Shown here: piece after piece, positions 1 through 64,000 of the stretch
Layout: each line of letters starts with the position of its first letter
Numbering within the stretch: the first letter of the stretch is position 1
Origin: Isoetes taiwanensis
Taxonomy: Eukaryota > Streptophyta > Lycopodiopsida > Isoetales > Isoetaceae
DNA: 64,000 nt
Direction: 5' to 3'
Assembly (NCBI GenBank): GCA_021234155.1
Contig: JAJEKV010000013.1
Coordinates: 4,832,028 to 4,896,027 of the forward strand
The notes under the pieces: generated by a model
What the model was told of the DNA's origin: nothing
Databases searched by the model: none
Seen by the model: the letters and a program-made list of their open reading frames with translations, nothing else
Position numbers and translations under genes: made by a program

Positions 1-537
1 TCTACTAAAATTATTCAATGAGCTACGGCTGGGTTCACATGCACCTTCATGACCCTCACCATCACGTAAAAGGGCTCACCGTTTTTACGCCCACCATCGC
101 CAATTTGCACTGGGCAAAACAGGCCCCCTCTCCGGCGATGGTTGCATGTGAACCGGCCCTAATACAATCAATACGACCAGCGATGCAATTATTTTTTGTA
201 TTGGATCTATGTCTTTTGTTTCTTTTCTCTTTTTTCTTATAACAGCCCATTCAATTGTTTTAGATGTATGGTCTATGGTTTCAGGAAAGGTCATTTATAC
301 ATCTATACCAAATCCCCCTGGAAACTATTATTGTGCTACATATCCATCTATAAAACAATGCTAAGGTAAGATAAGAAAGCCCTTGTTTCTTTCTCACTGA
401 ATCCAATTGTTTACATAATAGATTACTTATTTTTTCCCATCATGCAGATAAAATTTGGACATCATGTGATTGCAATGGCGATGTAGAAAAGATATGCAAG
501 CTATAAAGCACCAATTCATTAATTTGAGATAAAACAA
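1..537. other. AT-rich intergenic DNA
   Basis: No coding region is recognised. Nested short inverted repeats lie at about 30-157: GGTTCACATGCA near 33 pairs with TGCATGTGAACC near 144, and CCATCGCC near 95 pairs with GGCGATGG near 135. They could be a small foldback element, but no target duplication is visible. Confidence 0.5.
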
Positions 538-990
538 CTAATTTGAGAATTTTAAGCTAGCAAGCATGACACATTTAGCTCAATGTTATGCTAGCAAGCA
601 AGACACATTTTGCTCATTTTAAGCTAGCTAGCAAAACCATTGTTACAGCTCTTAAGCTACCAATCAGAATACATTTTACTTAGGCCACAAGACAAATTTA
701 CTCCATCCTTATCATCATCCTTATCATCATGAGCAACCAGGTCTCTTGATCGAGAAAAAATAGCTAATTTGGGAATTTTACACTAGCAAGCGTGACACAT
801 TTAGCTCAATGGTAAGCTAGAAAGTAAGACACACTTTGACCATTTTAAACTAGCTAGCAAGACCATTATTACGGGTCTTAAGCTACCAAGCATAACACAT
901 TTTACTTAGGTTCAGGGGACAAGTTTACTCTTCATCCTTATTATCATCCTTATCCTCATGAACAACCAAGTCTCTTGATTGAGAGGCCAC
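538..990. repeat. Two-copy tandem duplication, period ~226 bp
   Basis: Copy 1 begins with CTAATTTGAGAATTTTA at 538 and copy 2 with CTAATTTGGGAATTTTA at 764. Both continue through the same landmarks: several CTAGCAAGC words, GACACATTTAGCTCAATG, then a stretch of TTATCATCATCC and GTCTCTTGAT. Identity looks about 80-85% by eye. No coding potential is seen. Confidence 0.85.
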
Positions 991-1024
991 GTCATTTGGG
1001 ATCAATGTGGTTGAGGGCATCCCT

Positions 1025-2790
1025 TGAACCTCCTATGCATAGTCAATGGTTTGTCATGCTGGTATCAAGGCGGACCACCATGCAACAGAGCTCCAGTGAT
1101 GCAAGAGTGTGAGACAAAGGCTTCATTTAACCTGAGTTTCCATGCGCTCTATGAGATCCTTCCATCCGTAAAAGCTCGACAAAGCTGCCATAAGTCATCT
1201 GCCAGGCTTGCTCCGCAGACCTCCTTAATGTTAAGCATCATTGTGCCAACGTAACCATCACCGGAACAACCCTAGGTGACAATCTTAGGTTACATGATTA
1301 AGAGACATCCTGCTAAAGCTCAATCGAGTAATGGCCTACTGCTTTTATAACATTGCATCAGAGCTCCGATGATGCAAGTGCGAGACATGACATTTTTCAC
1401 CTGTAAAAGCTCGACGAAGCTGTCATAAGTCATCTGCCAGGCTAGCTGACATACGTTCTTATTGTTAACATCATTGTGCGAACCTAACCATTACAGCTGC
1501 CAACCCTAGGTGACAACCTTAGGTGTCTTTATTAGTGATGAAGAGACATCCTGCTAAAGCTCAACCGAGAAATGGCCTATTACTCCTATACCATGACCCG
1601 GCATCAAAGCTTCAGTGATGCAAGAGTGTGAGACAAAGGCTTCATTTAACCCGAGTTTCCATGCTCAGCCTTGCTGGCAATCCCCTTACTATTAAGTATC
1701 ACTGTGCCAACCTAACTAACCATCATTGTGACAACCCTAGGGTTTAGCCTTAAGCGACCTTAGGTGCCTTCAATACTTGATAAAGAGACATCGTGCTAAA
1801 GCTCAACCGAGAAATGGCCTATTGCTCCTTTACAATGAGCAAGCACCAGAGCTCCAATGACGCGAGAGTATGAGACAAAGGCTTCATTTAACCCGAATTT
1901 TCATGCTCAGCTAGCTTGTGGCACTCCATGATATTCTTCCATCTATAAAAGCTCGACGAAGCTGTCATAAGCCATCTGCCGAGCTTGCTGACAGACCTAC
2001 TTAGTGTTAACCATCATTGTGCTAGCCTACTATGATAGCTGCCAACCCTGGGTGACAACCTTAGGTGCCTTCAACCTATTGCTCATGTACCATGACCGTG
2101 CATGAGAACTCCAGTGACGCAAGTGCGAGACAAAGACTTTATTTAATCCTAGTTTCCATGATCAGCTACCTTGTGGTGCTCCATGATATTCTTCCATTTG
2201 TAGAATCTTGACGAAGCTATCATAAGTCATCTGCCGGCCTTGCTGACAGACCTTCTTATTGTTAAGCATCACTGTGCCAACCTAACGACCACTGTAACAA
2301 CTCTACTTGACAACCCTAGGCTTCAACCTTAGATGTCTTCATTACATGATTAAGAGATATCCTGTTAAAGCTCAACCATGAAATGGCCTATTGCTCCTGT
2401 ACCATGATCATGCATCAGCGCTCCAGTGACGCAAGAGTGTGAGATAAAGCCTTCATTTAACCCGAGTTTCCATGCTCAGCTACCCTGTGCCGTTCCATGA
2501 GGCGTTTCCATCTTTAAAAGCTCGATGAAACTGTCTTAAGTCATCTGCCAGACTTGCTGACAGACCTCCTTATTGTTAAGCATCACTGCACCAGCCTAAC
2601 CATCACTGTGAGAACCTTAGGGTTCAACCTTAAGTGCCTTCAATACATGATAAAGAGACATCCTGCTAAAACTCAACCGAGAAATGGCCTATTCCTCGTG
2701 TACCATGACCGTGCATCAGAGCTCCAGTGATGCAAGAGTGTGAGACAAAGGCTTCATTTAACTTGATTTCTCATGCTCAGTAGAAACAAC
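1025..2790. repeat. Degenerate tandem array, ~7 copies of 240-310 bp
   Basis: A landmark close to GCTCCAGTGATGCAAGAGTG recurs near 1090, 1373, 1609, 1851, 2108, 2420 and 2721. Each copy also holds TTCATTTAACCCGAGTTTCC, AAAGCTCGACGAAGCTGTC and GAGAAATGGCCTATTGCTCC in the same order. Spacing varies (283, 236, 242, 257, 312 and 301 bp) because of internal deletions, so this is an old, diverged array. No reading frame is maintained across copies. Confidence 0.85.
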
Positions 2791-3454
2791 AGAGGCTTGC
2801 CTACATCCTTGAGTACTAGTTTTAGTGAAAGCGTAAATGTTATCCTCAGCCACAATCACACCCTTAATCACCAGCAAAAGCTCTGGAGACAGCTGGAAGC
2901 TGCAAGAGTATAAAAATATATCAACATCAAATCCTAGCAATTGCGACGGCGATTATCATGAACAAAATAGACACTTTTCAATGGGAAATCACTTATACGA
3001 TTTGCTGGAGCTGATTCATGTTTGCACCCCCAATCTACCAATATAATCTACTATGTACTCATTCGAGCTTATGATCTGGAAGATCGTAGCTGCGATTGCA
3101 TCCAACTTGAAGGGGATTGCTAGCACTATCTTCTTGGATAGCTCTGTATTGACCAAATCCCACCACGTTCATTCAAACTTCAACCGGTCAACAGGATCGC
3201 AACTGAACTTTCATCTAGCTCAAGGTCTTTATGGACAGTTTCGCAAATTATTGACACCAATCGAACAGGATTTTAGTTTTAACGGTTGGTAGTTCTATGC
3301 ATCTAAATCCAACTAAGAAGCCCTATACAAGTTCCAGAGAGACATCAAGAATAAGCATTGGTCATCTACTTAAGCTTTCAGAACAGTTCAAGCATAAGGA
3401 CAAAGCAGCTGGAGAGTCTGAACTCACCTTGCAAAATTCTTCCCGATGAATCGA
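2791..3454. other. No recognised feature
   Basis: Unique-looking sequence after the tandem array. Short open frames occur on both strands, but none resembles a known family or shows splice-site context. Confidence 0.4.
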
Positions 3455-3545
3455 GAAGAATGCCTGAGCCCATAAGGGGAAATGCTTGAGCGCCTGAAGA
3501 AAAATGCCCGAGCACTTGAGAAGAGCACCTAAACGCTTGAAACGA
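3455..3545. repeat. Short GAGC-rich minisatellite
   Basis: About four loose copies of a 20-24 bp unit resembling AATGCCTGAGCGCCTGAAGA. The units differ by substitutions and small indels. No function is apparent. Confidence 0.5.
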
Positions 3546-3874
3546 TGGGCTGTGAAAGCGCATGGGTAGAATGCTGTTGGAGCGCCTGCTCGATCAAAAC
3601 TGAATCAAATGCCAATGTCAAATCTTCTATGAGGAAAATTTGAACTCTGATACTACCTCCCTTGGTACAAGATTGCATTGTACTGCGAGGTCTTTTATGG
3701 TTTGTCTCATTTGAATTTTTAAAAGTACCATGATTAGTGTTCAAAAGTGGGTCATCATTTAAATTGAACTTGAGGCATCCATAACCAGTGCGGACCTTTC
3801 TGTAAGAATATTGGAGCTCCTATTGGAGCTCCTCACCTCTGTTGGACCCCCTGTACGAATATCAGCAAAAACAA

Positions 3875-3905
3875 CTAGTAATGGTGCCCAGCGTTGCTGG
3901 GCATA
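3875..3905 (-). mobile_element. Helitron-type 3' terminus
   Basis: Read on the minus strand there is a GC-rich hairpin with 8-bp arms (TGCCCAGC/GCTGGGCA at 3885-3903, 3-nt loop), then CCATTA, then CTAG followed by T. A short hairpin a few bases before a CTRR end, with T as the next host base, is the diagnostic 3' end of Helitron rolling-circle transposons. The element body would lie at higher coordinates. I could not find its TC-starting 5' end or any Rep/helicase coding, so it is probably a non-autonomous or truncated copy. Confidence 0.7.
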
Positions 3906-4042
3906 AGTTTCGGAGCCTGCAAGTTTTTGGTCGCAAAAGAAAAGCTTGCAGGAATAATCCAACTTTTTAATTTTTTATTTTAGCATGTGGCACATATCAT
4001 ACCACAATGGCTTTGCATCTCACTGGGTAGTGGGATCGAAGA

Positions 4043-4222
4043 TGCTTCAAACACTGGCCCAAGGCTCGGCCCAACAGAACCTAAAAGCACTACAATACAA
4101 TGTGTTAATAAATCATCTTAAAATATCAACTGCTTCAAATACTGGCCCAAGGCTGGGCGCAATAGAACCTAAAAGAAAGCACTACAATACAAATTGTTAA
4201 TAAATCATCTTAAAATATCAAC
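4043..4222. repeat. Two-copy tandem duplication, period 88 bp
   Basis: Unit starts at 4043 and 4131 (TGCTTCAAACACTGGCCCAA versus TGCTTCAAATACTGGCCCAA). Both end in TAAATCATCTTAAAATATCA. The repeat lies between the two Helitron-like hairpins, so it may belong to a Helitron body. Confidence 0.85.
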
Positions 4223-4400
4223 CTCATACGTTGTACTTGGTTTTCTTAAGAAATTTCTCATACTATTTTCAATGAAGGCCATTTGATAGCAAATGTTAAG
4301 GACCATATCTTATCTTATCTTTTTAAGGAATTCGTTATAATATTTGGGTGAGAGGCATTGGATGGCAAATACCAAATTCCACCTATGTCTACAAATATTA

Positions 4401-4430
4401 ATAGTTATGGTGCCCAGCGTTACTGGGCAC
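4401..4430 (-). mobile_element. Second, diverged Helitron-type 3' end
   Basis: The same hairpin family as at 3,885 (TGCCCAG/CTGGGCA arms at 4411-4429) is followed on the minus strand by CCATAA and CTAT. The final CTRR is imperfect, so this is a mutated end or an older related copy. Two related 3' ends 0.5 kb apart in the same orientation suggest serial insertion or an internal duplication. Confidence 0.5.
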
Positions 4431-5233
4431 AATTTGATAACTTGTAAATGTTGAAAACTTGTACAATCTAGCAGAACTTGTTGGAAGTATACTTATGTTG
4501 TCTTCAATTTTGAGAGCATATGTTATGGCGTCTTCAATATACATCCCAGGGAAACTTGCTGGGAGCATATTTTATGTTCTCTTTAATTTGTGTCCCAACT
4601 TATTTCTTGAACTTTAGCAAATGTTTTCCACCTAGAGACATTTGCATGTCTTTTAATTCATCAGCAACATAATTTAATTAACACCCAAATAATTGCATTT
4701 CTTGATATAACTAAAGGGCCTTTGGCCAATATTGTCAAAGATGGTTGAAAAATGTTGTCAAAGATGGTTGAAACAAATATTGTATGCTTGATGTATGCAG
4801 TAACCATCTTTGACATTGTTTTTGCACAACATTCTATATAACGCTAGTTTTGTTAGCTGAAATTGGAGATTTTCTTGTTTTTCAACATGTTTGAATATAA
4901 TATGTATTCATTTAACAATTCAAGACATCTTTGAAAATGATACGTAACATAAATATCGATTTTGTTAACAATTCAAAGTTATATCGTGTATATCATTAAT
5001 CCTTAAGGAAATTGACATTTTGCAGTTGAAAAAGACATGAATTACAATTCTAAATTACAATTTTATGTTTACTCTTTGGAAAGACCTATTAATCTGCTTA
5101 TATTATAGAGTACATGTAATGTAGATCTGGACAATATATTTAGTTTGGCACATCTTTTTCTGTACCACATATCATTTTTCGTCTTTACCTTGCTATATAT
5201 TTAAACATATTGGTTCTTGCTAATGACTCATGG
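4431..5233. other. AT-rich DNA with one stem-loop
   Basis: TGTCAAAGATGGTT occurs directly repeated near 4733 and 4757, and inverted (AACCATCTTTGACA) near 4802, giving a potential stem-loop over about 4728-4822. No coding region is recognised. It may be the body of the Helitron-like elements. Confidence 0.4.
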
Positions 5234-5341
5234 AGGAGCTACACATCTGTGTTTTGTTGCTACCATAAAAGGTAAACATTTGTAAGTAGGAGCTGCACAT
5301 CTGTGTTTTGTTGCTACCATAGAAGGTAAACATTTGTAAGT
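5234..5341. repeat. Two-copy tandem duplication, period 54 bp
   Basis: The 54-bp unit starting AGGAGCTACACATCTGTG at 5234 is repeated at 5288 with two or three substitutions. The period is a multiple of three and an open minus-strand frame runs through both copies, but that frame matches no family I know. Confidence 0.9.
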
Positions 5342-5762
5342 GGGATCGAAATACCATCTCAAACAAGCATGCTATCCTATATGTTCGACTATTAGCTAAG
5401 CAGCATCCCTCATGATTCTTGACATGGATGGAATAGTCTTGTGCAGTAGGACACAGGTAGGCAAATACGATTTTTGTTCTTGTGCACACAAGCCTGTGCA
5501 AGAAAATAAGAAACACACTCCTCCCAACTATTCTAGCATTCCAAGAAATATCAATTCCTTCCAAATCCAAAGCAAATAAATAGATTCTTTATTGAACCCA
5601 ACATATTGTTTATTGGATAAGAATAATCAAAATATTTATTTGGTAATATACCTCTGGTGGATGTTGTAGACATAGCATGAAGGCAGTAGTTGTAGCAATT
5701 ACCAGATTTATTGATTGAAAAATCTTATACATTTTCAAGTTACCACCTCTCAAGGGCTTTCA

Positions 5763-6036
5763 ATACTTACCCAAGGGTGCCACAATTTCCAAAAAAATAG
5801 GGTTAACGGTCATGCCAACTCCAATACTTCTGCAAACAATGCTAGCAACAATGAGGATTTGTTTTCTTCCCAAAAAGAAGAATGCAAAATATTTTGACTT
5901 ATACCTTTGTAATAATGTGTTCTTACAGTTCTGCGGACATATATGCCCATCCAACACGTAATAAGAATTGCAATGGGGACCTGAGATGCAATCAAGGCCC
6001 AATATCCAACTCCACATGGTAGTAGATTCAGCACGC
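5763..6036 (-). pseudogene. TauE/SafE sulfite-exporter family fragment
   Basis: TauE/SafE proteins are membrane exporters of sulfite and other organosulfur anions. On the minus strand, 6036-5915 encodes GVGYWALIASQVPIAILITC, matching the transmembrane segment before the second half of plant TauE/SafE proteins. After a shift, 5880-5763 encodes a second segment ending VNPIFLEIVAPLG, corresponding to the family's glycine-rich GGG(F/M)xxxPLxLE block. The second piece ends at a good donor (GTAAGTAT), suggesting it was an exon of an intron-containing gene. The two pieces are in different frames. The N-terminal half and the following SATAxF-like block were not found nearby, so this is a partial or broken copy. 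Identification rests on remembered family motifs. Confidence 0.55.
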
Positions 6037-6663
6037 TTCGATTTAAGAAACAGACAACTTCATGTTAGTTTCATTATTATCTTAACAATTTATTATCTTA
6101 ACAAACGCTTTTGTTTTAAATCCTATGACATCCTATGAAGATCAAATTGAATTCATAAATTAACATATGTCTTAAACCAACAAAGAACTTTAGATTTACC
6201 TTGTTATTCTTAGTGCTCTTCAATACATGAACCGTAAAAAAAAGCAAGCCAAATCAAAAAAAAGATCGGGAGTTTGCACCAAGGACCCCTGAAACAATAC
6301 CCCTTGTTTTTCCTGAATGGTACTGCCCTTGTTTGAATATATCTCATTCTGCAACTTTGCGTACTCCACAGAATCATGCAGATGCAAATACATGCAAACA
6401 CATGCAAATACAGTAGAGTTTTAATCACCCAGCCACGAAGAATCCCCTTGTGGCCTAGCTGCACACCCAACTGGAACTGATGTAAAACTAAAGGCAAAGA
6501 AAGTTGTAACCCCCTTGTAAAACTAAAGCCAAAGAAAGTTGTGAGGAATAAAGCCAATTAATATGATCAATCCAAAGCCAGAAGAAGACTGCCTTAAAAC
6601 AACTTACAGGTAGAAACTGTTAAGGAAATACAGGAACAAAGAAATGCCAGCAAAGGCCCTATA
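6037..6663. other. No recognised gene
   Basis: The minus-strand open frame at 6557-6210 is low in family-like features. CCCTTGTAAAACTAAAG-like words are repeated near 6480-6530. The rest of the TauE/SafE gene would be expected on this side but was not found. Confidence 0.4.
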
Positions 6664-7637
6664 TCTTTTATATTATAAAGTTATTCTGTAAGTGTTGGAC
6701 CCAGCCCTAGATCCGACGGCCCATATTTGATTAAAAATTTGGACGGTCGAAATATCCCTTCTCTTCTCGCTCTATGCGATTTAGGGATTTTGAAGAGGGG
6801 AGAACCCTATTCTTGCAGAGCAGGATCTTAAAATCTCCCCTGCTCCATTGGCCCCGACGGTATCGAAGGTCTCTGCTTTGCCCTTGGCCTCCACGCTACT
6901 GATTTTCATGTCTTGATCTTGGCTTGGAAGCTTCAGGCCTCTCGCCAGGGTTATTTTACCCTGGATGAATGGCAGAATGGAATGGAACGATCCGACCATT
7001 TTTCTTTCAAGTATCGCTTGACCAAATCGCTGCAGAAGACCTTGGAATTGGACGTGGCTTGCCAGATGTTGGAGCTTATGATGCGAGATGGGAAAATTTA
7101 TGGGCTTTTAGTTCGTTCTTGGAGTTCTTGAAGGAGCAGAGGTAGTACAAGGGTCTTAATCTGGATCAATGGGCTTCTTTTTTGCGTTTTGCTGAAGAGG
7201 TAAAGCCCGATTTCGAGAATTATAATGAGAAGAACACGGAGAATTAGGTCCTGGATGGTTTCGTTAGAATACAGATTTACAATTTTGATGCTGCTTCCAT
7301 GCCTGCTATCTTCCACAAAGAAATTCTAAGTTGCCATCCACAGGTATTAAGACGTGGATCATGCATGCATGACTACTTCATCTTTGGTTCATCTTTGGTT
7401 CTTTGCGTGGAGGCCAAGGGCAAAGCAGAGACCTTCGATACCGTCGGGGCCAATGGAGCAGGGGAGATTTTAAGATCCTGCTCTGCAAGAATAGGGTTCT
7501 CCCCTCTTCAAAATCCCTAAATCGCATAGAGCGAGAAGAGAAGGGATATTTCGACCGTCCAAATTTTTAATCAAATATGGGCCGTCGGATCTAGGGCTGG
7601 GTCCAACACTTACAGAATAACTTTATAATATAAAAGA
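6664..7637. mobile_element. Long-TIR (foldback) element with captured DCUN1 sequence
   Basis: The 233-bp arms at 6664-6896 and 7405-7637 are essentially perfect reverse complements, enclosing a 508-bp centre. Long arms with a host gene inside fit a Pack-MULE-like or foldback element. No transposase is present, so it would be non-autonomous. No clear target-site duplication can be called: the flanks are GGCCCTATA on the left and AAAGATTG on the right. Near-identity of the arms suggests recent formation or continuing gene conversion. The captured gene runs from the left arm into the centre and is described separately. Confidence 0.85.
6840..7262 (+). pseudogene. DCUN1 (DCN1-like, cullin neddylation) gene fragment
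   Basis: DCUN1-domain proteins help transfer NEDD8 to cullins. The frame starting in the left arm reads IGPDGIEGLCFALGLH, then ILAWKLQASRQGYFTLDEW (6913 onward). This matches the family's order: GPDGIExLCxDLGV, then LAWKxxAxxxGYFTxxEW. Later pieces CQMLELMM (about 7059-7085) and LDQWASFLRFAEEVKP (about 7160-7210) match the EICQLLExVM helix and the NxDQWxxxxxF segment. The reading frame shifts near 7085, has in-frame stops near 7140 and 7247, and lacks part of the middle of the domain, so it is not functional. It is intronless here, though plant DCN1 genes have introns; introns may have been lost or the pieces may be joined exons. Confidence 0.75.
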
Positions 7638-7779
7638 AAAGATTGATTTTCTCCACTCACGAAGATCAAGAGGTCTATAGGGCCCTTATTATGCAACATG
7701 ATAAGAAAACTGTTGCCCTAAAAAGTCTTCGAGTGAATAACTTTAACAGTAATAAACTTACTGGTGAATATGTACATAC

Positions 7780-7864
7780 CAAAGTGTTGAAGGCAAACAT
7801 AGTTGGGCTCGTCGGGGTCAAAAACCTCCAGGATATAAGATGCTAGTGTCGTCACTATCGGCAT
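7780..7864 (-). CDS. Possible orphan exon, 85 bp
   Basis: On the minus strand an acceptor-like TTTTGCAG directly precedes 7864, and a donor-like GTATGTAC follows 7780. The 85 bp between are open in one frame and begin MPIVTTLASYILEVFDPDEP. Good splice borders plus an open frame suggest an exon of an intron-containing gene, but I do not recognise the product and no neighbouring exon was identified. Confidence 0.35.
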
Positions 7865-8465
7865 CTGCAAAAGCACATCATCCAGTGAGATTAGGTGTAA
7901 TGTATTAACGACAAAAAGCATGTATTGTTACCATCATCAAGGATTTTTTTTTAGGTTCGTTGAAGCCATTTGCTATGGGCTATTTGGTTCAAGTTTTGCC
8001 CATTGACTTGCCTTAGCTTTGCAGTATCCATTTTGTTGAATAGTGATATTTTCAAGTAGGGGGCATGCATAATCTGAAACTTTTGACATGAATAATGGCA
8101 TTCCCAAATAGTAAATGGGCCTTAAACACCAGACATGAATAGTGATATTTTCAAGTAGGGGGCGGGCATACTCTGAAACCTCAGACATGTTCATAGCACT
8201 AGGTTCACACATGTACACAATATATACGTAAAAGCAACGTAGATGCAAACCTGCCAACATAGCCAATCACATAGTGACACATGGCATGTTTATTTTGCAG
8301 GAATGTTGCATGAAAATTTAACTACGACCAAGAACAGTGTTTACGCGACATTCTTACTTTTATCTTCTTGTTTAACTTGCATTCTGGCATTTACCCTACG
8401 TTCTTCGTCTTTTACTTTGTATTCTTGGCTTCGGGATAGCATCTAAGTTGCTTCCACCTTATAGG
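7865..8465. other. Intergenic DNA with a 99-bp direct repeat
   Basis: AATAGTGATATTTTCAAGTA followed by GGGGGC occurs at 8039 and 8138, with related downstream sequence (CTGAAAC, GACATG). No gene is recognised. Confidence 0.5.
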
Positions 8466-8577
8466 AGTGGCAATCTACCTTCCATTCCTGGCATAATAAG
8501 GTGATGTGTGTCAGCTGCACTACGCACTTTACACGATGCCTTATTTCCATGCCAGGAATGGCATGTAGATTGCCATT
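8466..8577. mobile_element. Small inverted-repeat element (MITE-like)
   Basis: GTGGCAATCTAC...TTCCATTCCTGGCAT at about 8467-8493 pairs with ATGCCAGGAATGG...GTAGATTGCCA at about 8549-8576, giving arms of about 28 bp around a ~55-bp centre. No coding capacity. A target-site duplication could not be fixed by eye. Confidence 0.6.
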
Positions 8578-8861
8578 CTTGTATACATGTTTTGTAGTCT
8601 CTAACACAGTCATCCATTCGATTAATATTAAGAGTTCATCATTCAGAATCCCTAATCACTCTTCCCTTCACAATATTTTAGGGTTTATGCATAGGCTCCA
8701 TTAGTGGCACACCAATGCTCGGCATTGTTATTCACAAGTTAATTCTTTCAATTTTTATGACATCAAATTCCGATGCATATACAAAAATGAGGAGGTGTGC
8801 CATACTATTTTAAGACTTGTTATTCTAGACCGTTTGGGAAAATGCAAACGTTGCCTTTCCG

Positions 8862-9603
8862 ATGGGCTATAAACGGGGGTTGCATTTTCACAAATTAACG
8901 AAGCTAGGAGCAATGGAAGCTCATAGAGTAAAGGATCATCCTTTTAGTGATCTGATATTCCTCACGAATTTTGACAATACTTGCTCCCTCGAAGATACCA
9001 CAGATGTTGTTGCCCAGTTGGCAGGAGATTCTAGCAGGGCTTGCCATATAAAATGTCTTAGCATTCTTTCCAGAAATATTGAGGATTGCCTTGCACTCCA
9101 AATTTCATACAATTGTGCATTTGATTGGAAATTTCATCACTTTGATCTCTGGGATTTATTGAGGAAGCTTGAAGTTTTTGAAAAGGAGTTCAACCACCAA
9201 GTTATGGATCAGCAACTTCTCAAAGGCATTTGCAGAGAAAAAGTTAGAGTAGCAGCCAAAAAAGTTCCCTTACGTGAAAGTTGTTGTGAATTTTTGTTGG
9301 AGCTTGTAGCTTCTGATACACATATTCATATCATTTCAGCAAATTGGTCAAAGGATATGACTCAAAATGCATTGCCACATATTCAAAGCAATTTCTTTCC
9401 TATTCTCTCATGCAATCTTAGTTATGACAGGAATGGAGTCTATGATGGCAATGTAGAGTTAAAAATAACACACATTTAATAAAGAGATCATATCAGAAGA
9501 AATATATTGTTCAAAGCAGGAAAAGATGATGGTATTTATTGGAGATAGTATGAATGATATATTTTCAATGTTGGATGCATATTTGGATCGGTTTCTACAA
9601 GGT
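8862..9603 (+). pseudogene. TH2-like HAD phosphatase (thiamin monophosphate phosphatase type) fragment
   Basis: The 205-residue open frame at 8862-9479 resembles the C-terminal HAD domain of plant TENA/HAD bifunctional proteins (TH2 type), which dephosphorylate thiamin monophosphate. Matches are FLTNFDNTC at residues 33-41 (HAD motif I), FEKEFNHQV, then LLKGICREKVRVAAKK, HIISANW (motif II) and NGVYDGNVELKI. After the stop at 9477-9479 another frame continues with MMVFIGDSMNDIFSMLDAYL (9526-9585), the acidic HAD motif GDSxND. Alignment then ends abruptly near 9590. One frameshift, loss of the end and absence of the TENA domain mark a broken copy. Motif I reads NFD where active family members have DFD, so the nucleophile position is Asn36. 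Confidence 0.7.
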
Positions 9604-10620
9604 CGACCTCAGGACGCTCCGCCGTTTGACAAGTTTCCCCGGACCGATCTAGGAATCTTTTGGGCCTTCCCGAAAGAGGGCCCCTGAACGGACGATCCAA
9701 CGGTCGGATAGGGGAACCGGCCTCTGGAAGGGTGGTCATTAGCGTACCGCCCATCGTGGGAGCGTTGTTAGGAAGGGCTGCCTCGGGAACTTTTTTGGAT
9801 CCCGCCTTTTGGGGTCCGGACTCTCCCCTCTTGTGAGTGAGCCCTGCCAGGTCCTGGCCTCGTTTGACTTGGGGAAGGGTGCCAACTCGGTTGCCCCGCA
9901 ATGGGCTGCCCTGACCGCTCTAATGCTAGCCCTTTGATCTAGACCTTCTCCGAAAATTCTGAAAATTGGGCTGTGTGCTGGAGATGGATTAGGAATCCAG
10001 CTGGGAAAAAATCAGAATTTATTTTCGTACAATGCATTAATTACGAATTTATGAATGTCTTGCCACTACAAAAGCGGCCCCCAAATTCTAATTGCCACAT
10101 CAGGAGGAGGACAGGCCCAAACTCCATTCTGTCAGTTCCCCTTGCTCCGTGTTCTCAGCCGCAGCTTCTCGGCCACGTCCCAACTACAACAGACCAAAAC
10201 TCGACCCCCAAAACGCAAACCCTTCTAGAACCTGACAACCCACATGGTTTATGTTTCGGAGGCCCTCTCCTTGTCAGATTCGGCCGGGACCTTGCTCCGT
10301 GTCTTGTTGTGGAGTGAGGGTGTTGATGCCAGAGCACGAACCTTAAACCCCCCCCGGAAGCTGCTTGCCCCAAAAGTCCTCCCCCCAAGGCCCTGGGGAT
10401 GGATGGGCAACCTCCCCTCTCCAGAATCGTGATTTGGCACTGCCAATGGACTCAGAACGTCGACATTGCCTTGGGGACCAAGTTCTGTGACCAAAAGACC
10501 ACCCGACCTCCAAGAAGCGCCAAAGTAGCTCATGTCCAGCATACTCGTAGTCAATTGGCCTAGGATGTGGATGCCGGATACTGTCGTGCAGGGCGTGAGT
10601 GTTTCTTTCTTTTGCAAAAT
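9604..10620. other. GC-rich segment, no recognised gene
   Basis: Base composition is clearly richer in GC than the surroundings (for example runs like CCCCGGACCGATC and GGAACCGGCCTC). Overlapping open frames on both strands match no family, and the frames look like by-products of GC richness. The sharp junction with the truncated phosphatase near 9,590 suggests an inserted element, perhaps an LTR or leader of a retroelement, but no LTR pair was found. Confidence 0.4.
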
Positions 10621-12160
10621 CGACCTTGTAACTTGCTCCCAAGGTTAATTTCGCCCAATGGATGTGTGGTGAGTTGGTATAGGCCTAGTAATGCCAAAAT
10701 AAATGTGCACTTGGACAGGGGTTCAAACCTGGCCAGTGTATGGTTATCTTTGGGAGTTGGTTACTGGTGTTATACGATGATGATCCCTGTCCTCCACTTT
10801 GGCTGCCGTAAGGCGGTAGGATAAGCCAACTAATCTGTACAAGATTAGTGTGGTATGAACCAGTAAAAATTGGCTTTCAGATTACTGTGGCTGGTTTACT
10901 GGTTGTTGCCTAAGAATTCCCCGACTTCCTAAGGCGGGATTCTATCCTGCCTACAAAGTGTGCATGTATGGCTAAAGTTTTGCCCAACGGATGTGTGGTG
11001 AGTTTGTATAGGCCTAGTAATGCCAAAATAAATGTGCACTTGGTCAGGGGTTCAAACACGGCGGTTGTATGGTTATTTTGGGAGTTGGTTCTTGAGGGTT
11101 ATCGATGATGATCCCGGCGTGGTAGAACTTGTGCCTATACGTGTCCTCCACTTTGGCTGCCGTAAGGCGGTAGGATAAGCCAACTAATCTGTACAAGATT
11201 AGTGTGGTATGAACCAGTAAAAATTGGCTTTCAGATTATGTGGCTGGTTTACTGGTTGTTGCCTAAAATTCCCAGACTTCCTAAAGTGGGATTCTATCCC
11301 TACAAAGTGTGCATGTATGGCTAAAGTTTTGCCCAACGGATGTGTGGTGAGTTGGTATAGGCCTAGTAATGCCAAAATAAATGTGCACTTGGTCGGGGGT
11401 TCAAACCGGCCGGTGTATGGTTATTTTGGGAGTTGGTTCTTGAGGGTTATCATGATGATGATCCCCGACGTGGTAGAACTTGTGCCTATCACGTGTCCTC
11501 CACTTTTTGGCCGTAAAGCGGTAGGATAAACCAACTAATCTGTACAAGATTAGTGTGGTATGAACCGATAAAATTGGCTTTGATTCTTGTGGGTGGTTTT
11601 CTTGGTTGTTGCCTAAAATTCCCCGACATCCTAAAGGCGGGATTCTATCGCCTACAAAGTGTGCATGTATGGCTAAAGTTTTGCCCAACGGATGTGTGGT
11701 GAGTTGGTATAGGCCTAGTAATGCCAAAATAAATGTGCACTTGGTCAGGGGTTCAAACCTGGCCAGTGTATGGTTATCTTTGGGAGTTGGTTACTGGGGT
11801 TATACGATGATGATCCCCGACGTGGTAGAACTTGTGCCTATACGTGTCCTCCACTTTGGCTGCAGTAAAGTGATAGGATAAACCAACTAATAATACAAGA
11901 TTAGTGTGGTATGAACCAGTAAAAATTGGCTTTCATATTACTGTGGCTGGTTTACTGGTTGTTGCCTAAAAATTCCCCGACATCCTAAGGCGGGATTCTA
12001 TCCTGCCTACAAAGTGTGCATGTATGGCTAAAGTTTTGCCCAACGGATGTGTGGTGAGTTGGTGTAGGCCTAGTAATGCCAAAATAAATGTGCACTTGGT
12101 CATGGGTTTAAACCTGACCAGTGTATGGTTATCTTTGGGAGTTGGTTACTGGTTTAACCC
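10621..12160. repeat. Tandem array of a ~350-bp unit (5 copies)
   Basis: The landmark GCCCAACGGATGTGTGGTG occurs near 10653, 10982, 11331, 11683 and 12038, giving spacings of 329, 349, 352 and 355 bp. Each unit continues with GGTATAGGCCTAGTAATGCC, GGTTCAAAC, GTGTCCTCCACTTTGGCTGC and ACAAGATTAGTGTGGTATG in the same order. The copies differ mostly by small indels. Short open frames inside are not conserved. The last copy breaks off near 12,155. Confidence 0.95.
10667..10730 (+). promoter_or_regulatory. Pol III A/B-box-like pair, repeated in each array unit
   Basis: TGGTGAGTTGG (10667-10677) fits a tRNA-type A box (TRGYNNARNNGG). GGTTCAAACCT (10720-10730) is one base off the B-box consensus GGTTCGANNCC. 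Spacing is 42 bp, in the range for internal Pol III promoters. The pair recurs in all array units with small changes. This suggests each unit contains a tRNA-derived SINE head, although no full tRNA fold was verified. Confidence 0.5.
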
Positions 12161-13159
12161 TTTTCCGATGGGACCATCTAAGGCCATTTGAACTGAGACA
12201 ATTTAGAAAATACGATAACACAAAGCAGATGAAGCTTTGGAAAGGCAATAGGAAGAAGAAGAGGAGGCTGATCTAAACAATCTGGTGGAGAGGGCGAAAG
12301 GAAAACGGGAAGAGGTAGTTTTCAATGCTCTAGGATTTATGCGCTCAGATTGAGATTGCAATCCAGGGCTAACTTCAAAGGCCTTGGACTTGTTTTCTAG
12401 GAGCTTCGACCAAAATGGTCCATTGGTTTTGTAGGAACATGGAAACGCACAAGAAAAGAATGTATTTTATGTCAATGGTTATGCTTGATAGCTAGAAAAT
12501 GGTTTTGAGAGTTGTGGATTATTTTTTGCAGAAACAATATGTGGTCATTTATATGTCATAATGAGGGAGTATTCTCCAAATCAAATGGTCAAACATAAAA
12601 ATCCAAAACTAAAATACCCTCCAATAAATTTGCACAATCATCTTTCTATTGTGGAAGGGTACTCAAGCAAAGGTTGAGAGTAAGATTTTGGTCTAGTATT
12701 GTATTTAAGGTCCTATAAATACAGGATTTGTGGAGGCTATTGTCAATTTTGAACAACTTAATTTCTTGAGTCTTTTTTAGCGGTTGTTCTCTCAATGGTT
12801 GAAAGAAGGGTTTAGCAGTCGCTCTCTCAATGGTTGAAAGTAGGAATTTCTTTTATACTGAAAGCAGAAAGTGGTGGGTTGCGGACACGACCTCCCAAAC
12901 CTGATTGGCATGCCGATTCTTGTGGATGTGCTACGGTCAGACATTGAAGGGCATTGCAGTTATGGAATGTGTAGGGCATCTACCTTACCGATCAATCTTT
13001 TTATTTATTTATTGAAGGACGTCATTCTATTCATCATCACATCATGAATACATTCTACATCAATTTATTCTACATATCATATGGAAACCAATCCACTACC
13101 TAGAACCTGCTTTGCATGTGATTATCGAGTACATATAGTAGGTTTAATGTCTTTACTAT
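12161..13159. other. No recognised gene
   Basis: A frame near 12,225-12,350 reads EEEEEADLNNLVERAKGKRE, an acidic then charged helix-like stretch. It has no clear family match and is interrupted upstream by a stop. The short phrase CTCTCAATGGTTGAAAG occurs twice near 12,791 and 12,823. The remainder is AT-rich. Confidence 0.4.
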
Positions 13160-13300
13160 AGGACTGGTTGATCATACTTGAACTTGTGACCTCAGGACAA
13201 TAGATTTTTAAGGTCCCCATTACTAGACTGATAATGGCCAGGTTTTAAAACCGTGACCTCGGGCATGGCGGTTTAAGGTCCTGCCACTAGACCATGCCCC
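13160..13300 (-). mobile_element. Dimeric tRNA-derived SINE
   Basis: Reading the minus strand from 13300, the sequence starts GGGGCATGGTCTAGTGGC. The A box TGGTCTAGTGG lies at 13294-13284, and a B-box-like GGTTTTAAAACC at 13252-13241. A second related monomer follows: CAGTCTAGTAATGGGGACC (about 13230-13212), then GAGGTCACAAGTTCAAG (about 13193-13177). GGACCTTAAA and GAGGTCAC are shared by both halves. This is the layout of a dimeric tRNA-derived SINE; the poly-A or simple tail was not resolved. Confidence 0.65.
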
Positions 13301-14660
13301 GAATCATTCTTGTCTGGTCTGTCTGGTCTATCTGGTCTTGAATATTCTTCGGCCAATTATGGAGCAAGCCTAAGAGGTGTTTCGCAGCAGTGTCATGGCC
13401 TTCTCTATCTTGCTTTTGTTTGTTACTGCTATTTTTTGCAGCAGCCCGATACGAAATGATATTCTATAGTGATTAATGGCAACCTCAAATGTCTGAATTG
13501 CATAGGCCTAGCAAGCATTAATAAGGATCCTTTCAAAAATTAGCTCACATTATGCAAGGGCAGCTAAGATTCTCTACACAACTGCAACATTTAACTGGCT
13601 CATAGCTTGCTTGACAACATATAGCCATAAAAATAATAATAACATGCTGGAAAATAATATGCTGGCTCATACGCTGGAAAATAATAATAATAAGAGGGGA
13701 TGGAGATTCATATCACACTAGAAGCAACTAAGCAACAGACATTTACAAAGTAAAATTTTAGCTAAGGGGATTGCCTTGTCCAGATACAAAAACATGCCTG
13801 GTTCGTTAAGTTATCCAGAGTTAGATAAGATGCTTCAGTGGCACTACAAGCATCACTATAAGCAAATCCAAAAAATGCCTTACAGAGTTGGGAATCAGTG
13901 GAGCTCAGGATATTTGATTGGTCATTAGTTCTAAGCTAAACTTCTATTCTTGAATCAGCCCTTGGTTTGTGACATGGGAAGAATGTCCAAGAGCATAAAC
14001 CAGTGAAAAGAATTTAATGAAACAGGAATCGTGAAGGCAGTAGACTCACAATCTGTGCGGCATTCAGCATTCATGTGATATCTAATTAAAGGTTTGATCA
14101 ATGCTTGAAACTTTATCACAATGAAGGGCCCTGCTGCAGTATTTGCCAGAGGCCCATTTTTCTTTAACAACAATAAAAGCGATTGTTCTTTAAGAACCAG
14201 TCATCTGAGAAAACACTGGAACTCGATATCTTGTTCCTTTAAATTGCATGCAGCAAGGAATCTGTTGTACCCAGCTCAGAAAGGTATGAATTACCCATGA
14301 TTAAGAGCTCTTTTTAGCTGCATAACAATTTTCACCATCGATTGCTGACTTTTTGAATTCTGCCTAATAGAAAATGTACCTAGAATTGTCCGCAGAGAAA
14401 TCCCAGAAAAGGCCATTCAGAGAAACTACCCTTGCTCTTATCTAAACCTCACACTTATATTGGAATATCCATGTGCGGTCCCAAAAAGAATTTAAAATGA
14501 AGCATGAACAGGCCATGTCCCTTCAAAGAAACTACCCTTGCGCTTATCCAAACCAATAAACCAATGTATCACAGTTGAGAATCACTTCGTATTTGGAATA
14601 TCCATGTGGGGTGCCAAGAAAAGAAAAGAAAAAAAAATGAAGCAAAAATGGCCAATGCCT
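13301..14660. other. Intergenic DNA
   Basis: Contains short AATAATAAT runs near 13,630-13,690 and no recognisable gene. Open frames are short and show no family motifs. Confidence 0.4.
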
Positions 14661-14666
14661 ATTCTT

Positions 14667-14935
14667 GGCCGATTCAATGGAAATCCTTTATGGAAATCAT
14701 TATCCAATGGGCCCCAACTTTTCAAGACTTTATCCCATGGCCAATTCAATGGAAATCCTTTATAGAAATTGTTATTCAATGGTCCTCAACCTTTCTAGGC
14801 TTTATCCCACGTTAGGCCCCACCCTTTCCAAGTTTATCCCATACCCCATAGATCATATCAAATTTTTGACATGGGAACTCCGTCATGGAAATCATTATCT
14901 AATATGGCCCCAGCCTTTCCAGGGTTTATCAGATA
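14667..14935. repeat. Tandem repeat, period ~72 bp, upstream of the GH25 gene
   Basis: GGCCGATTCAATGGAAATCC at 14667 and GGCCAATTCAATGGAAATCC at 14739 start two clear 72-bp units. Two more degenerate units follow to about 14,935. A partial unit (CCAATGGGCCCCAACCTTTC) reappears at about 15,050. The array ends about 0.3 kb before the GH25 start codon, so it might be part of the upstream control region, but nothing in the sequence proves this. Confidence 0.8.
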
Positions 14936-15194
14936 CTCGTAGACCATATCAATTTCTCCACTTCCTCGTCATGCTTGCTGTCAAGCATGTGGAACACAAC
15001 AATGTTGCCACAAGAAATTGAACCTAATGTTATGCATTAGTACCTCATCCAATGGGCCCCAACCTTTCTAGGCTTTATTCCATACCTCATAGACTATAAC
15101 ACTGACCCACCTATTTACACACCTGAGCACGAAAGCACGATGCGAAAAAGATGGTTCCAAAGTAACCTGGAGTTCCTGGAAGAAGCAGAGAGTC

Positions 15195-15202
15195 TATATA
15201 AA
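15195..15202 (+). promoter_or_regulatory. TATA box of the GH25 gene
   Basis: TATATAAA lies 47 bp before the ATG at 15249, the expected place for a plant TATA box with a short leader of about 15-25 nt. It is the best-placed TATA motif upstream of this gene. Confidence 0.65.
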
Positions 15203-15248
15203 GCACGGGAAGAAAGACAAGCTATACCATACTTCATATTCTGCAGTC

Positions 15249-15962
15249 ATGGAATTTGTGATTGCTACGCTGCTAATTAATGCGTTGCTTTTGGGTTGCT
15301 CAGCCAGCGTTCCGGGCATGGATGTGAGCTCCTGGCAGGGCAATGTTGATTGGAGTACTGCGTATGCTAATGGTGCCCGCTTTGCCTATGTTAAGGCCAC
15401 TGAAGGCAACTCTTACACCAACCCTTATTTCTCCCAACAATATACTGGATCTTACAATGTTGGTATGATCCGAGGTGCCTACCACTTTGCTCGCCCCGAT
15501 GTGTCTAGCGGTTCCTCCCAGGCCTCCTACTTCCTTGCCCATGGTGGCGGCTGGTCCGCCGATGGTAAAACCCTCCCTGGCGCCCTTGATATTGAATATA
15601 ATCCCTATGGTTCAACGTGCTACGGCCTCTCCAAATCCTCTATGGCCTCATGGATACTAGCATTCGTTAATGCTTACAAGAGTTCTACTGGAGTTTACCC
15701 TGTTATCTACACTACTACTGATTGGTATTCCACATGTGTTGGCACATATGGCGACTTTAGTGCTACCTGCCCCTTGTGGATTGCTCGATATGCATCCACT
15801 GCTGGTAGCTTGCCATATAACTGGGGCTATTACACCTTTTGGCAAAAGGCATCTAGTGGCACCTTTCCTGGTGACCAAGACGTTTTCAATGGGGACTTCG
15901 GCTCACGCAAAAAGCTTGCCCTTCTTTGCTTAAGCGTTGTTGGGTTTAAAATACACTATTGA
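15249..15962 (+). CDS. GH25 muramidase (secreted lysozyme), horizontally acquired type
   Basis: GH25 enzymes cut the N-acetylmuramic acid to N-acetylglucosamine bond of bacterial peptidoglycan. Residues 1-19 form a signal peptide (hydrophobic ATLLINALLLGCSA), so the enzyme should be secreted. The mature part starts VPGMDVSSWQG (Asp25) and has FAYVKATEG at 45-53, IRGAYHFARPD at 74-84, and ALDIEYN at 112-118, with Asp114 and the catalytic Glu116. WIARY and YYTFWQ follow, then DQDVFNGD near the end. All expected GH25 blocks are present in 237 residues. The gene has no introns. Protein style closely resembles bacterial and fungal single-domain GH25 enzymes. The last ~20 residues (after FNGDFGS) do not look like the usual short LKxLA ending, so the extreme C-terminus may be altered or frameshifted. 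Own TATA box, no operon context. Confidence 0.93.
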   Translation: MEFVIATLLINALLLGCSASVPGMDVSSWQGNVDWSTAYANGARFAYVKATEGNSYTNPYFSQQYTGSYNVGMIRGAYHFARPDVSSGSSQASYFLAHGGGWSADGKTLPGALDIEYNPYGSTCYGLSKSSMASWILAFVNAYKSSTGVYPVIYTTTDWYSTCVGTYGDFSATCPLWIARYASTAGSLPYNWGYYTFWQKASSGTFPGDQDVFNGDFGSRKKLALLCLSVVGFKIHY

Positions 15963-18420
15963 AAAATATCAGTAAAGGTCTTTTCCTTGAGGGGGAGTTT
16001 TTAGATCATAGTAGTAATGCTTTCACTGTATTATTTCAAATACATATACATATACATAAGAAAAATGGTATTACCAATGATGATGGTAAATGGTTATGAT
16101 ATATTTTAAACATGGATCTAAAGACTGAGTTTGTTAATTGGATCACTCTACGAAACCTTACATGATTATATGCACATCATATATGGTATGGATGTTGCGC
16201 ATATGGTACACTATCCTATTTATTTTATAGGTTTTGTGATAACTTGTAGCAAGGGCAGTTCAACTTTCTTTCTTTTTAATATTTTCAATTTGTCTTTTTT
16301 TTGCAAAAAATGCAAGTCTAGCCTCGATTGAGGAGATATGGGTTGTTTTCTTTTTCCCTTCTACTTGCAAAAAAGATGGTTTAATTTTGATTTTATCATC
16401 TCTAGTTTTGCATGCTACCATGCAAAGAGTATTGTTTATGTCCAGTATTACTCTGAGGTTTTAAATCACGCAGGCCAAATTTGAAGGTAAAATTGTTTAC
16501 ACTGAAGGCTTAGTAAGCCTTGATAATAATGTGTCCATAAGCGGCTATGGCAGAAAAACCAACTTTGGGACATGGCTCGGCACCATTTATCTTTGACCCT
16601 CAAAGCTCTACTATCGATCTGCTCGAAAAATATCTGGTATACAGGGCCGCTTGAAGCAGAATAATGTAAAGCACGCATTGTTGTTTTGCAAGCATGCTTT
16701 AAAGCGAGCAAGTTCCGGTTGCAAACTACATCAGTTTGAGCATCTGCTTCAAAATATAGGACTTAGTGCTTCTTGGAAAAGCTGTATTCTAGACGGCATG
16801 GGATTTTAAACAAATTGGTCAGACTTTCTTACCAATAAATCTGGCCTTCTCTGTATTGTTTGTAGGCCACGCGGCCAGGCAAGTGAATTATAACAGATGT
16901 TGGACCTGTTCATGTACAAAAAACTGAGCAAAATTTGATTCATGAGTGACTGCTAAATTTTATGTAGCCAAAAGGCACTGCTAAATTGCCTGCCGATATG
17001 TATCAACCATCAGTACATAAGTTTGTGACTACTTGATAAATTTTGAGTGGCTCTTTTCTTTCATTCTTAAGTTGCATAGCCTTTCTCATTATCTATATTG
17101 GTTTATTGATGATATACATTGGTTCGGATCAATCATGTCTTCTTTTTTTTGAGTCTATATTGATCAGATAAAAACCTAACTTAGAGATAGGTACATACGT
17201 ACTTGTGGTTGCTAGCACACTTGCCCACAATACCAATTGATGTTCCAAAAGTGATTAAATCTGTCATTGGTCCACAGATCAGTCTAGATTTACCATTGTT
17301 TTTAGGTAAATCATTAAAGCCCTACACATCAAAATGAGCCACACCAATGCCTCCAGTTATTCCTGTTAGTGCCACTAAAGTCACTGAATTTGCAATGTGG
17401 AAAAAGGTCACAATGCACAAAGGATTGTTCAATATGGTTAGGAGTGACACTCTCTGACGTTACCACCACCATGCCTGATGGGGAGGAGTTGCATCCTGGA
17501 TTCCAGGTTCAATATTGAAAACATGTTGGAAGGCATAAGAGGGACAACTTGGAGTGGTGCTCGGACTGCTGGGAGAAGAAGTGGAGGACAAATTCTACTT
17601 CCTATTAAAGCTAAAATTACTTGAATCGGAGTCTGGAATGTTAAGTTATGGTCTTCTAAATTTGTACAATTTATCATGTATGAAAAGTTAATATAATTTG
17701 TGATTTTAGACTTTGATTTAGGTGATCTTAGTTGATATCATTCTCATCTACAATACTTCTGAAGGATATGATTCCATTTGGATCATTACAAAAAGTTACA
17801 GTTATTTCTTTGAAAGATACCCCTAAAACATGGGCATTTTCACTATTTTGCATAAATATAGGAGTATTTTTATAGATTGCCCTTAAAAAACATTATAATT
17901 TAAAACTAAAGGGGGTTATTTTATTGGATCTATGCATTCCACCTATCGAAACATACCGATTCACATTGGGAGTTGATCGGATTATCTTTACCACATACCA
18001 GTGTGATACCCTTGTTGTAGGCCTGTAACTTGTGTCCTGAGAATTGCAACCTCTTTTTCATTAACCACATAAAGCACATGCATTCTTTTGATCTCTTCAG
18101 TTCCATTCATAGCTACTCCAAGCTTTCCTCATCTGTCGACTTGAAATTCCATGGTGCACATTCCAAGAGGTAGGAAGGCGTAGAAGTTTTCCATATTGTA
18201 ACTTTGATCCAATTGATCATGTGGACTGTGAAGCCTAATACATTTGAATAACATACCCGATAGCAATAGGTGCAAGCTTGTTGACTTCGACCAAAGCACT
18301 CACACCATTTTGTAAATGTAGTATGCTACGTTATTATCCTCAACTGAATCTATCTTATCCCTTGGTTCTTTAACCGATTCGTTCCTTGGGATTTGAACTT
18401 CGACAGACTTAGGGATAGGT
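15963..18420. other. No recognised gene (about 2.5 kb)
   Basis: Follows the GH25 stop codon. AATACATATACATATACAT near 16,040 is a small dinucleotide-like run. Minus-strand frames at 16,711-16,466 and 17,677-17,438 and an open stretch near 18,000-18,330 match no known family. The rest is AT-rich. Confidence 0.4.
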
Positions 18421-18640
18421 TCTGTACGTACAGAATTATTTTTCTGTACGTATAAAGTCCACAAATACGTATTTTTAGGTAAAAAAAATGTATTTCCCGT
18501 ATTTTTCCCTCGCCAGCTAGAAAATTTTTTTTTAGCGTAAGCGAAACTGAGGTTTCGCTTACGCGAAAAAAAAAATTTATTTTCGCGTAAGCGAAATAGC
18601 TGTTTCGCTTACGCGAAACTGTTTTTGCGTAAGCGAAACA
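18421..18640. repeat. Cluster of perfect palindromes (GCGTAAGCGAAA family)
   Basis: TCTGTACGTACAGA (18421-18434) is a perfect palindrome. Then GCGTAAGCGAAA or its complement occurs five times in alternating orientation: 18535-18547 paired with 18552-18564; 18581-18596 paired with 18603-18618 (16-bp perfect arms, 6-nt loop); and a single copy at 18627-18639. Poly-A/T runs separate the hairpins. Confidence 0.9.
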
Positions 18641-18911
18641 ACGAAAATAAAAACTAGCAGAACTGCAGGGTTGGGAAGAAAGCTAGGTCGATGGATTTGG
18701 GTTGGAATTTTAATTGTAGTAATTTAAATTTTAGTGGCATGCTAAGAGAATATGTATTAATATATAAAGGAAGGAAGTTAGGGAGTAATGAAAGGCCAAA
18801 AGAAAGATTGATTAAAATTAGATAATAGGTGAGTAACACACTATGGAACTATTGCCTGGCAAAGTCATGTCTCAAATTTTCTTTTTTCTTTTAAATATAT
18901 ATGTGTGCCAT

Positions 18912-18980
18912 TGCACCTAACGCATTTAAATTAAAATCCCCCTGAAACCCCCTTTGGTTTGGGTGCATATTCACATGGGG
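18912..18980 (+). repeat. Left copy of outer ~68-bp inverted repeat
   Basis: This stretch (core CCCCCTTTGGTTTGGGTGCA) is the reverse complement of 37041-37109 with about two mismatches. It is interpreted as the left terminal inverted repeat of an outer element that now encloses the kinase fragment, the LINE and the large inner transposon. No target-site duplication could be identified, so two separately inserted repeats cannot be excluded. Confidence 0.75.
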
Positions 18981-18984
18981 GGTT

Positions 18985-19258
18985 TACTCCGGGCATCAAG
19001 AGCTGTCGGATGGGCATATTTGCCCTTTATTAAATCTTGCGACATGTGAAATGGCGATTTTAGAATTTTGACAGCAACGAGTTCTTTTTTCTTGCGATCC
19101 ATAGCTTTAACCACCAAGCCGTAGGATCCTGCTCCAAGTCCGTCCATGTATATGAAACGGGGCATATCGGAAATCTCATCCTTCAACATGCTGGTAGATG
19201 AAGGCGCCCACATCTGTCGATTTGCAGCAACCAAAGCCATGTCTATGCTTGGCTCCAA
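18985..19258 (-). pseudogene. Protein-kinase N-lobe fragment captured inside inverted repeats
   Basis: Minus-strand frame with MDGLGAGSYGLVVKAMDRKK at residues 38-57 and ELVAVKILK at 59-67. This is the kinase glycine-rich loop (GxGxxG, Gly42-Gly47) followed by the VAxK strand with the ATP-binding lysine (Lys64). The catalytic loop (HRD) and DFG motif are absent. The frame then runs into the inverted repeat, so only the first part of a kinase domain is here. It lies immediately inside the left copy of the outer inverted repeat, the typical position of a gene fragment picked up by a Pack-type DNA transposon. The kinase subfamily cannot be told from this piece. Confidence 0.75.
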
Positions 19259-19652
19259 CTAGATAAATAGATGTGTGCTTGGATGGGAAATATGGAGACA
19301 TGAACATATCCATAAAACAGGAAATTGTACAGAACGTGAGGCTTTGAAATAGGGTTACGATTATCTGTGCTGCTACCGGATCAGTTGTATCATAAAATTT
19401 AGAGCTACGAAATGGGCAACAGGAGGAAGGCCACTTCCTCCTCACAAAAGATCTGAGATGATCGATGATGCCACTACTTACGGAATTAAGAGATGAAGTC
19501 TGAGAAACTCCGACTAGCGATCCAGCGATTTAAGTGCATGAGAACAAAAAACTCCACACGAGAACCTTGAATTCAAAGCCATCTTTGTCTAAACCTAACC
19601 CTTGGCGGGACTCTCACTTTGAGAAAACCATCGATGAGTACTTGAGACCAAA

Positions 19653-19910
19653 TTGGCAGACCTAGTGGCAGAAACCACTAAAGAGCAGATGATTTTGCAT
19701 CAAGATAGGATATCTGTTGAGAAAGTAGAGCAAGAAGCCAGGGCCAGAAATCTAAAAATTTCTGGCATAGAGGAGATTGAGATTGAGGATATTTCTAAGA
19801 CAATTGAGCAATTCTTGGGGATATTATGCATTTGCATGAGCCCCAATTTGTACAGGCAGCGTATAGGCAAAAGGTCCTACAAGGCCAATTCTGGTGAAAT
19901 TCAAAGATGA
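19653..19910 (+). pseudogene. LINE ORF1-like protein fragment
   Basis: The 85-residue frame has a charged helical start (VEKVEQEARARNLKISGIEE). The ARNLKISGIEE part resembles the beginning of the RRM-like domain after the coiled coil in L1-type ORF1 RNA-binding proteins (RxxNIRIxGIPE style). It continues in another frame near 19,986-20,228 (ANGIVAYTGGREGKA). The fragment sits upstream of the endonuclease, the normal ORF1 position. Confidence 0.5.
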
Positions 19911-20259
19911 AGAGGCTAGAAGCGAGTTTTACATAACCACGGACACACTAAAAGGTCACAAAATCTTTGGACCAAGATCGACAGCTTGCACAATGAGGAG
20001 ATTAGGAAGAGGGAATGGAACAAGGTAAAAGAAGCAAGAGCAAATGGAATAGTAGCATACACGGGCGGTCGCGAGGGGAAAGCCATCATAACAAAAGCGA
20101 AGAAGAGACTAGGAAAGCGGGGCCTTGAAGGTGTTAGCATGGAATATGCGTGGATTGTCAAAAAGAAAAATGGATGCATCGGGCAAGATTCAGATTTGTT
20201 ACTATTATCCGGAGACATGGGAGCGTAATCCGCCCCCTTCGAGGAACTCTGAGGGATTT

Positions 20260-20850
20260 GATTATAGGGAGTGCACGGAATGAGAAAGACCGGGGGCGGG
20301 GAAGAGGATATGGTGGTGTATCGGTCTATGCTAAATCGGATATTGCGCTCTATGTTATTTCCCCTTGAACATGCACATTTATGATCACCTGAATTGTGCG
20401 CGAGCCAACCCATTCCATCAGTTATGCAAAGATACACTCCAAAATCAGGAATTGGGAGAGGTCCTCCTTGTTGGAGACTTTAATGCAAGGATCAAAACAC
20501 CGCAAACAACCTCTTATGCAACATTAGGAGATATCCGTTTGCTTGAGGAAGAAGATCACGCCTTCAAAAGGCGGTCGGCGAGATAATGTTAGAAGCGGTA
20601 TGGGAGATCAGTTTTACGGGTTGGAAACAATCTGCCATCTCAAAATCTGAATGGCATCCACGATTTTCCCAGATTCTTGTGCGAACACTTGTTTGACCAC
20701 TTGGGATCTAATGCGGTTGATTACCTACTTGCAAGCAGTCAAAATTGGTAAGGAATTTCTATGTGGCAAATAAGATGCGAGAATCGACCATGCTCCACTA
20801 TGCTTTGAAGCTGGCGGGATTAGCATCCGCCCGAAGAAGCCAAGCTAAGT
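20260..20850 (+). pseudogene. LINE apurinic-type endonuclease remnant
   Basis: GGVSVYAKSDIALYVI (about 20,310-20,360), then EVLLVGDFNARI (about 20,459-20,495, the (V/I)GDFN motif of AP-endonuclease-like LINE domains). A DHAPLCFE-like piece near 20,785-20,810 corresponds to the SDH motif. Frames change several times between motifs. Confidence 0.7.
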
Positions 20851-21299
20851 TTACTCAAAGCTAAAGTTGAATTACGGAGGGTAGCCGATTATCGCGAGCA
20901 TCTAGAAGACAAGCTAGCATGCTACATGGGCCGGGGAGGTAGGAAAAGATGCCGCTTTGAGTTCTCAAACATGTTACATCGGCTGACTAGAAAAGTTTTG
21001 GATGCACAAAACAAAGGAAGCGGGGAGCAATGGCTGGTGGGATCGGAATGCGGTGCGGCAAAGGCGGCATTACCCTCTGGATGCCCTACGCATAAACCAA
21101 AATGGTATAAGGCACTAATTGAGGAAAGAAAGAAGATACTTTCGGACACGGCAAGAGTCCCTTGAGAAATGGTTACGTGAGCACCCAAAAACCTTTTGGA
21201 AGCTTGGCTATCAACTAAAACACCCCAAAGCGGATCTAGATCCCACAGGCGCTACGCATGATTCGAGAAATATATTCTCACAATCTTTGAAACCATGAA

Positions 21300-22472
21300 A
21301 TCGAGGAGGTTGTAGATTCGGATATGTTCACAACATGGGATGTGATGAGGCACTTAAAGACATGCCAAATGGGAAGGCGGCTGATTTACAAGGTCTAAGC
21401 ATTGAGCTATTGAAATGGAGTGGAGATAAATCCATAGAGATTGTAACAAAGTTGATGAACCAAGCTGTTATACAAGGTGCGCCACAAAGCTGGAAGGAAA
21501 AGCGAGAGTTTTTCAATCCACAAAATAGGGGATAAAAACAATGTGTGCAATTCTGGGGATGATTTTAATCGGCGGTATGTTCTCTAAGGCTGCTAGGAAG
21601 TTTATTAGCAAGAAAACTTCGGTTTATGGGCTGATGCAAATGAGAAAAGAGCCCATTTGCCGGGCGGTTTTAGAAAACAACCTTGCACTCTTGATCACGC
21701 GCTTAGCTGCGAAAGTGTTGATCGAAAAAGGCAAAACAACCCGGGCAGGCGTTGTATCGGCCTTCATTGACCCTTAAAAGCATTTGTCTGATTCCTCGAA
21801 AGGACTTGGGGATCTGAATGGAACACCTTGGAGTACCAAAGGAAATTAGAGGAGCTATCTCCAACTATACTCAAGTGATAGCCAAGTTATCGTGGAATTT
21901 GATGGAGAAATTTGAAGCACTATAGGTGTTTCGGGGTGTCCGTTGTCCCCCTGACCGGTCTATACATAGACGAGCTTGAAGAATGGTTAAGAACAAGAGG
22001 TTTAGCAGGTTCTCAGTTGGGTTAGTTCCTGGTCCAACTTCTATTGTATGTTGATGACGTAGTACTGGTGGCAAACAAACCTGAAGGTTTACAATCCCAT
22101 CTTGACGATCTGGCAACGTTTTGTGAGGTAAGACACATGAAAGTCAATTTGGCCAAATCGAAAGTGATGGTGTTTAGACTTACATTCACATTTAAGGGTG
22201 AGACACTAGAAATTGTAGATAGCTACAAATATCTGGGACTAGAATTTTCGGCAAAATATAGTTGGAAAGAGTGCATCAGGAAACGGATAGAGGGCAGCAA
22301 GAAAGCTTTATATGGTATGCTAATAAAATGTTATAAGGCATCTCTCACAGACTGGGGACTCAGAAAAATCCTATTCAAAACCTTAGTCGGGACAGTAGTC
22401 TTATATGGCTCACCTATAAAGGGGGCCTTGCATCTCAACTCATCAATGGACCTGAGGTTGAATCGGTGTTGA
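21300..22472 (+). pseudogene. LINE reverse transcriptase remnant
   Basis: Motifs in order: ALKDMPNGKAADLQGLSIELLKW at about 21,352-21,420 shows the PNGKAxGxDGxxxExLK start. GCPLSPTLTGLYIDELEEWL is at about 21,936-21,995. YVDDVVLVANKPEGLQSHLD is at 22,047 onward (the catalytic YVDD box). KSKVMVF and a YLGLEF block lie near 22,155-22,245. At least five frameshifts or stops separate them. Confidence 0.9.
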
Positions 22473-22851
22473 AGATATTTCTCCGGAGAATTAGGAATTA
22501 AACAACGATTCCATATGCAATACTATTGGCGGTGGCATGCTCCCTTTGGAGGCGAAGCTTTATATCGGACATTGAACTTTGTTACAAGGATTATAGCAAG
22601 CGGCCGGATGGCGTTTACCTAAGTTGGCACTATCCCAATCCTCATCCACGGGATGGTGCCCGTGATGTGTTGTATGGGCTGAGAAATGGGGATATCCATG
22701 GATGGGTTACCGGAACCACGAATATTGGTGCCGAGATTTGAATCTGAACCACGAGTTATAGAAGCTTTGGGCACACAAGGGTTCCGCATGGTTATATATA
22801 CATCAGAAGTGAATCCCTTATTGATATCATTAGGGCGGATTTGGGGGTCTG

Positions 22852-23440
22852 AAAATGGCCTCTATCGGCCATTCCCGTCATATTTCGCTCCCTTTTTCCC
22901 ATGCCACCTAGGATACCAAACTCTCATAATTCTGATTTGCTTGGAATATTCTTAGGAATAAGGGGATTGCATATTCATGGGCCATATGTATTTAATTACA
23001 TTTGGTTGTCGGGCGGGTTGATGCAACACGTGGCGCTTCTAAAATGCCACTTGCATTATAGCATACCAGGCAACTCATGGCGGTGTGTCTCTTGGTAAGC
23101 GTCGCGGCGTCACCGCCTTCTACATTTCAAAAGTTGAATGTGTAGGTTGAAGCTTTGTATCGGTCGGACTTTCATTTGAATTTGACTGCGCCTTATAACG
23201 ATCTTCACTTCATCCTAATACGGGCTTCCGCCCCTACAATTCAAATTTGAATTTGCTTAATGTATAAAAGCATGGATTGTAGGAGAATGGACTTTTCGAT
23301 TTCCATATGCGCGTTGCAAATTTCAAAAGCGAAGTTAATGCGGACGTTCGGCTCACCACGAAGCGAATTGTGTTGGGGCATAAAAATACCACACCTTGAT
23401 TTGGCGCCGATGCGATCTACGATATGGAAGTTGCTTGTTG
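22852..23440. repeat. Subterminal direct repeat, copy 1
   Basis: Matches 24816-25440 in order: AAATGGCCTCTATCGGCCAT, TTGCTTGGAATATTC, CCACTTGCATTATAGCATAC, ACATTTCAAAAGTTGAATGT, GGGGCATAAAAATAC. Differences are mostly small indels. Copy 1 begins inside the terminal inverted repeat. Confidence 0.85.
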
Positions 23441-23624
23441 TCAAATTAAACTTAAACACAAGTGAGGTCGGCACTTACGTGGTTTTCTCGAGGAGGGTTT
23501 GGAGTGTTTTTTTTAAATCCCAATTATCGACATAGTGTGGCGTAGCATCTTGGTATTAAATAGTATGTTAAATTCGAATTATATATCGGTGTTCATTTTC
23601 TGGTTAAACTCAAATCATATAGGT

Positions 23625-23732
23625 TTAGGAATAAGGTTAAAAAAGGAAGATATTGGCTATTTAGGAATAAGGTTAAAAAAGGAAGATATTGGATATTTAG
23701 GTATAAGGTTAAAAAGGAAGATATTAGATATG
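23625..23732. repeat. Minisatellite, 36-bp unit, three copies
   Basis: The unit TTAGGAATAAGGTTAAAAAA followed by GGAAGATATTGGATAT starts at 23625, 23661 and 23697. The copies are almost identical, so the expansion is recent. Confidence 0.9.
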
Positions 23733-24636
23733 GCTCAAATTTGAGATATGCACATAATGGCATGTAATGATGGTTGATAGGACTGGAATCTGAATCATTC
23801 CTACGATTTTCACGTCTAATCCAGCCTATATCTATTCCGGCCCTAGATTGGCCCATTCTCCCCAATCTCGCCCAATCTTTGCTAGATCCTCGCCCAATTT
23901 CTCTAGTCCATCGCCATGAAGAGATCAGCTACGGAAGAAGCTGGGAGGTGTCCTCAAGAAGCGCCTATTGCGGCTGGAAGAGGTGTTCCCTCATGATTCC
24001 CTCCGCTGCCCACGGTTCTTGCTCTGAATGCCTCTCGATTCCTCGATTCCCTCGATTCCTTTGGCGAGGAATCGGAGAATGAGAAATCGAGAGGAAATTT
24101 CGAGCGAGGAGTTCATCACAGGTGTTCTTGAAGGCTGGATAGGAGATTCTTGAAAATGAGTGGTCTAAAGCGGAGAAAGCCGAAGATGATGAAGAAGATG
24201 AAGAAGTTGAAAGCGAATCTGGCGACTTGAGGAGCTCATGGCGTTAGTTCATGGTACATGCATGTTTTCTTTCTTTTCTTAAGCATTCAACTAACGGTTA
24301 TTTCTTATTTTTTTTTGCGGATGATGAAGCGGATGAATGAAATTTGTTAGGGCGAGAGCACCTCTTATTTTTTTTTCCTTGTTCTTAGTCGAGCTTGCCT
24401 CCGACTTCTTACCATATATTTGCAAGCCTCAGGGCTTTTTGTTGTGAATAGTTGAAGCCTCAGGGCATTTAAATTTACAAAATGATGTAAAGCCATCTGA
24501 CCATAAAAATTTTGAATGTAAAAGTTTTTGCTTCTAATTCCATTTGAATACCTAACTTTTTTTTTCTTGTACATGTGTTACCACTCTTAAGTACATAAGT
24601 CATCATCCCTTTTCAAAGAGCATATTATTTTTTCAA

Positions 24637-24705
24637 GGATCACACCAGCCCGAATAGTACATATGCAACAAAAATGGAACACACTAAATTAGCATCGTGT
24701 GATCC
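24637..24705. repeat. ~70-bp palindromic mini-element (member 1)
   Basis: Begins GGATCACACCAGCC and ends GCATCGTGTGATCC: 9-bp perfect inverted ends (GGATCACAC/GTGTGATCC) over 69 bp. It is the clearest member of the family found between the genes of this transposon. Confidence 0.75.
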
Positions 24706-24815
24706 ACTTTCTTATTTGTTGTCAAATTAAAACTAAACACAAGTCCCTCGTCAATAGTCTCCCATTTGCATATAAAATATCTATCATTCCAAGTTATATT
24801 ATGTTTTATGAACTA

Positions 24816-25440
24816 AAATGGCCTCCTATCGACCATTCCGTCATATTTCCGCCCCTTTTTTCCGTCGGATTTGCTTGAAATATTCTCCGGAATAAGGGAA
24901 TCGCATATCTATGGCGCCATATGTATTTAATTCTCTTGTTGTCCAGGACAGTTGGCCTTAACACGTGGCTTCTAAAAAGCCACTTGCATTATAGCATACC
25001 GGCAACTCATGGCGGTGTCTCTTGGTTTGTCGGATACCAATCATGCGCATCACTTAGATTCTTGTCTTGCCCTATTTTCATTTAGAGTCCATTCCGCCTT
25101 CTACATTTCAAAATTTGAATGTGTAGGTTGAAGCTTTGTATTAGACTTTCGTTTAGAGCTGCGATTGCGCCTTAAAAGTTAAATCTTAGGGATCTTTACT
25201 TCATCCCAATCAGGGGCTTCCGCCCCCTACAATTCAATTTTGAATTTGCTTTAATATAAAAGCATGGATTATAGGAGAATGGACTTTTCCATGCTCTGCG
25301 TTGCAAATTTCAAAAGCGAGGTTAGTGCGGATTTGAGCCTCAAGCGAAGCGGGAATTGTCTTTGGGGCATACAAATTGTACACATTCATTTGGCGTCGAT
25401 GCGATCCCGCAGCGGTATGGAAGCTCAAATGATGTGTGGA
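24816..25440. repeat. Subterminal direct repeat, copy 2
   Basis: Second copy of 22852-23440, 1.96 kb downstream in the same orientation. It lacks the outermost terminal bases (TCATTAGGGCGG...), so it is not a second transposon end. Landmarks include CCACTTGCATTATAGCATAC and GTGTAGGTTGAAGCTTTGTA. Confidence 0.85.
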
Positions 25441-27960
25441 TAAGGATCAAGCCCGACTTCGGGGAATATGCTCCGGTCTTCAATGCAAAAAAAGAGGTCT
25501 AAAAATAAGAACTTAGACCTCGACATGTTGCGCCTTGCGAGGCTCAAAAAGTATCGACATCAGGCGGATGGCGGTTTATATCCATTGGATCCGTTGAGTG
25601 GCGGGGAAACCGTCATTTCGGGGCGTTTCAAGTTTAGTCCGATTTTGTGGTGGCGGTAACTCGGCCTCTTGGGATATTGTGAGAGATTGAGAGAGGATGA
25701 AGGCGACCGAATCGAATCTGAGTTCCTTGAGATGGCTGCTTCCGATTGTCACAAGAGAATTATAACTTAAACCAGCAGCTCTTTTTCTCTCGCTTCATTA
25801 CTCCTTTGTGATGAAGGAAAGGAATAATGACTTGGGGAGGAAACTTCTTTGAGATCTGAAGTGGAGAAGTCAAATTGGTGATAGGGCAGGCTGCTGGAAA
25901 AGATCAAGAGCTCGAAAAGAGCAAACTTTGGGCTTCAATGTAGGTTAAAAATTTGAAGAAAAGCGGGGATCAAGTTAAAGTTCCGTGGCGAAGACCGGGA
26001 CTTCGGCCCCAAAGCGTAAACCCCTTGGCTGCGAGAAAGGAAGAAGCATTATCGACCAGATAGAGGCTGAAGTTTGGATCAGGTGCATTGGGCGAAGTCC
26101 GCGGCTACAAGGTCCGTTTACAACACTAGCAAAGGCCGGTTAAGATGCGGGGAAACTAGAAGCAATCTTGGTTCGTAGTGAAGAACCTAGCGACGAAACG
26201 GGGAGATAGTGGACATGATTTGTCGACCCTACAACTCTCCTCTCAAGAAGATGGTATTGGAAATGGTACTAGGGGAGATCTACAAGAAGTTAGAAGCGGC
26301 GGATGTACATTTGTTTGTGATGATGTAGGCATCGGTGAGGCTTGGTTACCGTTCTCTATTCAAGCCATTCCACGAAGCGTTGAAAAGAATGGGCACAAAA
26401 AGTATTAGGCTCCCGTCCACAAATTGTCGAGAATACAAGGGTTACTAGGACAAAGATGGTGTATGCCATATTAGGAGAGATGCACCACGTTGAATGTCTT
26501 TGGTCTGCCATAGCCATAAAAGATAAGAATGGCAAGGATTGTTGTGATATAGTTGGAATGAATGAGCGCCTTAATAATCTTTGGGTTGACACTGGTTACT
26601 CTCTTACAATTCCTTGTCAAATATTATGACTTGATTTCGAGAAACTAATGGTGAGATTGAAGTTTGCATAAAATTGGATGAAATGGGGCCGACCAAGTTT
26701 GAGAAGTATGAGAGGGTATCCGTTGTCATCATGAATAGAGCAATTGAGAATGCAATTGCACATGCTAAATCAAAAGAGCAACAAGAATAACAAAAAGATG
26801 TAGAGGTGACGGACGAGGAGAAGAAAGCGTCTTGCGGAAAAATGGTTCTCATGTCAATCGAAGATGACACACGGTGGTTAGGTCTCTTTTAAAGTGAGAG
26901 AAAAGAAACCCACGAGGTTTTGAAATGGGTGTTCAATCAAGCGACATCCGAGTCTAATATCTAGATTGAGGGAGGGAAAAATTGCAAGTAGATCACTATG
27001 GATCTTACAAAGTAATTTTTCACTTGGCGTCTGATTTAAAAGCGAGAAAGCAATGTACAACATAAGTGGAGGAGGACAAGGAACATGCAAAAAGTTATGC
27101 ATCTTTTGCAATCATGCAAAGGAAGTCAAATCTTGGGGGAGGCTGTTTCAACCTTGTCCCTTAACCAAGCAAATGCTCCTAATAGAGGAGAAGAAGATCC
27201 CAAGTTCCATGGCATTTTCCCCATTCCATTAGAGAGGGTTCATATCGCACTTTGCGGCTTTGTGAGAATCATCGACAAGATGATATTTTTTTGAGCTGCT
27301 GATTCGTGTGGAACATTTCGGACAAGAAGAAGAGAGGAAGGAATTCGTAGAGTTGAACATGTTCTATCGAAGCTGAGGTTTGCATGGTGGCAATGTAAGA
27401 TTAGAGCTCGATGAAAGCAGGCGGGGAAGAACAAGTGTGCCTCGTAAAGGTGTCAATTGGAGGGATGGCTTCGGCGCTTCATAAAAAAAGAATCATAGAG
27501 AGGCTACGAGCGGAAACCGGATGGGAGAAAAAGGTCTATGAATTTGGAAAATTCTTTGGTTGATGCGGGCAGGACCCGCCTGAGATGGCGTTCGTTCGGC
27601 ATTGAGGAAAAAAAAAGCATGGGATGCATTATGCGAATTGTTCCCATACATTGAGGAGAATGGACCTCCACAAGAAGAAGATGAGAAATGTTAGGTGCAA
27701 GCGAATAACAAATTTATTAAAGCTTTCATAGGCGCATGGGGGAGAGTGAAGTCACGCACTACTTGCACATCTTTTGGGCTCATGCACCTTGGTTTTTAGG
27801 AAGTATGGAAGCCTAGCGATTGTGGAGTGCACAAGGCATGGAGAAAGTCGCATAAACAAGCTAAAATAGCCTTTCATCGTAACACTCAAAGGGGTGGAAA
27901 TGTGGGAACCAACCCTCTAAGGCGGATATGAGAGTGGTTTTATAGAAAGGCGATGGCTAA
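25441..27960 (+). pseudogene. Transposase-like gene, frameshifted
   Basis: A long stretch with + strand coding character broken by many shifts. Recognisable parts are near the end (27,710-27,930): FIKAFIGAWG, then in a second frame EVTHYLHIFWAHAPWFL and WSAQGMEK, then in the first frame KSHKQAKIAFHRNTQRGGN. A HxLxAHxPxFLxxYGSL...QGxEksH block is the C-terminal part of the RNase-H-like core in several DDE/D transposase groups (compare the ExNES region of RAG1/Transib), with the Glu as probable third acidic residue. Earlier parts include SIAIKDKNGKDCC-like and FVELNMFYRS pieces that I cannot assign. The superfamily is undecided. As the only transposase-like gene inside the inverted repeats, it is the best candidate for the element's own enzyme. 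Confidence 0.5.
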
Positions 27961-28130
27961 ATCGACAAGAAGGTCGCTTTAAGGAAGCAACCCGAAGTCG
28001 TAAACACCATTGGCATAATCTTTGAAGAAAGCGGAAAGTTGCTTGGCAAAATTCTAGGGCCCCACTAGCATCATAGCGGTGGAGATCTAAGAGACAAAGA
28101 ATCGGTAAAATATACTTGTAATGTGTAGCA

Positions 28131-28274
28131 TGTTCACCACACCTTGAAGTACTTGCCTCCAACCTTGTTTACTGGCTGTAGCTTGGCGTCGTGTGATCTT
28201 ATTTGTATCATCATCTGGCCTTGAGCGATTGGGTTAAGCTATTGCTTGCATTTATGTGGCTTGGCGTCGTGTGA
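28131..28274. repeat. Two palindromic mini-elements in tandem (members 2 and 3)
   Basis: GGCGTCGTGTGATC ends one copy at 28198 and GGCGTCGTGTGA another at 28274. Their left ends (GTTCACCACACC near 28131, TATCATCATCTGGCC near 28206) are diverged. They lie exactly between the 3' end of the + strand transposase-like region and the 3' end of the minus-strand coiled-coil gene, the convergent point of the element. Confidence 0.55.
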
Positions 28275-28359
28275 AGCTTTACAAGATAATAATAAAAAGG
28301 GTTACTTTTGATTAAAGTTGTGAAAGATGTTACATTGAAAAACAAAATACAGCGACTCA

Positions 28360-28795
28360 TTGTTGCTCGGTCGCGAGCTCTTCTTCATTATCTTCATCAT
28401 CATCATCAGCTCCGTCCTCGTCTTCGTCTTCATCTCTTCCCCTCAAGCGAGCAATCACCCTATCAAGCGTTCCTCCAATCTGTCCACCATCTCTTTGTAC
28501 ATGTCCGCTCTGTCCCAATAGCACAAGCGTGTTCTTACGCCTGAATTAGCATCCTCGTTGCCGTCATAACCACCTCGGTGCGGTTGTTGGGGCATGTCAT
28601 CATCGACCTTCTATTCAACCTTTGATTTGCCTCTCACGGCTCACGAAGCATGAGAAGGTTGAATTCATTCTCTTCTTCTTTACGCTTTGAATTGTAGCGG
28701 CGTTTTCCTTTAGAAGATCATCTTGCTCCTTCAACCTCTTCATTAGAACACCCAACACTATGTCGGAAGGGAGTTCTATCCTCTTCGTTTTCCAT
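28360..28795 (-). pseudogene. Small coiled-coil protein with acidic tail
   Basis: Start MENEEDRT at 28795. After a shift the frame reads VLMKRLKEQDDLLKEN (about 28750-28700), a heptad-like helix, followed by a basic stretch KKKR. The end near 28430-28370 is strongly acidic (RGRDEDEDEDGADDDDEDNE). The helix resembles VMKRFKEVHDE in the genes at 30.7 and 31.6 kb, so these may be paralogues. No known family. At least two frameshifts. Confidence 0.45.
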
Positions 28796-29056
28796 TATCG
28801 GCGGTTGAGGATGTGGAGGCCATAGATGACAAATGGGAGGGGCGTTAAGATTATAGAAGTGAGGAGCAAAGACTCTAACGGCGGAAGGAGCACATGCAAG
28901 GACCTCAATTTATACATATTGGCGCTTGAACATATTAAACACACTTTCATTTAGCATGCATGCATGCGTGTCGGGGATTAAATGGGTTGTCGCTAGAACA
29001 CATTAATGGTGCTTGTCATTTGGAACACATTAATAACTATTCTAACTAGCTTTGTA

Positions 29057-29121
29057 TATCACACCATGCGAAATCGCACCACGAGCTTTAAAACCCTATG
29101 AAGGGTTTAAGCCGTGTGATA
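29057..29121. repeat. Palindromic mini-element (member 4)
   Basis: Starts TATCACACCATGCG and ends GCCGTGTGATA, giving 8-bp perfect inverted ends over 65 bp, with an inner AAACCCT/AGGGTTT hairpin. It lies between two minus-strand genes. Confidence 0.7.
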
Positions 29122-29157
29122 CATCTTAATCATTCTCTCTACCACGGATATTGAAAA

Positions 29158-29688
29158 TTAAAAATAGGAAGCGTAATATTCGGTACATTTGTCAAAAACT
29201 TTTCCCATTGAAAAATAAAACCAATTACAAACATTAAAAAAAAAGCGGGCCCCTCTAGGAGGGGCCCGATGCCTATGATCGCCGGGCAAGCTCTTCGGAG
29301 GCGGTGATAATTTTTTGCTCCTCCAACATGATTGCACTGCCCGCAACCACGTTCTCATATTCGCAACCTTATCTTCCCGCTCATCGAGTTGGGCTCGGGC
29401 AGCCCTCTCAGCCGATTGCGGCCCTAAGCCTCTCTTGGAGGTTATATCTCGTGGTGGCGCAATTCGCGGTCTAAAGGCAACCAGTGATTGTCGGCGCACT
29501 AAAATCACCTCCACAGTAGAAGGCGGCCTTTTCCTCTGCCTTAACCCGGCTTGGCGGCGTCTTCATCATTCTTTTTTCTTTTAGAAGGCGGATCCGTTCC
29601 TAAAAAGCCCGTAGCGAATGTTCTGAATTTCCTTGACCAAAACTTGAGACAAGATCTCGGCGGGGATGGGCTGGAGGCTGGAGGCCAT
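29158..29688 (-). pseudogene. MASS-type small protein gene (paralogue 1)
   Basis: A TATA-like sequence TATATAAAA (minus strand, about 29794-29786) lies about 100 bp before MASSLQPIPAEILSQVLVKE (start 29688). This promoter-to-start spacing and MASS start are shared with the genes at 30,671 and 31,600. The second half continues in another frame (RAARAQLDEREDKVANMRTW near 29390-29340), which looks helical. Function unknown. Frameshifts separate the halves. Confidence 0.45.
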
Positions 29689-30151
29689 TGAAAGTGATGG
29701 GAGAAGCGGGGGTGATGGCTGAGAGGCGGATGTGGTAGAAACGAGAAGATGGCGGATAGGAGAAGACAAAGGCCTCGGCGTTTTATATAGAAACTAGAAT
29801 ACGTTGGAATCTACGGTTGCGATTCTGGATAAAGTTGTGTAATAATCCTGGCGAAATTATAGCATGCAATTAGGCAGCGGTAGCCTATGTTAGCATCATG
29901 GGATCCGTCATATCCCTAGCCGTCTTGTATGCGGGGCGTACAAAACGATGTTATTGTGGCGGCGCATGCATGCGTCCTTGGCATGGCGTTGTCATCCACA
30001 AGCCCGCGTATGTGAATAGGCGTTGTCATCCACATGCAAATTAGCATTTACACGCAAGTTATATCACATAATCTAGCTAGATATTTGTGTTACATACACT
30101 TTTCCATTAATAAATTATGAATTTATACATACAGCGAGGTATGCGTTGTGG
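29689..30151. other. Promoter-side spacer of the MASS-type gene
   Basis: Contains the TATA-like box at about 29,786-29,794, TGGCGTTGTCATCCACA-type direct repeats near 29,982 and 30,020, and CATGCATGCG words. No gene is recognised. Confidence 0.45.
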
Positions 30152-30221
30152 AGATCATCTGACTGGCGAAATCCATTGATTGCTACCTAATTGCAAGAAT
30201 GGCATTTGGCGTCGTGTAATC
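30152..30221. repeat. Palindromic mini-element (member 5)
   Basis: GAGATCATCTGACTGGCG at the left and GGCGTCGTGTAATC at the right. The centre (ATCCATTGATTGCTACCTAA) is identical to that of member 7 at 31,033, because both lie in a larger direct duplication. Confidence 0.6.
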
Positions 30222-30329
30222 TTTAATAAAACAAAACAAAGAAACGGATAGAAGCAAGAAATAGAGCAAATTTTTCTTTGAAACAAAAAATATATATACA
30301 ATGGCTACGGATCTTCATGATCCGTAGGT

Positions 30330-30671
30330 GAAAGCATCAAAAAGCTGCGTTCTCATCCTCGCTGACTCGAAGCTTCTTCTCCATATCTTCTAGCGCTGCG
30401 AAATATTGTGTCGCGATTTAAAAGCGCCTCGACCCCTCGACTATTGGCCTCTCGGTACTGGTTAATGTTCTTTGCGAGCTCAAGGTCACCGCTCATGCGG
30501 CTGACCCCTAGTAATTCTAACTTTGTCCACCGCCTCCATCTTTCGGCGGCCAGGAGGCGGCTTTTTTTCGTCGTGAACCTCCTTGAATCTCTTCATCACC
30601 ACGGCCAAGGGTGATGTCCGTGAAGCGATTAAAGGTAGCGGTCGCTTCTTGGAGGAGGATGAAGATGCCAT
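30330..30671 (-). pseudogene. MASS-type small coiled-coil protein gene (paralogue 2)
   Basis: TATAAATAG on the minus strand (about 30783-30775) lies ~105 bp upstream of MASSSSSKKRPLPL (start 30671). VMKRFKEVHDEKK follows near 30,600, a short amphipathic helix shared with paralogue 3 (MKRFKEIHDENNRLAAEN). The last part, read in other frames, contains LELAKNINQYREANS near 30,490-30,440. No match to a known domain. Confidence 0.5.
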
Positions 30672-30802
30672 CGGCGGAAGCCCGGAAGGCGGAAAGGCGG
30701 AAAGGGGAAGATGAAGCGAGAAAAAAGGCGGGAAGCGGAAGAGGATCGGAGGTCGAAGGCAAGATAGAAAGTCTTCTATTTATAACGGGGATTTCGTAGT
30801 AG

Positions 30803-30878
30803 CGAGTCACCGCGGCCTTGAAGGATCTTGAGTGGGTCGGGGAAAATCGGCCAGTTACTTCTCGGCGTCGTGTGAGGA
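30803..30878. repeat. Palindromic mini-element (member 6)
   Basis: Left end GAGTCACCGCGGCC, right end GGCGTCGTGTGAGG. It sits just upstream of the TATA box of the gene at 30,671. Ends are imperfect. Confidence 0.5.
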
Positions 30879-31032
30879 AAAAGGACCGTTACTTCTTCTA
30901 GCGTCTTTTCTTCGAAAGCTTCGTGTGATAATTTTTATTGATAATTTCGGTGATACAATCTATACATAAGTAATTTTCTTGATACATAACTAAAGATAGA
31001 ACTTCTCATTGAAGCAAAATAGAGCGGCATGG

Positions 31033-31105
31033 AGATCACCGCGGCCAGCGAAATCCATTGATTGCTACCTAATTGCAAGCAAGGCATTTTCGGCGTCGTG
31101 TGATA
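31033..31105. repeat. Palindromic mini-element (member 7)
   Basis: Left end GATCACCGCGGCCAGCG, right end CGGCGTCGTGTGATAT, 73 bp. The centre matches member 5. Confidence 0.65.
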
Positions 31106-31199
31106 TTTTAATAAAAGCGAGAACATACATTGGAACAACGGGATAGATAGAAGCAAAAAATAGAAAACTTTTCTTTGAAGCAAAAATAGATAGATACAG

Positions 31200-31600
31200 C
31201 GGCTAGGGATCTTCATGATCCTCTAGCTGATTTTCATGTCTGCATTTGAAGCCGTAAAGGCAGCGTTCTCATCCTCGGCTTTCGGAGCTTCTTCTCCATA
31301 TCTTCTAAGGCTGCGAAATCATGTGGCGGTTTCAAGCTGCCTCGGCCCTGCGGCAAATTCGCCTCTTGGTACATGGCGAATGTTTCCCGCGAGCTCAGCG
31401 TCTCGCTTCGTCGGCGGCGGCTCCCTCGTGAAGGCTAATCGTCGACCGCCTCATTGTTCTCGGCGGCGAGGCGGTTGTTTTCATCATGGATCTCCTTGAA
31501 TCTCTTCATCACCCTTTGCAAGGGTGATGTCCGCGAAGCGACTCGGGGCTGGGGAGTGCTATCTTGGCGTGGTGGCTTGCTGGGAAGATGATGATGCCAT
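31200..31600 (-). pseudogene. MASS-type small coiled-coil protein gene (paralogue 3)
   Basis: Start MASSSSQQATTPR at 31600, with TATAAATAG on the minus strand at about 31695-31687, ~90 bp upstream. Then VMKRFKEIHDENNRLAAEN near 31,510-31,455, a leucine-zipper-like helix, and ALEDMEKKLRKPRMRT near 31,310-31,260. It is the best-preserved of the three paralogues. No DNA-binding basic region or other known domain was seen. Confidence 0.5.
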
Positions 31601-31784
31601 CCGGGGCGAGGAAGGTGGAAGCGGAAGCCAGGAAGTAGAAAGATGGCGAAGGCGGAAGGCGTCGGAGGTCGGCGTGGACATCGGTCTTCTATTTATAACA
31701 TGAGTCTACGAGTTGCTTCTCGCATCGTGTGAGGAATAAATAAATTAATTGTCTTTTTCAATAATATTTCATTTCTTGAGATAG

Positions 31785-31849
31785 ATATCACTGCGGCGAA
31801 AACCTAGATATAATGAGAAAATCGGTGATGTATTTGGCGTGATGTGAAT
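31785..31849. repeat. Palindromic mini-element (member 8)
   Basis: Left end ATATCACTGCGGCG, right end TTGGCGTGATGTGAAT, about 65 bp. It lies between the promoter of the gene at 31,600 and the 3' end of the unknown gene above it. Confidence 0.5.
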
Positions 31850-31869
31850 AAATACAAATAAAATAATTT

Positions 31870-33356
31870 TTATTAGGAATTCGGAAGGACAATCGTACAT
31901 AAATAATTTTACCGATACAAGTTGGAAAACATATAACTTCCAATTTCTCAAGCCGTCGTCAATTTCATGCTCTTTCAATCCCTGCCATGCCTTGATCCAA
32001 CAAGGCAATGACTTCCATGTTATCGACCCGACTTCCAACCTTGGGTGAGTCAAGCCCGGTGACTAAAAATTTAACATATTGCTTTCGCTGCATGAGGACC
32101 GGCAGTGCGTCAAAATATTGTAACACAACATCGTAGAATTGCTATCACCCTTTCGGTGTTTGATGCCAATTGGGAATGGTTCCCGAACATGCATAATGCG
32201 GAGGTAATAGACAAACTCTGCACCCTTTGGACTGAAAGTTCTGCTGAAGGCGATTATCTCCCCATTAGCGAATCTTGAGATATATCTTAACAATGTAGAG
32301 TCCTTCAATCTTTCTGTCCCCAGCGTGCATGTCGGCAAGAAAAATCATCTACTTCCCACAAATAAGAACCCTCAAGATTATCTTCTTCACATTTATCCTC
32401 ATCTACCGGGCTTATCTTTTAGCGATTGGTGAAGGGCACTGCCAAACACTGTAGATCTGTTGGCGACTTTGCGGCATTTGGAATTCTTCTTTAGTTGGTA
32501 GATTAAGCCTCATCTTGAGCAAATCGAGACTCCAGCCTCTCATATGCTTCTTTAAGCTTTATAGCATTTGCGGTATAATTAGATACTTCAAACATCTCTT
32601 TGTCCAAATCCTCTTCAAAATCTAGGCCTAAGTTTACCCATTTAGGCCAAAGATCTTGATAAGCTTCGTCTTCCCTAGCACACATTAAGTAACATAGGCG
32701 GGTTCCTCGGTATATCACTTAGCAATAAGTATTCTTTGCCTTCCACTAAAATTGGCGTTATGTCGGAGGACAACTTCTTTTCATCCTCATCCCCATCCTC
32801 ATCACCTTGAGAATCATCTCCCTCCTACGGTTCACCCAAGGCGGTCGTCGAAGCTAAAACTCCTACATTCTTGCTCTTCTTCTTGTAGATCTATCTCCAT
32901 TTCTCGTCATAGTCGGCATCATCACACATAGCTGACCCCCCTTGGCTTAAAGATTTCATTGTTTCCGGTGTATCTTCGGTTTGGCGGCGAGAATGCAATA
33001 ACTAGCAAATGCAAGCGGCAAAGAAATAAGATACCTTCTTAAGCACAAGGGGCAGCGGCCGAGGAGGAGCCCGTTGCGGCATTCTTGAAAAACATCTTCC
33101 CTGTTTGCAAATGGGAAGCCGCCTCCTCTAGAGCTGGTTTTGGAATCCACGAGCGGGGACATCACTGCAAAGGGCGTCTTTGAGACCAAGCGGTGCGGGT
33201 GAAAGCTAAAGCAACCTGGCGATAGCATCAAGCTTCGCTCTTGTTTGCCATGATGTCCAACTCCTTGCAATAGAGCGGATAAATCGCGGTCGGCGCAACT
33301 TCCTCGTTGTCATGAGGCGGATGCATACCATTCGGGAACTTCACATAACAATCCAT
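31870..33356 (-). pseudogene. Unknown protein gene(s) of the inner transposon
   Basis: Minus-strand coding pieces in several frames: MDCYVKFPNGMHPPHDNEEV at 33356-33297, an acidic stretch GDDSQGDEDGDEDEKK near 32,815-32,770, and FEEDLDKEMFEVSNYTANAI near 32,620-32,560. KLKEAYERLESRFAQDEA (32,555-32,503) and RLEVGSITWKSLPCWIKAWQ (32,041-31,982) follow. They could be one protein of ~490 residues or two genes (a start MKSLSQGGSAMCDD lies near 32,957). I do not recognise any domain. Many frameshifts. Confidence 0.4.
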
Positions 33357-33485
33357 GGCGAAGCAAGCAGCGAAAACAAGAAGATGTTTAGGGCGGTAAA
33401 AGTATTTGTCACTTTTGAACTCAAGTAGCGTTGTCGATTATGAAAGGGGACCACGGCCGTTGTGGGGAGATTTGTCAGGTACATT

Positions 33486-33509
33486 TTAGGGTTAGGGTTA
33501 GGGTTAGGG
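33486..33509 (+). repeat. Interstitial telomere-like repeat (TTAGGG)4
   Basis: Four perfect TTAGGG units. Most land plants use TTTAGGG, so the six-base form is notable. It immediately precedes palindromic mini-element 9 and lies upstream of the unknown gene starting at 33,356. Too short to be a telomere. Confidence 0.9.
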
Positions 33510-33511
33510 TT

Positions 33512-33580
33512 GGATCACCACGGCGAAGACTACTATGTGCAACAAAAAGCACAATGCTTCTTTGCGGCGTCGTGTGATCC
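33512..33580. repeat. Palindromic mini-element (member 9)
   Basis: Left end GGATCACCACGGCG, right end GCGGCGTCGTGTGATCC, 69 bp. It separates the H3-like gene (3' side) from the promoter side of the gene at 33,356. Confidence 0.75.
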
Positions 33581-33753
33581 CCGCATTATAACATTAAAAA
33601 AAAAAAAAAAATACAAAGTCTTGAAGCTAGGCTTCTAAGAAAGAAATGGACTAAGAGATTAAGCTTATAAAGCCATTGCATTAAGAAATATTATACATAT
33701 GAAAAAACACAAAGGCACTTCGGCCTTTTTAGGGGTCTTTCTTCTTGTTGTAT

Positions 33754-34584
33754 TCACCATAAAATTTTGACCATAGTACTTTCGGGATCCCTTATCGTAA
33801 GGCGAGCATGTCCTTGGGCATAATGATCCCCGCTTGGCATGTATTCTTTGCAAGGCTGCGAGTCCTCGAACAGACCAGACACCAAGCGCTTCCGAAGCCA
33901 TTTTGAAGAGCATTTAAAGGCGGTTGCTTGAATTACATGCTGGTATGATGTATCGCACCACACTCTTGCGAGAATCTCTCTCACGAGCACGGCAAATGGG
34001 AGCGGAATGACCATCTCGGTGCTCTTACGATACTTCTTAATCTCATGGCCTCTTTAATACCGAGGCCGTCTTCGCTTAGGCCTCTACCCTCACCCACCCC
34101 AGCATTTGGAGCCTGTTGCTCGGCCGACTCTTCCGGCCGCCTCCTCACCCCAGCATCTGCAGGCTGTTCCTCGGCCGACTCTTCCGGCCGTCTCCTCACA
34201 TTCCTGGTCGCCTTCCCCTTTCTGGCGTTGGGCCTCCTCCTTTGATTTGAAGGTCCTGGCACCTCCACAGGAGGAACAGGAGGAAGCGAGGAAAAGAGCA
34301 AGAAGGCGGCTGCCCAATAATTAATCCGGCATCATATTACGCTTTCGCCCGGTCTCTCACATTTCATCCTCGTCTCTCGAGCAGGAGTGCACCTCCCTAC
34401 TTACTCGGGCTGCTTCTCCGCTTGATGTCTGTCATGCGGATTTCTTTTTCGGGTCTTACGTTAGGCATGGTGGGAGGAGGAGAATCTCTATCGAGACTTG
34501 AGTCGGATGAAGAAGGCGGACTAATGTAATCACACGGCCTTACACCACTGGATGGATCCTTGCGGTTTGCTTAGTTCTTGCCAT
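33754..34584 (-). CDS. Histone H3-like protein encoded by the inner transposon
   Basis: Histone H3 pairs with H4 in the nucleosome core. The start (34584) reads MARTKQTAR, identical to the first eight residues of mature H3. After a one-base shift comes a Ser/Pro/Asp-rich linker (PPSSSDSSLDRDSPPP) and then a 17-residue repeat RRPEESAEEQPADAGV. The C-terminal ~90 codons (34060-33770) give a full H3 fold in pieces. These are an IKEAMR...RSI helix, then IPLPFAVLVREI (H3 LPFxRLVREI), then KMASEAL. LVSGLFEDS (H3 LVGLFED), IHAKRG and IIMPKDMLAL (H3 IHAKRVTIMPKDIQLA) follow. At ~275 residues it is twice the normal 136. Position 9 is not lysine as read, and loop 1 looks about four residues longer than in canonical H3. 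About five frameshifts are needed, so it is decayed or poorly sequenced. The fold identity is clear; whether it acts as H3 is inference. Confidence 0.85.
34113..34215 (-). repeat. 51-bp tandem repeat in the linker of the H3-like gene
   Basis: The unit CTGTTGCTCGGCCGACTCTT occurs at 34113 and again (CTGTTCCTCGG...) at 34164. The period is a multiple of three, so the repeat encodes a 17-residue unit (RRPEESAE...), likely disordered and charged. Confidence 0.85.
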
Positions 34585-34611
34585 GGCTTCTCGGCGGATG
34601 GCGCTTTATAC

Positions 34612-35100
34612 TACGAACAACGACAAAATAGACAAGCTGGCGGGGGAGATAAATAGTAAAAAGCGAAGTTAAAGTAAAATATGATGGTAGCGTTTTTAAA
34701 TAATTATGCGGAACCCTAAAAAATATCGGACAAAATCACGGAACCCTAAAAAACATCAGACAAAAACACAAATAAAAACCGAGATTCAAAGCTAGCCGAT
34801 AGACAATTTCTTGTTGATCGCGAACTCACTAAACTTTACATTTCCCTCTTGCACGTAACCAACCCTAATGCCATCAATAAAATAATGGAAGTCGTCGGAC
34901 AATTTCCTCTGTCTCCATTAGCACTCTTAGCTCGATAATGGCCATTAAACTTTCCATGGTGGCCGTATAAATGACTTCCTCCCCTCTCCATACTTTCGAA
35001 TATCCACGCGCATCGGAGTGTCTATTATGGTCCTCAAGCGGCTCCCAAAAAGTTGTGCGACCTCTCTTTTTACTGTTTCCTTCGTTCTAGTTGACAATTA
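34612..35100. other. Spacer upstream of the H3-like gene
   Basis: GGAACCCTAAAAAA with ATCGGACAAAA is repeated with a ~33-bp period near 34,711-34,770. A minus-strand coding piece LMAIIELRVLMETEEI lies near 34,970-34,905 but matches no family. No palindromic mini-element separates the H3-like gene from the gene above it. Confidence 0.4.
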
Positions 35101-35700
35101 GCATTATAAATATTGTTTTGGAAGAAAGTATCGAACTTAAAGGAGGACTTAACTTACAGCGGACCTCTGTTAGTTGACCCGGATGATTCGTGGAATCGAA
35201 CATCAGTCGGAACCAAAAATAAGCCATCCACAAAATCGGCGGGGGAGAAAGCATTATATGTCTTGGGACTTTTGAACTTCTGCGCCATCACGGAATATGT
35301 TAGCAAATACCTCAAGCGGTGTGAAGATTTTTGAAACTCATCCCTCCGCCTCCGTTTTTCGGACATTCCGCTTGCACCTCGTCAGCCATGCATTTCTTCA
35401 TTGCAATTACATTGTTCTCATTGTGCGTGGCTTACAAAGTTCACTTAAAGGGGGCAATTCAACCGGCCTCAAGCTCGGTTTCGACCTTTACGTTATAATC
35501 ATGTCGAAGTAAAACCGGATGCCTATACCCGCAAGGTCCACGGCATCCATACCTTGAAAAGGACAATTCCGATGTCTATGTGATACGACAAGTACACTAC
35601 TAATACTTTCGGTAGGAATGACATCCACGGCGTCGATAAACATAAACACGCACAATAAATTTGTTTGTAAACGCGTGTCAGCGAAAAGAAATGAAAAGAT
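35100..35700 (-). pseudogene. Unknown protein gene of the inner transposon
   Basis: Minus-strand frame piece VFMFIDAVDVIPTESISSVL (about 35655-35596), then HRNCPFQGMDAVDLAGIGIR, and later in another frame MAQKFKSPKTYNAFSPADFV (about 35,290-35,230). The composition looks like real protein. No known domain was recognised. Interrupted by frameshifts. Confidence 0.4.
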
Positions 35701-35705
35701 AAAGA

Positions 35706-35775
35706 AGATCACCGCGGCCGAAACTATCTCTCTGCTTGATTAAGTAGCTGACAGCTAGCCGGCGTCGTGTGATCC
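35706..35775. repeat. Palindromic mini-element (member 10)
   Basis: Left end GATCACCGCGGCCG, right end CCGGCGTCGTGTGATCC, 70 bp, at the upstream end of the gene below it. Confidence 0.7.
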
Positions 35776-36002
35776 GTTTAAGGTGGTTACCATTTGCGGG
35801 CAATTTTGGGAAAATTTGTTTTTGGTGGAGATTAGCTCTTTGGCCATATCGGAAGGGGTATATGCATGTCGTATTGTTATACTTTCCACTTTCCGGCGCT
35901 AGAATTCAACTTGAACTCTTTTATCCTACCTATCAATGTGTCGCCGCGTCTGATCGCCTTTGTAAAGCAACTCTATGCTGCCCCTCGTTGATGGCGGCAT
36001 AC

Positions 36003-36282
36003 TCACCACGAACCTATTGAGACAAAACCTCCCACTTCTTGACCTTGGGAGTTACGTAAATGGGGCAAGAACACGAAATTACGGGGAGACATGGATTGCG
36101 GATGAGGAGTGAAGGCGGAGAGGATGCGCGTAGAGCCGGGTGGCGATCTGAAGTTTGGCGCCAAAATTTGACAAAGGGAGTTGGTGGCGGTGGCGGTGGC
36201 GGTCAAAGTCACCATTATTTTTGGTGGCGACTCCCGAAAAATACGGGCCATTAAAATGGTTTGCAATAAAAGCGCGAGGCAT
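36003..36282 (-). CDS. Possible first exon near the right end of the inner transposon
   Basis: A minus-strand open frame of about 85 codons includes SPRNFVFLPHLRNSQGQEVG. It is followed by a donor-like GTGAGTATG near 36,006. A GGTGGC run at 36,181-36,204 encodes an alternating Thr-Ala stretch. It might be the 5' exon of a gene continuing towards 35.8 kb. Unrecognised. Confidence 0.3.
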
Positions 36283-36448
36283 CCCCTATGAAAATCGCCA
36301 TGTGGATGCCAAGTAAGCTGCTCATCCTTCTACACCCAAGTATCTCGACTTTTCGTAAAAGCGCCAAACCTGATTGGTCTGGCGAATCGGCGTGGAAATC
36401 TTTAGCCCAAGATAAGGGCCATTTCAGACCCCAAATCCGCCCTAATGA

Positions 36449-36837
36449 CTCGAACAAAATTACGAAAGCCCGAATCCGAGCTCTTTAAAGAAATACATAT
36501 ACGATGCGAGAACCGGTTCTCATAGGCTGCGCGTGTGGAAGCAGGGTAGATGGTCGAAAACTCCAAGAGAAGAGAGGCTTTGTGAAGTATGCAATATGAA
36601 TATGGTTGAAGATGAGGTTCATGTGTTCTTCACGATTGTCCAACATATGAGGATATTGAACTAAATTTGATATCTGAGACTCTTGATTTTCATCCTTATT
36701 AGATGATAATCCTATGGTGCTTGGTCTCTATTTAATTTGTAGAAGCACATCGTTCACTAGTATTGGCTGTGAACAATCTTGTATGTCTGTTCGCTCCATG
36801 GCCTTCAAGGTCCAACGTGGGCGTGATTAATTAATTA

Positions 36838-36868
<31 letters not shown>

Positions 36869-37040
36869 CTTGATCTGGACCGTACATAGCAATCCTCGTT
36901 TGTGGGGTATAGCTATACAAGTTTTTGTATACTGTATAGTGAGGTTTGCAAAAGACTATAAGGTTTGAGGGAATGTAGTTAATGGTGTTAATTTTGTACA
37001 TGTATTGTAAGTTTTTGGGGCTCTATTTGCCCCCTCGTAA
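36449..37040 (+). mobile_element. LINE, 3' part (continuation after the inserted transposon)
   Basis: 36,521-36,660 encodes RLRVWKQGRWSKTPREERLC, then EVCNMNMVEDEVHVFF. This is the C-terminal RLR...GRW...R.C..C....DExH signature, a zinc-knuckle-like block at the end of many LINE proteins. An (ATT)n run follows at about 36,824-36,867, then a 3' UTR with GGGGCTCTATTTGCCCCCTC. It is in the same orientation as the 5' part and starts exactly at the right inverted repeat of the inner transposon. Confidence 0.8.
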
Positions 37041-37109
37041 CCCCGTGTGAATATGCACCCAAACCAAAGGGGGTTTCAGGGGGATTTTAATTTAAATGCG
37101 TTAGATGCA
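37041..37109 (-). repeat. Right copy of outer ~68-bp inverted repeat
   Basis: Reverse complement of 18912-18980 with about two mismatches (core TGCACCCAAACCAAAGGGGG). It directly abuts the LINE 3' end. With its partner it spans 18.2 kb. Confidence 0.75.
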
Positions 37110-40100
37110 GTGGTTTGTGTTAATAACGTTAATGTTAGTTATATGTTGGTTGTTATATTAACACTAGAGTGGTCAGGTGATGGACCAAAAATGGTCCATT
37201 TGAAGTGTTCACTTTAAAATTCATATAAAATCAATGATACAAAATCTATTTGAACCCTTCGTAGGAGTTCATATATGGCAGTCATGGTCCACTAGAAAAA
37301 TACCTAAAAATATATATACCTCCATTCTTGTAAGTTATGCTCTAGCAAACTCAAGGGGGTCAAGTACAAAAAGATTCATGTTTACACAAAGTCAAACTGT
37401 CTCGACAAAACGATTTTTTCAAATTTTTTAATTACCATGATATTTTTCTACACGAGATAGGAAAAACAAAACAAAAAATCACATGTCAATCTGAAGTCTG
37501 TGAAGAAAGATAGGGCCATGCAAACATGACAGGGTCAAAACCGCTTTCTGCCTCCTCAGAACCAATTATGGTTCCCAGAAAGCAGTTGTAGTTTAAATAC
37601 AACAACTTTCACAGGGAAATGCATTTTGAGCTAATATTTGATATATAAGCAATTGATAAGTTCCTCCATCCCATAAAAATGTTGGTTGGCCTTGGATTTG
37701 ATGTTTGGACTTTCACTTTTGATCTCAATTTTAGGTAACTTGTAATAATGATTAATATCTATATCTATATCTATATATAATAATAAAGCCATTTTAGGAT
37801 AGTTTGTGCGCGATCTTGTCCTTTCATTTGTTTTGTTTCACAACTTTCATTCTGGGCCATTTAATAGTTAGTTATTATTTTCCCGAAAAAGACAGTGAAC
37901 AATTTTACCTAAAACTAAAAAAATCATGAGCTATTATTGCGGAGTGCTGTCGGGACTCTTTTCTGCAAGAGGGCTCCATGGATTTAGGATATTCTATCTT
38001 ACTCTGTACTGCCGGGCATTCGGTGTCTACGAACAACAGATAAATTCTTCTGGGTTGACAGCATTCATGCATGCCTCCTTCTTTTTCTTAGGACGAAAAG
38101 CGGGGATTGAAGTTTCTACGGTTGGATTTGGACCCCCAAAAGTCGGTTCTTTTGATTTCTTCTCTTAGGGAGTTCTTGTTTGATCGAGGATCATGTCTAA
38201 TACAAGTAGAACATGAGGTGATAAAGGCGATCGCTTTCTTGGGTTGGATCCTTTGATGCTTCGATTTCTTTGGTGGGTTTCTTTTTCTTTTTGCTGATCG
38301 TTTTCTTATGAATCTAAATTGTGCCCCTTTTCTTGTCTGCGGTCGAGCGTGTTTTAATGGCGAGAAAACAACATGGTTTACGTGTTATCGGACTTGGGTT
38401 TCTCACGTATGCAGGTTCCTGTCCCTCCGATGTATCGCCTCCTCGGTTCCTTATGGATTAAAAGCGGACCCCGATGAAAGTTCTTCTCCGGTTGATCGGG
38501 ATGAAGTAAATGGCGGTATGTCCTTTCCATTGTTATCTTTAGACCCTCCTTTGCCACCTAACCATGCGAGAACATCGGAAGTCGATTGATTGCAATATGT
38601 AAATGGCGGTGATGCTACATACCACGCGTTTCGATTTGCATTTTTCTCTTGCGGCCCGGTGGCGAATCGGCTTCAAGATGACATCATCGTTCTAGGATGT
38701 TTAGCGATGAATCTCTTCTTTGCAAGTATTGGCTTTGTCAAGATGAGACCATCACATTTTACATATGCCATGTCTTTGATTGCCAATACTCTCCCTTAAA
38801 GAAAAGCATACGAGAAGAACGATTTTAGCTAATCATATCCTTCTCTTTCTTAAGCTTGGAAAGCATGCCAATCACAAGGTGAAGCTCTTTGGCACCGATC
38901 TTTGCGGTCGGTTGTACTTGCGCTAATGTTTGATTGAACTCTTATTAGACATGTAGCACATTTTTCTTTTCTGGACCTCGCTTTAAATCTATAGGATTGT
39001 CAAAATGTGTGATAAGGTATTGCAGAAACCATGGCCAATTGTCAGTCATATTCTCATAAAAGTAAATTGTGTTTTCTCCATCCCCATTGCTATTTATGTT
39101 GACAAGGAGAGGTGGGCCAATCGATTTTAGTAATGGGTGACTAAGGTCTATAGCGAGAGGGCATCTCGAGAATACTCACGACATGCTTACATCTATCACA
39201 CCTTTCAATAGCCATAGGCAATCGGCACGAGCATCATTTCCGAGGGATGTTGCTGGAATAAAAGTTTAATTTGTTGCTCGTAATAGGGAATGACAGGTAG
39301 ACATAATGATGATAAATGTAATTTCTTGAAGATGCCAATGACAAGTGAATATGCATCTGCATCTGTCACGGGTAAGCATGTTTATGGAATGTTTGGGTTT
39401 TTATAGTAAGCTACACTTTACATATTAATGCATAAATTTTTCTATCCATATTACACATTGTTAGATGAATATTATCTTCACTCTTTATGAGCCAGTTGAA
39501 TGCCATAGCCAATGATGTTGACAGAACATGACAGCATTCCAGGTCTGTATAATGGGTTCAGAGTCTATTCATTGTGAAGAAAAGATGTTTTGTCATGTTA
39601 ATCTGCAATCAGACCCATCTTGACATTGTATCACTGTCAAATGATTTCAAGTCACTCAGGAGCAAGATCTGAGGGTATGAATTCGATTTCAAATTTTTTT
39701 TTTTTAGTTGTAAAATGAAATGAGTGTATGTTGTTATTCACAGGATTTCACGAAGTTCTTGAAATGGCGGTATAGCGAAGAACATTACTGCGAGAGCAGT
39801 TTTTTGCAGCGATAGATTTGTATTAAGAAGCGAGAACATGATGGATTTGGTAATGAAATATATAAGGTTTTTAAATGATGTTGGTTTAGCGGTTATCTTG
39901 AATCGATCATTGATAATAGGAGAGCAAAGGTACTTCTTGTTCATTTCAATGACTTTTATCTCTTACCGAGGGCAAGTAGAATTTTTGCAGCTCTACAAAC
40001 CATTTTGTAGTGTGCAAAAGGATTCAATCAAAGCGGAAGAGAAAGAGTGCCCTCGATCGCCAAGTTTTCTTGCGAGGTATTATTGGGGGCATTGATCGGC

Positions 40101-40240
40101 TTCCTTCTATTCTTTTGTAGCATGCGGATCACCTTTGGCCATAGTCTTTAATCCACGAAATTGGTTAGGCATTCTTGTGCCATTGATTTTATGCCATTTA
40201 GCCATTGATTTTGTTGGTTTGTTTTTCACTATTGATTCTG
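37110..40240. other. No confidently recognised gene (about 3.1 kb)
   Basis: A (ATATCT)n stretch lies near 37,757-37,780. On the minus strand near 39,150-38,960 an open stretch reads NSNGDGENTIYFYENMTDNW followed by PWFLQYLITHF. It looks protein-like but matches no family I know. + strand frames at 38,308-38,589 and 39,838-40,095 are similarly unassigned. Possibly decayed transposon coding. Confidence 0.35.
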
Positions 40241-40242
40241 AC

Positions 40243-40705
40243 GGACAAAAACATGCTATTTGGATTTTGGCTACTTGAGTATGCTAAAGCCTTCTATTTA
40301 GGCGAAACGAATTGGTACGTGTATTGAAGCTAGGACCCTTGTTTGTGGTGCTCTACCCGGGCTTTCAATGTTGGATAGGTTATTTTCATTTTATCCATGG
40401 CATGCCCACATTATCATCTATTCTAACACTTTTGTGTTGATCCCAATTCGCACAATGTCGGCAAGATTAACTACGTTGATGCTCTTATTTTTATATGCGG
40501 GGCTCCCACTCGACCAAAGGAGCCACAGTTTGTTAACGCTTTGGACACTATAGGGCCGATGCTTCCATTGCTGAGGAGCATCTATGGCAGACAAAAAACA
40601 TGCTTTTTGGATTCTGGCTACTTGAGTATGATGAAGTCTTCTCTTTAAAAACCTGAGAACGAACTGGCTGGGTATTGAAGCTCGCTGGCCTACAATGTTG
40701 GAATG
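40243..40705. repeat. Direct repeat, two copies ~344 bp apart
   Basis: GACAAAAACATGCTATTTGG at 40243 and GACAAAAAACATGCTTTTTG at 40587. Both continue with GGCTACTTGAGTATG and then GTATTGAAGCT, followed by CAATGTTGGA. About 100 bp of each copy is similar. Confidence 0.75.
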
Positions 40706-43700
40706 TCCCTCTGGTATTTACATTTTGCATTGCCTTAGACTCAATTTTTGTTAGTATAGAAGCTCTTTTCTATTCTTCTGAGGGGTAGATAATGAGAGCA
40801 GTATGATTATCAAGGATTTTCTATTGTGAAAAATTGGTAGTTCTCTGAGCTGTATACACAGGATTATTGAAATGCAGAAAATTTTGAATAAACAAGTAGT
40901 AAAACAAGCTGCTAAAGCTGAAGGAGGTGGGATAGCACGTTTAAATAACTCTAAGGAAGCAAAACAGTAAGTTAATGCATTGCATTGAACCCTTGGGAGC
41001 ATGTTCCATACTTTAATCCTTCTTGGCTCCACATATTCTTTCCCCTCTAGGCTTTCAACTACCACCCACAATATGTTTCTGGTTAACAACTAGCTGATAG
41101 GACAAAAGCAGATGGGAAACAATACAAAGATTGTTGCTATGAGGAGATAACTAAGGTGGTGGAATTATGATTTGACAAACTGTTGACAAAGGTTGGTTTT
41201 TACGATACTCGGTCTGTTTTCACACAGAGTATGATTGCTGGTGAGCTGATTTCACACTTTACCATGTCCAGTTTATTGCCGAAGATCTTAAAGTTGCGTT
41301 AAAGGAATCTACAATAGTAGGTTCTTGAACTCAACTCGATCCTTTGTTATTTATGATAATCTAACTTCCTCATTATCTTTGTAATTGGGCGAGAATTGCG
41401 GATATCTATGATTATGTTGCACCACTTTTCACTGCGCTTTTTTCCAAGGTAGCTTTATAACATTCTATGGTTGAAATCATTTTACTACATGAAATTGTTC
41501 ATTTAGTCCTTTTGACAAGATTTATGCCGAGTTGGTGGCCCTTTTCCCTCAAAATTTAATTATTGAGATTTAAATATCTCGGCTGACCTTGTGGTTATAG
41601 ATATGAGATTTTTTCAACTCATGGTTCAACTCTATACTAGGCATTTTATATCGGATCTTTGAGAAAGCACTGGCGATAGTGAGTGATTTTCAATTATTGA
41701 CATCTTAAAGATCTTTTTTATCAAGGCTTTACTGCAAGAGAATGGTGGATGTGTTTGCAAGTTGGGTGCCAACAACATTATCATTGGACGCGTGTTAAGC
41801 GCATATTATGTATGTCAAACTAGAGGTTTCAAATAGAATGGTGGGCGTGTGCTCTTTGTGTGATTGTATGAACTGTGATTGTATGAAATTTCAAGCTCCT
41901 ATATTGCGGGTAAAGGATCTTTGGCTCGCATTTTCATCCCTTGCTGCCTAAGATTTGCTTCATGCATGCATGCATGATTGCATTGCATATTTCAATTATT
42001 TAGTGCCTAACTTTGTGAGGGATGTTGCCAAGTTGGTTAGGCTACTACTATTTCTTCCACATGAGATGATTGCTGGAGACCTTATATTTTACTGGATGAG
42101 GGATAACAAAGGAAGGCGAAACATTTTAGAGTCACATGGAGGAGCCCAGGGAACTGGTAAGCTGTATTTCTCCTTATAATGCTGAAGTCCTATGTTAATG
42201 TGCATAGTGGGATGTAATTTAACATAGTGGGATGTAATTTAACATAATGAAGTAAACTTTACCATGACTTTTTGTACTGTCATATGATATATGCACATGT
42301 TACATTTGTCTGCTGCATAAGATTGACCTTTTTGGGCCATAATTTCAACAGCTCCCCATCACAGTGCTATGCTTTTGGCTTCTTAAATTATGAAAACACA
42401 AGTTGGAACCTGCCGCTTTGTCTTTTCTGCTACAGTTTCCATTATATATCATATCTCATTTCTTCATGAAGACAAAAAAATGTTTTGCTGGCTAATGTGG
42501 CCAAGGAAGTTTTCCACATTCCATAAGAAGTTGAAGTAGCTTTTGAATATTGTTATAAAGTTAACTTTTGTTTCGCTGATGCAATTGTTGAAAGACGCAA
42601 AATTCATACTTGGTGAAGTTTTCGTGTCTTCCATGAATTTCTCAAGCACATCAACTAAAATGCTTTAGAAGTGCTATCAACTTCGTTGCCTTTTGAAAGC
42701 TGGACGCACATAATAGTTGAGACTGGGATGAGGCTGCTTTCCCAAAATTTGAGGGAACTGTTCCTTCTCCATTGTGGTCCTTACTATTGGTGCTAGAAAC
42801 TTTAAACACTTGGACATGCTTATCTACTTCCTTTGACATTCGATCTTATCTATCTTTACCTGGAGCTAGCACTGGGGCTATAAAAAGCCAAGGTACATTG
42901 GGTGACATCACATCAAACTTTTTAAAACTGCCATGTTTCCAGAAATAACATTACACTATTGAAATGGAGAAGTTGATACTTTGGAACCATTTGCGACACA
43001 AGGAGATCAATTACCCATAGGAGAAAGTGACATGTGCACCGTTGTGGCTAGCTTGTCACCTGATGGTAGGATGTGGCAATGGCAGCAAGTAGCTTGTTTG
43101 ATCTTGTATATAAATGGCATTGAACTCAGCGATATGTAATAGCCTTTGTATTTGAATACAACAGACATGTAGGTCTTAACCCTTAATATGATGGAGAATA
43201 TTATGATGCAATAATGTTATCAGGCATATTAAGGTAAGTTCCATCAATATCTGCAATAATGTGTTTCTGGGTGCTTGATAAAGCATATAAGAAGGGCTAG
43301 CCATTAATGAGAGTCAAGGTGTGCAATAGCAGAATGGTGGCTGTCAATTAATAGCCGAGCTGAACCTTTTGTATATCCAAGCTTAATATAAGTGAAATGG
43401 AACTGGAATCAACCTGAAAGCATTGGGCACTTAGGAACTAGGCTTGTACATATGGGCACTTTGTCTATCTTGATGCATATTATGGCATGTAACAGGAAAG
43501 CTAGAGACAATGCACAGCATTAGAAAATCTTTAAGTCGTATCTAGCAACAGGTGGAGGTTCGTTTTTGCTTTTGCCAGTTCTCTCTTGATTTGTCTATTG
43601 CTGTTGTTGGACTCGGAAAAGATTTGCCCCACAAAGAAATTGCGTTAACAAAGAAATTGCCATATATATAACTTATTGTGTCGATAAATGATTATTCTTT

Positions 43701-45400
43701 GTTTGTTGAAGTAAAATTTCAACAAACAAAGAATGTAATAATTGTAACTAATTCTAAGTATGAGTTAGAATGATTTCAATTTCGATATTGACTTGGCATT
43801 TAGAGGTAACCCCTACAATAAGGGGACCTAATTTCAAGTAACATGTAGATACTTTTTGGGCATCATAATTGTAAACTAATTACGAGTGCAACTTAGGAAC
43901 CTAATTGGGACTTAATGGCTTACGATTTCATTGATTTTTTCAAGATGTGTTTTGGCAAATACTAGATCTTTTTCCATTAGTACATTTTCACATGCCGCAA
44001 AGTACCCTAACAAAGTGTACTATAAAAATACTTGTGCTCGGTATCTGACTATAGAGAACTTTTGTTAGCCACACAATCTGAATATGTCCACTCTTGATTA
44101 CTGTTGACAATACCTTCAAGTTTGGAAGTTGGTATTTTCTATTCCCTAACTTTGCTCAAATACCATGCTCAAGCTTGCACATATGTTTCATTGAATATGC
44201 ATTATGGTAGCAATGTTTGCTCTTAAGAGAAGGTCATTTACTATGTGATAGATGATGTTCATTTCATGAAATACTAAACACTTCGATATTGTTTGTGGAA
44301 TGGTGGTTCCGTAAAGATAATCCAAACTTTTGTGTGGAAACAAAAGAAAAGTAAAAGGGATCTCCAAACAAATGCACATTACATGTGTAGAGCTACAAGA
44401 CATGTTAAGTGCTCTTGCATTTCGCATATTTGAAGCCCGAGTACAAAGGACAATTGTCTTCTAATAGAAGGAAAAATAGAATGCAAATTCTTTATCTAAG
44501 CACACAAATATCTCACAGATTGTTGGAACATGTGGTCAATAATACTAGATGACTTCCTCTTCACAAATGTGTTAGAACATTCAACAATGTTACATTTTAT
44601 TATATTTTGTGCTCCACTATGTTATGCTTTTATGGTGGTACATGGATAATTCACTAGGGTAACATTACCATGAAATTTGCTGAGGGGATTAGCTTTTTGT
44701 AGTGCAACATACACTTTATCCTCTATTGTATTGTGCTTCTATAGGTGCTTAAACCATACACAATGCATATAAACAAAAATACAACTATAAATAGAAAATT
44801 AAAGACTTCCATGTTTTCTAGCGTAAGAATGGTTCACTGTCTTCAATGTGACAAGACCCTTTAGCATAGAAGCTAGGTCAAGCCAAGTGAGAACCTCCAA
44901 ATAGTTCTTCATTCTACACAAAATCGGATGAATCAAGTAAAACATTTCTTGGCTTGCTTGAATCTACCATAAGGGGGTGCATCATTGCAAGAAAATTACT
45001 ATGTAGAAATCGTGTCGGGTATGCATGTAGAGGAATGAGTAGGGCATATGGTAAGGGGTTTTCATTGCCAAGCTGTGATAGATGAGGGTTTATGTATGAC
45101 CAGGAACCACGGATGGCATATGCAAAATAGATATAGGCGAATCACAGGAGTGCGTAGTTCTAGAAGTTTTGGAATCTTTGAGCGAGAATAATACTATGGG
45201 CCTTATGACTTCCGGATGGATCTTGGCAATGCCATGCTATTGGCCTAAGGAAATATACGCTCCGTAATATCGGTTTGCAACATACCCTTTGTTGTTATAT
45301 ATGAGGCTGGAACGAATAGACAAGAATAAAGGGGGTACAAATGCAAAAACTTTGTTGTTCAAAGAAAATCCAATAAGATCAAGCAAAAGAGTTGAAGCTC
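40706..45400. other. No confidently recognised gene (about 4.7 kb)
   Basis: AT-rich. A + strand piece LPHEMIAGDLIFYWMRDNKG (about 42,055-42,115) looks coding but is unassigned. A 21-bp direct repeat (ACATAGTGGGATGTAATTTA) lies at about 42,203-42,245. A perfect hairpin occurs at 43,694-43,734. Confidence 0.35.
43694..43734. repeat. Perfect 17-bp hairpin
   Basis: ATTCTTTGTTTGTTGAA (43694-43710), a 7-nt loop, then TTCAACAAACAAAGAAT (43718-43734). No mismatches in the arms. Confidence 0.9.
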
Positions 45401-45426
45401 AACTCTTATAGGTTATCTTCCCAATA

Positions 45427-45681
45427 TTGTTGATTCTCGTGCTGCGACTTCGCATGACACAACAAGCGAAAGAAGAACTTAGGGGTTGCCCCCATTGCCG
45501 GGCCGAATGCAGGAGGCGAAGGATCAGAATGCCAAAGAAAAGATCCACCAAGAAAAGGTCAAGCGCCAAGAAAGGATTCGCCCGAAAGGTCAGCGCCAAG
45601 AAAGGATTAAGCCAAAAGGTCAACAGCGGCAAAAGGAGAAAGGAGAATGATAGGAATCGCCCGGCGGGGTGGCTAAGGTAG
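45427..45681 (+). CDS. Open frame for a very basic small protein (doubtful)
   Basis: 84 codons, rich in Lys/Arg, with a short repeat (KKGFARKVSAKKGLSQKV) created by a ~33-bp DNA repeat at 45,570-45,630. A CPHC motif is near the start. The composition may simply reflect purine-rich repeat DNA. AGAGCAAGAACATAACACGA recurs at about 45,748 and 46,206, suggesting the region is part of a duplicated element. Confidence 0.25.
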   Translation: MLILVLRLRMTQQAKEELRGCPHCRAECRRRRIRMPKKRSTKKRSSAKKGFARKVSAKKGLSQKVNSGKRRKENDRNRPAGWLR

Positions 45682-45699
45682 AATAGAAGCGAGAAGGAT

Positions 45700-47570
45700 A
45701 AGAAGCGAGGAAATGTCAAGCCATGCAGAAGAAGCCCTCCTCTTGCCAAGAGCAAGAACATAACACGAGACAACTGGCTGGATGGGGCTTTTCTATTCAT
45801 CCAGTGTAAATACAATGGTAGAAGTGGGTAGCTGCACATGCCAAGCTACCCAAAATAAAAAATATAGGGAAATATCGGTTATAACATCGGACCCCAAAAA
45901 TAAAAATTATACTATAGATTTTGGCTAGTGTACTTTTGCCTAGGGCTTATCGGCCGGGATTAAAACCCGCCCTTCGGGTTTTAGAGGAAAAACCTAGCGA
46001 TAAGCCCTAAGCGTTAGGAAAAACTGAACAACCCGGCTACTAAACTTCCCAAAAATCCCACGCTCCAAAGAGAAACCAACGTCGTGCAGCCCACATGCGC
46101 ACATCAACATAAAAGCATTGAGAGAAGAACAAAAACCTCGAGAAAAAGCGAGGGGCTGATTAAAAGCGTGCCCTTGAACAACATATATAAAATATCTTGA
46201 AGGGAGGAGGGAGGAGAGCAAGAACATAACACGAGACAACTTCTTTGGGAGAAAGCGATGAGCCCGATGAGGGCGACGGGAACCGGAAAAATAGCAATCC
46301 CTATAGGATGAATGGCCCGGAAATGCATGCAATGCATGCATGCAACGCATGCAACGCATGCATGCTCGTCTTGTCCGAGAATCCCGATCCGTCGGATCGA
46401 TCGACATTAATTTCTTAATAGGCAACCTCTATGTAGCCCCGTACAACTGTAATGTCACCGATTAATTTCTTAGTAGGCAACATCTATTCATTTATGTTTA
46501 ATAAAAAAAAGGTTGCTTATTATTGATTAATTTTCAATATATTTTATGTTATCAATAATAAATTATTCAATAGTTATTATTAGAATAATAACTTTATCAT
46601 TTAATTAATTTCAGCCTAAAGCTTTTCTTAAAGCATTTTTAAAAGATAAAAGTTTGTAAATTGCAAAATTTTCATGGCAGTTTTAAGTTAATCACTTATC
46701 AAAACATCAGACTTCATTTAAAAATTATCATGATTGCCAAAAAATGAAATTTTTATATTCTTGAAATGTCTAATTCTAAATATATTCAAGTGGAAATTAG
46801 TTTGAGAAACAATTTTATTTTTTAATAACTACTATAGTTTTATTTTAAAGATAAACTTATATAAACAATACATATATTCTTATTAAATTTGAGTAAGTCC
46901 AAGTTTTGTTGAATATGTCATACAATGGCTTAGGTAAGCACATAAACTAATGACTTTATTGTAAATGCAGCTCTAACACTAAAGCTCATCGAAAACTACA
47001 ATTAAATAATATGATTTTTTCCATTTTGACTAAGCTATTATAATAGTACACAAGACTTTTCTTTAATGATATTTGATGGATCGGTAGAATTTGCATGTTC
47101 AACTTATAATGTCTGAAGCTAAGAATATGAACTCTATTATACTATCTGAAGAAGAGGTATTTGTTGGATTTTCTTGGGTGGCATTGTGCGTATATTAACA
47201 AGTTAACATCGAACTCATTTGATCTATATGTTGTATTTGCACCTCTATTTAACTATGGAAACTTTCTTTGGTTATGCGACAGCGAAGCCATGCTGGCGAC
47301 TTGGGTTTTTATTACCTCTTTCAATCAAGGTAAGATTATGATATTTCTATAAAAACCCGGTACTTGATTGGGCTGCTTTCGATGAGGCATATCATCACAT
47401 AATTGGCGGTACACCTTAGAGTAAGTGATTTGATACAAAAACAAGTCTTGGAAGAGTTGTGGAGGATTAGGCCAAAATCTTGATGTGAAAAAATAGTTCT
47501 ATAAAAATGAAATAAACAAGTTGGAGCCTTATGAGGTGCAAGGATATATGCACTCGAGAGATTAGCGAAA
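45700..47570. other. No recognised gene; simple-sequence patches
   Basis: Includes an ATGCATGCA/AACGCATGC cluster at about 46,322-46,364 and a strongly AT-rich stretch at 46,490-47,150. The open frame at 47,161-47,352 is unassigned. Confidence 0.4.
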
Positions 47571-47571
47571 T

Positions 47572-47832
47572 TTGAGGAAACAAATATCAAACTTGGCTCG
47601 AGTTCTCACCACCTTGAGATTGAGGTCGAGGAAGATGGAAAGATTCAAAGGGGAGCTGGGGGTTATGTCAGGTGTTGTATTTCTTTGCCACAAGTGGAGG
47701 CAGACGGCAGCATGCTTTCTTGGAATGCAGACATATGAGCATATCGGGATAGATTTGGTATTGGGAACATCACACTTGCGAGCTATTGTGCATGCCATGC
47801 TTGCTTTGGCGGTACATACAAGCGATCATTAA
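47572..47832 (+). CDS. Unassigned 86-codon open frame
   Basis: Contains FKGELGVMSGVVFLCHKWRQ and HIGIDLVLGTSHLRAIVHAM. It looks protein-like and ends about 180 bp before a long (ATT)n run. It could be the end of a non-LTR element with a microsatellite tail, but no RT motif was found upstream. Confidence 0.25.
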   Translation: MRKQISNLARVLTTLRLRSRKMERFKGELGVMSGVVFLCHKWRQTAACFLGMQTYEHIGIDLVLGTSHLRAIVHAMLALAVHTSDH

Positions 47833-48009
47833 AGAGGGAAGACACTATGGAATTATATCATAATATGAGCATTTTGGAAGCAATTGGGGAGTTTGATTAA
47901 TATTTTAATGGCTATTTATTCAAAACTTTTGAGGTACTTTATTCATATCTGATTTCCATTGTATTGGTACATCACATAGACCCTAAGGGTCTCTCGTGAC
48001 ATTTTAATA

Positions 48010-48131
<122 letters not shown>

Positions 48132-48239
48132 GGACACATTGATCGTATGCTTTCAGCTTTTGGTTGCTATCATCTAACATCGTAGATGTCCAGCAGTTCC
48201 ACTGGGTACACGCCACCTCCTAACTTTTTTAGAGTATCC

Positions 48240-51200
48240 GTGCAGGCTTACCCTAAATCTACACAAAGTAGGGGCGTCCATAGCGGCCATATCCAGCGAC
48301 CCGGAAGGTGTAGGACCCATGCGGCCCACCCACACCGCGATGTGGAGCTATAAGCCTAGCACCTTGTAGCCCCCAATAGCCATGCTTTCGACAAGGCTCC
48401 CCCCAGATTCCCCAATTGTATACATTTGTTTGGTGCTGAACCACATCATAGCATCCTCGGTCGGTTGGATCTTGTGCCAAGGCATATATAGGTTTTAAAG
48501 GGTTCTAACTAGGAACATCTCTGCTTCTAGATGGCCTTTGGGTCTCTACCCTTCCCTTAACCCCAATTACGGAGGGAGCAAATAATATAAACACCATCTA
48601 AGTATCCATCGTCATGCAAAACAACATAAGAAAAAGAATTTAACCATTCCATCTATTGAAGAAGTGTTAGTAGAGATAGAAGCTATCTAGGGACTAACCG
48701 GTCTCTTCGGAGCCATTATCACGGTAGATCTCCATACTTGCCAGGGTGTTTGGCAGAAGCCTGGCAAAAGCTGGGAGCTGCTCCTCCTTCCCTCGTCCCA
48801 ATTGAATTTGGGGCAAAAATGGGGGGTAGGACCTTATTTCTCCACCCAAATTAGCAAGTCCCACTTGTGTCGAGTCGAGTTAGGCGGTGGCACTACTATA
48901 TTGATGACATTTAACTAATTATACTTTAATTAGCATAATTGGGTTAATTATCCCTAATTTTATTAGCATTTAGGTGAATCTAAGTTATCCCCTATTGACC
49001 CTTAAAGGTTTAATTAATTCTTCGATGGCGTGTCATGATATGTATCATTATCACAGTATAAATACACGAAGCGTCACAACAATCACTACTTGACTTGGAT
49101 CTCTTGCTAGGATAATGTTACACCATTGAGTATGCCCTCATTTTACGAAAATATGGTCTGGCGACTATTGGGTGCATTAAGAAAATCAGTGTCATCCACA
49201 ACCGGCTCACGGTAAAGAAATCTCCTATAAACTCAATGCTGGGGCTATAGGCCATGGCATGATGCATGGAACCTCTAATTATTTTAACACAAGTAGTGCA
49301 ATCTGTTGATTTGACCCTTTTTCCTTCCATTTTCTTCTAAACTTGTTATGGCCATACCCACTTTATCCTCTCTAACCTTTCATCATTGGTGACTTGGATA
49401 GAATCGGCTAAGTATGATAGTTCCTTTACCTACTAGCTTCTTATTGTATTGATGCTTCACTTTCACCTTCTTATTCTTCCAATCAACCTACTATAGAGGA
49501 TAATTTGCTTAGTAGTCTGGCCTCAACACCCTTTGGATGGTCCACACCATTGACCTACAAGAACAATGTTAACAATGGGGTAACAATGTGATAAGAACAG
49601 TGGTGGTAACAATGTTGATACATGTTCGGCGTGAAAGGCATTACATTTTTAGGATCCACAAGCTTCACCTATATAAATTTAAATGTTCTTAGTATTAGCT
49701 CGAAAAAAGGACAAAGTAATTATGAGAATAGATTAAAGGGAACTTCAAAAAATACAAAAAAAAAAACCATTAAATGGGCAAATATATGTTGTAAGTGTAG
49801 GCAAAAATAGATTGTAAGTATAGCTGAGGTGTGGGTAATTATCGAGAATTAATGATAACATATGGTGTATGTAAGTAGTACTAAAGAATTAAGTATAGAT
49901 TGTAATTCTAGAGTATTAAGTATAGGCAAAAATAGGTTGTAAGTATAGCTGACGTGTGGGAAATTCTAGAGAATTAATGATAACATAGGGTGTAATTAAT
50001 TCAATAGAATTAATGATAGCTAATTCGTATAGGGTATAATTCGTATATGATGTGATGGAATTTACTAAGCTATATGAAATCTTGCATGCAACTACTATAT
50101 CTTGCATAAAACTCTCCATCCTTCCTTCCTTCCTTCCTTCCTTTCAAACATCTTTCCAACCATGGTGAGCCATCACCCATCCCGCTCCATTCCGCCAGAC
50201 TCGCCTGAGAGAGACGAAGAAGGAGATCAAAAAATTGATCTCGAAATCCCTTCCCCCTCCCATGGATCTTTGTAGCTGCCTTCCAGCACCATAGTCCAGG
50301 AGGAATAGGAGGGCTCTTTCTTGAGGGCAAGCTTCGCCCGGAAATCAAATCTCGGCGGCGGCACAGCCTGAGTCCCCCACACACCGGTGATTAGATGAAG
50401 AGCTCGAGAAGGAGATCAAAAAGTAGAAGAAATGGAGGAAGTGGATGAGGATCGTGGAATGAATTGGAAGAAGAAGCGAGATAATCATGAATGCCCTCTT
50501 CTTCTTTGATGATGAAGATATTCGGAAAGCCATCCTTGAGAGATGGCCGAGGAAGAAGGAAGAAAAGAAAGAAAGAGGGAGGGGCGAGGAGGATGAGGGC
50601 TAAGTTTTTTTATTTTATTTTTTTTTTTTGTTCATGAAAGCGGTACAGGCATCTCAAAAAAAGCCCTCACCTTAAGATTTTGAATGAATAGGCATCTCCT
50701 TAAAAAGCTGCCTTAAATTTTTTTATCTTGAATGAAAAGAGTGGGCAACTCTAATAAAAGGCCCTCCTTATGTAATATATTTTTACGATAATATAAAGAC
50801 TTAATTTTACGTAATTTGTTTTTAGTCTCACTTAAATGTTGTACTTTAATTTCTTCAACTTGCTTTAAGCTGTAATATATTTTTACGATAATGTAAGACT
50901 TAATTTCGTAATTTGTTTCTACTCTCACTTTAATCTTTGTACTTTAATTTCTTCAACTTGTTTTTACATCACTTCTACATTAATGCTAAAAAGCCATTTG
51001 AGTTACGGTCTTAGGTTGTGGCGGATGAAGGTAAGTAGTTTGGATTCTTTGATCAAGATAAAGTGGAGCATCTTTTAACTTCTTATTTGGTAAACACATC
51101 CCAGACGAGGTCTAAGTTAGAAAGCTGTTTTGAATTCTCGTTCTTTCAATCTTAGTTTTGAGAGAGCTCAACCTTATTTTTGAGGAAATCCGCCCAGTCG

Positions 51201-52140
51201 AAATAAGTTTATGTGCAAAATGTTTAAATTGCAAATTAGTCCAATTCACGCTGCGTGAATTGCATCTAATAACTAGCTTTCTTATCTTAATATTAATCTC
51301 TTACACAAAGACTTACGCTAATTCTATTAATGCATTCAAAGAGTTTAAACTTTAAATTAGCCCAATTCGTGAATTGGATATAATGTGCAAATCTTCTTAA
51401 TATTAACCTCCTACATGTCAATTGTGAATTAAGTGCATTCAAAAGGTTTAAATTATAAATTAAGTGAATTCCGTCTCACGATGCGGTTACTACTATTAAT
51501 CTCTCTCAATCTCTAGTTTCCTTCGGTTCAAATATACTTTTGTTGTCTTTCTTTTTCTGCCATTGGGTCATTAATTATCTCATCCGCTCGTAATGCTAGG
51601 ACTCATGATCGAGATGGTGGAGGCGCCTCCACCTCCCCGCTAGTGTCAACTCTAATGGCTTGGCGGTTTGAACTTTGCGTTGGCTTGCGTATTCAATTGA
51701 AGTTCCTCTGTACCCGGAAAAGACATTTCGTGCGGGGCCTATACAAATTTTATGGTTTTGTGAAGGTCTTGATATTTACCAGGCATAATATGATGGTTCT
51801 TGGTGAGATGTGTTTGGGGATGGCTACAAGCATGGGCTTATTCAATGAGGGAGTTATGTCACGCTCTGGAGGGGCTTGAAATAGAGAATGAAATTGCGAG
51901 CTCGAAGCCATTTTGGTAATAGCCCAATATTTGCACCATCTAATTTGCGAGATTCTTTTGTGTCGACTTCTCTTATTTACAACTGTGCGACATTTGATAC
52001 TCTTGTGCCACTCTTGAGTAATAACACCTGAGATCTAATTAGAAAAATGTAAAAGAGTGTCTAGTGTTTGTAAATTTCACGAGATAATTGCGGCCTCTGA
52101 GGCCTTATAGTTAGGTTTGAGTGCAAGCATATTAATTTTA
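48240..52140. repeat. Large direct duplication, copy 1 (~3.9 kb)
   Basis: 48240-50990 matches 52845-54631, and 50998-52140 matches 59692-60840, in the same order and orientation. Landmarks: CCTAAATCTACACAAA, GATTCCCCAATTGT, TTAAGTATAGATTGTAATTC, CCATGGTGAGCCATCACCCA, TTCTACATTAATGCTAAAAA, CTTAGGTTGTGGCGGATGAA and AATTGAAGTTCCTCTGTAC. Copy 1 has ~0.94 kb (about 48,830-49,772) absent from copy 2. No gene is recognised inside; minus-strand Ser/Leu-rich frames at 50.1-50.5 kb are not family-like. Confidence 0.85.
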
Positions 52141-52844
52141 TACGATAAATGGAGAAACAAGTCCCCAAAGCGGTAAAGGGAGAAGCAAATAGCGGTGGAG
52201 ATGAGGCGTGAGAGAGAATGATGGGATGTGGCGGTGGCGAAAGGGCGTAACATTAATGTTGACCGGGCGTGAAAAGAAGGAATGTCATTTAATCGCGGCA
52301 ACTTTCGAAGTGGAATATCATTAAAGCGAAGGTGTCGGAGAAGGTACCATGGCTAGATATCGCGGCCGGGAGAAAAGATTCACATTTTAGAAGCGTTGGC
52401 GAATTTTTTATTGGTCCCGTCGTCCGGGAGGTCCTCGGTTGGCTATATAAGGCGAGCGAGGGGCAAGCGAAGACATCCGATGGGCATTTCGGTATGTCTG
52501 GTAGTTTGCATGACAAATGCACTATGCCTTCAAGCGCACGGAGTGGATTACTTGTAAAATGGGTACATCTAGACCTGCGGCGGTGCCACAATGTCGTGGC
52601 ATTGCCATGGATGGTAAGATGGTGTCTTTGGTTTGGAGCATCGCGATCCCCATACCAATGGGATGAGTGATTACACTTTCTTGTTTGGGACACGAGAACA
52701 AGCGGTACCACATCCTGCGTATCACCTGCTCAGGAACCCCGGAGTAGAGGGTGTTCTCCTTAGGACATAGTAGATAGGGCTCACGAGCCCATTTTGTATA
52801 TAGGCGATTGCCCATAAGCGATATCATACCCACCCGTGCGCGTA
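52141..52844. other. Spacer between the two large duplicates
   Basis: GC-richer DNA with overlapping open frames on both strands (52,332-52,670 + and 52,711-52,289 minus) and no family match. CCGGGAGGTCCTCGGTTGGC and similar words give it the look of retroelement non-coding sequence. Confidence 0.35.
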
Positions 52845-55561
52845 TCCGTGCGGGCTGCCCCCTAAATCTACACAAAAGTGGGAGGGGCGTCTATAAGCGG
52901 CCATATCAACGACCCGAAGATGATCGGACCCATAAAGCACACGGTGGCTGACTATAAGCCTAGCACCTTGTAGGAGCCCCAATAGCCATGCTCGACAAAA
53001 GGCTCCCCTCAGATTCCCCAATTGTGTCCGTTGTTTGGTCTGAACCACATCATAGCATCCTCGGTCGGGGTTGGCTCTTGTGCACGGGCCGCATATAACG
53101 GTTTTTAAGGGTTCTAACTAGGAACATCTCTACTTCTAGATGGCATTTAGGTCTCTACCCTTCTCTTAACCCCAATACACGGAGGGAGCAGAAAGAAATA
53201 ATATAAACACCATCTAAGTATCCATCGTCATCCAAAACAACATAAGAAAAAGAATTTAACCCATCCATCTATTCGAAGAAGTGTTATCTAGGGACTAACC
53301 AGTCTCTTGCAAAAACTGGCAAAAACTGGGAGCTGCTCCTCCTTCCCTCGTCCCAATTTGAATTTGGGGCAAAAATGGGCAAATATATGTTGTAAGTGTA
53401 GGCAAAAATAGATTGTAAGTATAGCTGAGGTGTGGGTAATTATCGAGAATTAATGATAACATAGGGTGTATATAAGTAGTACTAAAGAATTAAGTATAGA
53501 TTGTAATTCTAGAGTATTAAGTATAGGCAAAAATAGGTTGTAAGTATAGCTGACGTGTGGGAAATTCTAGAGAATTAATGATAACATAGGGTGTAATTAA
53601 TTCAATAGAATTAATGATAACTAATGCATTATGGGGTATAGTTAGGTATATGATGTGATGGAATTATAATTACAACCGTGCCTACTAAGCTATACGAAAT
53701 CTTGCATGCAACTACTATATCTTGCATAAAACTCTTCATTCCTTCAAACGCCCATCCATCCTTCCATCCTTCCTTCCTTCCTTCCTTTCAAACATCTTTC
53801 CGACCATGGTGAGCCATCACCCATCCCGCTCCATTCCTTAGGACTGGCACTTTGAGAGGCGAAGAAGGAGATCAAAAATTGATCTGAAAATCCCTCTCCC
53901 CTCCCGGATGAGATCATTGTGGCGCCCGCTCCATGATCGAGGAGGAATCACGAGGAGCTCTTTCTTGAGGGGCAAGCAGCCCGGAAAGCCAAATCTCGTG
54001 GCCAGCACGGCAAGCCACAGGTCCCACACACCGGTGATTGATGAAGAGCTCGAGGAGGAGTCGAAAAAGTAGAAGAAATGGAGAAGTGGATGGTGGAATG
54101 AATTGGAAGAAGAAGAAGCGGAGATAATCATAGATACCCTCTTCTTCTCGATGATAAAGATGTTCTGAAGCCATCCTTGAGGAGATGGCGAGAAGAAAGG
54201 AAGAAAGAAAGAAAGAGGAGGGGCGAAGAGGATGAGGGCTAAGTTTTTTTTAATTATTTAGTTTTGTTCATAAAGAAAGCGGGGCATCTCAAAAAAGGCC
54301 TCACCTTAAGATTTTGAATGGAGCTAGGCATCTCCTTAAAGCGCCTTGAATTTTTTTATCTTGAATGAAAGGTTGGGCAACTCTAATAAAAGGCCCTCCT
54401 TATGTAATATATTTTGATAATATAAAGACCCTAATTTACGTAATTTGTTTTTAGTCTCACTTAAATCTTTCGTACTTTAATTTCTTCAACTTGCTTTAAG
54501 CTGTAATATATTTTTCGATAATGTAAAGACTTAATTTACGTAATTTGTTTCTACTCTCACTTTAATCTTTGTACTTTAATTTCTTCAACTTGTTTTAACA
54601 TCACTTCTACATTAATGCTAAAAACCCATTTAGGTCTATTTATGCTTGATATATGCCATTTCAAAGCGTCCAAAGCACCTTTTTAGCCGGTTTTGTTAAA
54701 TAATATTTAGGCGAATTGGCGTGGCGGACCTGCGGTCGGATGGCGTCGAAGGGCACATATATGGCCCGTGGCCGGTCCTTTGGCGGTCGAGAAGGCCACC
54801 AATCATCAATTCTTTTTAAGCGAATCATTTGGAAGAATGATTTTATGCATAATTGTTCCTCGGGCTCTTCAAAATCCTTAATTTCTTGGGTGTCAATCGG
54901 GATTGATCACATCCTTTGCCCTTATCACGAATGATAATGCTTCATCTTGCTTCAAATTCTTGTTTTTAATTCAACTTTTCGAAGAAAACATGGCGACCAA
55001 AACCAATTCCGTGAGGTAAGAAGCATTTTTTTTTTAGTCAGGTTGTTTGTTTTTCTTAATGTAGAATGTTCAATCGGGTTTCGGGACATGTTTTTATAAG
55101 AACTCCTCTTGAATTTGCTAAGTATGTAAGCTTTCTATGGAGGGCAAAAATCCAAGAAGCATCAAAAGGGAGATGTTTGGATCTGAGAATTTAAACAAGT
55201 TTGAAAGCCCATGCCCAAGGCGGGCAAGATTCATATAAAGCTTGTCGGGCTGAGTTCAAGACATCTCTGACAGACTTGATGAAGGGTTTACGAAACCCCT
55301 TCAAACAATGAACGAACATTGTTTGCGAACGATCGCACAGTCTCATAGTGCTAAAAGCCTTGAGAATCACAGTGAGTACAAGGTCAATTAAGGCGAGATT
55401 TGTTTGTGAGGAGGCTTATAGAATTGGGCAAGTCCTACAGAGTTGAACAAGAGCATGGGAATGCTTTTTGAAAAGAACACCAAATCCTACTTTGAACCAT
55501 GAGGTCTCTTTCTACAATGTTAGAAGCGGTAAAAGGTGGTGGAGAATTGGAAGGCTGATCT

Positions 55562-55777
55562 ATTGAGGATGGAGGTTACGCTAATAGCTCGATGGCATGC
55601 TTTAAGGATCTTGAAGATGAAATTAATGAGAAAAAAGCTGGCCCGGTTGGCCTTGGGCTCTTCAACCACGAAGAAGAGGATGTCAGGTTAATACAAAGGG
55701 AAGAGCAAGCTTTGCAATCATTTTTAGACAAAGCGGTCGAAGACCAACTCCTCAAGTCTGCAAGCACTAAAGTTTAA
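55562..55777 (+). CDS. Unassigned coding piece in the 5-kb insertion
   Basis: An open frame of about 70 codons with a charged helical character (HEEEDVRLIQREEQALQSFL). It ends at a stop right after STKV, where GTTTAAAG could instead be a weak donor. No known family. Confidence 0.3.
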   Translation: MEDGGYANSSMACFKDLEDEINEKKAGPVGLGLFNHEEEDVRLIQREEQALQSFLDKAVEDQLLKSASTKV

Positions 55778-58602
55778 AGTATTTCTATCTTGAGTGGGGT
55801 GAAGTGCGTTAATTGAAGAATATGAAGTTAACTTGAAATATTGGCATGCACAAAAGTGCAAACATGTAGCACATTTGCATCAGAATCATAAGTCAAAGAA
55901 GAATCTGCCAAAGATAGGAATGGAAATTATTTTTCCCAATGTCATCGGATGGGGGAAGTACTTGTGAAAGTGGCTATACGTTTTCAGGAGGAATATGAGT
56001 TGCATGTCAAACTCAAGAATGTGGACACATTTACCATGTAATTTGCTTGGTGTTGTCTTTGGAAAGTATACAATATATTGCATCAGTTTAATGGAAAGAG
56101 GGTGCACCATTTTTTAGACTGACTTAACTTCAACTAGAAACCACCGGGTATCTGATGATAGAAGATAGTGATGAATCTATGAGGAGAAGAGTGGAAAAAT
56201 CAGCAAAGAAGATTTCAAAGTCAAAAGCACAAAGAGGGAGGTAACTCCTAAGAAAGATTGAGATGATACAAGCTCTAGTACCTCCTTATTCAATGAACGG
56301 CAAGTAAAGACTTTCGCCCAGTCAGACAAGCAAAAAAAAGATTGACAAGGAGTTCTACAAAAAGTAATGCATCAAACCCGGTTAAAAAGGGTATGAAATT
56401 TGCTGATTACTAAATTGTTTAGGTACATTAACTTAATTGTGTTCATATTCTTCATTATAGATCCAATCGATGTAGACAAAGTTAGTCTGTAAAGTTTTTA
56501 CACTTGACTCGTGAAAGAGGGTTTCATTTCGAGGATCTAAGTCGGCATGTATTTAACTTACAAGGTAGTTCTAAGAAAAAGAAAGTGCATAAACCCTCTT
56601 TTGGAAGAAGGAAATTCAGGAGAAAGCTGAAAAAGGCGTGGATGATACGGAGAATTTCTTTCAAAAGAACATCAGTCCGATTATAACATGCAAGGTAATA
56701 GTATTCCAACATCTCATTCAATGAAGTCTTAAATATCTTAGGGTAATACATTTATGTAGCTGAGGGTTGTTCAAAATTTTGGTAAAGAGTTCAAGCGAAA
56801 AGAGTTCACCCATTAAACAAGTATCATTGAACAATGGTAAAGTGAGTTTTGCACATTAATTCAAACCCTACAAATCTCGACATGAATGTCTATTCTTAGC
56901 AGGCTGAGATTGAAAAAATCACTCCCCTCTCTCCTATGAGACTCAGATTAAAGCTGAGTAGCAGTTTTCAGCAGTTTTCTTCTAACTAGTCCTAATTAAC
57001 ATTATGGATAATAATGAAGTCAACTGAAGGAGATGGAATTAGACACCGGCAAGATTCCACTCCTCGAGCACTTGTGAGTTAAAATTTCACGAGGTTCTTT
57101 CGTAGGAGGGTGTTCTTTACATGGTTTAATTAGTTAGTTTCTTGCTCATGCAGTCCAAGAAGCGAGCATTGTAGTAATATCACCCGGTGGGTGTGGGTGC
57201 TAACTCCATCCGCAGTACTCCCAAACAATAAGGAAAGTCGAGACGACCCAATGGAGGAGGAGCTTACCATGGAAGGGTGGTTGAAGAAAGAAGGGAAGCG
57301 GATGAAGAGTTGTGAAAAAATATCTTCAAGTGATACTTGTTTTGTTTGTCGAAAAACTTTGAGTTATTTTAACTTCTAAGTTATATTTTCATGCTTAAAA
57401 GCAGTGAGCACCAATTTTTCCCTTTTAGGTGCCGGTTTGTAAAGTTTTACATGAATACATATCTATTATCTTTTGAGGATACTGTTTTTGGAATATGAAG
57501 TTGTTTGTAGTCATAGGAGTGCTAATGTTTTGAGTTATCAATCCCTTGTTTTGCAAACAAAGTATTAAAAGCATTAACTCCAAGTTTTTGAAGATTAGCA
57601 ACTCGAAGTTTTGAAACTAAACAATGAAACTAAAAACTTAATGTTTTTCAAATTTTGGGTATTAACATGTAAACCTCTTAGAAACACACTGGGGAGAACA
57701 TCAAATTGAAGAAACAAAAAAGTAAGTAATTGAATTGAAATAAGAATCACAACTACTTTAGAAAAAACTTGTTTGAGTTTCTTCCAAGAAATGCAAAGGG
57801 ATGCATTACTTTCACTCCTTTGGCTAGTCGATCTTCATGACGTTTTTTTTGCAAGGTGACACTCTAGTGTTGTTTCTCCAGTCAACCACAAATTTTCTTT
57901 GATCATAAGAAGCTTGTCACATGGGTGCTCTTCTTAAGCATTGACCATGGACCTTTCCATGTTCAAACCAACCTTCTATTAATGACAATGATACAATTCT
58001 CCTATTCAAGTTCAATTGCTTTGCAAAAGCTCTTCTATTAATTGTCGGAATTCTGGGGAAAACCATAGCGATTACTTCTTGCTCTCAAAATATAGTATCC
58101 TTAGCATACTTGTGGTGCAAATGATTTCTTCAAGTTATCCACTTTATAGCTTTCATAGTCTTTACTTCTTTGGTGGATTGAACACCAAGTTGAGGCAATT
58201 TGGCTGCCCCTTAAGAATATCTTCCTTGTCCTTTTCACTTGCGTTATCACAAATTCGATTTACAAGTTTGCCAATGTTTTTTGGCTTGACGCTTTTCTTC
58301 TTCTTTGTGTTTGAATTCACCATTGACTTTGGCTTGCTCATGCAGCTTGACCTCCTCTCTCTCTGTTTGCCTCTCCTTCCTTCTTTGTTCAGCTCTCTTC
58401 TTCTAAAAGGACACTACATATGCTAACAATAGCTAAATTTCACAAAAGCAAAGTCATTTAATCAACATAAAAAATAAACATTTCTTACTTTTCAATATCC
58501 ATGCTTCGGCCTTGTATGTTTTGGTATAAATCACGGCCCTCTACTTGTTCATTGGATAATCACGCACCCTCTGGGTTGACGAAGCTTTAAAATGAATTGA
58601 CA

Positions 58603-59022
58603 CTATTTGAGCATAAAAAAATGGCAATGCCTTGAAAGTAAATAAGTTACTGTTGCCTCAACCATTGTTTCCTCTTGCAAGTACTCAACAGCTGTTTTCT
58701 TACGCAACAAATTCACCATGTACCTCTTCAACACATGTACCAAGACGGCAATGAGGAAGTACAATGAAAGTAAGTGCAAGACCTTGACATTGAGTCTGAA
58801 ATCAAAATTGCAAACCAATTTGGCAAACCAATTTGAAATACGGGAAATGTGAAAGCCGTTTATGCTTTCATCTTCCCATGACTTGTTGTCCATAATCTTG
58901 AAAACAAAGACATATATCTGCTAATAATTACAAATTTCAATGGTTATTGAAGCGACACACAAATACAAATGCTAAACCTTCATGTCCGACTTCTTGATAA
59001 GCTTCTTCAATAGTTGGTCCAT
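58603..59022 (-). CDS. Unassigned two-exon gene piece in the 5-kb insertion
   Basis: Minus-strand exon 1 begins MDQLLKKLIKKSDMK (about 59,022-58,978) and ends at a donor-like AAG|GTTTAG. After a short intron with an acceptor-like TTTTCAAG, exon 2 (about 58,897-58,603) reads MDNKSWEDESINGFHISRIS and then NWFAKLVCNFDFRLNVKVLH. The exon borders and open frame suggest a real former gene, but I recognise no domain. Confidence 0.4.
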
Positions 59023-60840
59023 CTAGGGGGTAACAAATCCACATTTCTGAAAAAAATAGAGTAGAAGTAATTAAAATTAAGAAAGTATTGCAAAAAAATC
59101 AACAAGCCGAGAGGTTACACCTGTCTTCTTAGTTCACTTCTTTAATTGAAGATCCACGAGGGGCAGCAATTCCAGCATTTCACGAAGAGAATGGCATTGT
59201 TCCGCGGTTATGTCATGCAGAACAAATTATCGAGGCAGTAAAGACCTCTGTCAATAATTGTGCTGAATTTTGAACAAGATTCCATAAATCTTTTTGACTA
59301 TTTGTTGAGAATTCATGGAGCGGAAAGAATTGATCACGAGGATCAAGCGCCACCTTGTTCTTGGCGGAAGGCGAGGAAGGGCGTTCCATTCATTTGAAAA
59401 AAATGAAACAAAGAATTTCGACCATAATTTAAAGACAATTGCAGAACCCGAACTTACTCGCCATTACCCATTTTTCAAATTCAACTTGATCCAGGCCCGG
59501 TCGATCCAAGAATAGAAGCTCTCTCCGCCCCATGAAAATTTATAATGGTTGGATGAAGGAAAGCGAGAACCCGGCAACCCAGGTATTTGAAGGGCATGGC
59601 CTTCCGGGGTTGAAGTTGGCAGTTTTCTGACACCCAATGCGCCCCACATGCTTTTAGCCTATATCAATTAAAAACACACCCTTTGGAGTTACGTTCTTAG
59701 GTTGTGACAGATGAAGGTAAGTAGTTTGGGTTGCTGATCAAGATAAGTCGACATCTTTTTTAACTTCTTATTTGATAAACACATCCGAGGACGGTCTAAG
59801 TTGAGAAGCTTTTTTTGAATTCGGTTCTTTCAATCTTAGTTTTGAAGAGCTCAACCTTGGTTTTGAAATCCGCCGGGGCCCGAGAAATAAGTTTATGTGC
59901 AAAATATTTTAAATTGTAAAATTAGTCCAATTCTTTAAAGTGAATTGCATAATAACTAGCTTTCTTATCTTAATATTAATCTCTTACACAAAGACTTGCT
60001 AATTCTATTAATGCATTCAAAAGTTTAAACTTTAAATTAGCCCAATTAAAGTGAATTGGATATAATGTAAGTCTTAATATTAATCTCCTACATACCAATT
60101 AAAATTAAGTGCATTAAATTATAAATTAAATTGAACGTCTCGATGCCGATTACTACTATTAATCTCTCAATCTCTAGTTTCTTTCAGTTCAAATATACTT
60201 TTGTTGTCTTTCTTTTTCTTCGTAGGTCATTAATTATCTCATCCGCTCGGTAATGCTAGGACTCATGATCGAGGGGGTGAAGGAGAGCCTCCACCTCCGC
60301 GCCTAGTGTCAGCTGCTAATGTGTGGCGAGGTTGGCAGTTTGAACACCTGCTTTGGCAAGTATTCAATTGAAGTTCCTCTGTACGGAAAAGACATTTACG
60401 TGCGAGGCCTATACAAATTTTATAGTTTTGTGAAGGTCTTGATATTTCTAGGCATAATATGATCATTCTTGGTGAGATGTGTTTGGGGATGGCTACAAGC
60501 ATAAGGCTTATTCAATGAGGGAGTTATGTCATGCTTTCGGAGGGTTTGAAATAGAGAATGCTCAATTTGAGAATTGCGAGCTGAAGCCATTTTGAGTAAT
60601 AGCCCAATAGGCGCACCATCTAATTTGCTTGAGATTCTTTTGTATGGAAACTTCTCTTGTTTACAACTGTACCGGCATTTGATACTCTGCGTGCGACATT
60701 TGAACCTCTACTGAGGAATAACACCACAGATCCTAATTAGAAAAATGTAAAAGAGTGTCTAGTGTTTTGTAAATTCACGAGATGGTACAGTCTGCGGGCC
60801 TTATAGTTAGAATGCAGTGTGCAAGCATATAATTTTATGC

Positions 60841-62555
60841 ATATATGAGAATCCAACTTGAGCATCTTAGTATATGTATTCAATCTACTTCTTTTTGATG
60901 CACCTTCCTCTATTTCTTCCAAAAATAAAACTCACCTTTTAAAATTACAATTCGGCCATGCAACAAAGGTTCGATCTTTTTCTCCGACGTGTCTCAATCG
61001 AGGGATGCCTGCAGGTAATGCTTTGTTGTTGAAATGGCCGGTAGCTAGGATTTTCACATGATTATTTTTCGGAGGAACTCCATGGGATCTTGCTTACGGA
61101 TCGGCTGATTCGATCTTGCAATTTCCCCCCCTCCTCTTCAAATTAATTAAATTGACATGTAACATTCCTCTCCAGTATTTGTTCAATCTCTGAATTATGG
61201 GATTAAATTAGTGGCGATCTAGAAGAGTAATGAACTTATATGAAAACCGACATAAGCTCGGCTTAAGTGTCCCCAGGAGTTCTTCAGTTCTTTACAGTTC
61301 TTGAATAGCAAGAAAATTTGATGCAAGATTAGGTGTGATTTTAAATTATCTTAGTTAATTGTAACGCTCTTTTTTAGCGAGTGAGTGAAATCTAATTTTT
61401 GGATTTCATATCTGGCGATCGTTGAACGATAGCTGGCCAAGGCCGCGCATTTCTTACGTCCATTAAGAGCAATGTCGTAAAGATTCGACCTCGATTTGAA
61501 GTCGATCCAAAATTTGAATAACACGCTTTCGCATCTATTGGACCGTCGATCTAAAATTCGATCGAATGAAACCCGTCGATCCAAAGGCGAATTTTCGAGC
61601 TCGAACTCAAGAACTCACGGCCCGGTAAGATCATTTACCAAAATGCAGCCCAAAGGTGTGCTACTTGAACCACAGGAGCCATGAAATTTGCTCAAGGATT
61701 AGTATTCTTCAATATTACGTATTGTCATTAGGTTCATCGTTCGATTCTTTGTTGGTGTTTAGGGTTTGTTCATTGATACATTTTATTGTCGGTCTGTTTG
61801 TTCTTTATTTTACGTCGATAAAATCTTCTACCGGTACTCGCCTCATACTATCACAATACATCATTTAAATGCTGCTTTTGCATAATTGTCCTTCTTTGTA
61901 TTTAATTGTCTAGTGATTAGCTGTTTTACATCTATAATTTGTGCGGCAATGAGTTAAATCTACCTTTGCGGATAAAATGGAGATACGTATTTAATTGTCA
62001 CGCGTGATTAAGCTACATTACGCATAATTTAATGCGGCGGGTTGTGGCGTCCCCTACTCCCCTATCACGATGCACAGGTATGCGACGGAAGGAGCCTTCC
62101 CTGGCAGCGGCTGCGGGGGCCATCCCTGACTCCCTCGATTGGAATGAGCGACAAGGGGAAGAGTGGATGGCGTCATTGCCGTCTTTCCATGGATTGACCT
62201 ATCTGCTCTGTGAGCGAATAAACAAACATGAGCACAAACTAGCGGTATACATAAATACAACCACCCAGGTAGAATTGACATAGCATCAACATCACAGAGA
62301 TAACAACATCACATAAACAATAGCGAAAGGGGAATCCTACCCAAGGCTTTCGGACTCAGGGGATGGCCCGATGTGGCTGGGCCTCGGGAGGATCATTCTG
62401 AGGGCAATTCATGGCAATGGATTTGGTAGCATAAATTATAACAGGGTAGTCCACACCATCCGCCCCTCCCGTTGAGCTTAAGAAATAGAAACCTTCATGT
62501 AACAGACATCCTAGCTGCAGGCACATAAGGCAAAAGTGATGCTGACTTTGTTTGG
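60841..62555. other. No recognised gene (about 1.7 kb)
   Basis: A TCGATC-rich patch occurs at 61,490-61,590 with GTCGATCTAAAATTCGATCG words. The + strand frame at 62,032-62,283 contains IPDSLDWNERQGEEW, superficially like a papain propeptide junction, but nothing around it supports that. Confidence 0.4.
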
Positions 62556-62865
62556 CTTCACACTTTGGAGATGCATTTTCTCATAGCTTTCTGAGCATGT
62601 CTATGTTGGGCATAACCTGTTATGAGTACATTCCATCAGACAACATTTTGAGGATAGATCTTGTCAAAAACATGACAAGCAGCGTCAACGTTGCCACAAC
62701 TGACATACACGTGAACAAGCACACTGCCTATAAAAACATTTAACTGGCATCCTTCTTTCACTATCTCTGCATGAATCTGCGTTGCTACGCTTTGCTGCAA
62801 ATGCATTTGCTTAAATACTTGAATTTGCTTTAAGATGAATTTAATATAGGGGCTTTCCTCATCCG
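62556..62865 (-). pseudogene. Pentatricopeptide-repeat (PPR) protein fragment
   Basis: PPR proteins bind organellar RNA. The minus strand reads QIHAEIVKEGCQLNVFIGSV then LVHVYVSCGNVDAACHVFDK, the classical L/S motif pattern (HAxIVKxGxxxNVFIGSxLVxxYxxCGxxxxAxxVFDKI). After a stop near 62,636 another frame continues with LITGYAQHRHAQKAM, the start of the next repeat (xxMIxGYAQxGxxxEAL). About two repeats are present, broken by a frameshift and lacking the rest of the protein. Ferns and lycophytes have very large PPR families, so stray copies are expected. Confidence 0.8.
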
Positions 62866-63199
62866 CATATAATGAAACACACATTTCTACAATATAAAAG
62901 TCATAGTCAAATTGAGGCATTAATACCTAGGCCCTGTGTCAATTCTTCACCAGTTTGCAAATCCTGTGTTGCAGCCGAGTATAGTAGTGCTTGTGCATTA
63001 GTGTTGATGGCCCAAATTCCACATCCTATATCTTGCACTGGACTCTTTCTCCCTGGCTTCAGGGGTTCTTGTTGGGTGGCTAAAGTGCTCTGCTTTATGG
63101 ACTTTGGATGTGGATGTTTCTCCCTGTGTTTACGAGTATCCATGAAAAGTGCTTCCTCAAGGGAAGGCCACTAAAGTCTTGGGCATTTCTGTAGGTATA

Positions 63200-63900
63200 C
63201 ATATCTGTACTTTAGATGCATGGGATGTTCTAGTGGAAGGCCTGCGTAAGCATCTTTTTTGGTGGAATCTATTCTGGCTTTTTCTCTGGCCGGATAGTAG
63301 TTGCTAGCGGTTCTCAACAACACTCATGTGTATATGGCATCACGATGTGCTTGCCTCATAAACAAGGATTTCAAAGAGGTTTTGCTTGGTGTCCATAACT
63401 TCATTTGAAGTCTTGGGGCAAGTGTAGTTGTGAAAGTGTAGTCCACATGTATCAAAACCAAAATTTCTTTGGAGGTCTAGGTATGATTGACTTTCATCTG
63501 AGTAAAATTATGATATCTAAGCTCATTTGTCACTACGGTATGGTACATTTTATGCGGAATGAGGATTGGTTCTTGGCTTACTTGGCGATGTATTCCTTTT
63601 GGGCAGCTTATGGCGGTTCTTCCTTGGTACCCCTCTTTATCGACTTAATCCATATCAAATGCTTCCCCCTTCTTGAAGGGATTGCTTGATTCTTGGGAGG
63701 CGGTTCATTGTGCTATTTAAAATTAATCAGTGGTGTGTGTCCACGGGTAGGTTCTGTGTTGTTGTTGGATTCCTCACGGATAATCACATACCTTTGTGTG
63801 CTTTCTTGTACATCCATTGACTTCCGTGACATTGGAGGCTTCTTTATTATTCTCTCCGATTGGTGCTTGGTATGAGAAATTTGGACACTTGTTGACTTGG
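63200..63900 (+). mobile_element. L1-type LINE remnant (end of RT / C-terminal domain)
   Basis: In shifting frames: FSLAGRIVVAS near 63,280 (plant L1 LAGRxxVxN motif), then NFIWSLGA, VAWSTCIK-like pieces, and GGLGMIDFHLSKIMISKLIC at about 63,471-63,530 (the P...GGLGxxD motif). AAYGG follows (63,605-63,620). The order fits the region after the RT in plant L1 elements. The upstream RT catalytic motifs are not in this window, so it is truncated. Confidence 0.65.
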
Positions 63901-64000
63901 GGATAATTTAGGACTAAGTTCATGCTATCTCGATGGGGCCGAGCTTTCAGCGTAATAAAAATTTGTTGACATTACGCTTGACGCTCCTTCACTGAAAATC

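Follow-up and report, generated by a model that had tools for sequence, protein, structure and literature searches.

Organisation of the locus

The window analysed here, a stretch of 64,000 nucleotides from Isoetes taiwanensis (contig JAJEKV010000013.1, positions 4,832,028 to 4,896,027), contains a 13.6-kb element (22828-36447) that has inverted ends of about 33 bp, lies within a LINE and carries a diverged histone H3 gene on its minus strand. Gene X (X1) is located downstream of the H3 gene on the same strand, and beyond X1 follow four genes for coiled-coil-like proteins and a gene on the plus strand. The features, with L numbers for loci fetched from the genome, are:

19600..22827, plus strand: left half of the host LINE (RVT_1, 37.8 bits); LINE copies without the element exist
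22828..22860, plus strand: left terminal inverted repeat, CATTAGGGCGGATTTGGGG..., with the same letters in five left ends at other loci with differing flanks
22852..25430, plus strand: subterminal repeat pair (22852-23463 and 24815-25430), from self-comparison
25334..27758, plus strand: coding region, with frames of 204 and 264 aa in L033
28360..28844, minus strand: coiled-coil-like protein 1 (by eye), 163 aa in L024, no convincing Pfam match
29161..29793, minus strand: coiled-coil-like protein 2 (by eye)
30308..30775, minus strand: coiled-coil-like protein 3 (by eye), encoded in a region that repeats the protein 4 region at 74% DNA identity
31322..31757, minus strand: coiled-coil-like protein 4 (by eye)
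31968..33580, minus strand: gene X (X1), an acidic protein with a 499-aa open frame in L038, homologous to X2 of the second family
33754..34584, minus strand: H3-like gene, with a MARTKQTAR-[I/T]HPGGV tail, a linker of about 150 aa, an H3 fold and a short C-terminal extension (exact stop uncertain)
34795..35575, minus strand: gene for a 260-aa protein, open in L021, on the other side of the H3 gene
36415..36447, minus strand: right terminal inverted repeat, seen in 16 of 20 fetched copies
36448..37113, plus strand: right part of the host LINE; the joined flanks align over the junction in other LINE copies

Comparison of the window with itself pairs 22827-22866 with 36448-36411 at 90%. The plus-strand region is the only sizeable candidate on that strand on the left side and possibly encodes a transposase; it has no convincing Pfam match, and its 264-aa frame has no match in the PDB. 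The gene for the 260-aa protein has no family match and the right part of the LINE no Pfam match, while PDB searches with the frames of the neighbouring genes returned nothing, or E 0.39 and worse.

The spacer that separates the H3 gene from gene X includes four TTAGGG telomere-type repeats (33480-33515), and a telomere-type repeat also occurs within the frame of copy L009 (LTLTLTLTL). A word near GGCGTCGTGTGATC recurs beside the element genes (28195, 28262, 30192, 31090, 33560 and 35765, by eye) and may be a promoter or terminator motif that they have in common. Elsewhere the window contains a perfect inverted repeat of 233 nt whose arms lie 508 nt apart (6664-7637), a 216-aa open frame (8829-9476) that we take to resemble a plant HAD-type phosphatase/TH2 protein, a 289-aa open frame (15093-15959) presumably akin to GH25 lysozymes, and two sets of direct repeats with spacings of 3.6 and 4.6 kb (48482-54750), one part of which resembles the upstream region of L034.

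A histone H3 variant without K9

The first-pass annotation of this stretch, made from the letters alone, had proposed a gene that starts with the ARTKQTAR of H3 and ends in a complete though frameshifted H3 fold, and we find both. An ATG at 34584 (minus strand) begins M-ARTKQTAR; by itself this tail is marginal in the window sequence (48 against a shuffle maximum of 47), and it is read in frame in the better copies L016 (171 aa) and L038 (133 aa) as M-ARTKQTAR-IHPGGVRPGDYISPP... The fold spans approximately 34053-33782 on the minus strand, with frameshifts within it. A frameshift-aware alignment gave a score of 144 against residues 44-136 of plant H3.1, far above 1000 dinucleotide shuffles (mean 30.7, maximum 53), those of the 422 window tiles that lie clear of this place (at most 41) and the opposite strand of the same place (49). 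Not limited to the fold, the alignment to plant H3.1 scores 162, with 64/122 identities and 8 frameshifts, and a single window frame retrieves H3 chains from the PDB at E 1e-4. Because of the frame breaks, the Pfam Histone score of the window alone (16-18 bits) stays under the cut-off of 26.4. The 247-aa frame of copy L027, which comprises linker and fold, passes that cut-off at 65.0 bits (E 1e-17), and the product thus belongs to the Histone H3 superfamily.

Of the 21 rows aligned, one for the window and 20 for copies, 19 contain the tail. R2, K4, Q5, T6 and R8 are kept, whereas K9, S10, T11 and K14 are replaced: position 9, read by eye along the alignment, is Ile in 15 of the 19 tails, Thr in 3, broken in 1 and Lys in none, with Ile likewise in L038, and position 14 is Val. 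A long linker stands where the rest of the H3 tail would be. Within the fold, alpha-2/alpha-3 and the IHAKRV..MPKDM end are retained, and loop 1 is four residues longer than that of H3, the alteration lying around K79.

With its K9 and K14 replaced and its fold only 61-66% identical to plant H3.1 (three copies), the product is not a canonical H3. It shares with plant CENH3 an H3 fold, a longer loop 1 and a long variable N-terminus, but its sequence is nearer to H3, since all 21 folds score higher with H3.1 than with the Arabidopsis and rice CENH3 folds, and its identity to CENH3 is 45-54%; on these scores it is probably no CENH3. The host's own H3 is represented by 15 copies that are 96-98% identical to plant H3.1, and the fold is accordingly no recent copy of this ordinary H3, a concern raised in the first-pass annotation. 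A processed pseudogene of host H3 is rejected on the same difference in identity and on the fixed place of the gene in the element, and the minus-strand stretch read downstream of the gene shows no poly-A run.

Copies, ends and insertion

In the genome searched (1,658,258,908 bases, 1110 contigs), the 99-aa H3 frame of the window has at least 150 matches (the best 150 of 1500 candidates), each of at least 48 bits; about six of them are, by our reading, an additional frame of a copy already counted. In their main pieces, the twenty stretches that were fetched through their H3 match the element at 83-93%. Sixteen of these show the right end, identical in its last base in all except L013, five loci show the left end (four of the five left stretches fetched, and L014), and the flanks are unrelated. 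The element ends read CATTAGGG...CCCTAATG, the BLAST start of two left ends having been shifted by 2-4 bases to the common CATTAGGG.

Since copies fetched by H3 provide a biased test, the ends were then searched without it. Among the best 40 of 1063 candidates for the right end alone, 37 match up to the final base and 3 stop one base short of it, and at least 32 of the 40 (the window counted) have H3 at the expected distance and on the expected strand, among the matches listed. In three of the remaining eight (C1054, C1074 and C1028), gene X was identified by eye at the corresponding position. The H3 gene is therefore cargo of a mobile element, as had been proposed from the window. Further copies, which the first-pass annotation had suggested searching for, are numerous, but the intact fold frames that it hoped for did not appear, all 21 folds read being broken.

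That the element sits within a LINE, with inverted repeats at its ends, is borne out by LINE copies in which the site is empty. The joined flanks of the window have 38 genome matches, 31 of which span the junction and two of which are the window's own halves; in the four LINE copies fetched, the junction is exact (TTATTGATAT directly followed by ACTCCGAAC), with nothing lost or duplicated. No target-site duplication was found in any of the five insertions with both ends read, nor at the empty site. One of the five end pairs has 2 bp (AG) in common next to the ends and no more, and the longest shared flank words do not exceed the longest in mismatched pairs.

The term DNA transposon, used in the first-pass annotation, is thus apt for the inverted ends, which cut-and-paste TIR transposons share, but not for target-site duplication or a recognised transposase. 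The six frames of the element contain only Histone and a weak PBP1_TM match (13.7 bits, of no bearing), and frames from the copies give Histone and otherwise weak matches under the cut-off. Pfam found no transposase domain in the six element frames and eight copy frames, with hAT absent from both sets, no DDE match, the plus-strand gene included, and no Rep/helicase (the Helitron protein) in the six frames; because the frames are broken, the absence of these domains is weak evidence. Helitrons begin with TC and end in CTRR (TC...CTRR), which the ends of the element, CATTAGGG...CCCTAATG, do not fit, duplication-free insertion being common to both. Its exact, duplication-free insertion does not fit the cut-and-paste superfamilies as generally described. 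What we describe is a 13.6-kb multi-gene family with inverted ends and duplication-free insertion that encodes an H3 variant as a standing gene, followed by X.

A second family with H3 and X

A search with canonical H3 revealed, among the best 150 of 9022 candidates (15 host copies included), at least 135 further folds at 71-86%, of which 129 are stop-free in the matched part and many lie in frames of 400-567 aa. This second family was read at three loci. At L034 (1908-4902), the H3 fold (Histone 140.8 bits) forms a fusion with a part of about 300 aa for which Pfam gives no match, and X2 follows this fusion. X2 alone is found at no fewer than 150 genome places (the best 150 of 4114 candidates), and at 46 places or more, picked by eye among the matches listed, it lies 149-228 nt after a second-family H3 on the same strand; these places give the spacing of the pair and are no estimate of how often it is kept. 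X1 has 161 genome matches, many with open frames of 300-500 aa. The 499-aa frame of X1 aligns colinearly with X2 at 40 bits (E 1e-7, 51/240 identity), against a maximum of 22.7 in 60 shuffles, and only with this frame is the relationship clear, shorter frames giving E 5e-4 and an hhalign probability of 16. Judged by this alignment, X1 and X2 are homologous. The histone is therefore not restricted to one element kind, given that the second family has a related pair of H3 and X.

Compared between the two families, the H3 folds show 56-59% identity, below that of either to H3.1, so that the histones may have been separately acquired or have diverged early. In the one copy looked at, GTGGTATCAGAGCC, which we take to be a plant LTR-type tRNA primer-binding site motif, is located upstream of the first gene (L034:1322), and the second family is on this ground probably an LTR element; no direct LTR pair was found within the 12 kb read around L034. 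A third H3-like fold (LEIRHFQRSYGLLIPRAAFARLAREVLQEFDKSKR...) lies beside an element copy at L031:603-1070 (minus strand), with stops upstream, and the flank that contains it has no DNA match in other loci of the first family or in L034-L036. The contig of one second-family copy also holds a 679-aa open frame with a YIDD reverse-transcriptase-like stretch (L037:3964-6000, minus strand), presumably Penelope-like.

Frame breaks in the H3 gene

The fold contains 6 frame breaks in the window and 2-9 in the 20 other copies read. According to its report, the I. taiwanensis assembly (1658.30 Mb, 204 scaffolds and 909 contigs) was built from ONT reads (flow cell 9.4.1) and polished with racon and pilon (PMC8566536). 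CAG+CTG amounts to 11.3 per kb in the element, 24.0 in the left flank and 13.8 in 37200-64000, the corresponding values for CCG+CGG being 25.6, 9.2 and 11.7. Between two internal repeat pairs, CAG/CTG is kept in 2/26 cases and AGC/GCT in 36/77; of the repeat pairs outside the element, one is low (4/12 and 16/33, respectively) and two further ones keep more CAG/CTG (8/14 and 10/14). Among 32 trinucleotide classes compared over 19 aligned rows, CAG/CTG shows the lowest conservation (0.35, followed by ACG/CGT at 0.41); CTG and CCG alternate in the tail, where CCAGG is also garbled. Frame breaks are fewer in copies that are richer in CAG/CTG, a modest correlation (Spearman -0.57, p 0.02, with 16 of the 20 copies), and CAG/CTG density does not correlate significantly with the H3 score (0.34, p 0.20). 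The LINE flanks of the window show comparable small losses against four other copies. At the three loci read, the second family contains CAG+CTG at 30 per kb, and its frames are open.

The frameshifts named in the first-pass annotation are thus present in the sequence, but many of them look like ONT base-calling errors of the assembly at CHG-methylated cytosines (CAG/CTG), and gene calls in CAG/CTG-depleted elements of this assembly may be unreliable. The same signature suggests that the copies were CHG-methylated in the sequenced tissue, and hence silenced despite their H3. The H3 frames, broken in every fold read, may also have truly decayed. Codon differences among copies (65 silent and 93 replacing, or 31 and 77 without CG, CAG and CTG codons) lend no support to purifying selection, with errors blurring the counts.

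Relation to known mobile and viral histones

The first-pass annotation knew of no established transposon family that encodes H3, which was mistaken, since fungal hAT elements do so (PMC3538342, PMC6710886). Manning et al. 2013 (PMC3538342) describe, in Pyrenophora tritici-repentis, a hAT element of about 5.6 kb with an H3L gene, of which the reference genome has 26. Like ours, it has inverted ends and a diverged H3-like gene with tail insertions that is neither H3 nor CenH3; unlike ours, it is fungal and much shorter and has a hAT transposase, whereas the Isoetes element is 13.6 kb long, has other neighbouring genes, lacks a target-site duplication and yielded no hAT domain. In Pseudocercospora fijiensis, a hAT element with histone H3 reaches hundreds of copies, as set out by Dhillon et al. 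2019 (PMC6710886), so that there too H3 has been amplified by a transposon. Those elements, however, have an 8-bp target-site duplication and a hAT domain, and their copies are RIP-inactivated and 90% truncated, whereas in Isoetes a single tail alteration is common to the copies, and the pair of H3 and X recurs. The fungal genes were described as gene capture. No 8-bp duplication occurs in any of the five end pairs or at the empty site, and in this respect the Isoetes element does not fit the fungal hAT-H3L group.

Single histones are also encoded by viruses, namely a bracovirus H4 with an extended tail and a xenomavirus H3 (review PMC9145170). These resemble the Isoetes variant as parasite-coded histones that likely enter host nucleosomes, and differ in being single genes of viruses rather than part of a chromosomal mobile element of a plant. 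Among the literature matches listed for transposon-encoded, Isoetes and lycophyte histones we saw no plant case, which does not show absence from print. The case described here is an unclassified lycophyte element without target-site duplication, with a standing H3 gene that lacks K9.

A possible role in evading silencing

In angiosperms, H3K9 methylation recruits CHG methylation (the H3K9me2-CHG loop), and the K9 lost from the variant is the very lysine by which hosts silence transposons. We tentatively propose, with a probability of roughly 0.4, that the H3 variant and X as its own chaperone would provide the element with nucleosomes immune to H3K9 methylation and so keep it expressible. The variant would pair with host H4, its alpha-2/alpha-3 and IHAKRV..MPKDM end being kept, and X, which resembles a histone chaperone in acidity alone, may escort it. 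Given a tail without K9, variant nucleosomes on element DNA could not receive H3K9 methylation, and silencing would not be maintained on them; the H3K9me2-CHG loop would be broken and the element left expressible, while K4 on the tail would still be readable or markable. The tail-replaced H3 fusion of the second family, together with X, may achieve the same effect by another route. The recurrence of H3 and X in separate elements argues for use over accident.

Other readings have to be weighed against this proposal. The broken state of all 21 folds and the excess of replacing over silent differences would suit a transduplicated passenger, in which a host H3, captured in the distant past, was multiplied along with the element and is decaying without function; Pseudocercospora offers a precedent, with 784 copies RIP-inactivated save the original (PMC6710886). 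Yet the readable copies have the same tail and the same loss of K9, H3 and X are paired in two element families, the frames of the second family are mostly open and the breaks cluster at CAG/CTG, and we consider this explanation only somewhat less likely than our proposal. The high copy number, together with a loop 1 altered around K79, might instead indicate a competitor that sequesters host H4 or the chaperones of H3, or that has a poisoning effect on nucleosomes in general, and thereby loosens the silencing of all elements instead of marking its own copies, but the linked gene X suggests directed handling, which makes such a general effect distinctly unlikely.

A longer loop 1, by four residues, and a long N-terminal part are CENH3-like features, and a selfish centromere-type H3 could target elements to centromere-like chromatin or seed it; with 21 of 21 folds favouring H3.1 over Arabidopsis and rice CENH3, and identities of 61-66% against 45-54%, we give this little credence. 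Less credible still is that the element is a virus relative whose histone serves to package its DNA, as happens in DNA viruses that encode histones. Several genes without known relatives and the precise, duplication-free insertion are in keeping with such a relationship, but no capsid, polymerase or packaging domain was found in the six frames (weak evidence, the frames being broken), and IMG/VR contained no match to the frame-broken 99-aa query, which finds close relatives only.

Returning to the proposal of K9-less nucleosomes, the element allows a direct test of silencing evasion by a self-supplied nucleosome subunit. A wider and rather doubtful extension is that at least two kinds of Isoetes element share a portable module, a K9-less H3 with a dedicated chaperone X, for silencing-proof nucleosomes on their own DNA, and that the module, given its many copies, may have reshaped the chromatin of the host.
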